Of a stretch of DNA of 64,000 bases, positions 1-64,000 are shown in pieces. The stretch is from Branchinecta lynchi (Eukaryota > Arthropoda > Branchiopoda > Anostraca > Branchinectidae). Where the stretch lies: positions 25,135,464-25,199,463 of the forward strand of contig JAKZAP010000007.1 in assembly GCA_023053575.1 (NCBI GenBank). The letters are read 5' to 3'. A program made the position numbers and the translations under genes. Every line of letters starts with the position of its first letter. The first letter of the stretch is position 1. Under the pieces are notes generated by a model that was not told the DNA's origin, did no database searches, and worked only from the letters and a program-made list of their open reading frames with translations.

Positions 1-720
1 CAAGAAATGAAATCCTGCAAATATTTGTCAGGCAAAGCACTGGAGAAATCGAATTCTGCAGGCTTTTGTCGTGCCTCGGTTCGTCGGCACATCGGGTTCT
101 TTTTATACTTAAGAAATCCAGAAGAAATATTTTTTTGTGCTTTTGTCGGGCGTCGGTCTACTCGTCGGCACATCGGGTTCTATTTATACGTAACAAATCA
201 AATTTTGCAAACTTTGTCGGGCGCACCCAGAAAGTTTAAGTTTCATTGCACAAGGGGTTATTTTTACACGTATGAATCAAGTTCTGTACAGTCTAGTCGA
301 GCAAAACACAGAACAAACAAATCAAATGCTCGATGGTTTTGTCGGGCGTCGGTATTCTCGTCGGCACATCGGGTTCTTTTTACCAAAAAAAAAATCAAAT
401 TCTGTAACTTTTTATCGGCGCATACCGAAAGTTCAAGTCTCGTCGGTACATCGGCTTCTATTTACGCGTAAAAAATAAAGTTCTTTACAATCTTGTCGGG
501 CAAAACACAGAAGAAATCGAATTCTGAAAGCTTTTGTCGGGCGTCGGTATTCTTGTCCGCACACCGGGTCTTTTATACGTAAGAAATCGAATTCTGTAAA
601 CATTTGTCGGTCGCAAATTTTTCCGGAAAAATACAGATTTAAAAAAAATTCACCGGCGTTGCTTAATTCAACTTGTTCTGGGTACAGTCGTTGCAAGCTT
701 CGCTTTTTAGCAAAAGTTGA
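1..720. repeat. Degenerate interspersed repeat block
   Basis: A motif close to CGTCGGCACATCGGGTTC recurs at about 81, 162, 358, 440 and 553, each followed by a T-rich run, a 'taagaaatc' segment and a 'ttttgtcggg' segment. The spacings (81, 196, 82 and 113 bases) are irregular, so this is a scrambled or partly deleted tandem repeat rather than a clean satellite. The same motif recurs at about 2538 inside the hAT-type insertion, so this block is probably the interior of the element whose right end lies at 1539. Short open frames across it come from the repeat and do not look like genes. Confidence 0.7.
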
Positions 721-1450
721 AACGAAAAGCCGAATATGTGAAATTAAATATATGTATTTACATCAAAGGAACAATGTCAACTGATGCATCACAGTAAGTT
801 TTACCCAAATTTTCGCCTGCGGCGCATTTTGTAGTATTCCCTATTTGGAAGAATGGTGTATCATTTAGTTTTCCTTTTAGGATAGAAATTCTTGGGGTTT
901 GAAACACGTTAAAAGCCGGAAATTGTATGGTACTATAGCTGAATTTTCTGCAAAAAAACAGATTAAAAAAATTTCGCATGAGGCGCTTGGTTTAACTTGC
1001 CTTGGTACAGTCGTTAGAAGCTTCGCTTTCCAGCGAAAGCTCAAATCAAAAGCCGAATATGTGAACTTTAAAATACGAAATTATACCAAAAGAATAACCT
1101 CAATTGATGCGTTGTTACAGTTAGTTCACACAAAATTTCGCCTGCGGCGCATTTTGTAGTATTCTTTATTTAGAAGAACAGTGTTTCATTTAGCTTGGCG
1201 TTTTAGGATTGAAATTTGCTGAAACACGTTTAAAGCTAGAACTTGTATGGTAGGTACAGCTAACTTTTTCAGGAAAAAAAGGCAGATTTAAAAAATTTCG
1301 CCTGCGGCGCTTAGTTTGACTTGTTCTTGGTACAGTCGTTGGAAGCTTCGCTGTTTAGCGAAGGCTAAAATGAAAAGCCAAATATGTGAACTTAAAATAC
1401 GAAATTACATCAAAGGAATAATCTCAACTGATGCATTACAGTTAGTTTTA
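630..1450. repeat. ~322-bp tandem repeat, about 2.5 units
   Basis: The string 'aagccgaatatgtgaa' (third copy 'aagccaaatatgtgaa') recurs at about 729, 1050 and 1375, giving units of 321 and 325 bases. Each unit contains a 'tttcgcctgcggcgc'-like palindromic core, seen at about 811, 1136 and 1296 with a variant at 975, and a 'ggtacagtcgttggaagcttcgct' segment. No coding sequence is recognisable. The block is contiguous with the hAT-type right end at 1539 and is probably internal to that element. Confidence 0.7.
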
Positions 1451-1499
1451 CCCCGATTCTATTCTGTGCTGGCGGGAAATGTACGCCGTTGCCGCACGT

Positions 1500-1539
1500 C
1501 CCCCCCCCCCCCAAAGGTAAAGGGCTAGTGACGCCCCTG
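1500..1539. mobile_element. Right end of a hAT-type non-autonomous element
   Basis: The segment ends in a C-run, 'gggctagtgacgcccctg'. Its reverse complement CAGGGGCGTCAC matches the left end that starts at 2371. The eight bases after the end, GAAAGGAC (1540-1547), are identical to the eight bases before the 2371 end. An 8-bp duplication and a CAGGGGCG-type terminus are known hallmarks of hAT transposons. The element probably extends left to the window start. No transposase is visible, so it would be non-autonomous. Confidence 0.6.
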
Positions 1540-3578
1540 GAAAGGACTAAATTAACTTTGCAGTCAGTTGAACTTTATCCTTTTCAATCGTAGACATCGT
1601 GACGGATGGTATTATACTAGTTGGTATTATAAAGCTATCCGAAACTTTTCAGGATTAAAATACCATAGATGATACTATTAATTATTGTGAAACTACCTCA
1701 TTGCTTTACATTTTCGTTTGTATCCGTTGTGTAAACAGTTAATCCTAGGTTACATTGATAGACCATCGACACAAACTCTCTTACCGTCAGATTTATAGAA
1801 ATCGAATACAATGTGCACACATTTGCAAACCCCTCGTGAACCGATTCCTACTTACAAGTCCCTCTCCCGTGATATAAATTAAGTTAACCGAAAACAAATA
1901 ATGGGTACACCAGCTAGCAAAAGTTGCAAACCCATCATCGCGGAAGATGATTGTAGCATAACAGACGATTATTACTTACAAGTCCCTTGTATATCTTACC
2001 ATTGGGAACCAAATTGTTCTTACCATCGAATACACCGGAAACAAATAACAGGTACACCAACTAGCAAAAGCTGCAAACCCCTCATTGCCGAAGATGATTA
2101 TGAGCCAACAGTTGACTGTTGCATGCATGTCCCCTACATGTCTCACAAATGATATCGCCTATTTTTGGTTTCAGTGTGTACGTTACTACTGAAGTTGTCA
2201 ACCCCTTTAAACTTCCAAACTGGTTTTGTTTCTTCGGTGTCGGTTAATGCTGAAGGTGTCAACTTATCGAAGCTTTTTAAACGGGATGTTCTAAAAAAAA
2301 TAATTATATGATCAAAAGGTATTCTTCGGCGTTGTAAAAACAACAACAAAATAATATAGGAAGAAAGGACCAGGGGCGTCACTATGGGGGGGTGACTCCC
2401 CCCCCCTAAAGGTCCTGAGAAAGTACTTTCGTCGGGCGAAGCCCGGCGAAAGTTCACTTGTTTGTCGGCGCGAAGCGCCGGCAAACACAGAAAAAATAAT
2501 ATTTTGTATGCTCTTTATCAGGCATCGGTCGATTCGTCGGCACATCGGGTGTTTATGTATGCAAGAAATAAAATCCTGCAAATGTTTGTCGGGCAAGACA
2601 ATGAAGAAATTAAATTCTGCATGCTTTTGTCGTGCCTCGGTACGAGGCAAAAGCTGCAAACCCCTCATTGCTGAAGATGATTATGAGCTAATAGTCGACT
2701 GTTGCTTAAAAGTCCCCTACGGCTACATGTCTCATAACTGGTATCGCCTATTTTTGGTTTCAGTGTACCTTACTACTGAAGTTGTCAACCCCTTTGAAAT
2801 TTTCAAACTGGTGTATCTCATGAAGGAATTTTTGTACCAAAAAATGGATGACATATACTTTGATCAGCTCATCAATGGCTATCGATTGCCGTCGAAAAAA
2901 AACATTCTACCTGTCTTAGTTCAAAAGTTGACTTTTTTGCCGTAGGCCAACTTTCTGACGTCACGACTTAGAAAGGAGCAAAGGATAAGCTCTAGTTTCT
3001 TTAGCAATGAGAGAACTCTTAAGTTTAAGAGGCACATCTGATACCGTTACTCTACCGCAAACCCAAGTGCAAAAAAAAAAAAAATGATAAACTCAGCTGA
3101 AATCGTCGCAGACATGGATAGAAACAATAGATGGCAGCACTTTCGGACCCGTGGGAAAAAGCCACTTTTTTTTCTCTGTAGATTTTTCTATTGAAACTGG
3201 CGCCTGCCTGCTTGCGTGCTAGAACGGAGCTTTCCACTCAAAAGCAGAAACATGGTTTGATGAAACGAAAGGTTCGCTACACAGCTTCAGATAGTCCTCT
3301 CTGACATAGGCTATACAACTTCACTTCACTTCGCAAACCGTAGGCTCTGGCTCGAAGACAAGCAAAAACCATCCTTATTGGCCCCAGGCAAGAGTTCTAC
3401 GGAGCTTTCCAAAATGTAATGTCATATTCATCAATCCGGCCTAAGGTCCACACTTTCCATAAAAACCGCACAGGTTAGACCCTTCCCATTTACCAGGAAT
3501 AAAATGAAATCGGCGGCATAGTAAAAAAAAAAAAAAAAAAAACGAGGACAAAACCAAAGTGTTGCTCTCGCAACACAA
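1540..3578 (-). mobile_element. Helitron/Helentron-like element, interrupted copy
   Basis: This stretch is strongly similar to the 3.7-kb element at 48102-51817. It shares the central repeats (for example the 'aggattaaaataccatagatgacac'-like segment), the segment around 'gtgcaaaaaaaaaaaa', and the same terminus at 3552-3578 (accaaagtgttgctctcgca followed by acacaa). The hAT-type element at 2371-2645 interrupts it, and its other end is lost into hAT-type sequence before 1540. The short frames inside are not conserved between monomers. Orientation follows the 3'-end features of the better copy. I see no Rep/helicase domain. Confidence 0.55.
2371..2645 (+). mobile_element. Left part of a hAT-type non-autonomous element
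   Basis: It begins CAGGGGCGTCACTATGGGGG directly after the 8-bp sequence GAAAGGAC. Two strong hairpins follow at about 2430-2490, gtcgggcgaagcccggcgaa and gtcggcgcgaagcgccggc, and then the same repeats seen at 1-700. The right end is missing, and Helitron-like sequence resumes at about 2648 with 'aaaagctgcaaacccctcat'. The insertion is therefore truncated or the junction was rearranged. Confidence 0.55.
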
Positions 3579-4036
3579 TAATACAGCGCTCCGCTGGCTC
3601 ATCTATCGGTCGTGGCGGTGTCAACTCTTCAATGAGAACTAACGGCAGGTGTCGCGTCGGTAAATCTTAACCAGGGGATAACGGATTCTTTTCTTACAGG
3701 TTTACGATGGCAAGCATAGTTGCAAGAGGATCGTAAGCTAATAAACATCGTTCAAGACAAAAGACGGAGGCTGTTCGACTGTTCAACGAAAGGACGGAAG
3801 AAGAAATGTCGGAAAAGGATGCCTGTTTAACAATCGTCGATGTCTTTCATTACACACTTTCGACTAGAGCCTCCCAACGTTACATTGGAAACAGGGTCAG
3901 ATATTACGATTGCTTTCCGTCGTGTCAGCACCTATCAGCCATTCGCGTAAGCGGCTTTTATTGTCAGGCATTGGAGCAAAAAGGTTGCGTGCGCCTAATC
4001 AGGATCGAAACGTGAACCATACTTATTCTCAAGCAA
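3579..4036. other. No recognisable gene
   Basis: The stretch follows the Helitron-like terminus. Its short open frames (for example 3806-4015) match nothing I recognise and carry no motif. I see no repeats or RNA structure beyond the tRNA-like element that starts at 4037. Confidence 0.5.
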
Positions 4037-4110
4037 AAGGGGCAGGCAGGGTATCGATCCCACGTCTGTTTTAACGAGAGCCAGGTGCTTTGACAACCGC
4101 AGCCATTCTT
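4035..4110 (-). repeat. tRNA-derived element (SINE head or tRNA pseudogene)
   Basis: On the minus strand an A-box-like TGGCTGCGGTTG (4095-4106) is followed, at tRNA-like spacing, by a B-box-like GGGATCGATACCC (4049-4061) and then a TTTT run (4035-4038). These are the expected internal Pol III promoter boxes and terminator. The anticodon stem is imperfect, so I do not call a functional tRNA. The most likely identity is a SINE head or a decayed tRNA copy. Confidence 0.5.
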
Positions 4111-4310
4111 ACTTGTTTCATCGTCCTTACACAAGTGAATGCTCGTTCTAAGGCGTATTCTCGCCATTCCCTTTCGATTCCCCGAGGAGGCCTAGATCAG
4201 AGGTGTAAAGATTGTGACTTGGGTGATAGATATTCCTTCAGCCCAAGCTTATAGCAAATCATATTTAACAAAGGAAAACGAATAAGACTTCTACATTTTA
4301 CTACAGCTAC

Positions 4311-4345
4311 ATTTCGGCCCTTCTTGGCAAGGGTTCCTCTTCAGG
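4311..4345 (-). ncRNA. Hammerhead-like ribozyme core
   Basis: The minus strand reads CTGAAGA, a G-rich/C-rich hairpin (CCCTT pairing with AAGGG around a short loop, closed by GG/CC), then GAAAT. CUGANGA and GAAA flanking a stem that begins G and ends C form the conserved core of hammerhead ribozymes, which are known in Penelope-like elements. Downstream on the same strand an 'agcttgggctgaaggaatat' segment is shared with the copy at 11250-11370. Helices I and III and the cleavage site were not established, so activity is inferred. Confidence 0.4.
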
Positions 4346-4359
4346 CGCTAGCCGCTCAA

Positions 4360-6770
4360 GCTGGAAAATGATCTTTTCCTTTTGACAGTTTCGATGACCA
4401 CAACAGCAGCCGTTTCCATGATGAAATCACAGCAACAGCTTTAACTTTAAGCTAATCAGAAATTTAAAGGACCCCTCTTGCTTATTCTGCCTTTTTATAA
4501 TATCCCTAGCTCCCTTATGGAATTATAAGCTTCTGAATTCCCCGCCTTTCGCCACTGTTTTGTTTTGTACCCACGACTTCTTAGCACTTTTTCGGCCGAG
4601 CCGAGTTTTGCCAGCCACGCAACGCAAATTTCGCTGAAAGCTTCAAGTCCACCGACAACTGTTTCACACATAAGGACATGAGAAGCTTCAAAGTGTTGTT
4701 TTTCATTTTGGAAGACATGGTAGGCCATCCGGTCTATCTTCTGTTTTGGACTTCTTTTGTTTTGCTTGGTTTTTACTTTTTAACCACGGCGCTTTCAGTT
4801 TCCAAATATTTTGCGTCCAGCAAAAACAATATTACTTAGCTACTCCATCATGAAAAGATAATTTCTAGTGAGAGCTGTGTCATAGCTGACGTATCCGTTG
4901 TAAACATTGATTGGATAGAGAGTTGTGCTTTAAGGAAGAATTTTAACTGCTTTTCCACAAGTTCATTTCCAGCTTGAGCTAAGAAAGTGTAGCTGACTTA
5001 TTCGTTTTGCGTTGTCAAATATATTATAAATAATCAAACATAAGTTACGTTTTTGTACCCGATTTTGGAGTAACATGTTCTTCGTAAATCAGTTTTAGTT
5101 ATTCGAACTGAGTTCATGCAAGACACTTTTTTTTCGACCACTTTGCTCTTAAAGTTGCTTTTTTTGGATGTAGTTTCGGCGTAGTTTCGCTTAAAAGCCG
5201 TTTTATTTGTCCATTCCATTTGCTGTAGTTTCGAGCCTGAAACTACGGAGCACGAACTACAACTACCTCGCCGACGTAGTTTGGTGTAGTTTGACTTTTC
5301 GGAAACAAGAACTGAATAAAACGCAAGTAAGACAAAACAAGAGCTAAACTACAAACTTTGACGAAACAAAAGTGAATCAAATAAAACGCAACTTAAATTG
5401 GTGAAACGAGACGTAGACTATAGGGAAACATGGTACCGAAATATCGACTGTCGAATATCAAAAGCTAAAATATCGATATATCGAGAATTCCACATATCGC
5501 CCAACAGCTTCCATGTCCTTCGTTACTACGCACGATTCACCGTGAGGCACAAACGTTGCTACGACGATCACTGAGATTCTTCGCATTACTTGCGGTAAAC
5601 ACGTCAGTCATGCAAGTAGCCTATTAGTGTAGGAACGGATCTTTCGAAGTTACGTTCAGCTCCTGGATAGTAAGCACACATTTCTTTAGTATCTGACCAT
5701 TTATTTGAAGCAACAAACTATGGAAATTAACATTGGTAGCCAATTGTGCGGTCCACGATTTCAAACAGTTCTGAAAGTAAGACCTGTACAGAAAAATAAT
5801 TTGTGTAGCCTACACTGTGACATGTAAATATGTAGTAGATGTAAGTGGCGTTGATTTAGGATGGTTCTTAAAAGCACCACAATCTTTTTGTCCACTTGGT
5901 TCAGAATGCCCTCTTGGGTTCAGAATGCCCAGGAATGCGTAGAAAACCCCGAAATACAAATCTTAGAAATGTTAATTGTTAAAAGCGTGTGCAGTTTAAA
6001 ATGCTCACAGAATAAGCTAAAATTGTCTTGATTGAAGGGTTGGCGTCTGTCAGCAGGCAAGCAAAAATGTCCGGGGACAAAGTACTGTTCGTCGATGTTT
6101 GCTATTCAGATTTATTCGGAATCAAGCAGAGTATTATAGTATTACGTTATAATTGAGATTATACCAGTTGAACATGGAATTCTTTCAGAGTTGCAGGCAT
6201 TTTGAACTATGAGGGTATTTTGAGCAGTGGTCACTCTAATTGAGGAATCTTTGCGAGAATGAAACGACTTCACATATTTCAGACTTTATTTTCTACATGT
6301 AAGGCATTTTTTTAAGGCTGTATAGTGACCGCTTGATTTTTATTGACACCTGGGTATTGTTTATCAATGGGATATTAGTAAAAAATGTGGTATTCGTTTC
6401 CTGCTAGATCCATCTTTTTCGTCCGGGCAAGTTCCAAATCCACACCTCTTACATCTATTATGTATTTACACGCCAGAACAGCCCCCCATCCCACCCTGTC
6501 CCTGCCGCTTCGTCCACGGCCCCGAGAGAAGCTCTGGGCGAAATTTGGGCTGACGGAATGGCCAACGTTGTTCATATATGCGCAGTTGATTGTAACTGCC
6601 TTTTCTTCGGTCAACCAACGAAAGAATTTGCAGAGGTTTCCTGGGACTCTGCCAACCAGCTTTGACAAAGTACATTTCAGGGTTTGTCCCGTCCGTGTGT
6701 TTGTCACACCCTAGAATGAAAAGTAAGAGTAATTACTGGAATTCACCCAAAACGTTTACATCGCCCTGCC
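4360..6770. other. Gene-free stretch with small simple repeats
   Basis: I see no recognisable coding sequence over about 2.4 kb. At 5222-5300 'tgtagttt' and 'aactac' motifs recur in both orientations. At 5435-5500 a short AT-rich stretch repeats 'atatcga', and a similar one lies at 11355-11430. The overlapping frames on both strands at 6375-6714 look like an antisense pair without motifs. The rest appears to be ordinary intergenic or old repeat DNA. Confidence 0.5.
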
Positions 6771-6772
6771 AC

Positions 6773-7138
6773 TATACTGTAAAAAGTCCCTCTTTTATCG
6801 GACTTCAGTAGTTGTGCGTCACCGATTTCGGACATTTTTGTTCCTAATTCGGAGAATTAAAATCCGAATTCGGAGAGTTATAATGCGATGCAAGATAAAA
6901 ATGATAGAATGCAAAATACTGCAGTATACTCTCCTTCTTCTTCTCTTCTATCATAAAAATGATAGAGTGCAAAATACCGCAGTATACTGCAGTATTTTGC
7001 ATTCTAGCGTTTTGATCCTGCATCAGATTATAACTATCCGAATTCAGATTTGAGTTATCCGAATTAGGAATAAAAATGTCCGAAATCGATGACGCGCAAC
7101 TAGTAAAATCCGATAAAGGAGAGACTTTTTACAGTGTA
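6773..7138. mobile_element. Tc1/mariner-type MITE
   Basis: The ends are long inverted repeats. The left end, TATACTGTAAAAAGTC then a long arm containing 'ttatcggactt' and 'tttcggacatttttgttcct', pairs with the right arm ending GACTTTTTACAGTGTA. The arms are roughly 80 bases and imperfect. Flanking TA dinucleotides at 6773-6774 and 7137-7138 fit the TA target duplication of Tc1/mariner elements. The centre holds a second inverted repeat around 'gcaaaatactgcagtatac'. No transposase is present. Confidence 0.7.
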
Positions 7139-7379
7139 CCTTCCGAGGGGTTACGTCCCCCTACGTCTCTTTTACGTACAGCTGCCGGTGCCGACCAAAG
7201 CAAATTAATATTAGCGCCACGTGCGGCCAAGTACTATGGTTTCCGTGTTTCCCAAAATGGCTGTACTCGTAGCACCGCCCATTAAGCTTGCAGCATTTGA
7301 AGCGAGAATTGCTTGCGGCTTTAGAAGTTGCTGGTAAAGCTAAGAAGCGGTCTGAACAAAGGGTGGTCGTATCTTTTTT

Positions 7380-8215
7380 TTTTATGGCACTCGCCTTTTG
7401 GCCAAGTGCCATGTAGCGATCGCAGTTTCTGTCCGTCCGTCGGTCTGTCCAGGTTTTGCTAGTTCGGGCACTTCCACATAAGCTGCGACGATGAAACTTG
7501 GCAGGCATATCAGGGACCCCAAATGATTAAGTTGGAAATAGTCAGCACCGTGGGGGGAGTGGAGGGAGGGAGAATCCGGAATCTTGAGGTATTTATAACT
7601 TTTGAACGGATGATCGGATCTCGATGAAACTTGATATTTGGAAAGACCTCGTGCCTCAGACGACCCATTTAAAATCCAGACCGGATCCGGTGACTTTTGG
7701 GGGAGCTGGAGGGGGCGACCGGAAATCTTGGGAAACGCTATGAGTGGAGGGATCGAGATGAAACTTGGTGGGAAGACACCTAACAAACACTAGATACATC
7801 ATTGGCATAACCGAGCCGATTTGAGCACTGTTGGGGGAGTGGGGGGAGGGGGAATCCGGAATCTTGAGGTATTTATAACTTTTGAACGGGTGATCGGATC
7901 TCGATGAAACTTGATATTTGGAAAGACCTCATGCCTCAGACGACCGACACGTAACACGTAGCCGGCACCGCGTCACCTGCTGGCACCGCGTCACCTGTAG
8001 CCCGCTGTAGACCAATGAGCACTGTTGGGGGAGTGGGGGGAGGGGGAATCCGGAATCTTGAGGTATTTATAACTTTTGAACGGGTGATCGGATCTCGATG
8101 AAACTTGATATTTGGAAAGACCTCATGCCTCAGACGACCGACACGTAACACGTAGCCGGCACCGCGTCACCTGCCGGCACCGCGTCACCTGTAGCCCGCT
8201 GTAGACCAAAATCGA
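7380..8215. repeat. 'aaacttg/aagtttcat' repeat with a 194-bp tandem duplication
   Basis: The block is built from repeats containing 'tctcgatgaaacttgatatttggaaagacctc' type segments separated by G-rich runs. One 194-base unit is duplicated head to tail, starting at about 7823 and 8017, and includes a small internal repeat 'ggcaccgcgtcacctg'. Related sequence in either orientation occurs at 20680-21760, 30660-31030, 42060-42560, 52600-53110 and 59960-60480. Open frames in these blocks track the repeat and are not conserved as proteins. Confidence 0.7.
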
Positions 8216-8617
8216 GAGTCGGCAACCCCTTGCTGCCTTAAAAAAATGTCCCTGGATCCGTAAGTGTCAGTAACCAGCACTGTGTGCCGTTGGAATGTCG
8301 GATTGTGACATTATTTCTTTTTTTCAGATATTTGAAAATATATGGGATAGCTAGGTTATATGGTAGATCCTGGTTACGGAATTTTTTTGTCAAAACACTC
8401 ACGGATAGTCCAGACTTCAGCAGTTCAGTTATAGAGATACAGGACGGGCATCCAGCCTCGAACCTGGCCTAAAATGGCTGAAGATAATTTTGTAAACTGT
8501 TTGTTTGGGAATAGGCTATCCGATCACTTAGATTAATTCTGTCATCGAAAAGCGTGTGCAAAAACTGTTAGAAACTAACATACAAATTGCAGATGAAGAT
8601 AAGAAATAAACTTATCT

Positions 8618-9074
8618 ATGTCTGCCTTACATAGAAGGTATTCCAGACAATATTGCAAAAAACTGAAGAAAAACAATATTTGCACGTACTACGAATCTGG
8701 GAAAACCATCAAATTAAAGTTGTATCAAGGGAAGGATCTTATCCCTAAGACTCAACTTCTGTTGTTTACAGAATTCCTTGTTCTTGAAGTTTATGGTCCA
8801 TCAGCAGAGCAGAATACAGGTTTAAAGATGGAATAGCTCAGCACAGCACATCAATAGACCATTCACTTAAAATAAGAAGAAGATCAGACATTTTGACTTG
8901 GCCCTCGCTGAACACAGTTATGACAAGTCACACCATATTGTTTTATTTGACCAGGCTGATCTTATTTCTCATGATAAAAGTATCGTTCAGCACTACAGAG
9001 AGACTCTCGAGATATACAAATACCAAAATTTAGGTCTAGCCCTGAACAGAGACACTGGTGATAATAAGAATTAG
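8618..9074 (+). pseudogene. Penelope-like element, GIY-YIG endonuclease C-terminal remnant
   Basis: The clearest part is an open segment from 8907 to the stop at 9072. It begins AEHSYDKSHHI and ends LNRDTGDN, with a 'YRETLEIYKY' segment between. This is the layout I associate with the end of the GIY-YIG endonuclease of Penelope-like retroelements: an EH...HH...D stretch, then (K/R)E...I, then a closing LNRD. Upstream segments in other frames continue the similarity, so there is at least one frameshift. The reverse transcriptase is not visible. A hammerhead-like hairpin lies 430 bases downstream, as expected for these elements. Confidence 0.55.
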
Positions 9075-9500
9075 TGATTCATATTTTGGTTTTCTCAAAC
9101 GAGAAGCAGAAGGCTTAGTCGTCACTGAGATAAGCCTCGAATCATCTATGCACTTCCAAAATATTGATTCTAGTCCTAACCCTTCAGATCAGAAAGAGCT
9201 TGCACACGACAAGCAGCTATCAGAATTAAGCGAAATATGACATAGCGCCCCGAGCTGCTCGACAAGGTCGCTTGCCTGTGAAATGAAATTTCTTTCTACA
9301 GTCATTCGCCAGTACTGAGAGAGAGTTCGTAATTGTTATTCGCAGGTATTGTGAGTGACTCGTTGTCTTTATTTTAGTCTTTCAATTCTTCCAATTTTGT
9401 TTTAATTTTAGGTTTCTTTTTGGTTTTCTGTTGTATTTTGGTTTTATTGGTTGATCTTCATCCTTGTTTTGGCATTTTCCCTGAACATTTTCTGTCTGCA

Positions 9501-9534
9501 CTGAAGAAGGGAGGCGGTTGTCCTCCCGAGATAT
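9501..9534 (+). ncRNA. Hammerhead-like hairpin, degenerate
   Basis: CTGAAGA is followed by a perfect 6-bp hairpin (GGGAGG with CCTCCC, loop cggttgt) and then GAGAT. Only one base differs from the GAAA expected of a hammerhead core. It lies just downstream of the Penelope-like endonuclease remnant. A G in place of A at this core position would be expected to impair cleavage, so this is probably a decayed copy. Confidence 0.35.
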
Positions 9535-9539
9535 TCGCC

Positions 9540-11029
9540 TTTTATCTCAGTATATAGGTTGGCCTTTACAAACGCCATTTTCGTTGGTTTCTTCGTTGAT
9601 TTTTGGTAAAATGGGGGAAACAAAATTCGAATGCAAGAAAGCCCTGTATGACATTGGACTGGAAGTTTCATTGTATGATAACAGATTTGTTGGTTATGCT
9701 CTTCTATGATACGAGAATAGTTGGTCGGAGTTCGATCTTATTCGGTCTTCAAGGGAGTCGTCTGGAAATCGAGATAAGAGGCAGGTCTGATCATACTTGT
9801 GACTCCGGGATAAAGTCTACCGATTGCCGCGAGTCCGAAGTCTATACCACGAGGTCCGATTCCGGGAATAGTACCAAGGCCTGGTATGATCAACGTTACT
9901 CTTAAGGAGGAATCCGAAGTTGCCGCGGGGATCGAACTGCGCCGATCACGGGTTGTACTATAGCGAAACGCGAGCAGGGGAGCGAAGAGCTTGTTGGGTA
10001 GAACCAACTGGGTAAGACATAAGACAAATCGATTGAGGACGATCGATGTAAAAGAGTGTATTCGTGATCACACTTACATGACTGATCTGCGGGACGTCAA
10101 TAATCAATAACAACGGAGTGGCAGCACTTGCATATAAATCTATGCTTTCGAACTAGTTTTTGAACTCAATCTCTTCTCGCAACACCGCGAAATGCACTTA
10201 TATAATCTTTCATCGGGGTCTGGCTCCAGCTTCCGGAGCGCACGTTATCTTCGAGTTCATACTCCTGAACTGCTTACGATGCTAACCTCATTTGGAGATA
10301 TCTGCTTGCCGAGTATGCAGAAACTGTTACCACGTCGGAATCTGTGTACCGCCCGAGGTTGGCGAGGTGAAGGCTGACGCAGCTTCTAGCATCTTGCCAA
10401 AGCCGTCAATGACGTTGAATTCTAAGTCTGAAATGCGTCATTCCAAATGGTTCATTAGTCACATAAAGTTTTATTACAATTGGCACCAGATATTTTTGAT
10501 ATTTCCCCTCCAGAGGGGAATCCTCTGTACAGGTGAAAAAGAATCCCCTGTGGAGGAGGTGCTGGGGTCTTTGCATATTCCAAACTGTCTCCAGGGCTAT
10601 CACCTTCCCCCATCCTACTCCTTTAAATCCTAAATAAAATGTAAAATAACCAAAAAAGTAGTCTTATATTTACTTCCCTTGTATCCAGACGAGCTTTTCG
10701 GTCCAGTCTGCATGATTCTTGTACTTACACCACTATTTAACACAATGCCTTACTATTTTGACGATTTCTTCTTTTCTTGTTGCAGTTTACAAGCACTTTA
10801 ATTCTTCAGGTGCTTTCACCTACCGTGGAAAAAAGCCTTGATACAAATTTGGATACCTCGCTAATTGTATCACCCTTTCATAAATGGAATATATGTTTCT
10901 TCCCAGCCTTTGCACCTACCACATGTTGGAAATTGGGCCTTGACCAGAAGCTCTGATTATTCTACACAATGTAAACAAAATTCTGTTTGTGCTGAAGAAC
11001 CTGCAACGTTTCCGAATCCCTTTCTTTTT
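9540..11029. other. No recognisable gene
   Basis: Frames of up to about 113 codons occur on both strands (for example 9738-10007 minus and 10292-10633 plus), but none carries a motif I can name. A short inverted pair, cccctccagaggggaatcct and aatcccctgtggagg, lies at about 10503-10557. Confidence 0.45.
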
Positions 11030-11700
11030 AACACCTGCTAACCATGGCCAGATTGTTTTTTGCACCAGATTTTAAGCAACTTCTCAGATTTACTTGCGCT
11101 ACCAGGTTAACGAAATAGCTTGAGTGTGTCTATTTGTACCAGTGTCTTTCTGTCACATGTGTAAGCACTGGTGTTCAGCAGTGTTCGATGTCAATAATGA
11201 TATATCATTATTAATGAGATATTACAAGTTGAACCAGAGGATTGACAGCCTGACGAGGACCCTTGCCAAGAAAGGCCGAAATATCGCTGATGAAGAATCA
11301 AAGCTAATCCGTTGTAAATATTGTTTGAATAAATGTTTCAAAGTCAGCTTGGGCTCAAAGAATATTTATATCAATATATCAGACCAAATATTGATATTTA
11401 ATATTGAAACGTAAATATCAAAATCAATATTTGTTCCTAACTAGTGTACATTATCCAAAATAAGTTACATTTATATATCCAAACTGGATAAATATGTTCT
11501 TCCTAATTCAGTTTTTATTTATTTGAAGTTTGAGTTCATGCAAGGAGCTTTTTTACGACGTAACCTGTGTGGAGTGAAAATATCGAATGCTGTGTCGAAA
11601 AATAAAAATATCACAATACACTAGTTTGTACCTTTTCAACTTTGTTATGCACCAGTCAGTTTCTCAAAGAAGAAATTGAAGTAAGTGGTTGATGTTTGAT
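11030..11700 (+). repeat. Dispersed repeat copy interrupted by ~460 bp
   Basis: The segments 11030-11160 and about 11622-11690 match, in order, the uninterrupted copy at 14590-14810. Both contain 'gctaaccatgg', 'gcgctaccaggttaac' and 'ccagtgtctttctgtcaca'. The middle of the 11-kb copy is an insertion that includes the hammerhead-like motif at 11250-11282 and an AT-rich tail. No protein is recognised. Confidence 0.6.
11250..11282 (+). ncRNA. Hammerhead-like ribozyme core
   Basis: CTGACGA, then a hairpin-forming GGACCCTTGCCAAGAAAGGCC segment split by a loop, then GAAAT. The conserved CUGANGA and GAAA core is intact. The 90 bases downstream include 'agcttgggctcaaagaatatt', matching the copy at 4250-4345 on the other strand. 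It lies inside the insertion that splits a dispersed repeat, so it is part of a mobile element, probably Penelope-like. Confidence 0.4.
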
Positions 11701-11844
11701 CTCAATTTTAAGCAGTGCAAACATATTGGTGGTACAAATAGCAAGTTATCCTTTTCCTGATGTTCTGGGGGCTTTCATTAAGCTGCATCGCTAACTTTTT
11801 GTTAGCTTAATTCTCTACCTGAATGACAATATCAATTGCAATGC

Positions 11845-11946
11845 TTCGCACCGACAAACAGGCGAACTTTCGCCGGGCTTCGCCCGACGAAAGTACTTTC
11901 TCAAGACCTTTGGGGGCGAGTCCCCCCCCCATAGTGACGCCCCTGC
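11845..11946 (-). mobile_element. hAT-type element end
   Basis: On the minus strand this begins CAGGGGCGTCACTATGGGG and continues through the same hairpins as the copy at 2371 (the gtcgggcgaagcccggcgaa type). The far end is missing after about 100 bases. It is a third member of the family, shortened. Confidence 0.6.
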
Positions 11947-12199
11947 CCAAGGCACTCTAGGAAATCTTCGCCGAAGCATAAGAAATGTCTTTTCATCCGT
12001 GAATGACCCAGTATCGGTGTCAAAGTGCATAGAGAGAGTCAAGTAAAGTATGGCCAGAGTCATCAGTAGTCTTTCTATCTGAGGTATCAGATCAGGAAAT
12101 TCCAGTAAGCATAACAGCAGGCACACACCGACCTCAAGTTTCTGGAAAGTCTCAAATCCTTCATATCGACATGTTCCGAGTTCAGATCCTTCAATGACG

Positions 12200-14150
12200 T
12201 ACTGTATCCATACTCTCTAGTGTCGCTCTACGTGATGAATAGCTCCTTCTCTTCCGAAATAGGAGACGGTGACAATAACGTCGCCTACCTCTCCATAGGC
12301 TTCTCTTAACACAAGAGCAGTACCCACATAAGTAGTGGCATTGGACAGGTTCGCATAACAGGCAGGTGCTTTGAGTACTATTTCCAGCTGAATTCCTTGT
12401 ATAATCTCGTTTAACCCCCCACCACGATATAGCAAACTCATGGCTGGATACCAAGGGTAGTAAGGACCTGGGCTGTTCTGCAAGAGCATGATCAGGTCAT
12501 CCGAGTCACAATATTGGCAATTCTTTTCTACATGTTCTAACACTACCGCCTTGAGGGCCTAGATGATAGAAGCTGCTGAGTAGCATTTAACCTCTGTTCT
12601 TCCTTAGTTCTTCCCGAACCTGATAATTTCGATACGATTTGAGTACTTTGGTCGGATTTACCGGCATCTGTGAACTGCTGGATTAATCGATTTCTGTTGT
12701 GCACCTCTTCGTCATCATTTCCACGGCGACACATCAGGGGAAAGACCAGATCTAGGTCAGGGATCATTGCCAGCGTATGCAACAACTCATCTATTGAACA
12801 TGATCAACAGCCATTTCGAGAGTTTTCTGACGGCCATCTCATTTTCGTGGCACATAGTCTTGGCATTTCAAGTCCGCATAGAGCGCTCAAGTGGACACTC
12901 ACTGGGTATTCGTATATCACCGTGAAGCAGAAGGCGCATGAAGTTGTAACCGCCTAGGTTTTCGCACACGCGATGATAGTCTTGCCTTGTTGTTTTCTAG
13001 ATTCAGCCATCCAGAAAAATCGACCAAGTTTTTTAACTTTGTCATAATAGGATCCTTTTCTACTACCCTGACGCGGTGAGAAATGTCCCCAGTGGGCATT
13101 TTGCACCCAAGGAATGCTTTTTGATGGGAAGTCCATAGTGGAATTTAGAGTCGGGGGATAGGGACTCTTCTATAGGCTTTACGTAAAAGGTAAAGTGATT
13201 CATACGAGCGTGGTCGTCAATTGCAGCCAGCTCTGGGGACGTATAATGCCGATAGTGCTGTATTGGAGGCATCGTGATGCCATCAACATATCTCCATGTC
13301 AGGAGTCGGACCCTCTGAGCTTGTTCTGCTGGCAAGGAAATTATAGGATATCTTCTACTTCTGATGGCAACCGAGACGGCTTCCTCAATTTCTCAAATCT
13401 CCATAACTGAAGCTTGAATTCCTGTTTGATTATGTTAGCGAAAATCCGTCCAACCTTTCTTTTTCCACATCGGAGTAGCAGACCTCATCATGAGACCTCT
13501 GCAGACCGCAGCATGAATCTGAGATAAAGGCTTAATTGCAAGGTGATACGGATTTGTCAAAGCTCGAACAAACGATATACTGCTGTCTGAATACGCTGCC
13601 TTGTACAACTCGATCACCGTCTGTTTTTTTCATGATGGACGGGAGGATTCGTTAGAGCATTTCGAAGAATAGTCCTCGGAAGGGAAGGTATATCAATGTT
13701 TAATCAATAAGGTCAATCAGGAGGAAAGTGAAGTCAGTTTCGTGTTCAGGCTTCACAGAGATTTTCAGGAGCTCTCATCTTCAAAAACAACAAACGTTCA
13801 ACTCGAGATTCACGCTGTAATAATGAAAGGAAGGCTGAAGTGCGGACAAGCTTGTTATGCAGGTAGAAGATGGGGAGACCCCCTAACATGCTTGGGACCA
13901 GAAGCATTCTGGCTAGCTCATCTTCGGTGATACCATTGTATGACGGATTTTTAGTAATGAATAGGCCAGCCCAGTATACCACTACCAAATAAGCTGATAA
14001 GCCTGAGACCCCGCACTATGGGCAGTGCTCAACTTCGAAGCAATATAATCATCGAGATAGCTAAAAATGCACTTGTTGCCCCATAGACTTTTTGGATTTT
14101 CCTATACAGTTGCGGTAATTCGATCGACCAATGTAATGCGCACCATCGTG
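12200..14150 (-). pseudogene. Negative-strand RNA virus L-like (polymerase capping region) remnant
   Basis: Several minus-strand segments follow one another in different frames with stops between them. From 13988 a segment carries VVVYWAGLF, then LLVPSMLGGLPIF and HNKLVR. Around 13300 another carries RLLTWRYVDGITMPP, followed about 40 residues later by GLPIKKHSLGAK. Order and spacing resemble the part of mononegavirus-like L proteins after the polymerase catalytic motif and into the capping domain: a 'PS.GG' segment, then a 'GVT.P' segment about 200 residues on, then an 'LGSK'-like turn. Segments at 12217-12543 and 12543-12785 may continue it. At least five frame breaks make it non-functional. 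Family assignment is inference, and a retroelement origin is not excluded. Confidence 0.45.
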
Positions 14151-14159
14151 CTCTACCAT

Positions 14160-14580
14160 TTTAAAGTCAATTCAATATCGGGGATCTATACTTGAGATGA
14201 TTTCAACTTATTCAGCTCACGTACTGTAGGTGACTCGGTTTTGCCATCTTGGTATTTATTAAGTCTGGTGATAATATCCAAGAACTTTGAAAGTAGGTAC
14301 AACAAGTTCCGGATCAATGGGCTCGGCGAACATCCATCCATGTGTTAACGGAAATTCTCGGTGATCTCAATTGTAGTATGGACATAGATTGCCTCTAAAA
14401 TATAAATCAGCTGTAGGTCGGCAGCTTTTTTTTATGTGATTCATACAACTATAGACGTGCGTGCGGAATGCTCTTGCGACCCGTAAATTTCATTCGTCGG
14501 TTTCTCGATAACACCGAGTATAACTTTCGGCAAAAAGGTAGTATCTGTTGGTGTCTGCAAAAGCTGTTCCAGAGATCCAT
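14160..14580 (-). pseudogene. Coding-like segments upstream of the L-like remnant
   Basis: On the minus strand the three frames contain natural-looking stretches, for example one with THGWMFAEPIDPELV near 14330 and one with HIDGSLEQLLQT near 14570, separated by stops and frameshifts. They lie 5' of the L-like remnant in the same orientation and could be more of the same insertion or another element. I do not recognise them. Confidence 0.25.
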
Positions 14581-14589
14581 CAATGTGCC

Positions 14590-14810
14590 CGAGCTCTTTC
14601 TTCCTAACACTTGCTAACCATGGCAAAATTGTTTTTGCGCAAGATTTTAAGCGATTTCTCAGATTTATTTGCGCTACCAGGTTAACCAAATAGCTCGAGT
14701 GTGTCTTCCTGCACCAGTGTCTTTCTGTCACATCGTTTTGCACCTTTTCAACTTCGTTATGCACCAGGCAATTCTTCAAAGAAGAAATAGAAGTAAGTTG
14801 ATGACGTTTG
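14590..14810 (+). repeat. Dispersed repeat, uninterrupted copy
   Basis: This is the uninterrupted counterpart of the interrupted copy at 11030-11700, including 'gctaaccatgg', 'gcgctaccaggttaac' and 'gaagaaatagaagtaagt'. No gene is recognisable within it or in the 600 bases that follow (to about 15480). Confidence 0.6.
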
Positions 14811-15499
14811 ATGTCAATTTATTTTGTCAGGATAAATATAACTTGATGCTACAAACTTAATGTTTGTAATTTAGTCTCCGTTTACATAAGTTTAATATAA
14901 GTGGCGCAAACTAGTAGCAGAATGCCTAGCTCTCGACAAGTAAGGGACAACTCGTAAGATATATGGTCTGAGTGCCCATTGTATCATAGCTATCTTTCGA
15001 TCTTGCAGACTAACGGACAGACTCCATGGATAAAATATGTTTTTACGTAGTCCACAACATTGGCCTGCTTCATCCATTCACTCTCGCAGTATCTCGCAGC
15101 AATTTATGTTTTAATGTTGTAGTGTTGAGTCTGGCCGTTTGCCTTTCAACGGAATGAGGGGCGGCTAAAATTTAAAACTGACTAGCATGGTAACTCCTCT
15201 TTTTCAGTGTCTACTTACTGGCACACCACTTTGCTCCCCCTCTAGCCAAGACCTTTGTATGGGCCAGTGCTTCAGGGATATAGTTGATCATGCTTTGATT
15301 CTGACGCTCCTGCTCTTCCTCAGTGCACAGTTTCAGGGGATCCGAAGTGACATTTTGGTGGTCTCACGTCAAAAATCTAGGAATCCAGTTCTATCTCGGA
15401 ATTCCGTCTGCCCTAAACGAAGTTTTGATTTTTGATAGGGCTGGGTCTTGCGACTGCCTGGCGATACTGCTCAGAATCCCTGCTGTTCCCAGTAAACAG

Positions 15500-15735
15500 G
15501 GAATCCTTGAATTTGACATTCAACAATCCAGGCAGGGCTCTTGTTTTTTCCCCGTATATGTTTGGTCCCTTTGGTCCTGCAATGTTGTTCGGGGAATCTT
15601 GTACTTCTTTCTAATTACACGGATTGATCGACCACATCGCAGTTCCTCGAGCGCCTTTCCACGTCCTCTATATCATCGGGCGTTAGTTTCTTCTCACGTC
15701 ATTCTTTTTGCGCGTCATTATCACTGGCAGGTTTT
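15500..15735 (-). pseudogene. HTH-psq DNA-binding domain fragment, transposase-like
   Basis: One minus-strand frame (about 15570-15655) reads ALEELRCGRSIRVIRKKYK then IPRTTLQD. This matches the psq-type helix-turn-helix pattern, an 'A...v..G.S...aa..y.iP.sTL.d' layout, known at the N-terminus of pogo/Tigger-type transposases and Pipsqueak proteins. The preceding residues (LTPDDIEDVE) are in another frame, so a frameshift separates them. No catalytic domain follows. A 178-codon open frame on the opposite strand here is an antisense shadow. Confidence 0.45.
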
Positions 15736-15968
15736 TGGTCACTCATATTCTGAAATAATAAGTTTTTTTTGTAAAAACTCTTATTCCTGGGAATGGGACT
15801 CTAGAGCGATAACAGCCATACCTGAGTACATGTTTTTCGTTAGGTCAGGGGACAGATGAAGTTAGTAGAAAGGTTCCGTAGCTCTATATTGGAGAGGAAT
15901 TTCAAGTTAGGGGCTAACAAACTATTTTCGAAAAGCTAACGAGTCGCTTTGCTAATATGCATTCATGC

Positions 15969-15987
15969 TAGATAGATAGATAGATAA
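15969..15987. repeat. (AGAT)n microsatellite
   Basis: A short run of GATA units ('gatagatagatagataa'). Confidence 0.9.
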
Positions 15988-16125
15988 GCTTTTATTTTCA
16001 CCAAAATTTTCATAGCACTGCTAAATTTCTTTGGTATAGTCACATTAAAAAGTGACGCAAAAAAAAAATAAAGAAAACAAAACACTAATCAATCCTCCTG
16101 ACTTTCGTCATGCATATTTACAAAA

Positions 16126-17677
16126 CTAGGTATAAAACGCTGATGGGCACAGCGTACCGGCGTTTTGTTGTGAATTGAGGGGGGAAAGGGTTTTGTGGAT
16201 TGGGTGGATCAGAGATTTTCTTCCGAAATCCATGCAGAGTTTCTCTCTTCTTTTTTTCAGAGGTTGCATTTTAAACTTTGACAGCAGCTCTTCATACGAC
16301 ATTTCTGCCTGCTTCGATACTATACTCAGAGCTCTTCTCTGAACTCTTTCGAGCCTGGCGCTTTGCTCAGCCGCCAGTCCAAAATGCCATTTAGGAGCTG
16401 CATATTCCAGAATTGGGCGAATAAAAGATGTAAACATTCGGAGGGGGTGATCTGGAGGGGCGCTATGTTTCGACATAAGCTTGAGAATCTGCAGCCCAGC
16501 ATTACCCCTTTTTACTAGACTAGTTGTGTTTGCTTCCCATTTTAAATGACTGGTAATAATAACTGACAAGAGTTTAATCTTACTGACTTTAAGAGAATCA
16601 GAGATAGTTGGTAGGAAGTTTGGTTGAGAAGAATTTAAAAATGAAATAGTTAAAATAGAAGATTTACTGTCATTCTGTCATATTTGAAACGGAAGCTTTA
16701 GTCTTCACGTTATCAATTAAAATTTGAGCTTTGCTACATTCATTTGCTTCACAAATTTCTCCAAGGGTAAGGTCGTCAACATATTTCCAACGGTCTTCAC
16801 AATCATTAGCAATATCATTAATCATAACTAGAAAATGAATAGGACCCAGGATGGTACCTTGAGGTACACCACAAAAAATTGGCTCAGGTTCAGAGAAAGA
16901 CTTCTTTTATTTTAAAATTTGGAACCTATTTATTAAAAAACTCTGAATGATTTTCACAACAGCAGGGTTCACTCTAAAATCCGTTAGGAGCTTAGAAATT
17001 AAAATGTTATGATCAATCAGATCGAAACCCTTTTTAAAATCAATTGTTATTAAGTTTAGCCATTTACCAGGCTCATCAACATGCGTAAAAATAAAATGTA
17101 AAAGACTGACTAGATAATGGGATGTTGATTTATTCTTTCTGTTACCGTACTGATGAGGATCAAGGAGGGGTTCAACTTCAGCTTTTAGCCAATTTGCTAG
17201 AAAGCTTTCGTACATTTTGCTGAACAAGGGGGTCAAAGTGATTGGCCTCACGCAGTCGAAATTAAGTTCAGTATCTTTTTTAGGGATTCGAGTAACATAC
17301 CCCGTTTTCCATATCTGTGGGTAAACTGAAGAAGTTGAAATGCAATTAAAAATTTGTGTTTGTGGCTTAGTCAATTTGTCAGGAAATACTTTTATAAGTT
17401 CAATCGGAATATCTATGGGAGTTATACTAGTTCGTTTAAGTTTCTTTATTTTACTAAAAACTTGATCCTCAGAAATAGTAGGTAAAGGTACGTCATCATG
17501 TGGAATTTTCTGATACTCTTGGTTCGTTTTATTTACATCAACAGGCGGCAAAGACTGGATTATTCTGGCCAAATGACCATTTAACTGGTTAGCAACTGTT
17601 TCATCATTAGAATCTGAACAAAAATCAACACCACTAGGGGTTTTTCCACAAATTCGTTTAATTTTCTTATACCACAT
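16126..17677 (-). pseudogene. LINE reverse transcriptase (CR1/Jockey-like), broken
   Basis: Read on the minus strand, 17677-16907 gives the fingers and first palm motif: TGYVTRIPKK, then CVRPITLTPLFSK, then ITIDFKKGFDLIDH with the first catalytic Asp. In another frame GVPQGTILGP (about 16848-16885) and KYVDDLTL (about 16764-16787) supply the next palm motifs, including the DD pair. The segment 16569-16126 is the C-terminal connector with 'RPILEYAAPKWH' and 'LERVQRRALSI'. Order and motifs fit a non-LTR RT of the CR1/Jockey type. Frame changes near 16907 and 16620 and several stops make it dead. It joins the endonuclease part at 17690-18598. Confidence 0.85.
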
Positions 17678-17689
17678 GCTAGGCTTTGA

Positions 17690-18598
17690 TTCAAAAAGGT
17701 TTCATCGGAGGACTCTAAAATTGCTACCTCATCCCAGGACTCGGATGTAATCCAATTTCCAAATTCTAAGAGACCCCTGTCCGAAAGAGGTCGGTAGGAA
17801 ACTTTCTCAACTACATATTTTACTTTATACGAAGGTAACGGAGCCCACTTTATCATGTACTGGTAAAATTTTAGTATTACCTTTAGTAGTCGGAAACTTT
17901 ACTATCTGTTTGAATCCTTGACTTCTGAGGAAGCTTTCAATTCTTATATCGTTCTTATCACCAGTTACGCAAATTCCAACATTCGGGTACTTAGAAGTAA
18001 TAAAATCAACACACAAATCTAACTTTTCAGCAAAGACCTTTTTTTGGAAAGATGCCATACTGGGTGAGCAATAAAACACTCCAATAACAATACCAGTTAC
18101 AGATCTCGGAAGCTTTTTTGGTCGAATCATAATCTAAATCATTTCATCATCATTATCAATATGAGGAATCTGTAGAAGCCGCGGCGCCAACTGCTCACGT
18201 ACGAAACACGCTACGCCCCCACCTTTCTTACCTAACGGATGATTCTGATGTCTTAGTTTTATAAATTGTTTGTAACCTTGTATTGTAAGATGTTCAGGAC
18301 TTTGTTTATGTACTTCTGTAACTGTAATAATATTAGCTCCGGTTACTTGAACATAACCCTCAAGTTCACCCATTTTATCAACGTTGAGACTTTCCGCATT
18401 TAAAGTTAAAAAAGAAGGAAAATGAAAATGTGATTGAGGGACTTCTTTTTCAACAACTTTACGTTTGTTTACTTTTGTCTGTTTTGAGAAGGTCTGTTTA
18501 GGCGGGAGAAAAACTTCAGGCTCATCTAATTCAATAACTAGGCTATCTGATTCATCATGAAGGGCTGCAAAGCGGTTACGAGACGGAAACGATGACAA
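17690..18598 (-). pseudogene. LINE endonuclease domain, broken
   Basis: This is the 5' part of the same LINE ORF2. From 18598 it has a polar leader, then FLTLNAESL and IITVTEVHK (the E of the APE-type endonuclease), then GGGVACFVREQLAP. After an in-frame TAG at 18134-18136 it continues GVFYCSPS and ICVTGDKND, the 'GDfN'-type motif with K in place of F. A frameshift near 17840 precedes the last part (RPLSDRGLLEF). APE-type endonucleases nick target DNA for target-primed reverse transcription. The breaks rule out function. Confidence 0.75.
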
Positions 18599-18599
18599 A

Positions 18600-19700
18600 G
18601 GAGCAGAAAATATATTAGCGTTCGTCTCACTATTTTGTAATGTTTGGTGTCATATTTTGATATTTAATTATTACTTACATTAACACGAAGCATGTTCGAT
18701 TCTCTTATCTATTTTCACGCGAAGTATTGTATGTTGCTAGTCGCAAGCGAAGTTTCCACCCCAACATGTTTGTCCTAGATAAGAGCAATTTCCACGAAAG
18801 CTAGTTATTCAGGGGGGCTGTGGCCATTTGTTTGTAACCTTGGATTGTCTGGGACAGGGGAATAGTTATAGGAGAACCTAGGAGTTTTTGTGGGCAGTCA
18901 GGATCAGATCTCGGAAGTGTGCAGACCTGGTTGGAAACATTCTTGCATTCTGTAAGTAACATGGGACCTCGCTCACTCAGTTATATCTCTAAAATCTTTT
19001 AGTCTCGAGAGGCGTCAGTTATTCTTGTTTGTTGAACTTAAGTTTATCGGGTCACGGTAGGAGCATCAAGACCAAGCTGTTAGGTGTACTGTTGAAGGCG
19101 CTGGTCGCATACAGGTCGATTACCAAGAACATGAGAGATATCGCGAGCTCGTGAATAGCGCTGGGAAACCAGAGATATCGCTGAGTTACTCGTGATTGCG
19201 CTAGTGAATTCTTGGGTTCCTTGGACTAGAGGACAGTACACATTGCGTTGCGGAAATCTCATTATAATCTAGGCTATTAGTTGTGAAACTCTCTCTATTG
19301 TTGTACCATGCAATCCGAATAATTCTGTTATCTTATCTGTAAAATCATGTAAGCGTAATTTGTAATATTTAACTCTGGTCTCTAATCATATTGTACAATC
19401 GTAGTGTCAATTAAACTGATATCATTTCCCGTATGCCATTTGCATATCCATAGTTCGCACGACCGTAGGGCTCGGCCCTCGAAGATCTTGTCCGCGGATG
19501 ATCGTTGACTTGTCAGAGTCGGGTTATTTGTTTTGGTTCTTATAAGGGTGAACGCCGGAAGTAATTACTCCGTCTTTTACGGAACTGTCACGCTACCTTG
19601 ACAAATCATCGTCACCCACCTTAACCCTTATTAGTGGCGGCTAACCCTTATAATTTGAATTTTTGGAAACTCTGCATGGAGCTAATACGCGGGGAACGTT
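18600..19700. other. No recognisable gene; possible LTR-like tail
   Basis: No coding motif is visible. The segment at about 19380-19460 ('gtcaattaaactgatatc' followed by 'cccgtatgcc') resembles the polyadenylation end of an LTR or a LINE tail, but no matching second copy lies in the window. Confidence 0.35.
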
Positions 19701-19707
19701 CTGCCTG

Positions 19708-20423
19708 CTATCTGAAAATTTCGAAAATGGTTATGCCAGGACATGGTGGGAAGCTTGGGCTAGATGTTATGTTTTTCACTTCATTATCAGGGGGTGCATT
19801 TCGGTTAGCAACAGCGATATCTTTGTCCGTTTGCGTTGACAAGGTAACTTGGTCACGGGAGCTTTGCGAAGGGTCACAAGGGCGGGTTTCGATAGCCACC
19901 GAGAGTTCCAAATGACCTGTCAACACTTTAATTTGATTGTTCTTTTCCTCCATTTCTGACAGAAACGTTGAGTGCCTTGTCCTGATTTCTAGATTTTCTG
20001 CTTGACATGCCGATAAACTTGCTTCCAGGGTCTTAATTTTCTCACTTAGACGGATTGTGTCGGATTCATAGTTAGGAATGTCTACACTTACCGCAGACGG
20101 TTTAGTCCCTTTCGGTAGTTCAGAGTTGGTTTTAGGTCCCTTAGTAATTTGTGGTGAAGAGGTGCCAATTCCGCTTCCTCTTACAGGTCTCTTCGCACTA
20201 GGCTTTTGGTGGGGGTTGAGAAGCTTGCGACTTAGGAGTCACGGGAATTTTTTTTTGCAAGACAGTCCATGCATAACCATTCGCCGGAATGGTCCTTTAG
20301 CCCGATTTGGGCGCATTTATTAACGCCTGCGTCGTACCAGCGGCCGCATCCTGACACGCATTGGACAGAATTTGTGGTTACCAGCAGTCGGCACTCGGGA
20401 CAATAGTTCTTTGGTTTCGACAA
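19708..20423 (-). pseudogene. LINE ORF1-like protein with PHD zinc finger
   Basis: From 20423 the minus strand encodes CPECRLLV, a CVSGCGRWYD segment, then CAQIGL and EWLCMDCL. That is C-x2-C, C-x3-C, a W, then C and a final W-x-C-x2-C, the layout of a PHD finger. After stops, 19990-19708 encodes a coiled-coil-like stretch ('IKTLEASLSACQAENLEI' then 'KNNQIKVLTGHLE') and a low-complexity tail. PHD plus coiled coil is known for ORF1 of CR1-type LINEs. It lies upstream, in the same orientation, of the LINE at 16-18.6 kb, but the 1.1-kb gap leaves it unclear whether they were one element. Confidence 0.6.
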
Positions 20424-20679
20424 ATCACAAAGTGGGTGCGGGGCAAACTTATATCATAGACGAAAGAAGGATTGTAATCTTCTTTGGACGGAAAACCGAA
20501 AAATTCCCGAAAAATTCTGAGCGATGTAAGAGCTTTGACGTACACATGGTTTCAAATGTTTTAATATTTTGCTAAAGAAAGGCTCAGTCTTATTTCATAG
20601 AACAGCATTAACGGAAACCATGCCTTAGCGCATCTGAAAGTATCCTAACTCACGATCAACGGAATTAGGGGAAGACCCC

Positions 20680-21760
20680 CTACAGCTCCCCCCAACGAGC
20701 CCCAATACGATCTGATTCTGTCAAATTACGTATCTAGGGCAAGTGCTTGTTCTTCCCCCGAGTTTCATCCCGATCCCGCCACTCTAAGCGTTTCGAAAGA
20801 TTTCCGGTTCCCCCCTCGAGCTCCCCCAAATGTCACCGGGTCCGGAGTGGGTCGTATGATGCACGCGGTGTTTCTAAATATAAAGTTTCATTTAAATCCC
20901 ATGACCCGTCCACTAGTTGAGCATGCCACTAGATTCCGGACTCCCCATCCCTCCATTCCCCCCGCGATGGTCGGATCAGAAAACTACATTAACAAGTCAA
21001 TCTGTTCGGGCCCCTGACGAGCCTGCCAAGTTTCATCCTAGGACATCAGGAAGTACCGAACTCACGGGATCACTGGAAATCCCCCCCCCCCAAATCCCTC
21101 ACAGTGACCGGCTCCGGTCCATTTATGTCATTCGAGTATCTAGGATTCTTCTCGCCAAGTTTCATCCCGTACCCTCCACTCTAAGCGTTTCCCAAGATTT
21201 CCGGTCCCCCCCTCCAACTCCCCCCAATGTCACCGGATTCAGTCCAGGTTTAAAAGCGGGTGTCTTAGACACAAAGTCTTTCCGTATATCAAGTTTCATT
21301 AAGGTCCGATCACCCGTTCGTAGGTTAAAAATACCTCACTTTTCCGGATTTTCCCTCTCTGCAAGCCCCCACCCCAAGATGGCCGAACCGGGGAAACAGC
21401 TATTTTCAAGTCAATCTTCTCGGGTCCCTGACACTTCTGCTAAGTTTCATCGTCCTGGAACATCAGAAAGTACCGAATTCGCGGGATCACTACAGGAATT
21501 CAGATCCCCCAGCTCCCCACAGTGAGCGGATCCGGTCCGGTTATGTCAATCCCGCATCTAGCACTTGTGCTTGTTGTTTGCACGAAGTTTCATCCCAATC
21601 TCTCCATTTTAAGTGTTTCCCAAGATTTCTGGTTCCCCCTCCAACTCCCCCCAAAGTCACCGGATTCGGTCTGGATTTAAAATGGGACGTCGGAGACCCG
21701 AAGACTTCCTATTTATCAACCTTCATTAAGATCTGATCACCCGGTAGTAAGTAGTTCCTC
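20680..21760 (+). repeat. 'aagtttcat' repeat family block
   Basis: The segment repeats units containing 'caagtttcatcc', 'cccaagatttccggt' and 'ccccccaatgtcaccgg' about every 200-400 bases. It is the same family as 7380-8215 and the blocks inside the 41-64 kb units. The 202-codon open frame here is proline- and serine-rich and follows the repeat; I do not regard it as a gene. Confidence 0.7.
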
Positions 21761-21904
21761 ACTCAATCTAGTAAAATAGACTTTCTTGTTCTCGGTGTTG
21801 GTCTTGGTCTTAAGACCAGAGCTGAATTCTTGGTCTCAATACCACGGCTAAAATCTTGGTCTTGGTCTGAATTCCGGTGCGAAAGTCTTGGTCTTGGCCT
21901 TGTC

Positions 21905-22005
21905 GACATCACTGCCGACGGTGAGACATTTTTGGAATTGACAGAACCGGCAACACTTACGACCACGTTTATCGACGAATTTTTGTCGGCAAGACAGAAG
22001 TACCA
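21905..22005 (-). pseudogene. Nuclear-receptor-type second zinc finger fragment
   Basis: The minus strand encodes FVDKRGRKCCRFCQFQKCL then TVGSD. A D-K-R run, then C-x2-C-x4-C and L-x-V-G, matches the end of the DNA-binding domain of nuclear receptors. There the second zinc finger closes with a 'C..CR..KCl..GM' pattern; here Q replaces the usual R. Neither the P-box finger nor a ligand-binding domain is seen on either side, and 'cttggtcttgg' low-complexity DNA abuts it. It may be a stray exon or a processed fragment. Confidence 0.45.
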
Positions 22006-22207
22006 AAGGGTTTATTAACAGCGAGGAGACCCTTTGGTATGTAGGGGCTACAGGGGGGGGGGGGTATGGGGGTATATGTGGCACCATACCCCAAATTCGA
22101 GAATTTGTGTATGACTGTACGTACCTTCTAGGATATTTGAAACAAAATCAACATTGCTATTGCCTATCGTTCGGAAACTTTTTCCCCCTTTGTATAAATG
22201 CAAAAAA

Positions 22208-22662
22208 TGCATAAAACCGGAAGTAACGCTGACAGCTCTGAAAGTGTTACAATTGACCAAGTGACTGCAGGCCCAGGGGACCTTGACATGATATAAACGG
22301 ACGATGATGACACTAAGATGGAAAGTAAGGTAAAAGGTTTTTCCGGGGTAAACGAAAGGACCCTTCCCGATTTAAGTACCTTAGAAAACCCCGCAGAACT
22401 TTCAAGTCGCGACGCGTCAGGTGACGAATCGCGAATTGAACGTCCTACGATAACTTCCACTCCCAAAGCAAATAGAAGTGGATTAGGATTTTATTCACTA
22501 CGAAAGATTAAAAGAAAAGACTATAAGGGATGGAAAAAAAAAAAATCGAGACTCGTCGTTCTTCCAAGTATTCCTTCAGTGCGTATAAAAGGAAACAGTA
22601 TATATAGACCCCTACAAAGCTCCATGGCCCGTTACATAGGGGTTACAATAATTAAAAAATGA
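22208..22662 (+). pseudogene. Unrecognised reading frame with one in-frame stop
   Basis: An ATG at about 22208 opens a frame that is interrupted once, by TAA near 22294, and then runs to 22662. It has about 150 codons. The first half is acidic and rich in serine and threonine (DSSESVTIDQV, then TDDDDTKMESK). The second half is strongly basic (RKIKRKDYKGWKKKKSR). The protein-like composition suggests a recently broken gene, but I recognise no family. Viral phosphoprotein, LINE ORF1 and host gene are all possible. Confidence 0.3.
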
Positions 22663-22740
22663 ACGAGTCTCTTAACTATTACATTAAAAAAAGAGAATAA
22701 TTGAAGAATTTTATTTTTACTTACCGATCCATCCTCAAAG

Positions 22741-22820
22741 TTCACCTCCAGGTCTACGCCGATCTCCCACAATCACTAATTTCACCTCCAGGTCTACGCC
22801 GATCTCACACAATCACTAAT
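22741..22820. repeat. 40-bp tandem duplication
   Basis: Two head-to-tail copies start at 22741 and 22781, each containing 'ttcacctccaggtctacgcc'. They differ at one base (ccc/cac). Confidence 0.9.
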
Positions 22821-23149
22821 TTAGCTCGGTCTTAAAGGTGCCAAACGACTGAATGCTACGGACATTATCGGGGAGACTGCTCCATACTTTGCTACATGCA
22901 ATACGATGATTGAAATATGATCTCACAGTCTTGTTATCTATGCTTGTTTATCTGTATGTAGTTCAGTGTTATTGCATTATCCTCCTATGTAGGAGTGATG
23001 TAAGGTGAAAAAAAGAAAAAAAAGAGAAAGAAAATGAAGACCTGTGATTCCAGGAGATTTCTTTCGTACCAGTGAAGTGTGATGTAAATTATCGTCATTT
23101 GCGTGATAGGAAATGTTATGGAGGTCCTAACTATGCGGTAACATAAATA

Positions 23150-23180
23150 AAAAAAAAAAAAAAAAAAAAAAAAATATATG
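23150..23180. repeat. Poly-A tract
   Basis: An uninterrupted A run of about 24 bases followed by 'tatatg'. It could mark the tail of a retrotransposed sequence on the plus strand, but no LINE body is recognisable directly upstream. Confidence 0.8.
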
Positions 23181-23184
23181 TCTC

Positions 23185-23504
23185 ACCTGCGTCTTTTACG
23201 TCTCAATTTGGCAAGAAATTCGTCGAGCTCCTCTTCCAACCGCCTAACTTTCCTTTTCAAGATGTCAACCTCACTACCTCGAAGATCGAACCGACTTCTT
23301 GTGATGGGCTCGGTTCAATAATCTTTGATTTCTTAGAAGGGCTCTAAAAGTCGTAATTGATATACCAGGTGGCATATACAGTTCAAATTTCATTTTGTCC
23401 ATGTGGTCAAAGGACCTGACAGTTCCCGTTCCTTTTAGCTCGACAATTTTGTTGTCCTCCACATTTGAAATTTCAAAGGTGAGCTTTTGCGATCTACACT
23501 CCAT
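23185..23504 (-). pseudogene. Unrecognised small frame plus coiled-coil frame
   Basis: A minus-strand ATG at 23504 opens 76 codons (starting MECRSQKLTFEISNVED and continuing KGTGTVRSFDHMDKMKFELY) with no internal stop. Immediately downstream another frame encodes SEVDILKRKVRRLEEELDEF and a basic end at about 23188. That is a short leucine-zipper-like helix with leucines at heptad spacing. A frameshift near 23290 separates the two, so they may once have been one protein of about 105 residues. I recognise no family. Confidence 0.35.
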
Positions 23505-23661
23505 GATTGTTAAAACTGGTATGACTGAATATAACAGAGCAAAATTAGCATCTGCTCTGCAGCCCTCTTACTAACAACATATTTTGGGCATTAATTCGTT
23601 GCAACATAAGTTAGAGACGCCATATATAGACTATTTATGGAAGCACATTTTCAGATGTATG

Positions 23662-24331
23662 TATGGACCCCAATTCATATTGGCAATTGCTGTGCTTGCA
23701 ATATCTGTCGGAGGGGCTAACACCGACAAAAGCCAGATAGTGATCCGCAGACCAGCCCAAACTTTTATTTTTCTTGAAGGTTGACTATAGAACTGCTGAA
23801 ATCTGAAATCGTCAATGTAACTAAACGACAGACATCACCGTCAAAAACAAGGAGTACAACGAAGGGGCAGTGTCACTAAAAAGGTTGATGATCAATGAAG
23901 GTTGATGATCAATGATGAAATTTATGCAGGTCAAGAGGTGTGCAATAAGGACTTGCAGGGTTACCGTACCGAGTTCCATGATCGCATGTCATCAAATAGA
24001 ACAGTTTTGCTCACAAAGCTTGGTCTTATTGAAGAGGTAGTAAACGAATTTCAGTACCGCTGTCCAGTCTCAAAATGACAAATTCAGACGAACTATGTCA
24101 TCACCTGAAGGTTATCTACCGGTTATTGGAGATATTTCGTCAATTCTGTTTGGCACAGCAACTAACACAAAAGTAGGAGGAATTGAGAAGCAGTTGCATG
24201 AAGTGAATAAACGACAGAAGAAAATTGCTAATTTTGTCACCTCGTTTACTTCAGTAGTCTCAGAGATTCAGGATCATTTTGCTGATGTGCAGAAAGAAAC
24301 CATGATTTCGGTCAACGATCCAGATTGTTAA
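23662..24331 (+). pseudogene. Envelope/fusion-glycoprotein-like remnant
   Basis: An ATG near 23662 opens a short signal-peptide-like stretch (FILAIAVLAISVGG), then frames change. From 24095 a segment reads PVIGDISSILFGTATNTK, then a heptad-rich helix (EKQLHEVNKRQKKIANF). A hydrophobic segment with G..SSILFGTAT followed by a coiled coil resembles the F-like Env proteins of errantivirus-type retroelements and some viruses. No intact cleavage site or C-terminal anchor is visible, and several stops intervene. Assignment rests on pattern only. Confidence 0.35.
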
Positions 24332-24812
24332 TAAATTTCATCTAGCCAACTGATCAGCTATCTCCTTTCGATTGAATCCCTGCCGAGCGGTATCAGCGAC
24401 TTCAAACACGGGTCTATACTTGAAACCCTAAAACATACGAGATGTCAGCTTGACAGCAAGGGGGCTAATCTCCTAATGACTCTCTAGGGGCACCATATTT
24501 GGGTGTTACTGCTGACGGTTTGACTTATATTACTCTAGATGGCCACGAAATGGACAACTGCTTCAGTAATAACAATATAACAATAACACTTTTTATTTCA
24601 GCGTATGCCATATAAACAACGCAAAAAGTTAAATATAACAAGCGAGTGCAAACTATCTACATCATGGTGGCTCAGGGTCGAGCAAATGACTCCATATCGG
24701 AAGGTTGAAAAATAGTGGGTTTGCAGCGAACTCCACTAAATCATTCCGCGACTCCATTAGACGACAACAAAACGATGTTTTCAACTTTCTTTCAATTTCA
24801 ATAAATAAATAC

Positions 24813-25148
24813 TTACAAAATGTAATCCGATGTAAGCATAGAAAGCACCACCGGAAGACGGGGAACATCACATCCGCTAGGAAGCAGAGCCACTGCTCCT
24901 GTCTTTTTAGCATTGAAAATTATATCAAAACTAGTTGCATAATGATCACAAACAGCAAGAAGACGGTTCAGTATATGTACCGAAGGCGAGAGAATTACCA
25001 GATCGTCAGCAAAGAAAATATGGTTAAAGCACTTACCACCGATGAAACACCCAATATCAGCATTTTTCAGCTGTTCGAACAGAAGGTCGACATAAACGGC
25101 ATACAACAAAGGAGATAAAACCCCACCCTGGAAAAAACCATTCACCAC
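24813..25148 (-). pseudogene. LINE reverse transcriptase fragment
   Basis: The frame reads GFFQGGVLSPLLYAVYVD and then HIFFADDLVILSPS. These are the adjacent palm motifs of a non-LTR RT: the 'QG..LSP' turn and the catalytic ADD. About 110 residues remain, ending in 'NAKKTGAV'. It is truncated at both ends and lies next to a related RT fragment at 25480-25851. Confidence 0.8.
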
Positions 25149-25479
25149 TGAAAATGAAGTACTTGAAATTTAACTTGAATTTTTACTTGAATTTAAGAGG
25201 AGACCGGAACTTGTAATCTTCGATTAAGTACTAATTTTTAAATATCAGTCGGATAGGTCGATTAATTATTTAAGATCAGTGAAGGACATCGTCAAAATGT
25301 AAGGGCCGTTATACAAAAAAAAAATAACACTTTACAAACTTACACTTTACACACTAAGTTGGGTCAAACCCAAAATATCATAACTCCCCCCCCCCCATTT
25401 CAGCCGGATGGAAAGAGACAGCCGCATGTGCGGCACAGAGAGAACAGCCAACAGAGGGTTATTCCAAGGAAAACCGTGC

Positions 25480-25851
25480 AACCACCGGAGGATTAAGCTC
25501 ATCTACGTATAAATTATACAAAAGAGGAGACAGTACACCACCTTGCCTGACCACATTCAGTACCGGGAACCGTCTACTAAGCACCCCGCCCCATTTAATA
25601 CAAAATCGTTGATTCTAAAACCAACAAGACAGGGTAAGTACGATTCGGGGATCTACACCGCGATCAAGAAGGCATCCCAGCAGTTTTTCATGATTTACCC
25701 GGTCAAATGCAGCCTTCGCATCAGTAAAACATACAAAAACCGGAGAAGAAAAAAACAAAAAATAGTGGATCAACGACTTTACAAAAATTATACAAAACTC
25801 GGTAGACACCTCGCCCTGAAACCAATGGATATATAATGACGATTGTTTCAA
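25480..25851 (-). pseudogene. LINE reverse transcriptase fragment
   Basis: From about 25760 the minus strand reads VFVCFTDAKAAFDRVNHEK, the first palm motif with its catalytic Asp, then LLDRGVDPRIV. In another frame VVRQGGVLSPLLYNLYVDEL follows near 25540-25480. The DAKAAFDRV motif is shared with the fragment at 31813-32330, so the two belong to one LINE family. The C-rich run upstream ('ccccccccc' at about 25386) looks like a separate insertion scar. Confidence 0.75.
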
Positions 25852-26051
25852 TAATTGTTTCTGTCAGTACTTTGATACTCCAAAAGATAAATGTCCTGTC
25901 TGCAAAACAAATAAAAGATGGCGCAGTATCGATGTATAATAGAATTATTAAACCGAGATTTGAGTTGTTGAAAAATAGAGCAATAGAATATAGGAAAGAT
26001 GTAGTTTAAAGATTTTGAAATATTTTTATTTAATAATTTTCTTCTCATACA

Positions 26052-26490
26052 AATGGCAGTAAATACATATTAGTGGAACATATTTGACGAACGACTTGTT
26101 GATGATTCAGTGGTAAAATATGAATTTAAAGAGATTCGAGAAACAGACGTGAATGTATCGAATAAATCGGAGTTTGAATTTGTAAGAAAGAAATTGGATT
26201 CCTTGTTCTATCCAAGTGAAAGTTATCTTCATTATCGTTTAAGAATAGTGAAAGAAAATGGGTCTAATATAGCTTCTGTTGATACTATACCGAATAATGG
26301 ATTTAATTTATTCAGTACCGGTGAGTATGTAATAAACGATGAATCGGTTGAAAATATTAATCATGTTGGTATTAAAATTACCGTTATGAAGTTGATTGAA
26401 TACTCTGATGATTAGTGCTGCAAGAAATCATTTCTGGTATACAGAAACGACAAAAGTAGCTGTAATTTTACAGAAAAATTAAAAGCATGA
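26052..26490 (+). pseudogene. Capsid-like fragment of a Polinton/adintovirus-type element
   Basis: An ATG at about 26052 gives six codons, a TAG, and then an AT-rich frame to 26415. That frame has a 'WNIFDERLVDDSVVKYEF' start, SYLHYRLRIVKENG, and NGFNLFSTGEYVIN. After its stop another frame continues SAARNHFWYTETTK. This order resembles the double-jelly-roll capsid-like proteins carried by Polinton-type DNA elements of invertebrates. The match is by pattern only. The codons are much more AT-rich than the neighbouring DNA. Confidence 0.35.
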
Positions 26491-26639
26491 CCACCAATTT
26501 ATGAGTAATATGGTGTTTGATCATAAGAATTTAATAGACATAGAACTTAGAATTAATGGGGACACATCCTGAAGAACCACTCAAACGTGATTTTACCGAT
26601 GCGTTTACACCGCATATCAAAACTGTCGCAGGCCCGATT

Positions 26640-26850
26640 TACGGGTAGTACCAGTTTTACCTCGTTCGCTCATTCCGGAAGTTCTTTTTTATTGCCATGA
26701 TATCGGGTCATTTTGGGTTTTTCAAGACATATGAGCGCGTACGCAGCCATTTTTACTTTAGGAACATGTACATCGTCGTCAAACAATATGTTCGGTGTTG
26801 CCTGGATTGCTGTCAACGCAAAGGTCTTAACCACACACCTAGGGGTAGAG
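26640..26850 (+). pseudogene. Ty3/gypsy integrase zinc-binding fragment
   Basis: One frame reads VPVLPRSLIPEVLFYCHD. After a one-base shift it continues SGHFGFFKTYERVRSHFY, then VRCCLDCCQRKG. This is the H-H-C-C N-terminal domain of LTR-retrotransposon integrases: the H pair, then C-x2-C. The catalytic core is missing, so only a fragment survives. Confidence 0.75.
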
Positions 26851-27211
26851 GTTGTCAACTACAATCGCTTGAAATACACTCCCAGGAGTCTGTGGGAAAA
26901 TAATGTTGTGCAAGATGAGCTGATCATTCCGCAAGATTTTGGTGAAATTCCGTTATTATCACAAATTATCAACATTTTCAGCTTTAACTGATTCGACGGC
27001 GCGCTCGTAAACTTTCTTATATTCGTGAAAGCATCGGAACACCTCGCCATTTCGTGGTCGATCCCACTCAGTCCAACATGTACCAAACTTGAGATTTCTT
27101 TTTCACTTGTCGAATGTAGGGATTATCCCAGCCGGGTTTTCGCGTACCAATTCGGACTTTAGACACCAGGATAGCACATTTTTGAGCATACTTCATCGAG
27201 TGGACAATTTC

Positions 27212-28304
27212 TTAGGTAAATAGATTTAAAGCGATTTCATGTTTTTTACAGTTATGCATAATCAGTTGATAGGGCACTTTAATATTCGTGAGCATCGAGT
27301 CAAGACTATATTTGTACAGATCAGAGTCAGCTTTGTTCCAATCATCACAAGTGCGCCACTTTCGACCCCGTATGCCAGAAAAGCATGAGATGGGGAGGGT
27401 TATTTTGAGACCGAGATGGTCACTGCAGTCACATTCATCATCAACAAGGGCCAGATTGTTTGCGACTTTAAAGTTACAGAAAAAAACGGCCAATGCCAGA
27501 GGTGGCACCGGACGCAAAATGTATATACGTGAAGCTATTATTTTAGGGGACTAGGTGGAATGACGGTGGGAGGCAAGCTTATAGGATGGGAAACAGCTTA
27601 GTATTGTCCGATGAGCAGTTGAAGTCTCCACACAAGATAATTTTTTGATCACTATGTTTCTTTAGCAAGCGGCCAAGCCGAGAGCAAGCATTGCTGAATT
27701 TAGTCTGCGACTTTTGGTTCCGATAGTTTGTAGGTACGTACACGGTTATGATGACAACATTGCTGGGTGCACGAAGCTTACTTGCTAGGTAATAATCACA
27801 CGAATCAATTAAAATGATTTTCATATTTGCGTCAAGCACTATTCCAATGCCGCCAGAGGGTCTGCCACCAGCAGATATTCGTTTGGCGGGGTGAAGAAAG
27901 TACTGTTTGTTAGAGATCTTGTGGAATATACTTAAGTTATCAGCTGTCAAAAGGTGTTCTTGCACGCACAATACACTATGTTCGTTGATACGGTCGTAAA
28001 GAAACTGAAGCTTACTACCATATATGTTTGTCGTGTAGACAGAAAGCGAGCCGCATGACTGACTTACACTGGCTTTCATCGCTTCTCTGGCGAACTTGCA
28101 GTTCAGACTGAGGGCAGAATGCTTGCCTCTGCAACGGGCACATTTCGGCTTCTCCTTACAAGGACTTTCACGTGATGCTTGATGATCGCCTGAGCAGATC
28201 GCGCACTTAGCTTGCTCCTGGCAGTCCTTTGCCAAGTGATCAAAAAAGTGGCACTTGTAGCATCTCTGTGGTGGGGTTAAGTAAGGATCGATTCTCATAA
28301 ACAT
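27212..28304 (-). pseudogene. LINE: CCHC knuckles followed by APE endonuclease
   Basis: From 28304 the frame has three Cys/His knuckles: CYKCHFFDHLAKDC, CAICSGDH with a later C, and CARCRGKHSALSLNC. An endonuclease domain follows, with SVLCVQEHLL (the E), GGIGIVLD and IILCGDFNCSS (the GDFN motif). A second frame (27517-27212) adds NNLALVDDECDCSDHLG with the final D-H. Knuckles normally end LINE ORF1 and the endonuclease starts ORF2. Here they run in a single open frame, so either the ORFs fused or this family encodes both together. It is truncated before the RT. Confidence 0.75.
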
Positions 28305-28309
28305 ATATC

Positions 28310-29118
28310 CAACTGTGAGGCCAGATTTAAGTGCGCTGTCGAGGAACCGTTTATCCGAAAAACTGAGTTTGAAAGCAGAAATTTTCCCATACGTATAGCT
28401 GCTATAACGGAGGGATCTGCGGCTCTTAGTTCATCCTCAGTGGTTTCAGGAGGAGTATTTCTGACCACAGCCAAAAATTAACGTTTTTTTCACAGTAATG
28501 TGAACCCCGACTGTAATTTTGAGGCAATCGTGTCAGTATCAGCTGGGTTCCTTGGCAGAATAGTTAGTGAGTCTTTCTTGGAAATAACTTTCAGAATTTT
28601 ACCTGCCCCGCCATGAGCGTCCAGAAGGTCCTTTTGCTTAGTAACAGATGCGAGACAGTTCTTCGGCGGTTTCTTGACAACTATTGAGACTGGATTAGCC
28701 TCACGTAATATGGGCCACTCTTTCGCAGGAAGCTTATCATCGATTAGATCAACGTATGAACTAATCTTCTCACAACACTCATTAACTTTGCACGCAAGGG
28801 CAGTATACGCATCGAATGGAATGCTCCGGGACTTCTTTGGGGTGGTAGATAGTGAACCGGAGGGTGAAATTACCCCTAGCGTCCATGTTTTTTAGGCCTT
28901 CGTATATGTTATCCAATAGCGTAATAGCTTGAATAGCGGATCGTCTCTCTTTCCAAAAGGTCTGGATCAACTTTTTCGGTTAGAAACTTGTGAGCCAGGG
29001 TTACTGAGTCTTTGCTGAAAAACTTCCCTGCTGTTCCAACTGCCACTTCCTTCGTAGTTTCCGCATTCTTCAAACATCTTTGTATAAAGTTCAATACCGG
29101 GCAATATACGTAAGTCAT
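28310..29118 (-). pseudogene. LINE ORF1 N-terminal part, broken
   Basis: Upstream and in the same orientation as the knuckle/endonuclease frame. From 29118 it reads MTYVYCPVLNFIQRCLKNA, then FFSKDSVTLAHKFLTEK. After a frame change, FWKERRSAIQAITLLDNIY and NFTLRFTIYHPKEVPEHS follow. No named domain is recognised. Position and orientation make it the start of the same LINE's ORF1. At least two frameshifts are present. Confidence 0.5.
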
Positions 29119-29119
29119 T

Positions 29120-30660
29120 TTCGGTGCGCTATTTTGCGATTCATTTCACTTCGCTACAAGTCACTGCTCTGGGCGAATGCAGACGCTGACTCGACGAGTG
29201 CTAGAATATGCTTATTTGTTCACAGGGGCTGACAACCGGTTGTAGAAAGGAACGTCGTTGCAAACTCATTCAGCTACGCTGGCATAGAGGTCATGGAAGG
29301 TGCCCGCATGGAGACTCGCCGAGCCGAGTCTTCGCCGAGCATCAAGAGCCAATAGAGGAGAATCCGAAATTAAATATTCATGATTGTAAAGTTGACAACT
29401 GCTTTGGCAAGGCGAATTTCAAAGTCGTGGTAATGTAGTTTCCGATTCCTTGCGTCGTGGCCACACATTCCGAATATGCACATGGTTTCAGTAGAACTTA
29501 AAAAGGGGAAATAATAAGAAGTCCTTTATCTCGAAGTTAGCAGTCTTCGACCATTTTTCACGGTGATCGTGAGATTGCCAGTGTTTCCAAGTTGTTACTC
29601 GAATTTCTAAGTTGCCGCTACGTGTGTTTCAGAGAACTTTGCCGTTGCTGCGTGGAAATCTTTGGGATCTCCAAGTGCTGTATCTAGTTGGCTCTGTGTT
29701 TTGAGTGTGCTTCCAGTTCTACTTATTTTGGCAGTAGAATACTTATTTTCAGCCTTTTCTACTTACGAACCTATTTATTTTTCGGGTCTCCTACTTATTA
29801 TCTCAACATTTAATCTTTATGCAAAAGCTCAATATTTTAACAAAAAGAGGTCTTCATCAAAATTGTTGGCTGCAACATATTTTTCAACTTCTATCTAATA
29901 TAGCTGAAAAGCAGGTTGATTTTCAAAAAAATATTCAGGTGAAAAATACTATGATTTCACGGTTTGCCCTGGCTTTCATTTGGGCTACACTTGAAAATGG
30001 GAAACTGGATGCTTGGGAAACTGTAACACGTTTCATAATGTTCTCTATTAGAAGGTGGGTTTTTATCTGGTTTTAGGCCTGGGATCTGAGAAACATTCGT
30101 TCGAGAACTTGACCGGAAATGGTTAAATATTGGCAGAAAAATGCTAGAAGCTACTGTCAGGGTTTCACCCTCTCCGCTCTTGATAATTCTGAAAGTTCTT
30201 GGGGTCTTAGTGTTTGATCCAAATTAAAAGCTAGGGTATGCATGGGAAGCAGTTGAGTTCGGCAGAAAAAGAAAATGCAAATATCAGAACTAAGCCTGCG
30301 GTGGTCAGTTGAATTTGGTCTTGGGTTTGGTAGTTTGAAGCTGAAGTGAAATCGGCTGCAGCAATAGGCATGTACTGTCCAACTCTTCTTCGCAAAAGTG
30401 ACGCCTAGTAGCTGCATAATCAGCTGCCCAGCCGCTCTTTTTGATGCTGCTAGTTGTTTTAAAGTAACTAAAAGCTGGTTTAAAATTTTTAAACAATCTA
30501 GCCTAAAGCTCAAATTGTCATAACATTTCTGACAGATTTTGTAAAAATTTTGACTCTGTATCCTCCCCATCGAAAATGCCCTTGTTCATTTTTTGAATGA
30601 ATTTAGTCTAATCTTTTTCATTTCATACTAGCTTCTACTTGCTAAATACTTATTTTTATC
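29120..30660. other. No recognisable gene
   Basis: A minus-strand frame at 30157-30570 has a C-x2-C and leucine-rich start (ICQKCYDNLSFRLDC) but no second zinc pair. A plus-strand hydrophobic frame at 29662-29898 has no start context or motif. I would not call either a gene. Confidence 0.4.
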
Positions 30661-31045
30661 GCACTTGCAGCCACTGGCTCAAGTGCCTTATACCGATCAC
30701 AACTCCATCTGTAGGTCGGTCCGAGTTTTTTGTCACACTTTTTCGAGTTAGGGTACTTCCAGATGTGCTAGGACAATGAAACTTGGCAGGATTATCAGGA
30801 ACCCGACCAAACTAACCTGGAGATAATCAGTTTCTCGATCCGACCATACGCGGGGGAGTTGGGGGCGCTGGAAACTTAAAAATTTAGGGCATTTTGTCAC
30901 ACTTTTTAGGGTATTTCCAGATGAGCTAGGACAATGAAACGTGGCAGGCATATCAGGGACCCGACTAAACTAACCTGGAAATAATCAGTTTGCCGATCCG
31001 ACAATATACGGGGGAATGGGGGCGCTGGAAACTTTAAAATTTAGG
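30660..31045. repeat. 'aaacttggcagg' repeat family block
   Basis: Two head-to-tail units, each with 'gctaggacaatgaaac', 'tggcagg', 'atcagg.acccgac', 'taacctgga' and 'gggggcgctggaaact' segments, start at about 30768 and 30928. They belong to the same family as 7380-8215. The block abuts the LINE 3' part at 31050. Confidence 0.7.
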
Positions 31046-31049
31046 GCAT

Positions 31050-31600
31050 TATCGGTTAAAGTTATGTGGGGCTTAGGTCTGCTCGGTAGATTTAAACATA
31101 TTTTTCCTGTTTCCGTTCTGAAAGTCTTATATAATTGTATTGTTCATCCTTACATTGTATACGGTTGCTCTGTTTGGGCGAGTAAATTTGTTGTAAATTA
31201 TAAGCGGATCCAAATTGTACAGAATAAAGCGTTGCGTATACTCGGTGATTTTGAAAAATGTGAACATACGCTGGATTGTCATCGCCATTTTAATACTTTA
31301 AATGTTGGGCAGATGAGAGATTATCAGATTGGTGTATTCGTTTATCAGTGTCTAAATCAGCTAGCGCCTAATTATTTTGTAATATATTGTCAACGAATTC
31401 TGCGTACCATACATATGAAACAAGGAATTCAGAGGACCTTGTAAATGAGAGAAAACTTACTTCACGGTCTAGTTTTTTGTTTAGGAATGTGGGTGTTTCA
31501 GTATGGAATAATCTGCCGGAAAGCACTAGGTTGGCCGAGAGTGTATATTCATTTATAAATAAGATGAAAAGTTTTTTGATGAATAAAGATGGGTGAGGAG
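31050..31600 (+). pseudogene. LINE reverse transcriptase C-terminal end
   Basis: The frame reads PYIVYGCSVWAS, then YKRIQIVQNKALRILG (the 'lq..QnkalR.i' connector of CR1/L2-type RTs). After a frameshift near 31385 it continues HTYETRNSEDL, then VGVSVWNNLPESTR and SVYSFINKMKSFLM, to a stop at 31594-31596. The 'H.Y.TR...' then 'G...WN.LP...r' end is typical of these LINEs. It is 5' truncated by the repeat block at 30.7-31.0 kb. An AT-rich 3' UTR follows to about 31800. Confidence 0.8.
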
Positions 31601-31812
31601 AGAGGTTTACCTTGGGTATGAATCGGTTCTGGATCGCCACGAGGTTTAATTGTCTTCTGTTTATATATAGTATTGAAAAAAAAAATGTATTTATATAGTT
31701 GTTTATGTATAGTGCTGATTTATTTTTTCCCTTTTCTTTTTTGTTTAAAATATTTTTCACGTGGTAGGTCTGTTATGATATTAAATTTTCTTTTGTAAAA
31801 TTCCCTTATATA

Positions 31813-32330
31813 TTACATATTTGTCTCTGTCTCTGTCCTGTCTAGAACCAAGCAGCCCACAATACGAGGGTCCACACCCCGCGAGACCATCATAAAAAGA
31901 AGCTTCTCGTGGGTGACCCTATCGAACGCCGCCTTTGCATCAATAAAACAAACGAATACAGGGCTTGATAACAACCAGACATACTGTATAACTATCTTCA
32001 AAATAAAAACACAAAACTCAGTTTGCCGATCCGATGAAGCAAGTTATTCAGACATTTCTCAAATAATTTTGACACTACTGCTGCCAGGGCAATCGAACGA
32101 TAGTTAGCCAAAGCCTCAGGCACAAACTGGTGGTTTAAACACCCATTAAAAAACAAAGAAAGAACACACACAAGAGATGGTCCAGCATGCTTTAAGTGGT
32201 TAGCAGAAACACCATCAAGTCCACCTATCTTACTGCCGGAGGGCCCAGAAATCGCTTTAGTAACTACGTCAAGCGAAATCGGCTGCTCTCCAGAATTTAG
32301 GAGAGAATCAGATGGCGTTGCCGCTATAAT
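31813..32330 (-). pseudogene. LINE reverse transcriptase fragment
   Basis: From about 32310 the minus strand encodes, in broken frames, SGSKIGGLDGVSANHLKH and LANYRSIALAAVVSKLFEK (the fingers of a non-LTR RT). Then 31960-31890 gives VFVCFIDAKAAFDRVTHEK, the first palm motif. It is the same family as 25480-25851 and is truncated before the catalytic DD pair. Confidence 0.75.
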
Positions 32331-33480
32331 CAGATGGCATTAAAATACTTCTACGCTGCTTGGAATGCTCTAATCTTTTACAGGTGCAAATGCAGAAAAC
32401 TTGACGTCTGGCCAATAGATGCACATGATTCCTAATTTGATCTACCAAGTACAGCCCAGGATTCTGACCTGTAGTACACCTGTGTATCATAGTATTGTGT
32501 CTAGATTTGTAGAATCACAGCTACACCCATGTTTGCTATACCCGGCTGACTTGTTCCACAGAGAGCTTTAGTAAATAGGGGAGTGTTTATCCTTGACATA
32601 CAGCATGTGATATTTGATTTCACCCACTAATTCTAGGGTTTACTGAGACCACGAAAGTACCATTAACACTGAAAAACTGCATACCATACTGCAATGATTT
32701 CATCCTATTTTCAGTGTCGTCTTTCATTTTATCTTATTTCAAGTTCAAATTGGTTGCTATTTAGTACAAGGATGTTTCATGCCCCTAATCTTGGCTGGTA
32801 AGGAATTCCCGCATTCAGCGCGAACTACTTATCTGGCGTGAAAATAATGTTCATATTCAGAAATCAGAATGTGCTCCTACCCCTGAATCAAACATCTTTT
32901 ACTTTTTTTTTTTTAGTAAACTACTTGTCCAACAAAACAATTTTCATATCTGGATTCACCATGCCTCCTCACCTCTGAATCAACTAGCTTGAAATATATT
33001 TTTTGTCCTCCAATAATTTGAAACCCCTCCCCCACCCCGAAAGATAGCACGACAGGGCCCACTTTCGAACTGTACTTTGACCCAAAGAGTCATCGTGTCA
33101 AATTTTAACAAAATATCTCAACCCCTTAGAGAGATATCTTGCTAACAGACGGAATATTTATGCGACGTCATAGGTATCTCTCACTTACGTTTTGTAATCC
33201 CAAACTCAGTTTGTCTGTATAGTTGCACCCGATGTGTATCGGTGGCTTATTGGGCAAAAATTACCAGTATACCATAATCGTACTCAAGTCGAAAAGTACC
33301 GTTAGTTTTGAGTATTGATCAAGGACAAAAATAGCCCTGGGCGTAAAAATTGACTAAAAGAAGAATAATTCAGCCAACAATTTTTGTCTGTGTATCTTTG
33401 CCCAATCTCTTCTCATCACGGACTAGAGAGGAATTAAATGCTATTGATTGTTTTGTTGAGTGAATAAAATTGTGAAAAAA
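32330..33480. other. No recognisable gene
   Basis: No reading frame of note and no motif. The segment at 33000-33200, with 'aacccctcccccaccccgaa' and 'aaatatctcaacccctta', looks like an old interspersed repeat, but there is no second copy in the window to prove it. Confidence 0.4.
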
Positions 33481-33514
33481 ATAAAAACCAATGTGTTATC
33501 CGAGTAGAACGCAT

Positions 33515-33642
33515 AGGAAAGCGGGCGGGTGTGGGGGGACCGGGAAAGTGGAGCGAGAGGCGACCGGAAAAGCGGAGGCGGAGCGGTGTGAGGGCCGCGC
33601 CGGGCCGCCGTGCGCGCCACCAGGCCGGGGCCTCCCCCCGCA
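33515..33642. other. GC-rich island of abnormal composition
   Basis: About 125 bases are roughly three-quarters or more G+C (for example gcgccgggccgccgtgcgcg), inside DNA that is otherwise AT-rich. The edges are sharp. Neither side shows repeat ends. Possible explanations are a captured CpG-rich or rRNA-spacer fragment, or an assembly chimera. Frames on both strands that cross it owe their length to the lack of stop codons in GC-rich sequence. Confidence 0.6.
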
Positions 33643-33722
33643 TCTATACTGTAGTGATTCAGATGGCTTCTTGAAAACATATACTAGTCCTTCATTCAAC
33701 TTATACTTACACCCTCCATGGC

Positions 33723-33910
33723 TCAACACGTTTGAAAGATTGCGGAAAGGAGCATTTGATTTTTATCTTTGGCAGAAAGATGAATCACCAAATATCCAAA
33801 ATCATGCGATGTGGCCAATTCGTAGGCTTTTTGTAGGAACTGTTTTTCACTCGGAAAAATTTGAGCCACTGATCTCACTACACTGCTACCATCCCAATTA
33901 TTTCGAAATA
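33723..33910 (-). pseudogene. Polinton/adintovirus-type packaging ATPase C-terminal fragment
   Basis: The minus strand encodes NWDGSSVVRSVAQIFPS, then FLQKAYELATSHDFGYLVI, then HLSAKDKNQMLLSAIF. The order 'VR..a..iFP...F...Y..ATs...GYL.idl.......if' matches the end of the A32/FtsK-HerA-type ATPases encoded by Polinton-like elements and related viruses. The Walker motifs would lie upstream and are not present. It stops at 33723 and lies 450 bases from the small spliced gene, transcribed the other way. Identity is by pattern only. Confidence 0.45.
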
Positions 33911-34080
33911 AAATAATATCAGTTAAATTTAAACTCACGGTTCTCATTGCTTTAGCCTGGATAAATAAATTATGGACCAATACCAAACAGGTAATATTCT
34001 GATGATGAGAATGAAATGGAAAATAAAGCGGCCCATTCTTTATGGTACTTTTCAAAATCATCAGATTCAATGTCATCCCG

Positions 34081-34088
34081 TATAAAAA
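34081..34088 (+). promoter_or_regulatory. TATA-like box of the small spliced gene
   Basis: TATAAAAA lies 90 bases before the ATG at 34171, with a TCAGTA initiator-like sequence at 34101-34106. That is about 22 bases after the TATA start, which is somewhat short. It is the only such pair in the 200 bases upstream. Confidence 0.35.
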
Positions 34089-34170
34089 TCGAATTGGGTT
34101 TCAGTAAACACTTCATCTAGTCCTTGAAAAAACATTGTTTGTCACAGTCAAAGTGAAAAGGAGCGCCAAC

Positions 34171-34923
34171 ATGAGTAAGTATTGTCTTTTTTTTGTATTT
34201 ATTTTCTCAACCATCCACCCCTCGTGATCACTGTATTTACTATTTAATTATCAAGTGACTAACCTCTTACATTAAAAATTATATTTTAGTAATTAACTCC
34301 TCAATGTAGTTTACTATTACAATACTTGAAACTTTGCTTAGTTCCATCAAAAGAAAAACTAAAAGTATTTTATTTAAAGACTATAGTTACTCTATTTCAT
34401 TCCAGACCAAGCAAGAGCAGTATTACCATCAAACAGAGCGCGGGTGTTAATTCAACAGAGTAAGTATCTAATTATTAAGTAGAATATTTTTTGTTTCGTT
34501 ACTTTAAATAGTCTATTTGTTTTAGATGGTGGTCCACCGACCCCAAGAGGTCGAGAATTGTTATTGGTGAATAGACGTAAGTATGGAACTAATTAAAATA
34601 AATATTAGAAAATCGGTGATGGAAAATAAATGTTCTTCATTCACTAATGGGAGACTGCATGGATGTAATTCGGAATGCGAATAATAATAATGTCTGAAAT
34701 CGTATAGAAAGGGAGAGATATCCTAACTTTAAATCATTCAGGAGTTAGGAACTAGAAACTGCATTCACTCACCTTCATTTATTTTCCAGTTCAAACCCTT
34801 GAAGAGGAAAAGCGGACGCTCATCGACAAAGTCGAGATACTTCAGGGACAAGTCCTGAAGGAAAGGAAGAGGAATGAAACATTAAAGTGCCTCGTCGAAA
34901 CAATGAAAACACTTTTTGAGTAG
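34171..34923 (+). CDS. Small four-exon gene, coiled-coil protein of unknown function
   Basis: Four short exons are bounded by good splice sites: 34171-34174 (ATGA, then GTAAGT), 34406-34459 (after ttccag, before gtaagt), 34526-34576 (after ttttag, before gtaagt), and 34790-34923 (after tttccag, ending TAG). All three introns are phase 1, and exons 2 and 3 are multiples of three, so the frame stays open for 80 residues. The ATG context is good (gccaacATG). The protein has a basic N-terminus (NRARVLIQQ), a GGPPTPRGRELL turn, and a helical charged tail (LEEEKRTLIDKVEILQ) likely to form a coiled coil. It is rich in K, R and E and has no signal peptide or membrane segment. A polyadenylation signal follows at once. 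I recognise no family. Unlike almost everything nearby, it is unbroken. Confidence 0.6.
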
Positions 34924-34931
34924 TTTAATCA

Positions 34932-34937
34932 AATAAA
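34932..34937 (+). terminator. Polyadenylation signal AATAAA
   Basis: AATAAA begins nine bases after the TAG of the small spliced gene. The position is unusually close but fits a very compact transcript. Confidence 0.5.
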
Positions 34938-35020
34938 AACGGTTCTGGAAATTCAACGTGATGGAGCACGGTTTGGCTGAACAGAGTCATCTTCTGTGAT
35001 GCGTAGCCTTGTGTCTTCAG

Positions 35021-35221
35021 GCATCGCATCTTCGATATCGGCTCTTGAAAAACCAACGAGTCGAACTCGAACTAGATGTAGTTCTCGGAAGCGCACGAAA
35101 CGTAGAACAAGATTCAGTCATACTCCAATATCCATCTTTTCCAAAACAAGCGTATCCGTTTCCATCTCCAGGAATAAGAAAAAGTCAATCAGATTTATTC
35201 GATTTGCATAATAGCCTCTGA
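35021..35221 (+). other. Open frame after a splice-acceptor-like site
   Basis: Directly after a good acceptor (ccttgtgtcttcag, ending 35020) a 66-codon frame runs to TGA at 35219-35221. It has a natural composition (RVELELDVVLGSARNVEQDS, ending QSDLFDLHNSL). It could be an alternative terminal exon of the small gene upstream. However, joining it to a phase-1 donor would use a different, more basic frame that is also open. It may instead be part of an older downstream gene. Confidence 0.25.
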
Positions 35222-35389
35222 TACGAAAACGATGTACATTCATGCCAGATAGAGTTTCCAAGTTCTGAATCCACATGTCGAATCCAATTTGAATGTCAGA
35301 TAATGCATGTCTTTATTCGGATACGGTCTTGGTGGGGCTGGTGCCATGATACAAATTCTGAAAGAAACATACATTTCAATTAATATTCT

Positions 35390-35752
35390 GAACCTGAAGA
35401 GGACCCATGCCAAGTAGTGCCGACATAAATTCTAAGCCTGAAGAGGAGTCCAATCAAGGAGGACCGAAATAAAACTCCAAGCCTGAAGAGTGACTCCTGC
35501 CAATGAGGACCAAAATAAGACTTGGAACCTGAAGAGGAGCCCTACCAAGGAGGGCCGAAATAAAACACGGAACCTGAAGAGAACCCCTTCCAATGAGGAC
35601 CAAAATAAGACTTGGAACCTAAAGAGGAGCCCTACCAAGGAGGGCCGAAATAAAACATGGAACCTGAAGAGGACCCCTTCCAATGAGGACCAAAGTAAGA
35701 ATTGGAACCTGAAGAGGACCACTGCCAAGGAGGGCCGAAATAAAATTGCCAC
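35390..35752 (+). repeat. 45-bp tandem array, eight units, hammerhead-like core
   Basis: Eight head-to-tail 45-base units start at 35390. Each reads roughly 'gaacctgaagaggagccc', 'taccaaggagggccgaaat', 'aaaacacg'. Units alternate between a 'gggccgaaat' form and a 'gaggaccaaaat' form, so the array grew in part as 90-bp dimers. The CTGAAGA...hairpin...GAAAT arrangement matches the hammerhead-like motifs at 4311, 9501 and 11250. Because 45 is a multiple of 3, the array stays open as a 15-residue peptide repeat ('NLKRTPSNEDQNKTW' type) out to 35858. Whether RNA or peptide matters is open. Confidence 0.75.
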
Positions 35753-35975
35753 TACTCTGGAGACAGCTAATCTGAACATGTTGGTAGAGAAACTCAAAGT
35801 GATCCAGGACAGGATTATCCGTGAACAATTCCTCGAGTCCGCCCCACGTGATTTATAGATGGGTTTACGGGACGGCAAATTTGCAGGGTTGAATGAGATT
35901 GCTTCAGCGAAAAAATACGCATTGGCGAAGGCAGCTTCAGTTCAATGCAAGGCAATCCTTTCATTCTGATTGGGA

Positions 35976-36827
35976 TCACAGGTCCTGGGTATCTGTCCTG
36001 GGAAGGGCGCTGTCTCTGCCAAACGTCAAGAAGAAACTGTTATCACCCGTCACTGAGGAATAGGCTGTGTTGATGCTGTGGCAGAGGTATGGTAGCTGCT
36101 TGTCCCATGAAAGCCTGTCATCTTTGGTTGTAATTCCCAGTATTTTGTTGAACTGTCTGTGCACTTGCTCAATTTTCCCGTTTGAGCAGGGTCGGTAGGC
36201 TGAAGTCTTCCATCGTGCTATGCCCATCAGTTTGGCTACTTCCATTGATAGTTTTGATATAAGTTGGGCTCCTCTGTCGCTCATCACAGTGTTTGGCTTC
36301 CCGAATATCAAGAATAGGTCTGTGAGCGCTCTGCATACAGTTTCCGATGTTGTATCTCTTAGCGGAATGGCCCAGCAGTACGAAGTAAAGTTGTCTATCG
36401 CTGAGAGAATGTAGGTATTTCCGCTGGTACTTGTTGGGAGGGTCCCGACGAGGTCTATGCTCAGAATGTCTCTCGGGTGCCTCGCAATCGGGAATGTACC
36501 AAGTGGCGCCGTCCAAGTGTAGGGTGGAGTTTTTCGCCGTGCGCATGCTTCACAAGTACCCACAAAATTCTTTACTTTCTCTGTTGCTTGTGGTAAGTAG
36601 AAGTTCTCCCTGACCATGGCTAGTGTCTTCATAGTGCCAAAGTGGGCGCTAAGTACATCATGGCAGTATTTCAGGCATTCACCCTCGAGTGCTTCTGGTA
36701 TAACTGGTACCATTTTCACATCCTTTTTCCGGTAGGTTTGTCCAGGACATACGAGTCGGCAAACTAGATCTGTGTCGACGTTATAGGTGAAGTTATCGAT
36801 TTCTTTCATGTACTTCCGGTAGTCCAT
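35976..36827 (-). pseudogene. Ty3/gypsy integrase
   Basis: From 36827 about 283 residues are open. A zinc-binding domain (CHDVLSAHFG, then CEACARRK) is followed by a DDE core with D in DILSIDLVG, D in VMSDRGAQLI, and E in SNGKIEQVHR. The end has a 'WDKQLPYLCHSINTAYSS' segment typical of Ty3 integrases. The catalytic triad is intact and this domain alone could look functional, but the RT upstream is broken, so the element as a whole is dead. No GPY/F or chromodomain is visible after it. Confidence 0.9.
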
Positions 36828-36829
36828 CC

Positions 36830-37916
36830 CAAGTGGTTCTTCTTCGAGGAAGTATTCTCTAAGTGCTGAGGTTTTTGGTCGGTTCTTCCGGCAGTCGTTG
36901 GTGCTTTAACGGTGTTGACTTCGTATTTCCGGCTTAGCCGATGAGGGACTATGTTGGACTTCCCTTGTATGTATTCGATGTCGAAGTCAAAGGATAGTAG
37001 TTTCAGGATCCATCTGCTTAGCCGGCTGTTAGGGTTGCTTTGCGGCTTTTTCATCGTCTTGGGGTATTGTAGAGATCTTTGGTCTGTCCTCAACAGAAAC
37101 TTTCCCTTGAAGATTAGCGCGGAAGTGGTGCGTGAAGTGAACTATTGAAAGCAGTTCGCTTTCAACTGTAGAGTAACGGGTCTCGCTGTCCGTTAGGGCT
37201 CGGCTTCCGTAGTGGATAGGGTGTAGTCGGCCATCCCTATACTGTCCGAGCATTCCGCCGATCCCGGTCTGGCTTGCATCCACCGACAGTATAATTTTCT
37301 CGTTGAGGTCTGGTAGAATCAGGATTGGTTCTGATGTCAGTTCCCCTTTAAGAAATTCCAATGCCTTTCTCGCTTCTTCTGTGAACCTGAATGGGGTGTT
37401 GCTTTTCTTGGTGAGGGTTACTAGCGGGCGACAGTGGTCTGCGAAGTCCCGGATAAATTTCCTGAACCATGAGAAAAGTCCAATTATTCCTCGGAGTTCC
37501 TTCAGATTTCTGGGTGGCTTCATTTCTTCGACAGATTTATCCGGATCCGGCCAAACGCATCCTTCTCCTATAACGTGGCCCAAAAATACTGTGGAAGGCA
37601 CTAGTATGCGGCACTTCTTTGGCTTTAGTTTTAAGCCCGCCAGTCTGAATCTTGTTAGTATCAATCGCAGAATTTCCAAAGCTTCATTCTGTGTTCTAGC
37701 CCATGCAAGCAGGTCGTCCAAGAAGCAGATTAGGGACTTGTACTGCTTATCCTTGAATAGTGTGTAGACGAGGCGCTGAAACACTGCAGGGCTGTTTGCG
37801 AGGCCGAAAGGCATTCTGCGGTAGGCATAAGTTGCGCCGTCTGCGGTGATGAATGCTGTTTTTGGCTGATCCTCCTCTTTGACTGGCACTGCACGGTAAG
37901 CTCCCGTTTGGTCCAC
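36830..37916 (-). pseudogene. Ty3/gypsy reverse transcriptase-RNase H
   Basis: From 37916 the frame carries RRMPFGLANSPAVFQR, then ICFLDDLLAW with the catalytic DD, then the thumb and RNase H start: SVDASQTGIGGML (D), then YSTVESELLSIVH (E). After a frame change near 37060 the RNase H end follows (TDQRSLQY, SRWILKLLSFDFDIEY and HRLSRKY). It sits directly upstream of the integrase. The N-terminal RT part continues into 38020-38160 in another frame because of the 55-bp duplication at 37910-38019. Confidence 0.9.
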
Positions 37917-38019
37917 GGAGGTGAAGAATTTGCTGTCAGGTGGTATGCAGTCGAGGCATTCGTTGGTCCACGGAGGTGAAGAATTTGCTGTCAGGTGGTA
38001 TGCAGTCGAGGCATTCGTT
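37910..38019. repeat. 55-bp tandem duplication inside the RT
   Basis: Two identical 55-base copies start at 37910 and 37965 ('ggtccacggaggtgaagaat' and onward). Fifty-five is not a multiple of three, so the duplication itself breaks the RT frame. Identical copies suggest it is young relative to the element. Confidence 0.95.
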
Positions 38020-38157
38020 CAGATTCGGGACTCGGAAGTTGTTTTTCTTCGTTACCGAGTTGAGCTTTCTGAAATCTATGCATAGCCGATGTTGCTCCGG
38101 TTGTCCTGGGCCACTCTTCTTCTTTACAATGACAACTGGGCTTGCCCAAGGGCTGTC

Positions 38158-38559
38158 TCATGGGTAGATGATACCTTGCCTCGCCAGCTTGTCGATTTCT
38201 TCCCTCAAAAATGGTCTTAAGTTCCAGGGTGTCCTGTATGGGGCTTGAGCTATGGGGGCGCTGTCTCCGGTGTCGATCTGCATCTCCATTAGGTCTGTGT
38301 GACCGAAATCCTCGTCGTCGGTGCTGAAAGTATCTCTGAACTCCCATAGTGTACTCTGTACTTCCTTCTTGAAATTGTCTTCTGTCAGGTGACCCAGCTT
38401 GAACTGAACGAAGAACTCCGGCTTCTTCATTGGGTATTCCGGCATTCTTGGTGTGTTTCCGGTACTTCTACCGTCGGAAAATTGTATCCCGTTTATCTGT
38501 TGGCCGGGTTGTACGGTCTGTATATCTGTGTCAATGAGTACTTCGTATCGAGCGATCAA
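38158..38559 (-). pseudogene. Ty3/gypsy pol, region before the RT
   Basis: The frame includes QIDTGDSAPIAQAPYR and LREEIDKLARQGIIYP, the typical entry into Ty3 RT ('d.g...p....R..p......i..ll..GiI.pS'). A TGA at 38158-38160 stops it exactly where S is expected. After it the same frame continues with DSPWASPVVIVKKK and the first palm motif (LCIDFRKLNS) before the 55-bp duplication. Confidence 0.8.
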
Positions 38560-38751
38560 GGTCTTCTTTGGAATCCGTATCGCCTCTCCCGTCGGGTTGA
38601 ATACTATAATGTGTGCTATTCCTTCGCTAGCTGCTGTTATTTGCTCATCAATGTTTAGAGCTCCAGTCCAAGCGCCTTCGACTGCCAGCAGTCGTACAGT
38701 CCCTTCTATTTCGCTATCATCATCAGTCGTAAGGGCGATCTGTAACCTTTC

Positions 38752-39344
38752 TTAAGAGTGTGGCGCCACTGTCGCCTTCCATATGGTTACTGCTTTGTCT
38801 TCTTCTTTTCTTGGTGCTGGAATTCTTTGTTGGATTGGTCTCTGAGTCTCTGTGTGCATTTGACAAGTTTCTCGGTCTTCGCATCTTACTGGGGGACTCG
38901 GCCGGATTGGCGGGTCGTTCCCTCTAGTTTCCTTTTCGTGGAGCTCTGTCCGAACGTAGTTTACGTTTCGTCTGTCGTAGTTATGTCCGTTTGTTTGGGT
39001 CCGTCTCATATTCTCTCCATGTGCTTTCGTGAATGGCCGGTCTTGCTCTGGCTCACAGTATCTACTACGTTCACGCACTGTTTTGCAAGTCAGCGTTTTG
39101 TGCTCGGCGTCAATTAACATTATATGTTTGCTGAGGAAGGGCATTCCAAGGATTGCTTGGTACGGCAGATATTTGCAAACAACGAAGGGGCTTGGTATGT
39201 TGCTCCTTGGTATATTACTGGTAGCTTTATTTCATACCTTGCATCAAGGTCATGTCCGGTCACGCTTGAGAGCTTAGATTGTGCCGGTCTTGCTGCATTA
39301 TACGGTAATTTTTCAAAAACGCTACTAGAATGCATTTTCTGAAG
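38752..39344 (-). pseudogene. Ty3/gypsy protease C-terminus and linker
   Basis: A segment reading YEIKLPVIYQGATYQA continues across frames into a 'GMPFLSKHIMLIDAEHK' end, the 'iLG..fl......d' close of Ty3 aspartic proteases. A polar linker (39144-38752) follows. The N-terminal active-site D-S/T-G is missing because the element is cut at about 39350, where a plus-strand LINE begins. Confidence 0.6.
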
Positions 39345-39358
39345 AACTGGAATTATTA

Positions 39359-40672
39359 ATGTCAAAAGGAACCCGGAGCGAGTTGTCTGTGAAAGAAGGT
39401 GATATACTCGACGCGATTAAAAATATGAAGAAAAAGTTTTCTATGGGTGCTGATGGCATTTGTGGTAAACATCTCGAAAATGGAGGCCGTTTACTTGTGT
39501 CCAACCTATCGGTTCTTTTCCAAATAATTTTCAATGTCGGTTTTGTTCCGGACTCTTTTTGCGTTGGAATTATTTCTCCTATTTTAAAAAAGGGAAAACC
39601 GAGCGGTTTTTGTTCATCGTGTAGACCCATCACAGTTTCAAGTGTTCTGTGTAAGTTAGTTGAGTTACTTATTATTTCAAGGATAAAAGCGAAATGTAAA
39701 ATGCCCGGTTTTCAATTTGGTTTCATAAAGGGCCTAGGTTGCGAACAATTACTCCGTTCGCTATGTAATGTTTTGAAAGATGCACATGAAAGTGATGAAA
39801 TGCTTGATATTGGTACTTATGATGTGCAACTTGCTTTTGACTCGATTATTCATCCCCAAGCTATGCTAGAACTTATAAAATCGGGAGTTGAAATAGATGT
39901 GGTAGCCCCACTTTACGACATGTATCGTCAACTTAAAGGGCAGGTTAAATTGCCTCATTCACAAAAGCTAAACTATTGATATCCCGGTAGAAAAGGGTAT
40001 CAAACAAGGGTCGATAACGTCCCCTATTGTATTTAACAATGCGCTTCTGTCTGCCCAGAGTAACATTGATACTTCTTGTATATTCCGCGGTTTAGATGTT
40101 TTGTTATGCGGATGATTTTTTTAACATAAGTCGAACTGTTGCTGGTCTTGAACGGTATTTCCGGGATCTAAGTACTAATTATGATAAGATTGGTATGTCT
40201 TTGAATCCAGATAAATCCCAAGTGCTTTTGTTTAATTACAAGGATCCTATTGAAGCTCCGGTTAATTTGGGAGATTGCTACTCCAGTCGATCACTTCATG
40301 TACTTGGGTATCCCAATCGGTCGGACTATTGCTGCTACGCGGAAGCTTCTGGTACAGCACATTGAGAATAATGTGCGAAATTCTTACATTTCAGTAGTTG
40401 TATCCCAGCTAAATTTGGGTAGGAAACTACTTGCTCGAATATTCAACAGCTCAGTCATGGGCCATTTTCTGTATATCGTTCCCTTCTGGGACATATTAAG
40501 TGACAGTGATAAAGCTGACCTCCGAAAAATTTATTTTAAATATGGGAAATATCTCCTTGGAATCCCGTCCTGGTCAAGAAATAGACCTCTAGTGCGAAAA
40601 TACGGTCTGCGGGAACCGGTAACTGAAATGGCCGAACACTTCAAGCGGATGACTGCAGACAAGCCGTCTCAC
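39359..40672 (+). pseudogene. LINE reverse transcriptase, longest copy
   Basis: The first frame (39359-39979) has GADGICGKHLENGG, then GIISPILKKGKPSGF and CRPITVSSVLCKLVELL, then YDVQLAFDSIIHP (first palm Asp). After a frameshift come KGIKQGSITSPIVFNN (motif B) and LCYADDFFNIS (motif C, ADD, near 40096). A one-base shift near 40260 leads into DHFMYLGIPIGRT and the C-terminal region to about 40672, where a hAT-type element interrupts it. The 3' half from 40088 onward is the same sequence found in the three tandem units, so this copy shows what lies upstream in the family. Confidence 0.85.
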
Positions 40673-40673
40673 C

Positions 40674-41003
40674 CAGGGGCGTCACGACTGGGGGGGGGAG
40701 GGGGGGGACGCCCCCCCCCCAATGCCGTCGGCCAGTCGGTAAAAATAACCGAGTCGGTGCGAAGCGCCGCGATTTTTCGTCAAAACAGTTGATTTTTTTC
40801 ACCGGCGATAGTCGGTTTTTCTGAAAATTGGTCGATTTTTCGTCAAAATAGTCGGTTTTTATGAAAATAAGTAGATGTTTCTGAAAATCAGTCGATTTTT
40901 TTTCAATAATGTCATTTTTATTGTTGAAAACAGTCGTTTTTTCTGCAGAAAAAGTCGGTAAAGTTTTCAGCCAGTCGGTAAATTCCTCGTCCCCCCCCCC
41001 CAA
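40674..41003 (+). mobile_element. hAT-type non-autonomous element, right end lost
   Basis: It starts CAGGGGCGTCACGACTGGGG inside the LINE C-terminus (compare the intact sequence 'ccgtctcaccacccctggag' in the tandem units). It continues through G and C runs, a 'gtcggtgcgaagcgccgcga' hairpin, and many 'gtcgatttttcgtcaaaa' type repeats of about 22-30 bases. A C-run near 40990 marks the end. The expected right terminus and the target duplication are missing, so the right side was lost in a rearrangement. Confidence 0.55.
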
Positions 41004-42059
41004 ACATGCTCTCTATATGCTCTCACATCTTGTATACTTGAGCGAAACTTGCGGCTGACAAGACAGTGGTCGATCTGGTTTCTGACTGCTCCACCGGGGG
41101 AGGTCCAGGAATATTTGTGGACGTCTCTATGAGGAAAAAGACTGCCTCCTATCACCAGATCATTGGCCATTGCAAAGTCGATCAGCATCGTTCCGTTCTC
41201 ATTGCGTACGCTTTTATCACTGTTGGAAGAATTGAAGATAGATTTCGAGAAACAAAACAAAAGGAGTATGAGTTGCAAGAGTTTGTGAATTTCATGAATA
41301 ACAGTGAAAATTGATAGCACCTGGTAAGAATGAATGAAGAAGATGCAGTTGAACAGGTATGTCTTTTGTTTTTAAAGATGTTTTTGCAAGTCAGTTGTGA
41401 GCTGCCCTTGAGGATTTGTTGTTGTGTGACTACAGGCTATCCTCGAGGTAATAACTGCAGCATTATAAATCATGCTTTAACATTTCTGTGATGAACATCA
41501 GGTGGACAGGGTGGTCATCTTGACTTTCCATCTTTGTATAGTAGAGGCATGCTTTTCAGCTTATGTGAAAGTGATAGTTTGTTGACATTGGACTTTGCCA
41601 TTTTCATGCACTTGCTGTATCTAAACCTAACTATTAGTTAGCCATAGTAGGTAATTAAAAGCATCCGAAAACACCTGAATAGGTATTTTGGGTTTTCAAT
41701 CGTTCTATCGTCCCAAAACTGTACAGGAAGGGTATTCAACCTCGGACAAGATTTCAAATTTCCAGAGAAGTCATCCTTCAGAATAATCTGTCTGGCTTAA
41801 AAAGTAACCACAAAATATGACAAACTTGCTAGACTGAAGCTCACTGAATGGTTTACATATTGGATGAATAAATATTGAATACCAAAACCCTTGAGGCAAA
41901 AAGAATCATGTACTGATAGCGATCTTAAAAAATTAAATTTTGCTTAAAAGTATTGTTTGTATTTTGCGGTTAAGATGAGTTCTTTAAGGAGTGGTCGGAT
42001 CGGAGAAGGTGGCGATGTCTAACCCAATGATGTCAAGTTTCTAATGCTTTAGCAAAGTT

Positions 42060-42560
42060 TTATCGTCCTATGACATCTGGGAGTACTTTAAATCATGATC
42101 ACCGAATCCGGCCCGATTCTTTCACTGATGCACCTACGACTTGTGCCTGTACTTCCCAGCAAGTTTCATCCTGATCGCTCAACTCTGTGCGAATCACAAG
42201 ATGTTCGGTTCTCCCCTCCACCCTCCCGCCCCCCAGTTCAGCGGATCCAGTCCGCACTTGAAACGGGAAATATGACACATGAGTTCTTTCAAGATGTCAA
42301 GTTTCATTATGATCCGATAACCCGATCGAAAGTTATGCATGCCACTAATTTCCGGATTCCGCCGTCTCCCCCTACCCCCATGACGGTCGGATCGGGCCAG
42401 TGACGTTTCCAAGTTAATCGGTCGGGTCTCTGATATGCCTGCCAAGTTTTATCGTCCTAGCCCACCTGGAAGTATATCAACTACGGATCACCGGAATCCA
42501 GGAACCCCCCTCCAACTCCCCCCACAGTATCCGAATCCGTTCCAGACCTGTCAGTTATTT
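42060..42560 (+). repeat. 'aagtttcat' repeat block in unit copy 1
   Basis: Segments such as 'caagtttcatcctgatcgct', 'gtcaagtttcattatgatcc' and 'ccaagttttatcgtccta' recur about every 130 bases. It is the same family as 20680-21760. Near-identical copies lie at 52600-53110 and 59960-60480 because the whole unit is duplicated. The 700 bases before it (41330-42050) show no gene. Confidence 0.75.
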
Positions 42561-42574
42561 ATCTAGAACTTGTG

Positions 42575-44041
42575 CTAGATCTTTAACTCAAGTAATCTCA
42601 TTGAGCCACATAAGTAAGCCACCATCCTAGAGGATACTTGCTCCCCCTTCATAGCTTTCCTCTCACGCTTACCCATTGTATTGAAGATAGCGGAATCACA
42701 TTTCCCTTCAGATAAGTCTTTCTCCAAAACTTCGACTTTCTTTTGCCAGGTGCCTGAGTCAAGGTATTCCCCCAAGTTTTTAAACCCAAGGTTGTCTTCT
42801 TGTCTCCCCATTGATCCTTGCCTATTGGCTTGGGTCATTATTTCGGCTTCATTCAACAATCTAAGACGAACTCCTTTGCGCTCGTAGTGGTCCGTCATGC
42901 CATCAAAGATAAGGTCCATCTTGGCATCATAGTTTGTCACTTCTCTAGGGGTCTTATCGATCTTTCGCCTAAACATCTCTAAGAAGGCACTAGGCCGTGT
43001 GTCTGTAACCATCCACGCTTGTATACCTGGCAACCAAGCATTCAATCCTGAAGTCAACCTGGCAGCAAAATCATTCATACGGCTCCCAGATGCCCCCAAA
43101 CTCGCTCCTCTTACCAAGCCCAACACATTCCAGTGTATATACCTATCAAAGCCTTCCTTAGCGGCAACCATCGGCCCTAAAGTACTCAAGTTGCTACCTA
43201 TATCCACAGGTGGCAATAAAGCTTTAGACAAGGTGAGATCTGCCGGAATGGTCTTCATGCCTTGGTGCTTCGCCCAATGCAAGGCAGCACCAGTCTCGTC
43301 TTTGACATTTTTCTCCAACGATTCTATCCTTCCGCTGACGAAGTACATCTCTAAGTTAGTGCCTCTAGAAGACATCAATCTAACCAGTTTGCCCCTGCCA
43401 GTCCTAGCTTGCGTATGCCGCAACAGCTTCATGGTTCCAGGGTCTCCTGGCGTCAAAACCTTGACAATAAATCCCTGTCCAGGTGAAATTTGCCTAAGAG
43501 CACTCTCCAACAATTGGTTGAACCTTTGACTCTCAATCTCTGCATTAGGGTGGCTTTCTCCACCATCAAAGAGCACCCAATCTTGCCATGTTTGAACAGC
43601 CAATTCTACATCCCTTAGATGGATCTCCCTGAAGTTTCTCTGATCCCGGCATTTCAAGGTGTTGCTGCGTCTAAACTACGTCTCTGACTCTTTATTAAGG
43701 GCCTCCTTGAAGGCCATCCTTGCCTGCATGGCTGTTCGTGCTTCTGCAGCTCTCTCCCAAGGTGCCAAGCTATGAAGATTCCTCTTACGCCGCACCCCTT
43801 GGCCCCAACTCCAGACAAAGATAAAAACTCTCCCCCAGAAGGGAAGGGGCAAGGGCAATGCTACAGCAAGAACATCAAATCCGCATATCATCCAATCAAC
43901 AAAAAAAGAAGTAAAGTTCCACAACAACGACAGTACAGGGCTGCCAGTGCTGGCCCAGGCCAAAAATAGCCCAGGCCAATTCGCCAGCCAAGTCATTGCT
44001 CTGAACTCTGCTTTTTGTTTAATACAGTGAATTAACTCCAA
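42575..44041 (-). pseudogene. Flavivirid NS5-like endogenous viral element, copy 1
   Basis: On the minus strand 44041-43676 is a membrane-rich segment (several hydrophobic stretches, such as GLFLAWASTGSPVLSLLW) ending in a basic GVRRKRN and a polar helix. After a frame break, 43657-42575 gives 360 open residues. They include WVLFDGGES, GFIVKVLTPG and TNLEMYFV, which fit three of the four K-D-K-E residues of the flavivirus-type 2'-O-methyltransferase (D, K, E). A fingers region follows, then FNTMGKRERK, a polymerase motif-F-like basic segment. The methyltransferase SAM-binding G-x-G loop and first K are missing at the break. The order matches an NS4B-like end joined to NS5. The 3' part is cut by the 0.54-kb deletion. 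Confidence 0.8.
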
Positions 44042-44066
44042 AACAAGTATACTGCTATGAAGTTTC

Positions 44067-44812
44067 GGTTTAGATCTTTTGTTATGCGGATGATTTTTTT
44101 AACATAAGTCGAACTGTTGCTGGTCTTGAACGGTATTTCCGGGATCTAAGTACTAATTATGATAAGATTGGTATGTCTTTGAATCCAGATAAATCCCAAG
44201 TGCTTTTGTTTAATTACAAGGATCCTATTGAAGCTCCGGTTAATTTGGGAGATTGCTACTCCAGTCGATCACTTCATGTACTTGGGTATCCCAATCGGTC
44301 GGACTATTGCTGCTACGCGGAAGCTTCTGGTACAGCACATTGAGAATAATGTGCGAAATTCTTACATTTCAGTAGTTGTATCCCAGCTAAATTTGGGTAG
44401 GAAACTACTTGCTCGAATATTCAACAGCTCAGTCATGGGCCATTTTCTGTATATCGTTCCCTTCTGGGACATATTAAGTGACAGTGATAAAGCTGACCTC
44501 CGAAAAATTTATTTTAAATATGGGAAATATCTCCTTGGAATCCCGTCCTGGTCAAGAAATAGACCTCTAGTGCGAAAATACGGTCTGCGGGAACCGGTAA
44601 CTGAAATGGCCGAACACTTCAAGCGGATGACTGCAGACAAGCCGTCTCACCACCCCTGGAGCGGCATTCTATTTTAGTATTTATCGAATTTGTTGTTGTT
44701 TTTGTATTTGGGTATGAGTTTATTAGTTCCTTCTTTTTTCTTTTCTTTGTTCTGTACTCCGTTTCATGCTTTTGTAGCTGTTGTAGATGGGTTATAAATA
44801 AATACGTACATA
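44067..44812 (+). pseudogene. LINE RT 3' fragment, unit copy 1
   Basis: The sequence is nearly identical to 40088-40672. It starts within the ADD motif region (TATGCGGATGATTTTTTT), runs through DHFMYLGIPIGRT and the C-terminal frame to a stop at 44675-44677, and then a 3' UTR ending 'ataaataaatacgtacata'. It is 5' truncated, as usual for LINE copies, and the same one-base frame break is present. Its truncated end abuts the NS5-like element. Confidence 0.85.
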
Positions 44813-44891
44813 CTATTCACTTCATTCAATCTGAAATATGCAGGGGGCTTACTAATACGGTAACCTGCAGAGTAGGCGACTTTGCGCCCCT

Positions 44892-45923
44892 TCAAAGCCG
44901 ACTGTCGTCGTTTAAATTCTCACGTGAACTATTTTGATATCGGTTATAAGGTCGTTGGGGGGATCTGTTTGGGGGGAAGCTCCTCTGGAAAGTGCGCCCG
45001 CGGGCGTTAGATGAAGGGGGGGGGAAGGGAGGTCTCTGGGAATTGCGCCCATGGGGGTTAAAATTTTCTGCGCTTCCACAGTATCTTGCTATGTGGCCAA
45101 TTCGTGAGCACGCATAGCAGCGGATTGTTCTTGAGTTAGATCTTCCCCTAAACGCGTCATGCTGACGGTATCCCCATTCGTTTGTTTGCTGTGCGGGTGA
45201 TTCATGCTGCCTTGATGAGCTGAACGTGCTCCTAACTTGATCCCTAACTACGTCCGCGAAGGATACTCCTCTTTGTCCTGACGCAGTCTGGAGGGTACTA
45301 GTAACCGCAGCAATCTCTCCCTCTTCAGAAACTGAACTAATTGTCAACCGTTGCTGGGCTTTTACTACCTCGTCAATAGTCAGTTCGTGCTCGATCAGTT
45401 TTAATGCCGCTTCCAAGTCGGGTGGCTGCTTGGAAAGCACCAGGCGCAGCAGTTTCGGTCCCAGGCCGTTCTTAAAATTTTCAAAGACCGCCCTCGTGAA
45501 TTGGTCATTTGGCCCCGTAGGTTTTCCCAGCTTTTCAATGGTCATTAGGGTCACACGGTCCGCATAATTTTTTATACTTTCATCCGCTCTTAAATGCACA
45601 ATCTCGTACTTCAGTTTACTTTTTTGGCTGGTATTTGCAAATCGAATTTTCAATCTGTCTAAAAGATCGTTCGGTGTTACAAAATCCTCTCCCTCCAATG
45701 TGTCCAGAAACGAAATTGCGGTCCCTCGCAGTCTCAGGTACATCATTTGTCTCAACCTTTCTGTTTCTGTTATTCCCGCAATACTCAGGAAATTTTTAAC
45801 GGATGTGACTAAGGAGTCTACATCCCCTGTGCCGTCATACTCCGGCATTTGTCTGATCAGTTCCGTCTGGAGGACATGGTACTCCAATCTCCTTTTCGTC
45901 TCTTCGGTAATTCCGTCAGTCAT
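44892..45923 (-). pseudogene. Ty3/gypsy Gag, unit copy 1 (open frame)
   Basis: From 45923 a 343-residue frame has a capsid-like part with ISFLDTLEGEDF, DLLDRLKIRFANTSQ, IVHLRADESIKNYADRV and FKNGLGPKLLRLVL, as in retrotransposon Gag. A CCHC knuckle (CYACSRIGHIARYC) and a proline/arginine-rich tail follow. The frame is intact here because the G-run at 45016-45024 has nine bases. No protease or pol follows; the LINE fragment lies there instead, so this is an isolated gag. Confidence 0.85.
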
Positions 45924-45979
45924 TTTGTCAGTCGGACAGTCTGTATGCTATCGTAATACCCGTCCACTACGTTTCAACC

Positions 45980-46892
45980 CTAAAACCGCTGGTCACCACT
46001 GTTGTATCTGATGAGTTTAGCATTTATTGCTATAGCTGACATTTTCTTGGCTAGTTGGGCGGGAAACAGCTCCTGCTGAGAGAATGCTGGGCCTAGCAAA
46101 ATAGCGCATCCGCGTGTCAAGCTTTCTTTAGTAGTGTCTGCATCTGCCTGCGTTGCTACCGTGCCTGGGGTTACACCAAATTCCTTAAAGATATCATCCA
46201 TCACCACTCTTTCGTACGTCTCCTCCATCCATCTCCTAATGTAAGGGATTGGCAGATAGGCAAACCATCGGACTAATACTTCCGGATGTGTCTTGAATAC
46301 CTGAAGCACTGCTATGAGTTGCGCGTTAGTAACTGCAATGTGCCTGTCGGGTTTGGTCTGAAACTAACTCCCAAACCGGATCTGTAGCTGTCATCCTTAT
46401 AGGAAGAGGAGCTTGGGTCTTTATCCCAACAATCCGCTCAGTAGTCCCATCTCTTTCGTGTTTTTCGATTTCCCCGAAAAAATCCACCTTGTAATCGTCC
46501 GATTTGGCTTCTGGCCCCATAAAAACGATCACAACCTGTAATTCTGGGTGGTTTGATGAATTCAGGTTCACCAGCATTGTAAGACTCACGCTGTTTCAGT
46601 CCGACTGGTCTATGAACTCAGAAGGATACTTCTTCATGTTGGTGGGCACAACATCTGTGGCGTGCATCCACAGTATGTTAGACTTTTTAGATCTCATCAA
46701 TGTATCCCAAGTGTCGCGGCTTGTCAACGTGAAATAGGTATATGGAATGGTAGTGCTTAGCCCATATTTGTCTACTTCGTCAGTTGTCATAATCGCTTCG
46801 ATATCTCCCGCAGCAAAAGGGAGTTGCGTCTCTTTCGTAATAACCAGGTTTCGCTCCATGATTCTAATTTGTGAATATGGCTCCATCTCCAT
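45980..46892 (-). pseudogene. Unrecognised ~300-codon frame, unit copy 1
   Basis: From 46892 the frame runs 98 codons, meets a TGA at 46593-46595, and resumes in the same frame. A one-base insertion (an extra A in 'tctgaaactaac') near 46362 then shifts it before the last segment (46309-45980). Segments include PYTYFTLTSRDTWDTL, NILWMHATDVVP, ELQVVIVFMGPEAKSDD, EVLVRWFAYLPIPYIRRW and LGPAFSQQELFPAQLAKK. The composition is that of a folded soluble protein without membrane or zinc motifs. I do not recognise it. A viral nucleocapsid or coat protein is a guess based on company, not on motifs. It ends about 57 bases before Gag starts. Confidence 0.5.
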
Positions 46893-47851
46893 GTGAATAT
46901 CGCTCCATCCTCATTAGCATAGACTTGTTAGGACCTTTTCCAACTGCAACCAGAGGAAGCAAATACCTGGTCGTAATTGCGGACCATTTCACTCGCTACA
47001 CAGTCCTAGCGGGTATGCCAGACAAAACAGCGAACGCAGTAGCGCGATCTTTTGTTGAAAAGCTAGTTTTAGGTTTAAGGTTTTAAGTTTTAAGGAATAA
47101 AGCAGACGCGTACCAGCAGCTTTCGAGCCTGTCACAATTGGAAAGGTGAAGTAAAAAACAAAGACATAGCAACCATGTTAAGCTTGTATATAGCGAGAAG
47201 AGACTACGCCGACTGGGAGAACCACCTCAGATACGTCCAATTCAGCATGAACTCTGCCTTTAATGAATGTATAGGCGATTCACTCTTCTACGCAATGTTT
47301 CTAAGAGAGCCCGGATTCCCAACCGAAGTTGTAGTAAACAGCTGCGTATTCTATAACATGGATGACTCGACAGAAGATAGCATACGACCTAGTTAGCAAC
47401 AACTCAGATTTTGCTCGAGACCGACAAAAGGACATACACGATCGGAAGGTCAACATGAACCCTATTCAATACGCCAACTAGTCCTTCTCAAAGTTCCACC
47501 GGAAGCAAGGCAGATAAAGCTTGCGAAAATCCGTTGGCTAGGCCCTTATCAGATAACCACAGTACTAGAAAATCAAGTAAATTTCGAAATCACAAGAATT
47601 GCTGATGGAGACAAGCAAATCGTCCATTATAATAGACTAAAGATTCATCGACCAAGAAGTTTGTGGGAACGTACTATTGAAATTGAAGATGATGAACACA
47701 CAGATACGGGCCAATCAGCGAAGAACAGACCCGCCACATGGTGAGACAAGAATGAACAAGCCAATCAGGAAGCTGAACCGCAACTTGAATCCACAAGCGG
47801 CGGGCAAACGAATCACGAAGCTCCTGAAATGGAACAACGATTGACAGCATA
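46880..47851 (+). pseudogene. Ty3/gypsy integrase with internal deletion, unit copy 1
   Basis: The frame from about 46880 reads SILISIDLLGPFPTATRG (first catalytic D) and VIADHFTRYTVLAGMPDK. An abrupt 'ggttttaagttttaaggaat' tract follows, and then 47175-47396 gives YADWENHLRYVQFSMNSAF, the region after the catalytic E. The D and E between them are deleted. Beyond a stop, another frame gives AKIRWLGPYQIT, a GPY/F-type C-terminal motif, and HYNRLKIHRPR. It belongs to a Ty3 element different from that at 36-39 kb. Confidence 0.8.
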
Positions 47852-48101
47852 ACGACAAACCGCAAGAAGGACAGCAGAGCCGGTCACCACACTACGTCCA
47901 AGAATAAATAAGGGGAGAATTGAGAAGACTCGAATCATGCCGCGTGTCTTTTGGCCCGATTCTCATTTATCGGGGGTGGACTCTAACCGTTGCTTGTCCC
48001 GACCACAGAGTAATTTTCGCTGGGCTGTTCCCCTGATTGCCGCACTTTATCACTGTTGGAAGAATTGAAGATAGATTTCGAGAAACAAAACAAAAGGAGT
48101 A

Positions 48102-51100
48102 CTAGACCTACGTTGCCCGGGCAACGTGAAGTGTTGCGGCAACCTTTGTCCGGCTTCGCCGGCTAAAGTGTTGCGAGAGCAACACTTTGGTTTTGTTTCT
48201 TCGCTGTCGGTTAAATGCTGAAATTGTCAACTAATCGAAGCTTTTAAAACGGTATGTTCTAAAAAGAATAATCACATAATCAAAAGCTGTTGTTTAGCGT
48301 TGTAAAACCAACAACAAAACAATATCGGAAGAAGGCTATCCGTAACGTTTCAGGATTAAAATACCATAGATGACACTATTAATTATTACAAAACTACCTT
48401 CTTGGTTTACATTACCGTATCGTTTGTACCCGTTGCGTAAACAGTTAATCCTAGGTTATAGCGATAGACCATCGATACAAACTTTCTTACTGTCATATTT
48501 ACAGAAATCGAATACAATGTGCACCAATTTTCAAAAATTTCTAGCCCCTCGTGAACCGATCTTACTTACAAGTCCCATGCATGTCTTACAATTGGGAACA
48601 AAATTGTTCTTACCATCGAATACACCTGAAACAAATAACAGGTATACCAGCTAGCAAAAGCTGCAAACTCCTCGTTGCCGAAGATGATTATGAGCTAACA
48701 GTCGACTGTTGCTTACAGTCGACTGTTGCTTACAAGTCCTTTACATGTCTCGCAACTGGTATCGCCTATTTTTGGTTTCAGTGTGTACCTTACTCCTGAA
48801 GTTGTCAACCCCTTGAAACTTTCAAACTGGTTTATCTCATGAAGGATTTTTGTTCAAAAGAATGGATGGCATATATTTTGATGAGCTCTTCAAGGGCTAT
48901 CGATTGCTCTAACCACAACAAAAGCATATCGGAAAAAGGGACTAAATTGACTTTGCAGTCAGTTGAACTTTATCCTTTTCAATCGTAGACATCGTGACGG
49001 ATGAAAACTTGGATTAATATCCTATATAATCTAGTTGGTATTATAAAGCTATCCGTAACTTATTAGGATTAAAATACCATAGATGACACTATTAATTATT
49101 ACGAAACTACCTTGTTTTACGTTACAGTATCGTTTGTACCCGTTGCGTTAACAGTCAATCCTAGGTTACAGCGATAGACCAACGATACAAACTTTCTTAC
49201 CGTCAGATTTAGATAAATCGAATACAATGTGCAACAATTTGCACAAATTTCTAGCCCCTCGTGCACCGATTCTACTGACAAGTCCCTTTCCCGTGATAGA
49301 CATCAAGTTCGCCGGATAAAAATAATGGGTACACCGACTAGCAAAAGTTGAAAACCCCTCATCGCTGAAGATTTGTGTAGCATAACAGCCGATTATTACT
49401 TACAAGTCCCTTGCATATCTTGCCCTTGCATGTTTTACATTTGGGAACCAAATTGTTCATCAAATGACAGGTACGCCAACTAGCGAGAGCTGCAAACCCC
49501 TCATTGCCGAAGATGATTATGAGCTAACAGTGGCCTGTCGCGTACAAGTCCCCTAAATGTCTCACAACTGGTATCGCCTATTTTTGGTTTCAGTGTGTAC
49601 CTTACTACTGAAGTTGTCAACCCCTTGAAACTTTCAAACTGGTGTATCTCATAAAGGAAATTTTTTTTACCAAAAAATGGATGTCATATACTTTGATCAG
49701 CTCATCAGCGGCTATCGATTGCCGTCGAAGTTGAACTTTATCCTTTTCAATCGTAGATATCGTGATGGATGAAAACTTGGAACAATATCTTATATAATCT
49801 AGTTGATATTATAAAGCTATCCGTAACTTTTCAGGATTAAAATACCATAGATGACACTATTAATTATTACAAAATTGCCTTATTGTTTTACATTACCGTA
49901 TCATTTGTACCCGTTGCGTAAACAGTTAGTCCTAGGTTATAGCGATAGACCATCGATACAAACTTTCTTACTGTCATATTTACAGAAATCGAATACAATG
50001 TGCACCAATTTTCAAAAATTTCTAGCCCCTCGTGAACCGATTCTTACTTACAAGCCCGTCTCCCGTTATTGACATCAAATTCACGGGAAACAAATAATGG
50101 ATACACCAGCTATCAAAAGTTGCAAGCCCCTCATCGCTGAAGATGATTATTGCATAAGCTTTTTAAACGGTATGTTCTAAAAAAATTAATCATATGATCA
50201 AAAGGTATTCTTCAGCGTTGTAAAAACAACAACAAAATAATATAGGAAGAAGGGACTAAATTAACTTCGCAGTCAGTTGTACTTTATCCTTTTCAATCGT
50301 AGACATCGTGACGGATGAAAACTTGGAACAATATCTTATATAATCTAGTTGGTAATAGAAACCTATCCGTAACTTTTCAGGATTAAAATACCATAGATGA
50401 CACTACTAATTATTATGAAACTACCTCATTGCTTTACATTTTCGTTTGTATCCGTTGTGTAAACAGTTAATCCTCGGTTACATTGATAGACCATCGACAC
50501 AAACTTTCTTACCGTCAGATTTATAGAAATCGAATACAATGTGCACCCATTTGCAAAAATTCCTAGCCCCTCGTGAACCGATTCCTACTTACAAGTCCCT
50601 CTCCCGTGATATACATTAAGATAACCGGAAACAAATAGTGGGTACTCCAGCTAGCAAAAGCTGCAAACCCATCATCGCAGAAGATGATTGTAGCATAACA
50701 GCCGATTATTACTTACAAGTCCCTTGCATATCTTGCCATTGGGAACCAAATTGTTCTTACCATCGAATACACCGGAAACAAATAACAGGTATACCAACTA
50801 GCAAAAGCTGCAAACCCCTCATTACCGAAGATGATTATGGGCTAACAGTCGACTGTTGCTTAAAAGTCCCCTATATGTATCATAACTGGTATCGCCTATT
50901 TTTGGTTTCAATGTACCTTACTATGAAGTTGTCAACCCCTTTGAAATTTTCAAACTGGTGTATCTCATGAAGGAATTTTTGTACCAAAAAATGGATGACA
51001 TATACTTTGATCAGCTCATCAATGGCTATCGATTGCCGTCGAAAAAAAAATTCTACCTGTCTTAGTTCAAAAGTTGACTTTTTTGCCGTAGGCCAACTTT

Positions 51101-51817
51101 CTAACGTCACGACTTAGAAAGGAGCAAAGGATAAGCTCTAGTTTCTTTAGCAATGAGAGAACTTTTAAAGTTTAAGAGGCTCATCTGATACCGTTACTCT
51201 ACCACAAACCAAAGTGCAAAAAAAAAAAATTATAAACTCAGCTGAAATCGTCGCAGACATGGACAGAAACAATAGATGGCAGCACTTTCGGACCCGTGGG
51301 AAAAAGCCACTTTTTTGTCTCTGTAGATTTTTCTATTCATCACTCAAAGAAGATATGTTGGCTGTGGGGCCGGGTAACTGCCGCATATATTTAACACTTA
51401 TAGATTTTAGTCCATCTTCAATTTGAAACTGGTGCCTGCCTGCTTGCGTGCTAGAACGGAGCTTTCCACTGGAAAGCAGAAACATCTTTTGATGAAACGA
51501 AAGGTTCGCTACACAACTTCAGATAGTCCTCTCTGACATAGGCTATACAACTCCACTTCACTTCGCAAACCGTAGGCTCTGGCTCGATGACAAGCAAAAA
51601 CCATCCTTATTGGCCCCAGGCAAGAGTTCTACGGAGCTTTCCAAAATGTAATGTCATATTCATCAATCCGGCCTAAGGTCCACACTTTCCGTAAAAACCG
51701 CACAGGTTAGACCCTTCTCAGTTACCAGGAATAAAATGAAATCGGAGTCATAGGAAAAAAAAAAAAAAAAAAAAAAAAAAACGAGGACAAAACCAAAGTG
51801 TTGCTCTCGCAACACAA
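48102..51817 (-). mobile_element. Helitron/Helentron-like non-autonomous element, 3.7 kb
   Basis: Comparison with copy 3 ('ggagta' then 'tgagttgc') shows the element sits exactly between A and T with no target duplication. On the minus strand it ends with a 16-base palindrome CGTTGCCCGGGCAACG, then TAGGT, then CTAG. A 3' hairpin followed by CTRR and insertion into AT are Helitron hallmarks. The segment gtgttgcgagagcaacac plus tttggttttgt occurs inverted near both ends (48170-48198 and 51788-51815), like the subterminal repeats of Helentron-associated elements. Its 5' end begins TT, not the usual TC. The interior is a tandem array, and I see no Rep/helicase. Confidence 0.65.
48310..50960. repeat. 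Central tandem repeats of the Helitron-like element
   Basis: Four diverged monomers begin near 48350, 49070, 49840 and 50380, each with 'aggattaaaataccatagatgacac', a 'gtttgtacccgttgcgtaaacag'-type segment and 'aatcgaatacaatgtgcacc'. The spacing is about 540-770 bases. A further monomer is present at about 1660 in the other copy. Several monomers carry a smaller repeat around 'ctagcaaaagctgcaaaccc'. Short frames differ between monomers by indels, so I do not regard them as protein-coding. Confidence 0.75.
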
Positions 51818-53199
51818 TGAGTTGCAAGAGTTTGTGAATTTCATGAATAACAGTGAAAATTGATAGCACCTGGTAAGAATGAATGAAGAAGATGCAGTTG
51901 AACAGGTATGTCTTTTGTTTTTAAAGATGTTTTTGCAAGTCAGTTGTGAGCTGCCCTTGAGGATTTGTTGTTGTGTGACTACAGGCTATCCTCGAGGTAA
52001 TAACTGCAGCATTATAAATCATGCTTTAACATTTCTGTGATGAACATCAGGTGGACAGGGTGGTCATCTTGACTTTCCATCTTTGTATAGTAGAGGCATG
52101 CTTTTCAGCTTATGTGAAAGTGATAGTTTGTTGACATTGGACTTTGCCATTTTCATGCACTTGCTGTATCTAAACCTAACTATTAGTTAGCCATAGTAGG
52201 TAATTAAAAGCATCCGAAAACACCTGAATAGGTATTTTGGGTTTTCAATCGTTCTATCGTCCCAAAACTGTACAGGAAGGGTATTCAACCTCGGACAAGA
52301 TTTCAAATTTCCAGAGAAGTCATCCTTCAGAATAATCTGTCTGGCTTAAAAAGTAACCACAAAATATGACAAACTTGCTAGACTCAAGCTCACTGAATGG
52401 TTTACATATTGGATGAATAAATATTGAATACCAAAACCCTTGAGGCAAAAAGAATCATGTACTGATAGCGATCTTAAAAAATTAAATTTTGCTTAAAAGT
52501 ATTGTTTGTATTTTGCGGTTAAGATGAGTTCTTTAAGGAGTGGTCGGATCGGAGAAGGTGGCGATGTCTAACCCAATGATGTCAAGTTTCTAATGCTTTA
52601 GCAATGTTTTATCGTCCTATGACATCTGGGAGTACTTTAACTCATGATCACCGAATCCGGCCCGATTCTTTCACTGATGCACCTACGACTTGTGCCTGTA
52701 CTTCCCAGCAAGTTTCATCCTGATCGCTCAACTCTGTGCGAATCACAAGATTTTCGGTTCTCCCCTCCACCCTCCCGCCCCCCAGTTCAGCGGATCCAGT
52801 CCGCACTTGAAACGGGAAATATGACACATGAGTTCTTTCAAGATGTCAAGTTTCATTATGATCCGATAACCCGATCGAAAGTTATGCATGCCACTAATTT
52901 CCGGATTCCGCCGTCTCCCCCTACCCCCATGACGGTCGGATCGGGCCAGTGACGTTTCCAAGTTAATCGGTCGGGTCTCTGATATGCCTGCCAAGTTTTA
53001 TCGTCCTAGCCCACCTGGAAGTATATCAACTACGGATCACCGGAATCCAGGAACCCCCCTCCAACTCCCCCCACAGTATCCGAATCCGTTCCAGACCTGT
53101 CAGTTATTTATCTAGAACTTGTGCTAGTTCTTCCCACCAAGTTTCACCCCGATCGCTGCACTTGGCCGGGAGGCAAGTGTTAAGATGTTGAACCTGGAG

Positions 53200-53365
53200 G
53201 AAGTTTCCAATCCCACTTCTGACACCATTGTTAAGAAGATGTGATATCGAATCCCACTGTTGAGACCATTGTTAAGAATGTTATCCCACTTCTGGACCCC
53301 ATTGTTAAGAATGTGTCCCACTTGTGACAACATTGTTAAGGTTGTTATCCCACTGTTGAGAGGAT
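53200..53365. repeat. Minisatellite, unit copy 2
   Basis: About five imperfect units of roughly 25-35 bases built on 'ccattgttaagaatgttatccc' and 'cccactgttgaga'. The same block recurs at 60550-60715 in copy 3. Copy 1 lost it in its 0.54-kb deletion. Confidence 0.8.
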
Positions 53366-53460
53366 GGACGAGTGGAGGCGAGGTTTAATGTAGATAAGGC
53401 TCCTGGGGTGTGGGCTGTAGACATTCTGACACCGTAGGTGCCCACTAGCCCCAGGACCAG

Positions 53461-55115
53461 TCAGGAAACCGCCAGTCTGCACAACATCTTCATAGATCTA
53501 TACAAGTTGGCAACCGCTACTGTAACATCGAAAGAAGCTACGTCATCACTCACGATGGCTCTGATAAAGATCTCAAGCAATCTCATCCCTAGGTCAAACA
53601 AAGCCAACCCTCCGACTCCGAACCTGTTGATCATAGGTTTTGTCAATATCGTGACTTGACCAAATATCTTTAACTCAAGTAATCTCATTGAGCCACATAA
53701 GTAAGCCACCATCCTAGAGGATACTTGCTCCCCCTTCATAGCTTTCCTCTCACGCTTACCCATTGTATTGAAGATAGCGGAATCACATTTCCCTTCAGAT
53801 AAGTCTTTCTCCAAAACTTCGACTTTCTTTTGCCAGGTGCCTGAGTCAAGGTATTCCCCCAAGTTTTTAAACCCAAGGTTGTCTTCTTGTCTCCCCATTG
53901 ATCCTTGCCTATTGGCTTGGGTCATTATTTCGGCTTCATTCAACAATCTAAGACGAACTCCTTTGCGCTCGTAGTGGTCCGTCATGCCATCAAAGATAAG
54001 GTCCATCTTGGCATCATAGTTTGTCACTTCTCTAGGGGTCTTATCGATCTTTCGCCTAAACATCTCTAAGAAGGCACTAGGCCGTGTGTCTGTAACCATC
54101 CACGCTTGTATACCTGGCAACCAAGCATTCAATCCTGAAGTCAACCTGGCAGCAAGATCATTCATACGGCTCCCAGATGCCCCCAAACTCGCTCCTCTTA
54201 CCAAGCCCAACACATTTCAGTGTATATACCTATCAAAGCCTTCCTTAGCGGCAACCATCGGCCCTAAAGTACTCAAGCTGCTACCTATATCCACAGGTGG
54301 CAATAAAGCTTTAGACAAGGTGAGATCTGCCGGAATGGTCTTCATGCCTTGGTGCTTCGCCCAATGCAAGGCAGCACCAGTCTCGTCTTTGACATTTTTC
54401 TCCAACGATTCTATCCTTCCGGTGACGAAGTACATCTCTAAGTTAGTGCCTCTAGAGGACATCAATCTAACCAGTTTGCCCCTGCCAGTCCTAGCTTGCG
54501 TATGCCGCAACAGCTTCATGGTTCCAGGGTCTCCTGGCGTCAAAACCTTGACAATAAATCCCTGTCCAGGTGAAATTTGCCTAAGAGCACTCTCCAACAA
54601 TTGGTTGAACCTTTGACTCTCAATCTCTGCATTAGGGTGGCTTTCTCCACCATCAAAGAGCACCCAATCTTGCTTTTTTGACATCCCTTAGATGGATCTC
54701 CCTGAAGTTTCTCTGATCCCGGCATTTCAAGGTGTTGCAAGCGTCTAAACTACGTCTCTGACTCTTTATTAAGGGCCTCCTTGAAGGCCATCCTTGCCTG
54801 CATGGCTGTTCGTGCTTCTGCAGCTCTCTCCCAAGGTGCCAAGCTATGAAGATTCCTCTTACGCCGCACCCCTTGGCCCCACCTCCAGACAAAGATAAAA
54901 ACTCTCCCCCAGAAGGGAAGGGGCAAGGGCAATGCTACAGCAAGAACATCAAATCCGCATATCATCCAATCAACAAAAAAAGAAGTAAAGTTCCACAACA
55001 ACGACAGTACAGGGCTGCCAGTGCTGGCCCAGGCCAAAAATAGCCCAGGCCAATTCGCCAGCCAAGTCATTGCTCTGAACTCTGCTTTTTGTTTAATACA
55101 GTGAATTAACTCCAA
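53461..55115 (-). pseudogene. Flavivirid NS5-like endogenous viral element, copy 2
   Basis: Same layout as copy 1: membrane-rich segment 55115-54750, methyltransferase part 54684-54217, then polymerase part 54213-53461. Further breaks are visible: a deletion that replaces 'ccatgtttgaacagccaatt' near 54672, and a TGG-to-TGA change at 54214-54216 in the linker. Beyond the motif-F-like basic segment it extends into SDDVASFDVTV, which fits polymerase motif A (two Asp five residues apart). It ends at the 0.20-kb deletion soon after. No motif B or GDD motif is present. Confidence 0.8.
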
Positions 55116-55139
55116 AACAAGTATACTGCTATGAAGTTT

Positions 55140-55878
55140 CGGTTTAGATGTTTTGTTATGCGGATGATTTTTTTAACATAAGTCGAACTGTTGCTGGTCT
55201 TGAACGGTATTTCCGGGATCTAAGTACTAATTATGATAAGATTGGTATGTCTTTGAATCCAGATAAATCCCAAGTGCTTTTGTTTAATTACAAGGATCCT
55301 ATTGAAGCTCCGGTTAATTTGGGAGATTGCTACTCCAGTCGATCACTTCATGTACTTGGGTATCCCAATCGGTCGGACTATTGCTGCTACGCGGAAGCTT
55401 CTGGTACAGCACATTGAGAATAATGTGCGAAATTCTTACGTTTCAGTAGTTGCTAAATTTGGGTAGGAAACTACTTGCTCGAATATTCAACAGCTCAGTC
55501 ATGGGCCATTTTCTGTATATCGTTCCCTTCTGGGACATATTAAGTGACAGTGATAAAGCTGACCTCCGAAAAATTTATTTTAAATATGGGAAATATCTCC
55601 TTGGAATCCCGTCCTGGTCAAGAAATAGACCTCTAGTGCGAAAATACGGTCTGCGGGAACCGGTAACTGAAATGGCCGAACACTTCAAGCGGATGACTGC
55701 AGACAAGCCGTCTCACCACCCCTGGAGCGGCATTCTATTTTAGTATTTATCGAATTTGTTGTTGTTTTTGTATTTGGGTATGAGTTTATTAGTTCCTTCT
55801 TTTTTCTTTTCTTTGTTCTGTACTCCGTTTCATGCTTTTGTAGCTGTTGTAGATGGGTTATAAATAAATACGTACATA
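55140..55878 (+). pseudogene. LINE RT 3' fragment, unit copy 2
   Basis: Equivalent to 44067-44812. It has a small internal deletion near 55452 (the 'tatcccag' present in copies 1 and 3 is missing), which alters the start of the C-terminal frame. The 3' UTR and tail are the same. Confidence 0.85.
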
Positions 55879-55957
55879 CTATTCACTTCATTCAATCTGA
55901 AATATGCAGGGGGCTTACTAATACGGTAACCTGCAGAGTAGGCGACTTTGCGCCCCT

Positions 55958-56990
55958 TCAAAGCCGACTGTCGTCGTTTAAATTCTCACGTGAACTATTT
56001 TGATATCGGTTATAAGGTCGTTGGGGGGATCTGTTTGGGGGGAAGCTCCTCTGGAAAGTGCGCCCGCGGGCGTTAGATGAAGGGGGGGGGGAAGGGAGGT
56101 CTCTGGGAATTGCGCCCATGGGGGTTAAAATTTTCTGCGCTTCCACAGTATCTTGCTATGTGGCCAATTCGTGAGCACGCATAGCAGCGGATTGTTCTTG
56201 AGTTAGATCTTCCCCTAAACGCGTCATGCTGACGGTATCCCCATTCGTTTGTTTGCTGTGCGGGTGATTCATGCTGCCTTGATGAGCTGAACGTGCTCCT
56301 AACTTGATCCCTAACTACGTCCGCGAAGGATACTCCTCTTTGTCCTGACGCAGTCTGGAGGGTACTAGTAACCGCAGCAATCTCTCCCTCTTCAGAAACT
56401 GAACTAATTGTCAACCGTTGCTGGGCTTTTACTACCTCGTCAATAGTCAGTTCGTGCTCGATCAGTTTTAATGCCGCTTCCAAGTCGGGTGGCTGCTTGG
56501 AAAGCACCAGGCGCAGCAGTTTCGGTCCCAGGCCGTTCTTAAAATTTTCAAAGACCGCCCTCGTGAATTGGTCATTTGGCCCCGTAGGTTTTCCCAGCTT
56601 TTCAATGGTCATTAGGGTCACACGGTCCGCATAATTTTTTATACTTTCATCCGCTCTTAAATGCACAATCTCGTACTTCAGTTTACTTTTTTGGCTGGTA
56701 TTTGCAAATCGAATTTTCAATCTGTCTAAAAGATCGTTCGGTGTTGCAAAATCCTCTCCCTCCAATGTGTCCAGAAACGAAATTGCGGTCCCTCGCAGTC
56801 TCAGGTACATCATTTGTCTCAACCTTTCTGTTTCTGTTATTCCCGCAATACTCAGGAAATTTTTAACGGATGTGACTAAGGAGTCTACATCCCCTGTGCC
56901 GTCATACTCCGCCATTTGTCTGATTAGTTCCGTCTGGAGGACATGGCACTCCAATCTCCTTTTCGTCTCTTCGGTAATTCCGTCAGTCAT
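55958..56990 (-). pseudogene. Ty3/gypsy Gag, unit copy 2 (frameshifted)
   Basis: The same Gag as 44892-45923, but the G-run at 56082-56091 has ten bases instead of nine. This shifts the frame after the CCHC knuckle and truncates the proline/arginine-rich tail at 305 residues. A few substitutions (for example FAT for FVT, and AEY for PEY) show independent drift. Confidence 0.85.
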
Positions 56991-57046
56991 TTTGTCAGTC
57001 GGACAGTCTGTATGCTATCGTAATACCCGTCCACTACGTTTCAACC

Positions 57047-57958
57047 CTAAAACCGCTGGTCACCACTGTTGTATCTGATGAGTTTAGCATTTATTGCTAT
57101 AGCTGACATTCTCTTGGCTAGTTGGGCGGGAAACAGCTCCTGCTGAGAGAACGCTGGGCCTAGCAAAATAGCGCATCCGCATGTCAAGCTTTCTTTAGTA
57201 GTGTCTGCATCTGCCTGCGTTGCTACCGTGCCTGGGGTTACACCAAATTCCTTAAAGACATCGTCCATCACCACTCTTTCGTACGTCTCCTCCATCCATC
57301 TCCTAATGTAAGGGAATAGCAGATAGGCAAACCATCGGACTAATACTTCCGGATGTGTCTTGAATACCTGAAGCACTGCTATGAGTTGCGCGTTAGTAAC
57401 TGCAATGTGCCTGTCGGGTTTGGTCTGAACTAACTCCCAAACCGGATCTCTAGCTGTCATCCTTATAGGAAGAGGAGCTTGGGTCTTTATCCCAACAATC
57501 CGCTCAGTAGTCCCATCTCTTTCGTGTTTTTCGATTTCCCCGAAAAAATCCACCTTGTAATCGTCCGATTTGGCTTCTGGCCCCATAAAAACGATCACAA
57601 CCTGTAATTCTGGGTGGTTTGATGAATTCAGGTTCACCAGCATTGTAAGACTCACGCTGTTTCAGTCCGACTGGTCTATGAACTCAGAAGGATACTTCTT
57701 CATATTGGTGGGCACAACATCTGTGGCGTGCATCCACAGTATGTTAGACTTTTTAGATCTCATCAATTTATCCCAAGTGTCGCGGCTTGTCAACGTGAAA
57801 TAGGTATATGGAATGGTAGTGCTTAGCCCATATTTGTCTACTTCGTCAGTTGTCATAATCGCTTCGATATCTCCCGCAGCAAAAGGGAGTTGCGTCTCTT
57901 TCGTAATAACCAGGTTTCGCTCCATGATTCTAATTTGTGAATATGGCTCCATCTCCAT
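57047..57958 (-). pseudogene. Unrecognised ~300-codon frame, unit copy 2
   Basis: The best-preserved copy. It has 98 codons from 57958, a TGA at 57659-57661, then 202 codons in the same frame to 57047. Removing only that stop would leave one frame of about 300 codons. The stop is shared with copy 1, so it predates the duplication or is read through. Substitutions between copies (VFKEF for IFKEF, TCGC for TRGC) are few. No known domain is recognised. Confidence 0.5.
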
Positions 57959-58917
57959 GTGAATATCGCTCCATCCTCATTAGCATAGACTTGTTAGGAC
58001 CTTTTCCAACTGCAACCAGAGGAAGCAAATACGTGGTCGTAATTGCGGACCATTTCACTCGCTACACAGTCCTAGCGGGTATGCCAGACAAAACAGCGAA
58101 CTCAGTAGCGCGATCTTTTGTTGAAAAGCTAGTTTTAGGTTTTAGGTTTTAAGTTTTAAGGAATAAAGCAGACGCGTACCAGCAGCTTTCGAGCCTGTCA
58201 CAATTGGAAAGGTGAAGTAAAAAACAAAGACATAGCAACCATGTTAAGCTTGTATATAGCGAGAAGAGACTACGCCGACTGGGAGAACCACCTCAGATAC
58301 GTCCAATTCAGCATGAACTCTGCCTTTAATGAATGTATAGGCGATTCACTCTTCTACGCAATGTTTCTAAGAGAGCCCGGATTCCCAACCGAAGTTGTAG
58401 TAAACAGCTGCGTATTCTATAACATGGATGACTCGACAGAAGATAGCATACGACCTAGTTAGCAACAACTCAGATTTTGCTCGAGACCGACAAAAGGACA
58501 TACACGATCGGAAGGTCAACATGAACCCTATTCAATACGCCAACTAGTCCTTCTCAAAGTTCCACCGGAAGCAAGGCAGATAAAGCTTGCGAAAATCCGT
58601 TGGCTAGGCCCTTATCAGATAACCACAGTACTAGAAAATCAAGTAAATTTCGAAATCACAAGAATTGCTGATGGAGACAAGCAAATCGTCCATTATAATA
58701 GACTAAAGATTCATCGACCAAGAAGTTTGTGGGAACGTACTATTGAAATTGAAGATGATGAACACACAGATACGGGCCAATCAGCGAAGAACAGACCCGC
58801 CACATGGTGAGACAAGAATGAACAAGCCAATCAGGAAGCTGAACCGCAACTTGAATCCACAAGCGGCGGGCAAACGAATCACGAAGCTCCTGAAATGGAA
58901 CAACGATTGACAGCATA
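57946..58917 (+). pseudogene. Ty3/gypsy integrase with internal deletion, unit copy 2
   Basis: Equivalent to 46880-47851, with the same internal deletion at the 'ggttttaggttttaagtttt' tract and the same stops, so the deletion is older than the duplication. It starts head to head with the unrecognised minus-strand frame, overlapping its first codons. Confidence 0.8.
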
Positions 58918-60891
58918 ACGACAAACCGCAAGAAAGACAGCAGAGCCGGTCACCACACTACGTCCAAGAATAAATAAGGGGAGAATTGAGAAGACTCGAA
59001 TCATGCCGCGTGTCTTTTGGCCCGATTCTCATTTATCGGGGGTGGACTCTAACCGTTGCTTGTCCCGACCACAGAGTAATTTTCGCTGGGCTGTTCCCCT
59101 GATTGCCGCACTTTTATCACTGTTGGAAGAATTGAAGATAGATTTCGAGAAACAAAACAAAAGGAGTATGAGTTGCAAGAGTTTGTGAATTTCATGAATA
59201 ACAGTGAAAATTGATAGCACCTGGTAAGAATGAATGAAGAAGATGCAGTTGAACAGGTATGTCTTTTGTTTTTAAAGATGTTTTTGCAAGTCAGTTGTGA
59301 GCTGCCCTTGAGGATTTGTTGTTGTGTGACTACAGGCTATCCTCGAGGTAATAACTGCAGCATTATAAATCATGCTTTAACATTTCTGTGATGAACATCA
59401 GGTGGACAGGGTGGTCATCTTGACTTTCCATCTTTGTATAGTAGAGGCATGCTTTTCAGCTTATGTGAAAGTGATAGTTTGTTGACATTGGACTTTGCCA
59501 TTTTCATGCACTTGCTGTATCTAAACCTAACTATTAGTTAGCCATAGTAGGTAATTAAAAGCATCCGAAAACACCTGAATAGGTATTTTGGGTTTTCAAT
59601 CGTTCTATCGTCCCAAAACTGTACAGGAAGGGTATTCAACCTCGGACAAGATTTCAAATTTCCAGAGAAGTCATCCTTCAGAATAATCTGTCTGGCTTAA
59701 AAAGTAACCACAAAATATGACAAACTTGCTAGACTGAAGCTCACTGAATGGTTTACATATTGGATGAATAAATATTGAATACCAAAACCCTTGAGGCAAA
59801 AAGAATCATGTACTGATAGCGATCTTAAAAAATTAAATTTTGCTTAAAAGTATTGTTTGTATTTTGCGGTTAAGATGAGTTCTTTAAGGAGTGGTCGGAT
59901 CGGAGAAGGTGGCGATGTCTAACCCAATGATGTCGAGTTTCTAATGCTTTAGCAAAGTTTTATCGTCCTATGACATCTGGGAGTACTTTAACTCATGATC
60001 ACCGAATCCGGCCCGATTCTTTCACTGATGCACCTACGACTTGTGCCTGTACTTCCCAGCAAGTTTCATCCTGATCGCTCAACTCTGTGCGAATCACAAG
60101 ATTTTCGGTTCTCCCCTCCACCCTCCCGCCCCCCAGTTCAGCGGATCCAGTCCGCACTTGAAACGGGAAATATGACACATGAGTTCTTTCAAGATGTCAA
60201 GTTTCATTATGATCCGATAACCCGATCGAAAGTTATGCATGCCACTAATTTCCGGATTCCGCCGTCTCCCCCTACCCCCATGACGGTCGGATCGGGCCAG
60301 TGACGTTTCCAAGTTAATCGGTCGGGTCTCTGATATGCCTGCCAAGTTTTATCGTCCTAGCCCACCTGGAAGTATATCAACTACGGATCACCGGAATCCA
60401 GGAACGCCCCTCCAACTCCCCCCACAGTATCCGAATCCGTTCCAGACCTGTCAGTTATTTATCTAGAACTTGTGCTAGTTCTTCCCACCAAGTTTCACCC
60501 CGATCGCTGCACTTGGCCGGGAGGCAAGTGTTAAGATGTTGAACCTGGAGGAAGTTTCCAATCCCACTTCTGACACCATTGTTAAGAAGATGTGATATCG
60601 AATCCCACTGTTGAGACCATTGTTAAGAATGTTATCCCACTTCTGGACCCCATTGTTAAGAATGTGTCCCACTTGTGACAACATTGTTAAGGTTGTTATC
60701 CCACTGTTGAGAGGATGGACGAGTGGAGGCGAGGTTTAATGTAGATAAGGCTCCTGGGGTGTGGACTGTAGACATTCTGACACCGTAGGTGCCCACTAGC
60801 CCCAGGACCAGTCAGGAAACCGGACAAAAGAGACAAGGGAAAGTCTCAGGGAATTCTATAGCTCAGCCGCAGTCAATCCGGAAATCCCTGA

Positions 60892-62680
60892 TCAAGCTGG
60901 TTCACACATTCTAGCGAAGCTGGAATTCACATATCCAGTCAACTCAGAAGGGATAGCGATAATCGGGTTGGCATAAATCCTATACATCCCTTTTATCAAA
61001 GCTCTATGATAATCAGAGGAAGCCAGTCTGCACAACATCTTCATAGATCTATACAAGTTGGCAACCGCTACTGTAACATCGAAAGAAGCTACGTCATCAC
61101 TCACGATGGCTCTGATAAAGATCTCAAGCAATCTCATCCCTAGGTCAAACAAAGCCAACCCTCCGACTCCGAACCTGTTGATCATAGGTTTTGTCAATAT
61201 CGTGACTTGACCAAATATCTTTAACTCAAGTAATCTCATTGAGCCACATAAGTAAGCCACCATCCTAGAGGATACTTGCTCCCCCTTCATAGCTTTCCTC
61301 TCACGCTTACCCATTGTATTGAAGATAGCGGAATCACATTTCCCTTCAGATAAGTCTTTCTCCAAAACTTCGACTTTCTTTTGCCAGGTGCCTGAGTCAA
61401 GGTATTCCCCCAAGTTTTTAAACCCAAGGTTGTCTTCTTGTCTCCCCATTGATCCTTGCCTATTGGCTTGGGTCATTATTTCGGCTTCATTCAACAATCT
61501 AAGACGAACTCCTTTGCGCTCGTAGTGGTCCGTCATGCCATCAAAGATAAGGTCCATCTTAGCATCATAGTTTGTCACTTCTCTAGGGGTCTTATCGATC
61601 TTTCGCCTAAACATCTCTAAGAAGGCACTAGGCCGTGTGTCTGTAACCATCCACGCTTGTATACCTGGCAACCAAGCATTCAATCCTGAAGTCAACCTGG
61701 CAGCAAAATCATTCATACGGCTCCCAGACGCCCCCAAACTCGCTCCTCTTACCAAGCCCAACACATTCCAGTGTATATACCTATCAAAGCCTTCCTTAGC
61801 GGCAACCATCGGCCCTAAAGTACTCAAGCTGCTACCTATATCCACAGGTGGCAATAAAGCTTTAGACAAGGTGAGATCTGCCGGAATGGTCTTCATGCCT
61901 TGGTGCTTCGCCCAATGCAAGGCAGCACCAGTCTCGTCTTTGACATTTTTCTCCAACGATTCTATCCTTCCGCAGACGAAGTACATCTCTAAGTTAGTGC
62001 CTCTAGAGGACATCAATCTAACCAGTTTGCCCCTGCCAGTCCTAGCTTGCGTATGCCGCAACAGCTTCATGGTTCCAGGGTCTCCTGGCGTCAAAACCTT
62101 GACAATAAATCCCTGTCCAGGTGAAATTTGCCTAAGAGCACTCTCCAACAATTGGTTGAACCTTTGACTCTCAATCTCTGCATTAGGGTGGCTTTCTCCA
62201 CCATCAAAGAGCACCCAATCTTGCCATGTTTGAACAGCCAATTCTACATCCCTTAGATGGGTCTCCCTGAAGTTTCTCTGATCCCGGCATTTCAAGGTGT
62301 TGCAAGCGTCTAAACTACGTCTCTGACTCTTTATTAAGGGCCTCCTTGAAGGCCATCCTTGCCTGCATGGCTGTTCGTGCTTCTGCAGCTCTCTCCCAAG
62401 GTGCTAAGCTATGAAGATTCCTCTTACGCCGCACCCCTTGGCCCCACCTCCAGACAAAGATAAAAACTCTCCCTCAGAAGGGAAGGGGCAAGGGCAATGC
62501 TACAGCAAGAACATCAAATCCGCATATCATCCAATCAACAAAAAAAGAAGTAAAGTTCCACAACAACGACAGTACAGGGCTGCCAGTGCTGGCCCAGGCC
62601 AAAAATAGCCCAGGCCAATTCGCCAGCCAAGTCATTGCTCTGAACTCTGCTTTTTGTTTAATACAGTGAATTAACTCCAA
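60892..62680 (-). pseudogene. Flavivirid NS5-like endogenous viral element, copy 3 (longest)
   Basis: The frame 62295-60892 is open for 467 codons. It includes WVLFDGGES (motif Asp), GFIVKVLTPG (Lys), TNLEMYFV (Glu), a linker with LGLVRGASLGASGSRMND, the FNTMGKRERK motif-F-like segment, and SDDVASFDVTV (motif A). It then ends about 55 residues later at a TGA (60892-60894), before any motif B or GDD. The membrane-rich upstream part (62680-62474) is cut by a TGG-to-TGA change at about 62472. The SAM-binding loop is missing as in the other copies. The open 467 codons suggest either young age or constraint. Confidence 0.82.
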
Positions 62681-62704
62681 AACAAGTATACTGCTATGAA
62701 GTTT

Positions 62705-63452
62705 CGGTTTAGATGTTTTGTTATGCGGATGATTTTTTTAACATAAGTCGAACTGTTGCTGGTCTTGAACGGTATTTCCGGGATCTAAGTACTAATTATG
62801 ATAAGATTGGTATGTCTTTGAATCCAGATAAATCCCAAGTGCTTTTGTTTAATTACAAGGATCCTATTGAAGCTCCGGTTAATTTGGGAGATTGCTACTC
62901 CAGTCGATCACTTCATGTACTTGGGTATCCCAATCGGTCGGACTATTGCTGCTACGCGGAAGCTTCTGGTACAGCACATTGAGAATAATGTGCGAAATTC
63001 TTACATTTCAGTAGTTGTATCCCAGCTAAATTTGGGTAGGAAACTACTTGCTCGAATATTCAACAGCTCAGTCATGGGCCATTTTCTGTATATCGTTCCC
63101 TTCTGGGACATATTAAGTGACAGTGATAAAGCTGACCTCCGAAAAATTTATTTTAAATATGGGAAATATCTCCTTGGAATCCCGTCCTGGTCAAGAAATA
63201 GACCTCTAGTGCGAAAATACGGTCTGCGGGAACCGGTAACTGAAATGGCCGAACACTTCAAGCGGATGACTGCAGACAAGCCGTCTCACCACCCCTGGAG
63301 CGGCATTCTATTTTAGTATTTATCGAATTTGTTGTTGTTTTTGTATTTGGGTATGAGTTTATTAGTTCCTTCTTTTTTCTTTTCTTTGTTCTGTACTCCG
63401 TTTCATGCTTTTGTAGCTGTTGTAGATGGGTTATAAATAAATACGTACATAC
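62705..63452 (+). pseudogene. LINE RT 3' fragment, unit copy 3
   Basis: Equivalent to 44067-44812 and without the small deletion of copy 2. Same junction with the NS5-like element ('gaagtttcggtttagatg') and same 3' tail. Confidence 0.85.
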
Positions 63453-63530
63453 TATTCACTTCATTCAATCTGAAATATGCAGGGGGCTTACTAATACGGT
63501 AACCTGCAGAGTAGGCGACTTTGCGCCTCT

Positions 63531-64000
63531 TCAAAGCCGACTGTCGTCGTTTAAATTCTCACGTGAACTATTTTGATATCGGTTATAAGGTCGTTGGGGG
63601 GATCTGTTTGGGGGGAAGCTCCTCTGGAAAGTGCGCCCGCGGGCGTTAGATGAAGGGGGGGGGGAAGGGAGGTCTCTGGGAATTGCGCCCATGGGGGTTA
63701 AAATTTTCTGCGCTTCCACAGTATCTTGCTATGTGGCCAATTCGTGAGCACGCATAGCAGCGGATTGTTCTTGAGTTAGATCTTCCCCTAAACGCGTCAT
63801 GCTGACGGTATCCCCATTCGTTTGTTTGCTGTGCGGGTGATTCATGCTGCCTTGATGAGCTGAACGTGCTCCTAACTTGATCCCTAACTACGTCCGCGAA
63901 GGATACTCCTCTTTGTCCTGACGCAGTCTGGAGGGTACTAGTAACCGCAGCAATCTCTCCCTCTTCAGAAACTGAACTAATTGTCAACCGTTGCTGGGCT
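63531..64000 (-). pseudogene. Ty3/gypsy Gag, unit copy 3 (partial, frameshifted)
   Basis: The C-terminal half of the same Gag, entering from beyond the window. It has the CCHC knuckle (CYACSRIGHIARYC) and a ten-base G-run at about 63655-63664, which shifts the tail as in copy 2. Confidence 0.85.

What the first reader, a model, noticed from the sequence alone, without database searches (positions are those of the whole stretch)
60892..62680. Flavivirid NS5-like endogenous viral element, present in three copies with one 467-codon open frame
Seen: a membrane-rich segment, a basic junction, a methyltransferase with Asp, Lys and Glu of the catalytic tetrad in order (LFDGGES, IVKVL, LEMYF), a motif-F-like basic segment and a motif-A-like DDVASFD, in one orientation and in the order NS4B end to NS5. 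Known: flavivirid sequences do occur in invertebrate genomes, but they are uncommon, since these viruses carry no reverse transcriptase. Inferred: a sub-genomic piece of a flavivirid or related virus was reverse-transcribed into this genome and then amplified. The SAM loop is missing in all copies, and the polymerase stops before motif B.
Basis: partly seen in the sequence, partly recalled or inferred. Interest (0 to 1): 0.9.

Follow-up and report, generated by a model that had tools for sequence, protein, structure and literature searches.

The report
Viral polymerase fossil inside retrotransposon ends
A piece of a jingmenvirus-like polymerase gene was apparently copied into an invertebrate's chromosome by one of the animal's own jumping genes, whose two end pieces still bracket it, and the locus was later duplicated in tandem.

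Summary
The 467-codon frame is a methyltransferase-polymerase piece of a flavivirid (Pfam Flavi_NS5 E 7e-11). Its nearest solved relative is Jingmen tick virus NSP1 (163 bits; best orthoflavivirus NS5 72 bits). Its nearest named relative found is Wuhan aphid virus 2, an insect jingmen-related virus (38.7% identity).

Two corrections. The membrane-rich segment need not be NS4B: jingmenvirus NSP1 has its own N-terminal membrane segment. The SAM loop is missing only from the three window copies; a fourth copy, starting 4.5 kb beyond the window, keeps it.

The integration route can be read from that fourth copy. The viral piece lies between two inverted fragments of one LTR family. Both outer ends are exact LTR ends, flanked by the same four bases, CAAG. 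Four solo LTRs and one virus-free inverted LTR pair also show 4-bp duplications. Best reading: an LTR-retrotransposon reverse transcriptase switched onto viral RNA and its integrase inserted the product. Later tandem duplication gave four copies. All are defective; no evidence of domestication. A known kind of event in an unusually complete, apparently new configuration.

The parts
60943..62700 (-). EVE copy C, viral part: membrane-rich region, MTase lacking the SAM-loop region, RdRp up to just before motif B
60892..62295 (-). 467-codon open frame (503 codons stop to stop, 60895-62403); its last 16 codons are LTR-derived
60529..60942 (-). Left LTR arm of copy C: LTR positions about 436-795 plus extra end repeats, same strand as the EVE, ending at the LTR terminus (TGTTAAG on +)
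60525..60528 (.). Left 4-bp CAAG; its partner follows the right LTR arm of copy D outside the window (L011:7070-7073)
53472..55135 (-). EVE copy B (lacks 200 bp at the polymerase/LTR end; SAM region lost with its own breakpoints; in-frame stop)
53178..53471 (-). Left LTR arm of copy B (shortened); CAAG at 53174-53177
42579..44061 (-). EVE copy A (lacks 733 bp relative to C: the LTR arm and part of the polymerase)
62477..62704 (-). Membrane-rich open frame of copy C; fuller frames 43679-44098 (A) and 54753-55172 (B) include some junction sequence
62244..62246 (-). Site of the ~223-bp deletion that removed the SAM-loop region in C; same breakpoint in A (43606/43608), different ones in B (54673/54675)
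62701..63534 (+). Duplication junction: EVE 5' end (4 filler bases) joined head-to-head to a 5'-truncated non-LTR element, with following shared sequence (right end of the element not defined); also from 44062 and 55136
39329..40673 (+). Left edge of the array: the same non-LTR element running through the breakpoint at 40088
40088..64000 (.). Tandem array; units begin at 40088, 44066, 55140 and 62705; the fourth ends outside the window with copy D (L011:6508)

Best explanation
This is a non-retroviral endogenous viral element from the segment-1 (NSP1/NS5-like) RNA of an extinct or unsampled jingmen-related flavivirid, captured by an LTR retrotransposon. Step 1 (inferred from junctions): the LTR element's reverse transcriptase, copying its own LTR region, switched at LTR position ~436 onto viral RNA just upstream of polymerase motif B, and copied towards the viral RNA's 5' end. 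Step 2 (inferred): a second strong-stop cDNA was copied in the opposite sense, giving a linear DNA with an LTR 3' (U5) end at both tips. Step 3 (junctions shown, enzyme inferred): the retrotransposon integrase inserted it, duplicating the four bases CAAG. Step 4 (from copy comparison): tandem duplication of a segment from inside a neighbouring non-LTR element to the EVE 5' end gave four copies. Step 5 (shown): the copies decayed by deletions, stops and frameshifts. Present function: most likely none as a protein; a small-RNA source is possible but untested.
For: Identity; the MTase piece of copy D passes FtsJ's cut-off (39.9 against 24.1 bits). LTR capture: left arm = LTR ~436-795, right arm = LTR 231-795, both ending at the LTR terminus and flanked by CAAG. 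The family is an LTR (794-799 bp in 5 copies, TG...CA). Of 8 distinct LTR copies with both ends found, 4 are solo LTRs with perfect 4-bp duplications, 2 are read as the two LTRs of one element with matching outer CTTT, 1 follows a purine run (a 3' LTR) and 1 shows no duplication. Same genome, no virus: an inverted LTR pair with both outer ends LTR termini and duplication GGAG (L034). The LTR part is repetitive (49 matches; 40 of 949 candidates scored, copy D included), the region upstream of the MTase is not: it was found only in the four EVE copies (4 of 4 candidates). Array: the non-LTR element is unbroken at the left edge, the EVE runs into its LTR arm at the right edge, unit starts repeat.
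Against: No empty site was examined. The right LTR arm survives in one copy only, so the duplication rests on one pair of flanks (four matching bases at fixed places, 1 in 256 by chance). The arms are not identical: 8 differences in 238 columns outside the end repeats, 33 in 359 with the poorly alignable end repeats, and different end-repeat numbers; they may be old or come from different templates. One of 8 LTR copies shows no duplication. The second template switch is inference only. No similarity of the membrane-rich region to known NSP1 N-termini was detected.
Confidence: 0.82

Rival explanations
1. The viral cDNA was inserted by a non-LTR element (LINE) by target-primed reverse transcription with twin priming; the head-to-head LINE-EVE junction is the original integration junction.
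For: In A, B and C the EVE 5' end abuts a 5'-truncated non-LTR reverse-transcriptase fragment in the opposite orientation.
Against: The same element is uninterrupted at the left edge of the array, and copy D lacks the LINE there and continues into an LTR arm. No shared word of 8 or more bases in the flanks searched.
Confidence: 0.05
2. The EVE was already in the genome and the LTR fragments are two independent later insertions that happen to flank it.
For: The arms are not identical (8 of 238 columns) and are truncated at different LTR positions.
Against: Two separate insertions would each carry a full LTR and its own duplication. Here the two outer ends share one CAAG, both inner ends are truncated, and the viral reading breaks at one of them. 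A virus-free inverted pair with its own duplication exists. Inner junctions were not searched systematically for duplications.
Confidence: 0.08
3. The source was an unsegmented flavivirid with NS4B followed by NS5; an unsegmented crustacean virus (IPV) groups near jingmenviruses (PMC12942856 and PMC11494968, passages).
For: A membrane-rich frame precedes the MTase in the same frame, and is longer than the N-terminal extension of many jingmen-related proteins.
Against: An ATG lies in that frame about 65 bases from the EVE 5' end; segment-1 proteins usually have their own hydrophobic N-terminus; upstream of the MTase match there are only about 440 bp in C. One helicase model (PF07652) found nothing in the genome, which is weak evidence.
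Confidence: 0.12
4. The open frame in copy C is kept by selection (a domesticated RdRp or antiviral gene).
For: 503 codons without a stop.
Against: A, B and C lack the SAM-loop region; A, B and D carry stops or frameshifts; the polymerase ends before motif B; the last 16 codons are LTR. Copies 98.5-99.8% identical leave too few changes to show selection; no selection test was run.
Confidence: 0.04

Closest known systems
eBxnv-1, nodavirus-like EVE captured by a Bel/Pao LTR element in Bursaphelenchus xylophilus (PMC5177903; Discussion and passages read)
   Same: Plus-strand RNA virus polymerase enclosed by LTRs; copy-choice recombination proposed
   Different: There the virus lies inside an element with two LTRs and pol, single copy; here between two inverted, truncated LTR arms with U5 ends outside, a 4-bp duplication, and four tandem copies
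LCMV-IAP recombination in mouse cells (Geuking et al. 2009; recalled, paper not seen)
   Same: LTR-retrotransposon reverse transcriptase switching to viral RNA, product integrated
   Different: Experimental, arenavirus
Jingmenvirus segment-1 EVE of Ixodes ricinus (PMC9501327, passages; PMC13155725, three sections read)
   Same: Endogenous jingmenvirus polymerase gene
   Different: Tick; thought to be one copy per haploid genome; over 76% nucleotide identity to Alongshan virus segment 1. Here about 38% amino-acid identity to insect-type relatives, tandem array, LTR arms
Insect jingmen-related viruses (Wuhan aphid virus 2, Guaico Culex virus and others)
   Same: NS5-like protein with MTase and RdRp, usually with a hydrophobic N-terminus
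   Different: Exogenous; the EVE is a long separate branch

Membership tests
Jingmen-related flavivirid NSP1 (NS5-like) | Polymerase of the flavivirid NS5 type, closer to NSP1 than to orthoflavivirus NS5 | tested here: met
   163 against 72 bits in PDB; BLASTP to jingmen-related NS5-like proteins up to 286 bits
Jingmen-related flavivirid NSP1 (NS5-like) | MTase with SAM loop and catalytic motifs | tested here: met
   Asp, Lys, Glu motifs in the window frame (tetrad recalled); SAM loop in copy D only. No single copy carries them in one frame
Jingmen-related flavivirid NSP1 (NS5-like) | N-terminal transmembrane stretch, protein alone on its segment | tested here: inconclusive
   Membrane-rich frame precedes the MTase in frame but no sequence similarity; segmentation cannot be seen from an EVE
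Jingmen-related flavivirid NSP1 (NS5-like) | Place in a tree with the tick and insect clades | tested here: inconclusive
   Outside 46 relatives (87% UFBoot) with P0049/P0050 as outgroup; several deep nodes 28-46%; no tick jingmenvirus among the names shown for the 51 hits
Non-retroviral endogenous viral element | Viral piece in contiguous chromosomal DNA with host flanks and decay | tested here: met
   Window lies in a 27.9-Mb contig; four copies with flanks, stops, deletions
LTR-retrotransposon-captured EVE | LTR ends at the insertion edges with a target-site duplication of the family's length | tested here: met
   CAAG on both sides, LTR termini; family duplicates 4 bp
LTR-retrotransposon-captured EVE | Direct LTRs with internal retroelement genes, as in eBxnv-1 | tested here: not met
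   Arms are inverted and truncated; so it works like that class in another configuration
LINE-mediated (twin-primed) EVE | LINE joined to the viral piece in the original insertion, with target-site duplication | tested here: not met
   Copy D has no LINE at the junction; LINE intact at the array edge; no shared flank word

The most novel reading that the evidence does not exclude
Strong-stop cDNA of LTR retrotransposons can pick up a foreign RNA between two strong-stop arms and be inserted by integrase as an inverted U5-virus-U5 product. The virus-free inverted LTR pair in the same genome would be the by-product without cargo. This would be a distinct, recognisable route for non-retroviral RNA viruses into animal genomes, easily missed by searches that look for direct LTRs.
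Probability: 0.5. Interest if true: 0.75.

Novelty: new variant of a known kind. Interest (0 to 1): 0.6.

Why it matters
How RNA viruses without reverse transcriptase enter germ lines is often inferred from proximity to retrotransposons. Here both edges are present, with LTR ends and a target-site duplication, so the route can be tested. The authors of a 2016 paper knew of only one earlier natural example of capture by a retroelement (PMC5177903, Discussion). It also adds a diverged jingmen-related lineage from the host's past.

Tried and rejected
Twin priming by the neighbouring LINE was my working model; copy D speaks against it. NS4B origin of the membrane-rich segment: PDB searches gave one chance hit and none; a profile of 36 NSP1 N-termini scored it below several of 200 shuffles. 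Foldback/TIR DNA transposon as the flanking element: considered; rejected because six of the seven loci fetched show no inverted second LTR arm and the ends are LTR ends; only L034 has an inverted pair. Target-site duplication of 8 or more bases around the LINE version: none in the stretches searched. Helicase (NSP2) EVE: none at E 0.01 with PF07652, one candidate scored. Viral-contig scans: 3 of 3 gave no relative. Frame at 57050-57661: no Pfam, PDB or database match at the thresholds used. Splicing as cause of the SAM-region loss: breakpoints of A/C do not read as GT-AG, by eye, and B differs. Host: COX1 search found partial, stop-bearing fragments only; by eye, against recalled COX1 motifs, they fit the invertebrate mitochondrial code (table 5) better than the echinoderm code. 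Species not identified.

The tree used 48 of the 51 proteins plus the EVE; P0047 and P0010 were dropped by name, P0051 by length. The LTR count scanned L015-L034; several loci are double fetches of one copy, L020 was not matched by the script, L022/L034 is the inverted pair.

Full report
Observation. The minus-strand frame at 60892-62295 is real (467 codons from the first start codon, 503 stop to stop). It matches Pfam Flavi_NS5 (41.8 bits, E 7.1e-11, cut-off 25), FtsJ below its cut-off (22.7 against 24.1 bits), and a sub-threshold GldM_4th (E 0.036). Against the PDB the best hit is Jingmen tick virus NSP1 (163 bits); the best orthoflavivirus NS5 scores 72 bits; the 60 hits shown of 82 are flavivirid chains. 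The first protein search, limited by length, returned one relative, P0001 (34% identity). A profile of P0001 and the frame returned 51 proteins, among them Wuhan aphid virus 1 and 2, Guaico Culex virus, Inopus flavus jingmenvirus 1 and Changjiang Jingmen-like virus (only the 7993 candidates sharing most words were scored). All 51 match the frame by BLASTP; the best scores 286 bits.

Placement. In a tree of 49 sequences over 455 columns the element is a long branch, outside 46 relatives with 87% ultrafast bootstrap when P0049 and P0050 are taken as outgroup; several deep nodes have 28-46%. Highest identity is 38.7%, to P0012 (unnamed) and P0013 (Wuhan aphid virus 2). No tick jingmenvirus is among the names shown for the hits, so its place relative to them is open. 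I call it jingmen-related, not a member of either named genus.

Copies. The window holds three copies within long repeats of 98.9-99.7% identity. The genome search (91 of 468 candidates scored, so counts are lower bounds) places the window at C20:25135464-25199463 of a 575.7-Mb genome in 216 contigs. It finds a fourth copy (D) at C20:25203932-25205303, starting 4.5 kb beyond the window, and a diverged element on C22 (49% identity). Family PF00972 finds the four C20 copies and not the C22 one. On C22, tblastn with the relatives finds three pieces, from about motif A to the thumb, in L013:5031-3886.

The SAM loop. Copy D has about 223 bp that A, B and C lack. This part encodes the MTase SAM loop (GKVLELCSGRGGW) and a following GPGHEGHE stretch. 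It matches the profile of the relatives with 93 bits and Pfam FtsJ with 39.9 bits. The deletion has the same breakpoint in A and C and different ones in B, so the region was lost at least twice or was trimmed further in B. D is itself broken (stop and frameshift).

The membrane-rich segment. It is open for 140 codons in A and B (including junction sequence) and is broken in C. In D it is in the same frame as the SAM-loop piece, with one stop between. A DNA search found it only in the four copies (4 of 4 candidates; the tool warns that no match does not prove rarity), so it is not an evident host repeat. Its sequence matches the N-termini of 36 relatives no better than shuffles. Alongshan virus NSP1 has a predicted signal or transmembrane stretch at residues 1-26 before the MTase (PMC10575543, passages). 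In 36 of 45 full-length homologues the first 60 residues hold a 19-residue stretch with mean hydropathy of at least 1.6; in 9 they do not. The simplest reading is the N-terminal region of NSP1, fast-evolving; NS4B is not needed.

The array. A 586-bp piece of a non-LTR element recurs at 40088, 44066, 55140 and 62705. At 40088 the element runs on to the left without a break, with a reverse-transcriptase frame from 39329. In A, B and C its truncated start abuts the EVE 5' end head to head. In D there is no LINE; the EVE runs into another sequence. So the LINE-EVE joint is best read as the breakpoint of a tandem duplication whose unit runs from LINE position 40088 to the EVE 5' end. Units carry deletions relative to C (733 bp in A, 200 bp in B) and an insertion between A and B (48101-51817).

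The integration. The sequence to the right of D belongs to a repeat family: 49 matches, 40 of 949 candidates scored. It is an LTR: 794-799 bp in five copies, starting TGTTATGG and ending CTTAACA. Of 8 distinct LTR copies with both ends found, four are solo LTRs with perfect 4-bp duplications (CATC, ACGG, GTAC, GCTG). Two on C6, about 16 kb apart, have matching outer bases CTTT and are read as the two LTRs of one element. One follows a purine run (a 3' LTR). One shows no duplication. At D the viral piece has LTR ~436-795 on its left (inverted) and LTR 231-795 on its right. Both outer ends are LTR termini; CAAG precedes the left one and follows the right one. The left arm with CAAG is also seen in B and C. 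The viral reading ends where the left arm begins, so the last 16 codons of the 467-codon frame are LTR. On C2 an inverted LTR pair without virus has the same topology and duplication GGAG (L034).

Mechanism. Shown: the junctions, LTR ends, the 4-bp repeat on both sides, the copy differences and the array edges. Inferred: that the reverse transcriptase of the LTR element switched from its own RNA to viral RNA and copied it towards its 5' end, that a second strong-stop cDNA supplied the other arm, and that the element's integrase inserted the product. The right arm's inner end (LTR 231) lies 21 bases after the start of a TATTTT run at LTR 210; a transcription start there would fit strong-stop DNA but is not shown. 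The arms differ at 8 of 238 columns outside the end repeats, or 33 of 359 with them; the EVE copies A, B, C differ by 0.7-1.6%. If the arms were alike at the start, the insertion is older than the tandem copies; I give no date.

Function. A, B and C lack the SAM-loop region, and the viral part of every copy ends before motif B. No evidence for a protein function was found; expression could not be tested. A small-RNA source is possible and untested.

Known background. Jingmenvirus-derived EVEs are in print for ticks: Ixodes ricinus segment 1 (PMC9501327, passages), Haemaphysalis longicornis, I. persulcatus and I. pacificus (PMC13155725, sections 11, 17, 21 read; PMC10675110, passages). Capture of an RNA-virus polymerase by an LTR element is in print for Bursaphelenchus (PMC5177903, Discussion read), which mentions an experimental mammalian case and one earlier natural example. 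I saw no paper on an inverted U5-virus-U5 insertion in searches (5 listed; 20 listed; 0 papers; 10 listed of 299), and none on a jingmen-related EVE bracketed by LTR ends in searches (20 of 25; 20 of 125; 20 of 53). These were read as listings of an open-access subset, so the claim is limited; Bamford et al. 2022 was not held.

Host. The species was not identified. Nuclear fragments of COX1 read sensibly with the invertebrate mitochondrial code (table 5), judged by eye.

Noticed in passing
L013:3886-5031 (G000 C22:8336885-8338030): A second, diverged jingmen-related polymerase element: three pieces from about motif A to the thumb, 50% identical to the array element over 118 residues; a non-LTR reverse-transcriptase frame lies just upstream.
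   Followed up: partly
L034:3244-4239 (G000 C2): An inverted pair of LTRs with both outer ends LTR termini and duplication GGAG, without virus.
   Followed up: partly
57050-57661 (-), also 45983-46363 and L011:623-1235: 204-residue frame just upstream of a gag-like frame, without Pfam, PDB or protein-database match.
   Followed up: partly
35976-39231 (-): Pol-like frames of an LTR element (RT and RNase H by Pfam for 37029-38018; protease- and integrase-like frames by eye), left of the array.
   Followed up: no
48101-51817 and 1540-3579: A dispersed repeat region, mostly 83-95% alike, that interrupts the array between units A and B.
   Followed up: no
35390-35745: 45-bp tandem repeat, about 8 copies, overlapped by open frames on both strands.
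   Followed up: no
7822-8209: Tandem duplication of 194 bp, 99.5% identical.
   Followed up: no
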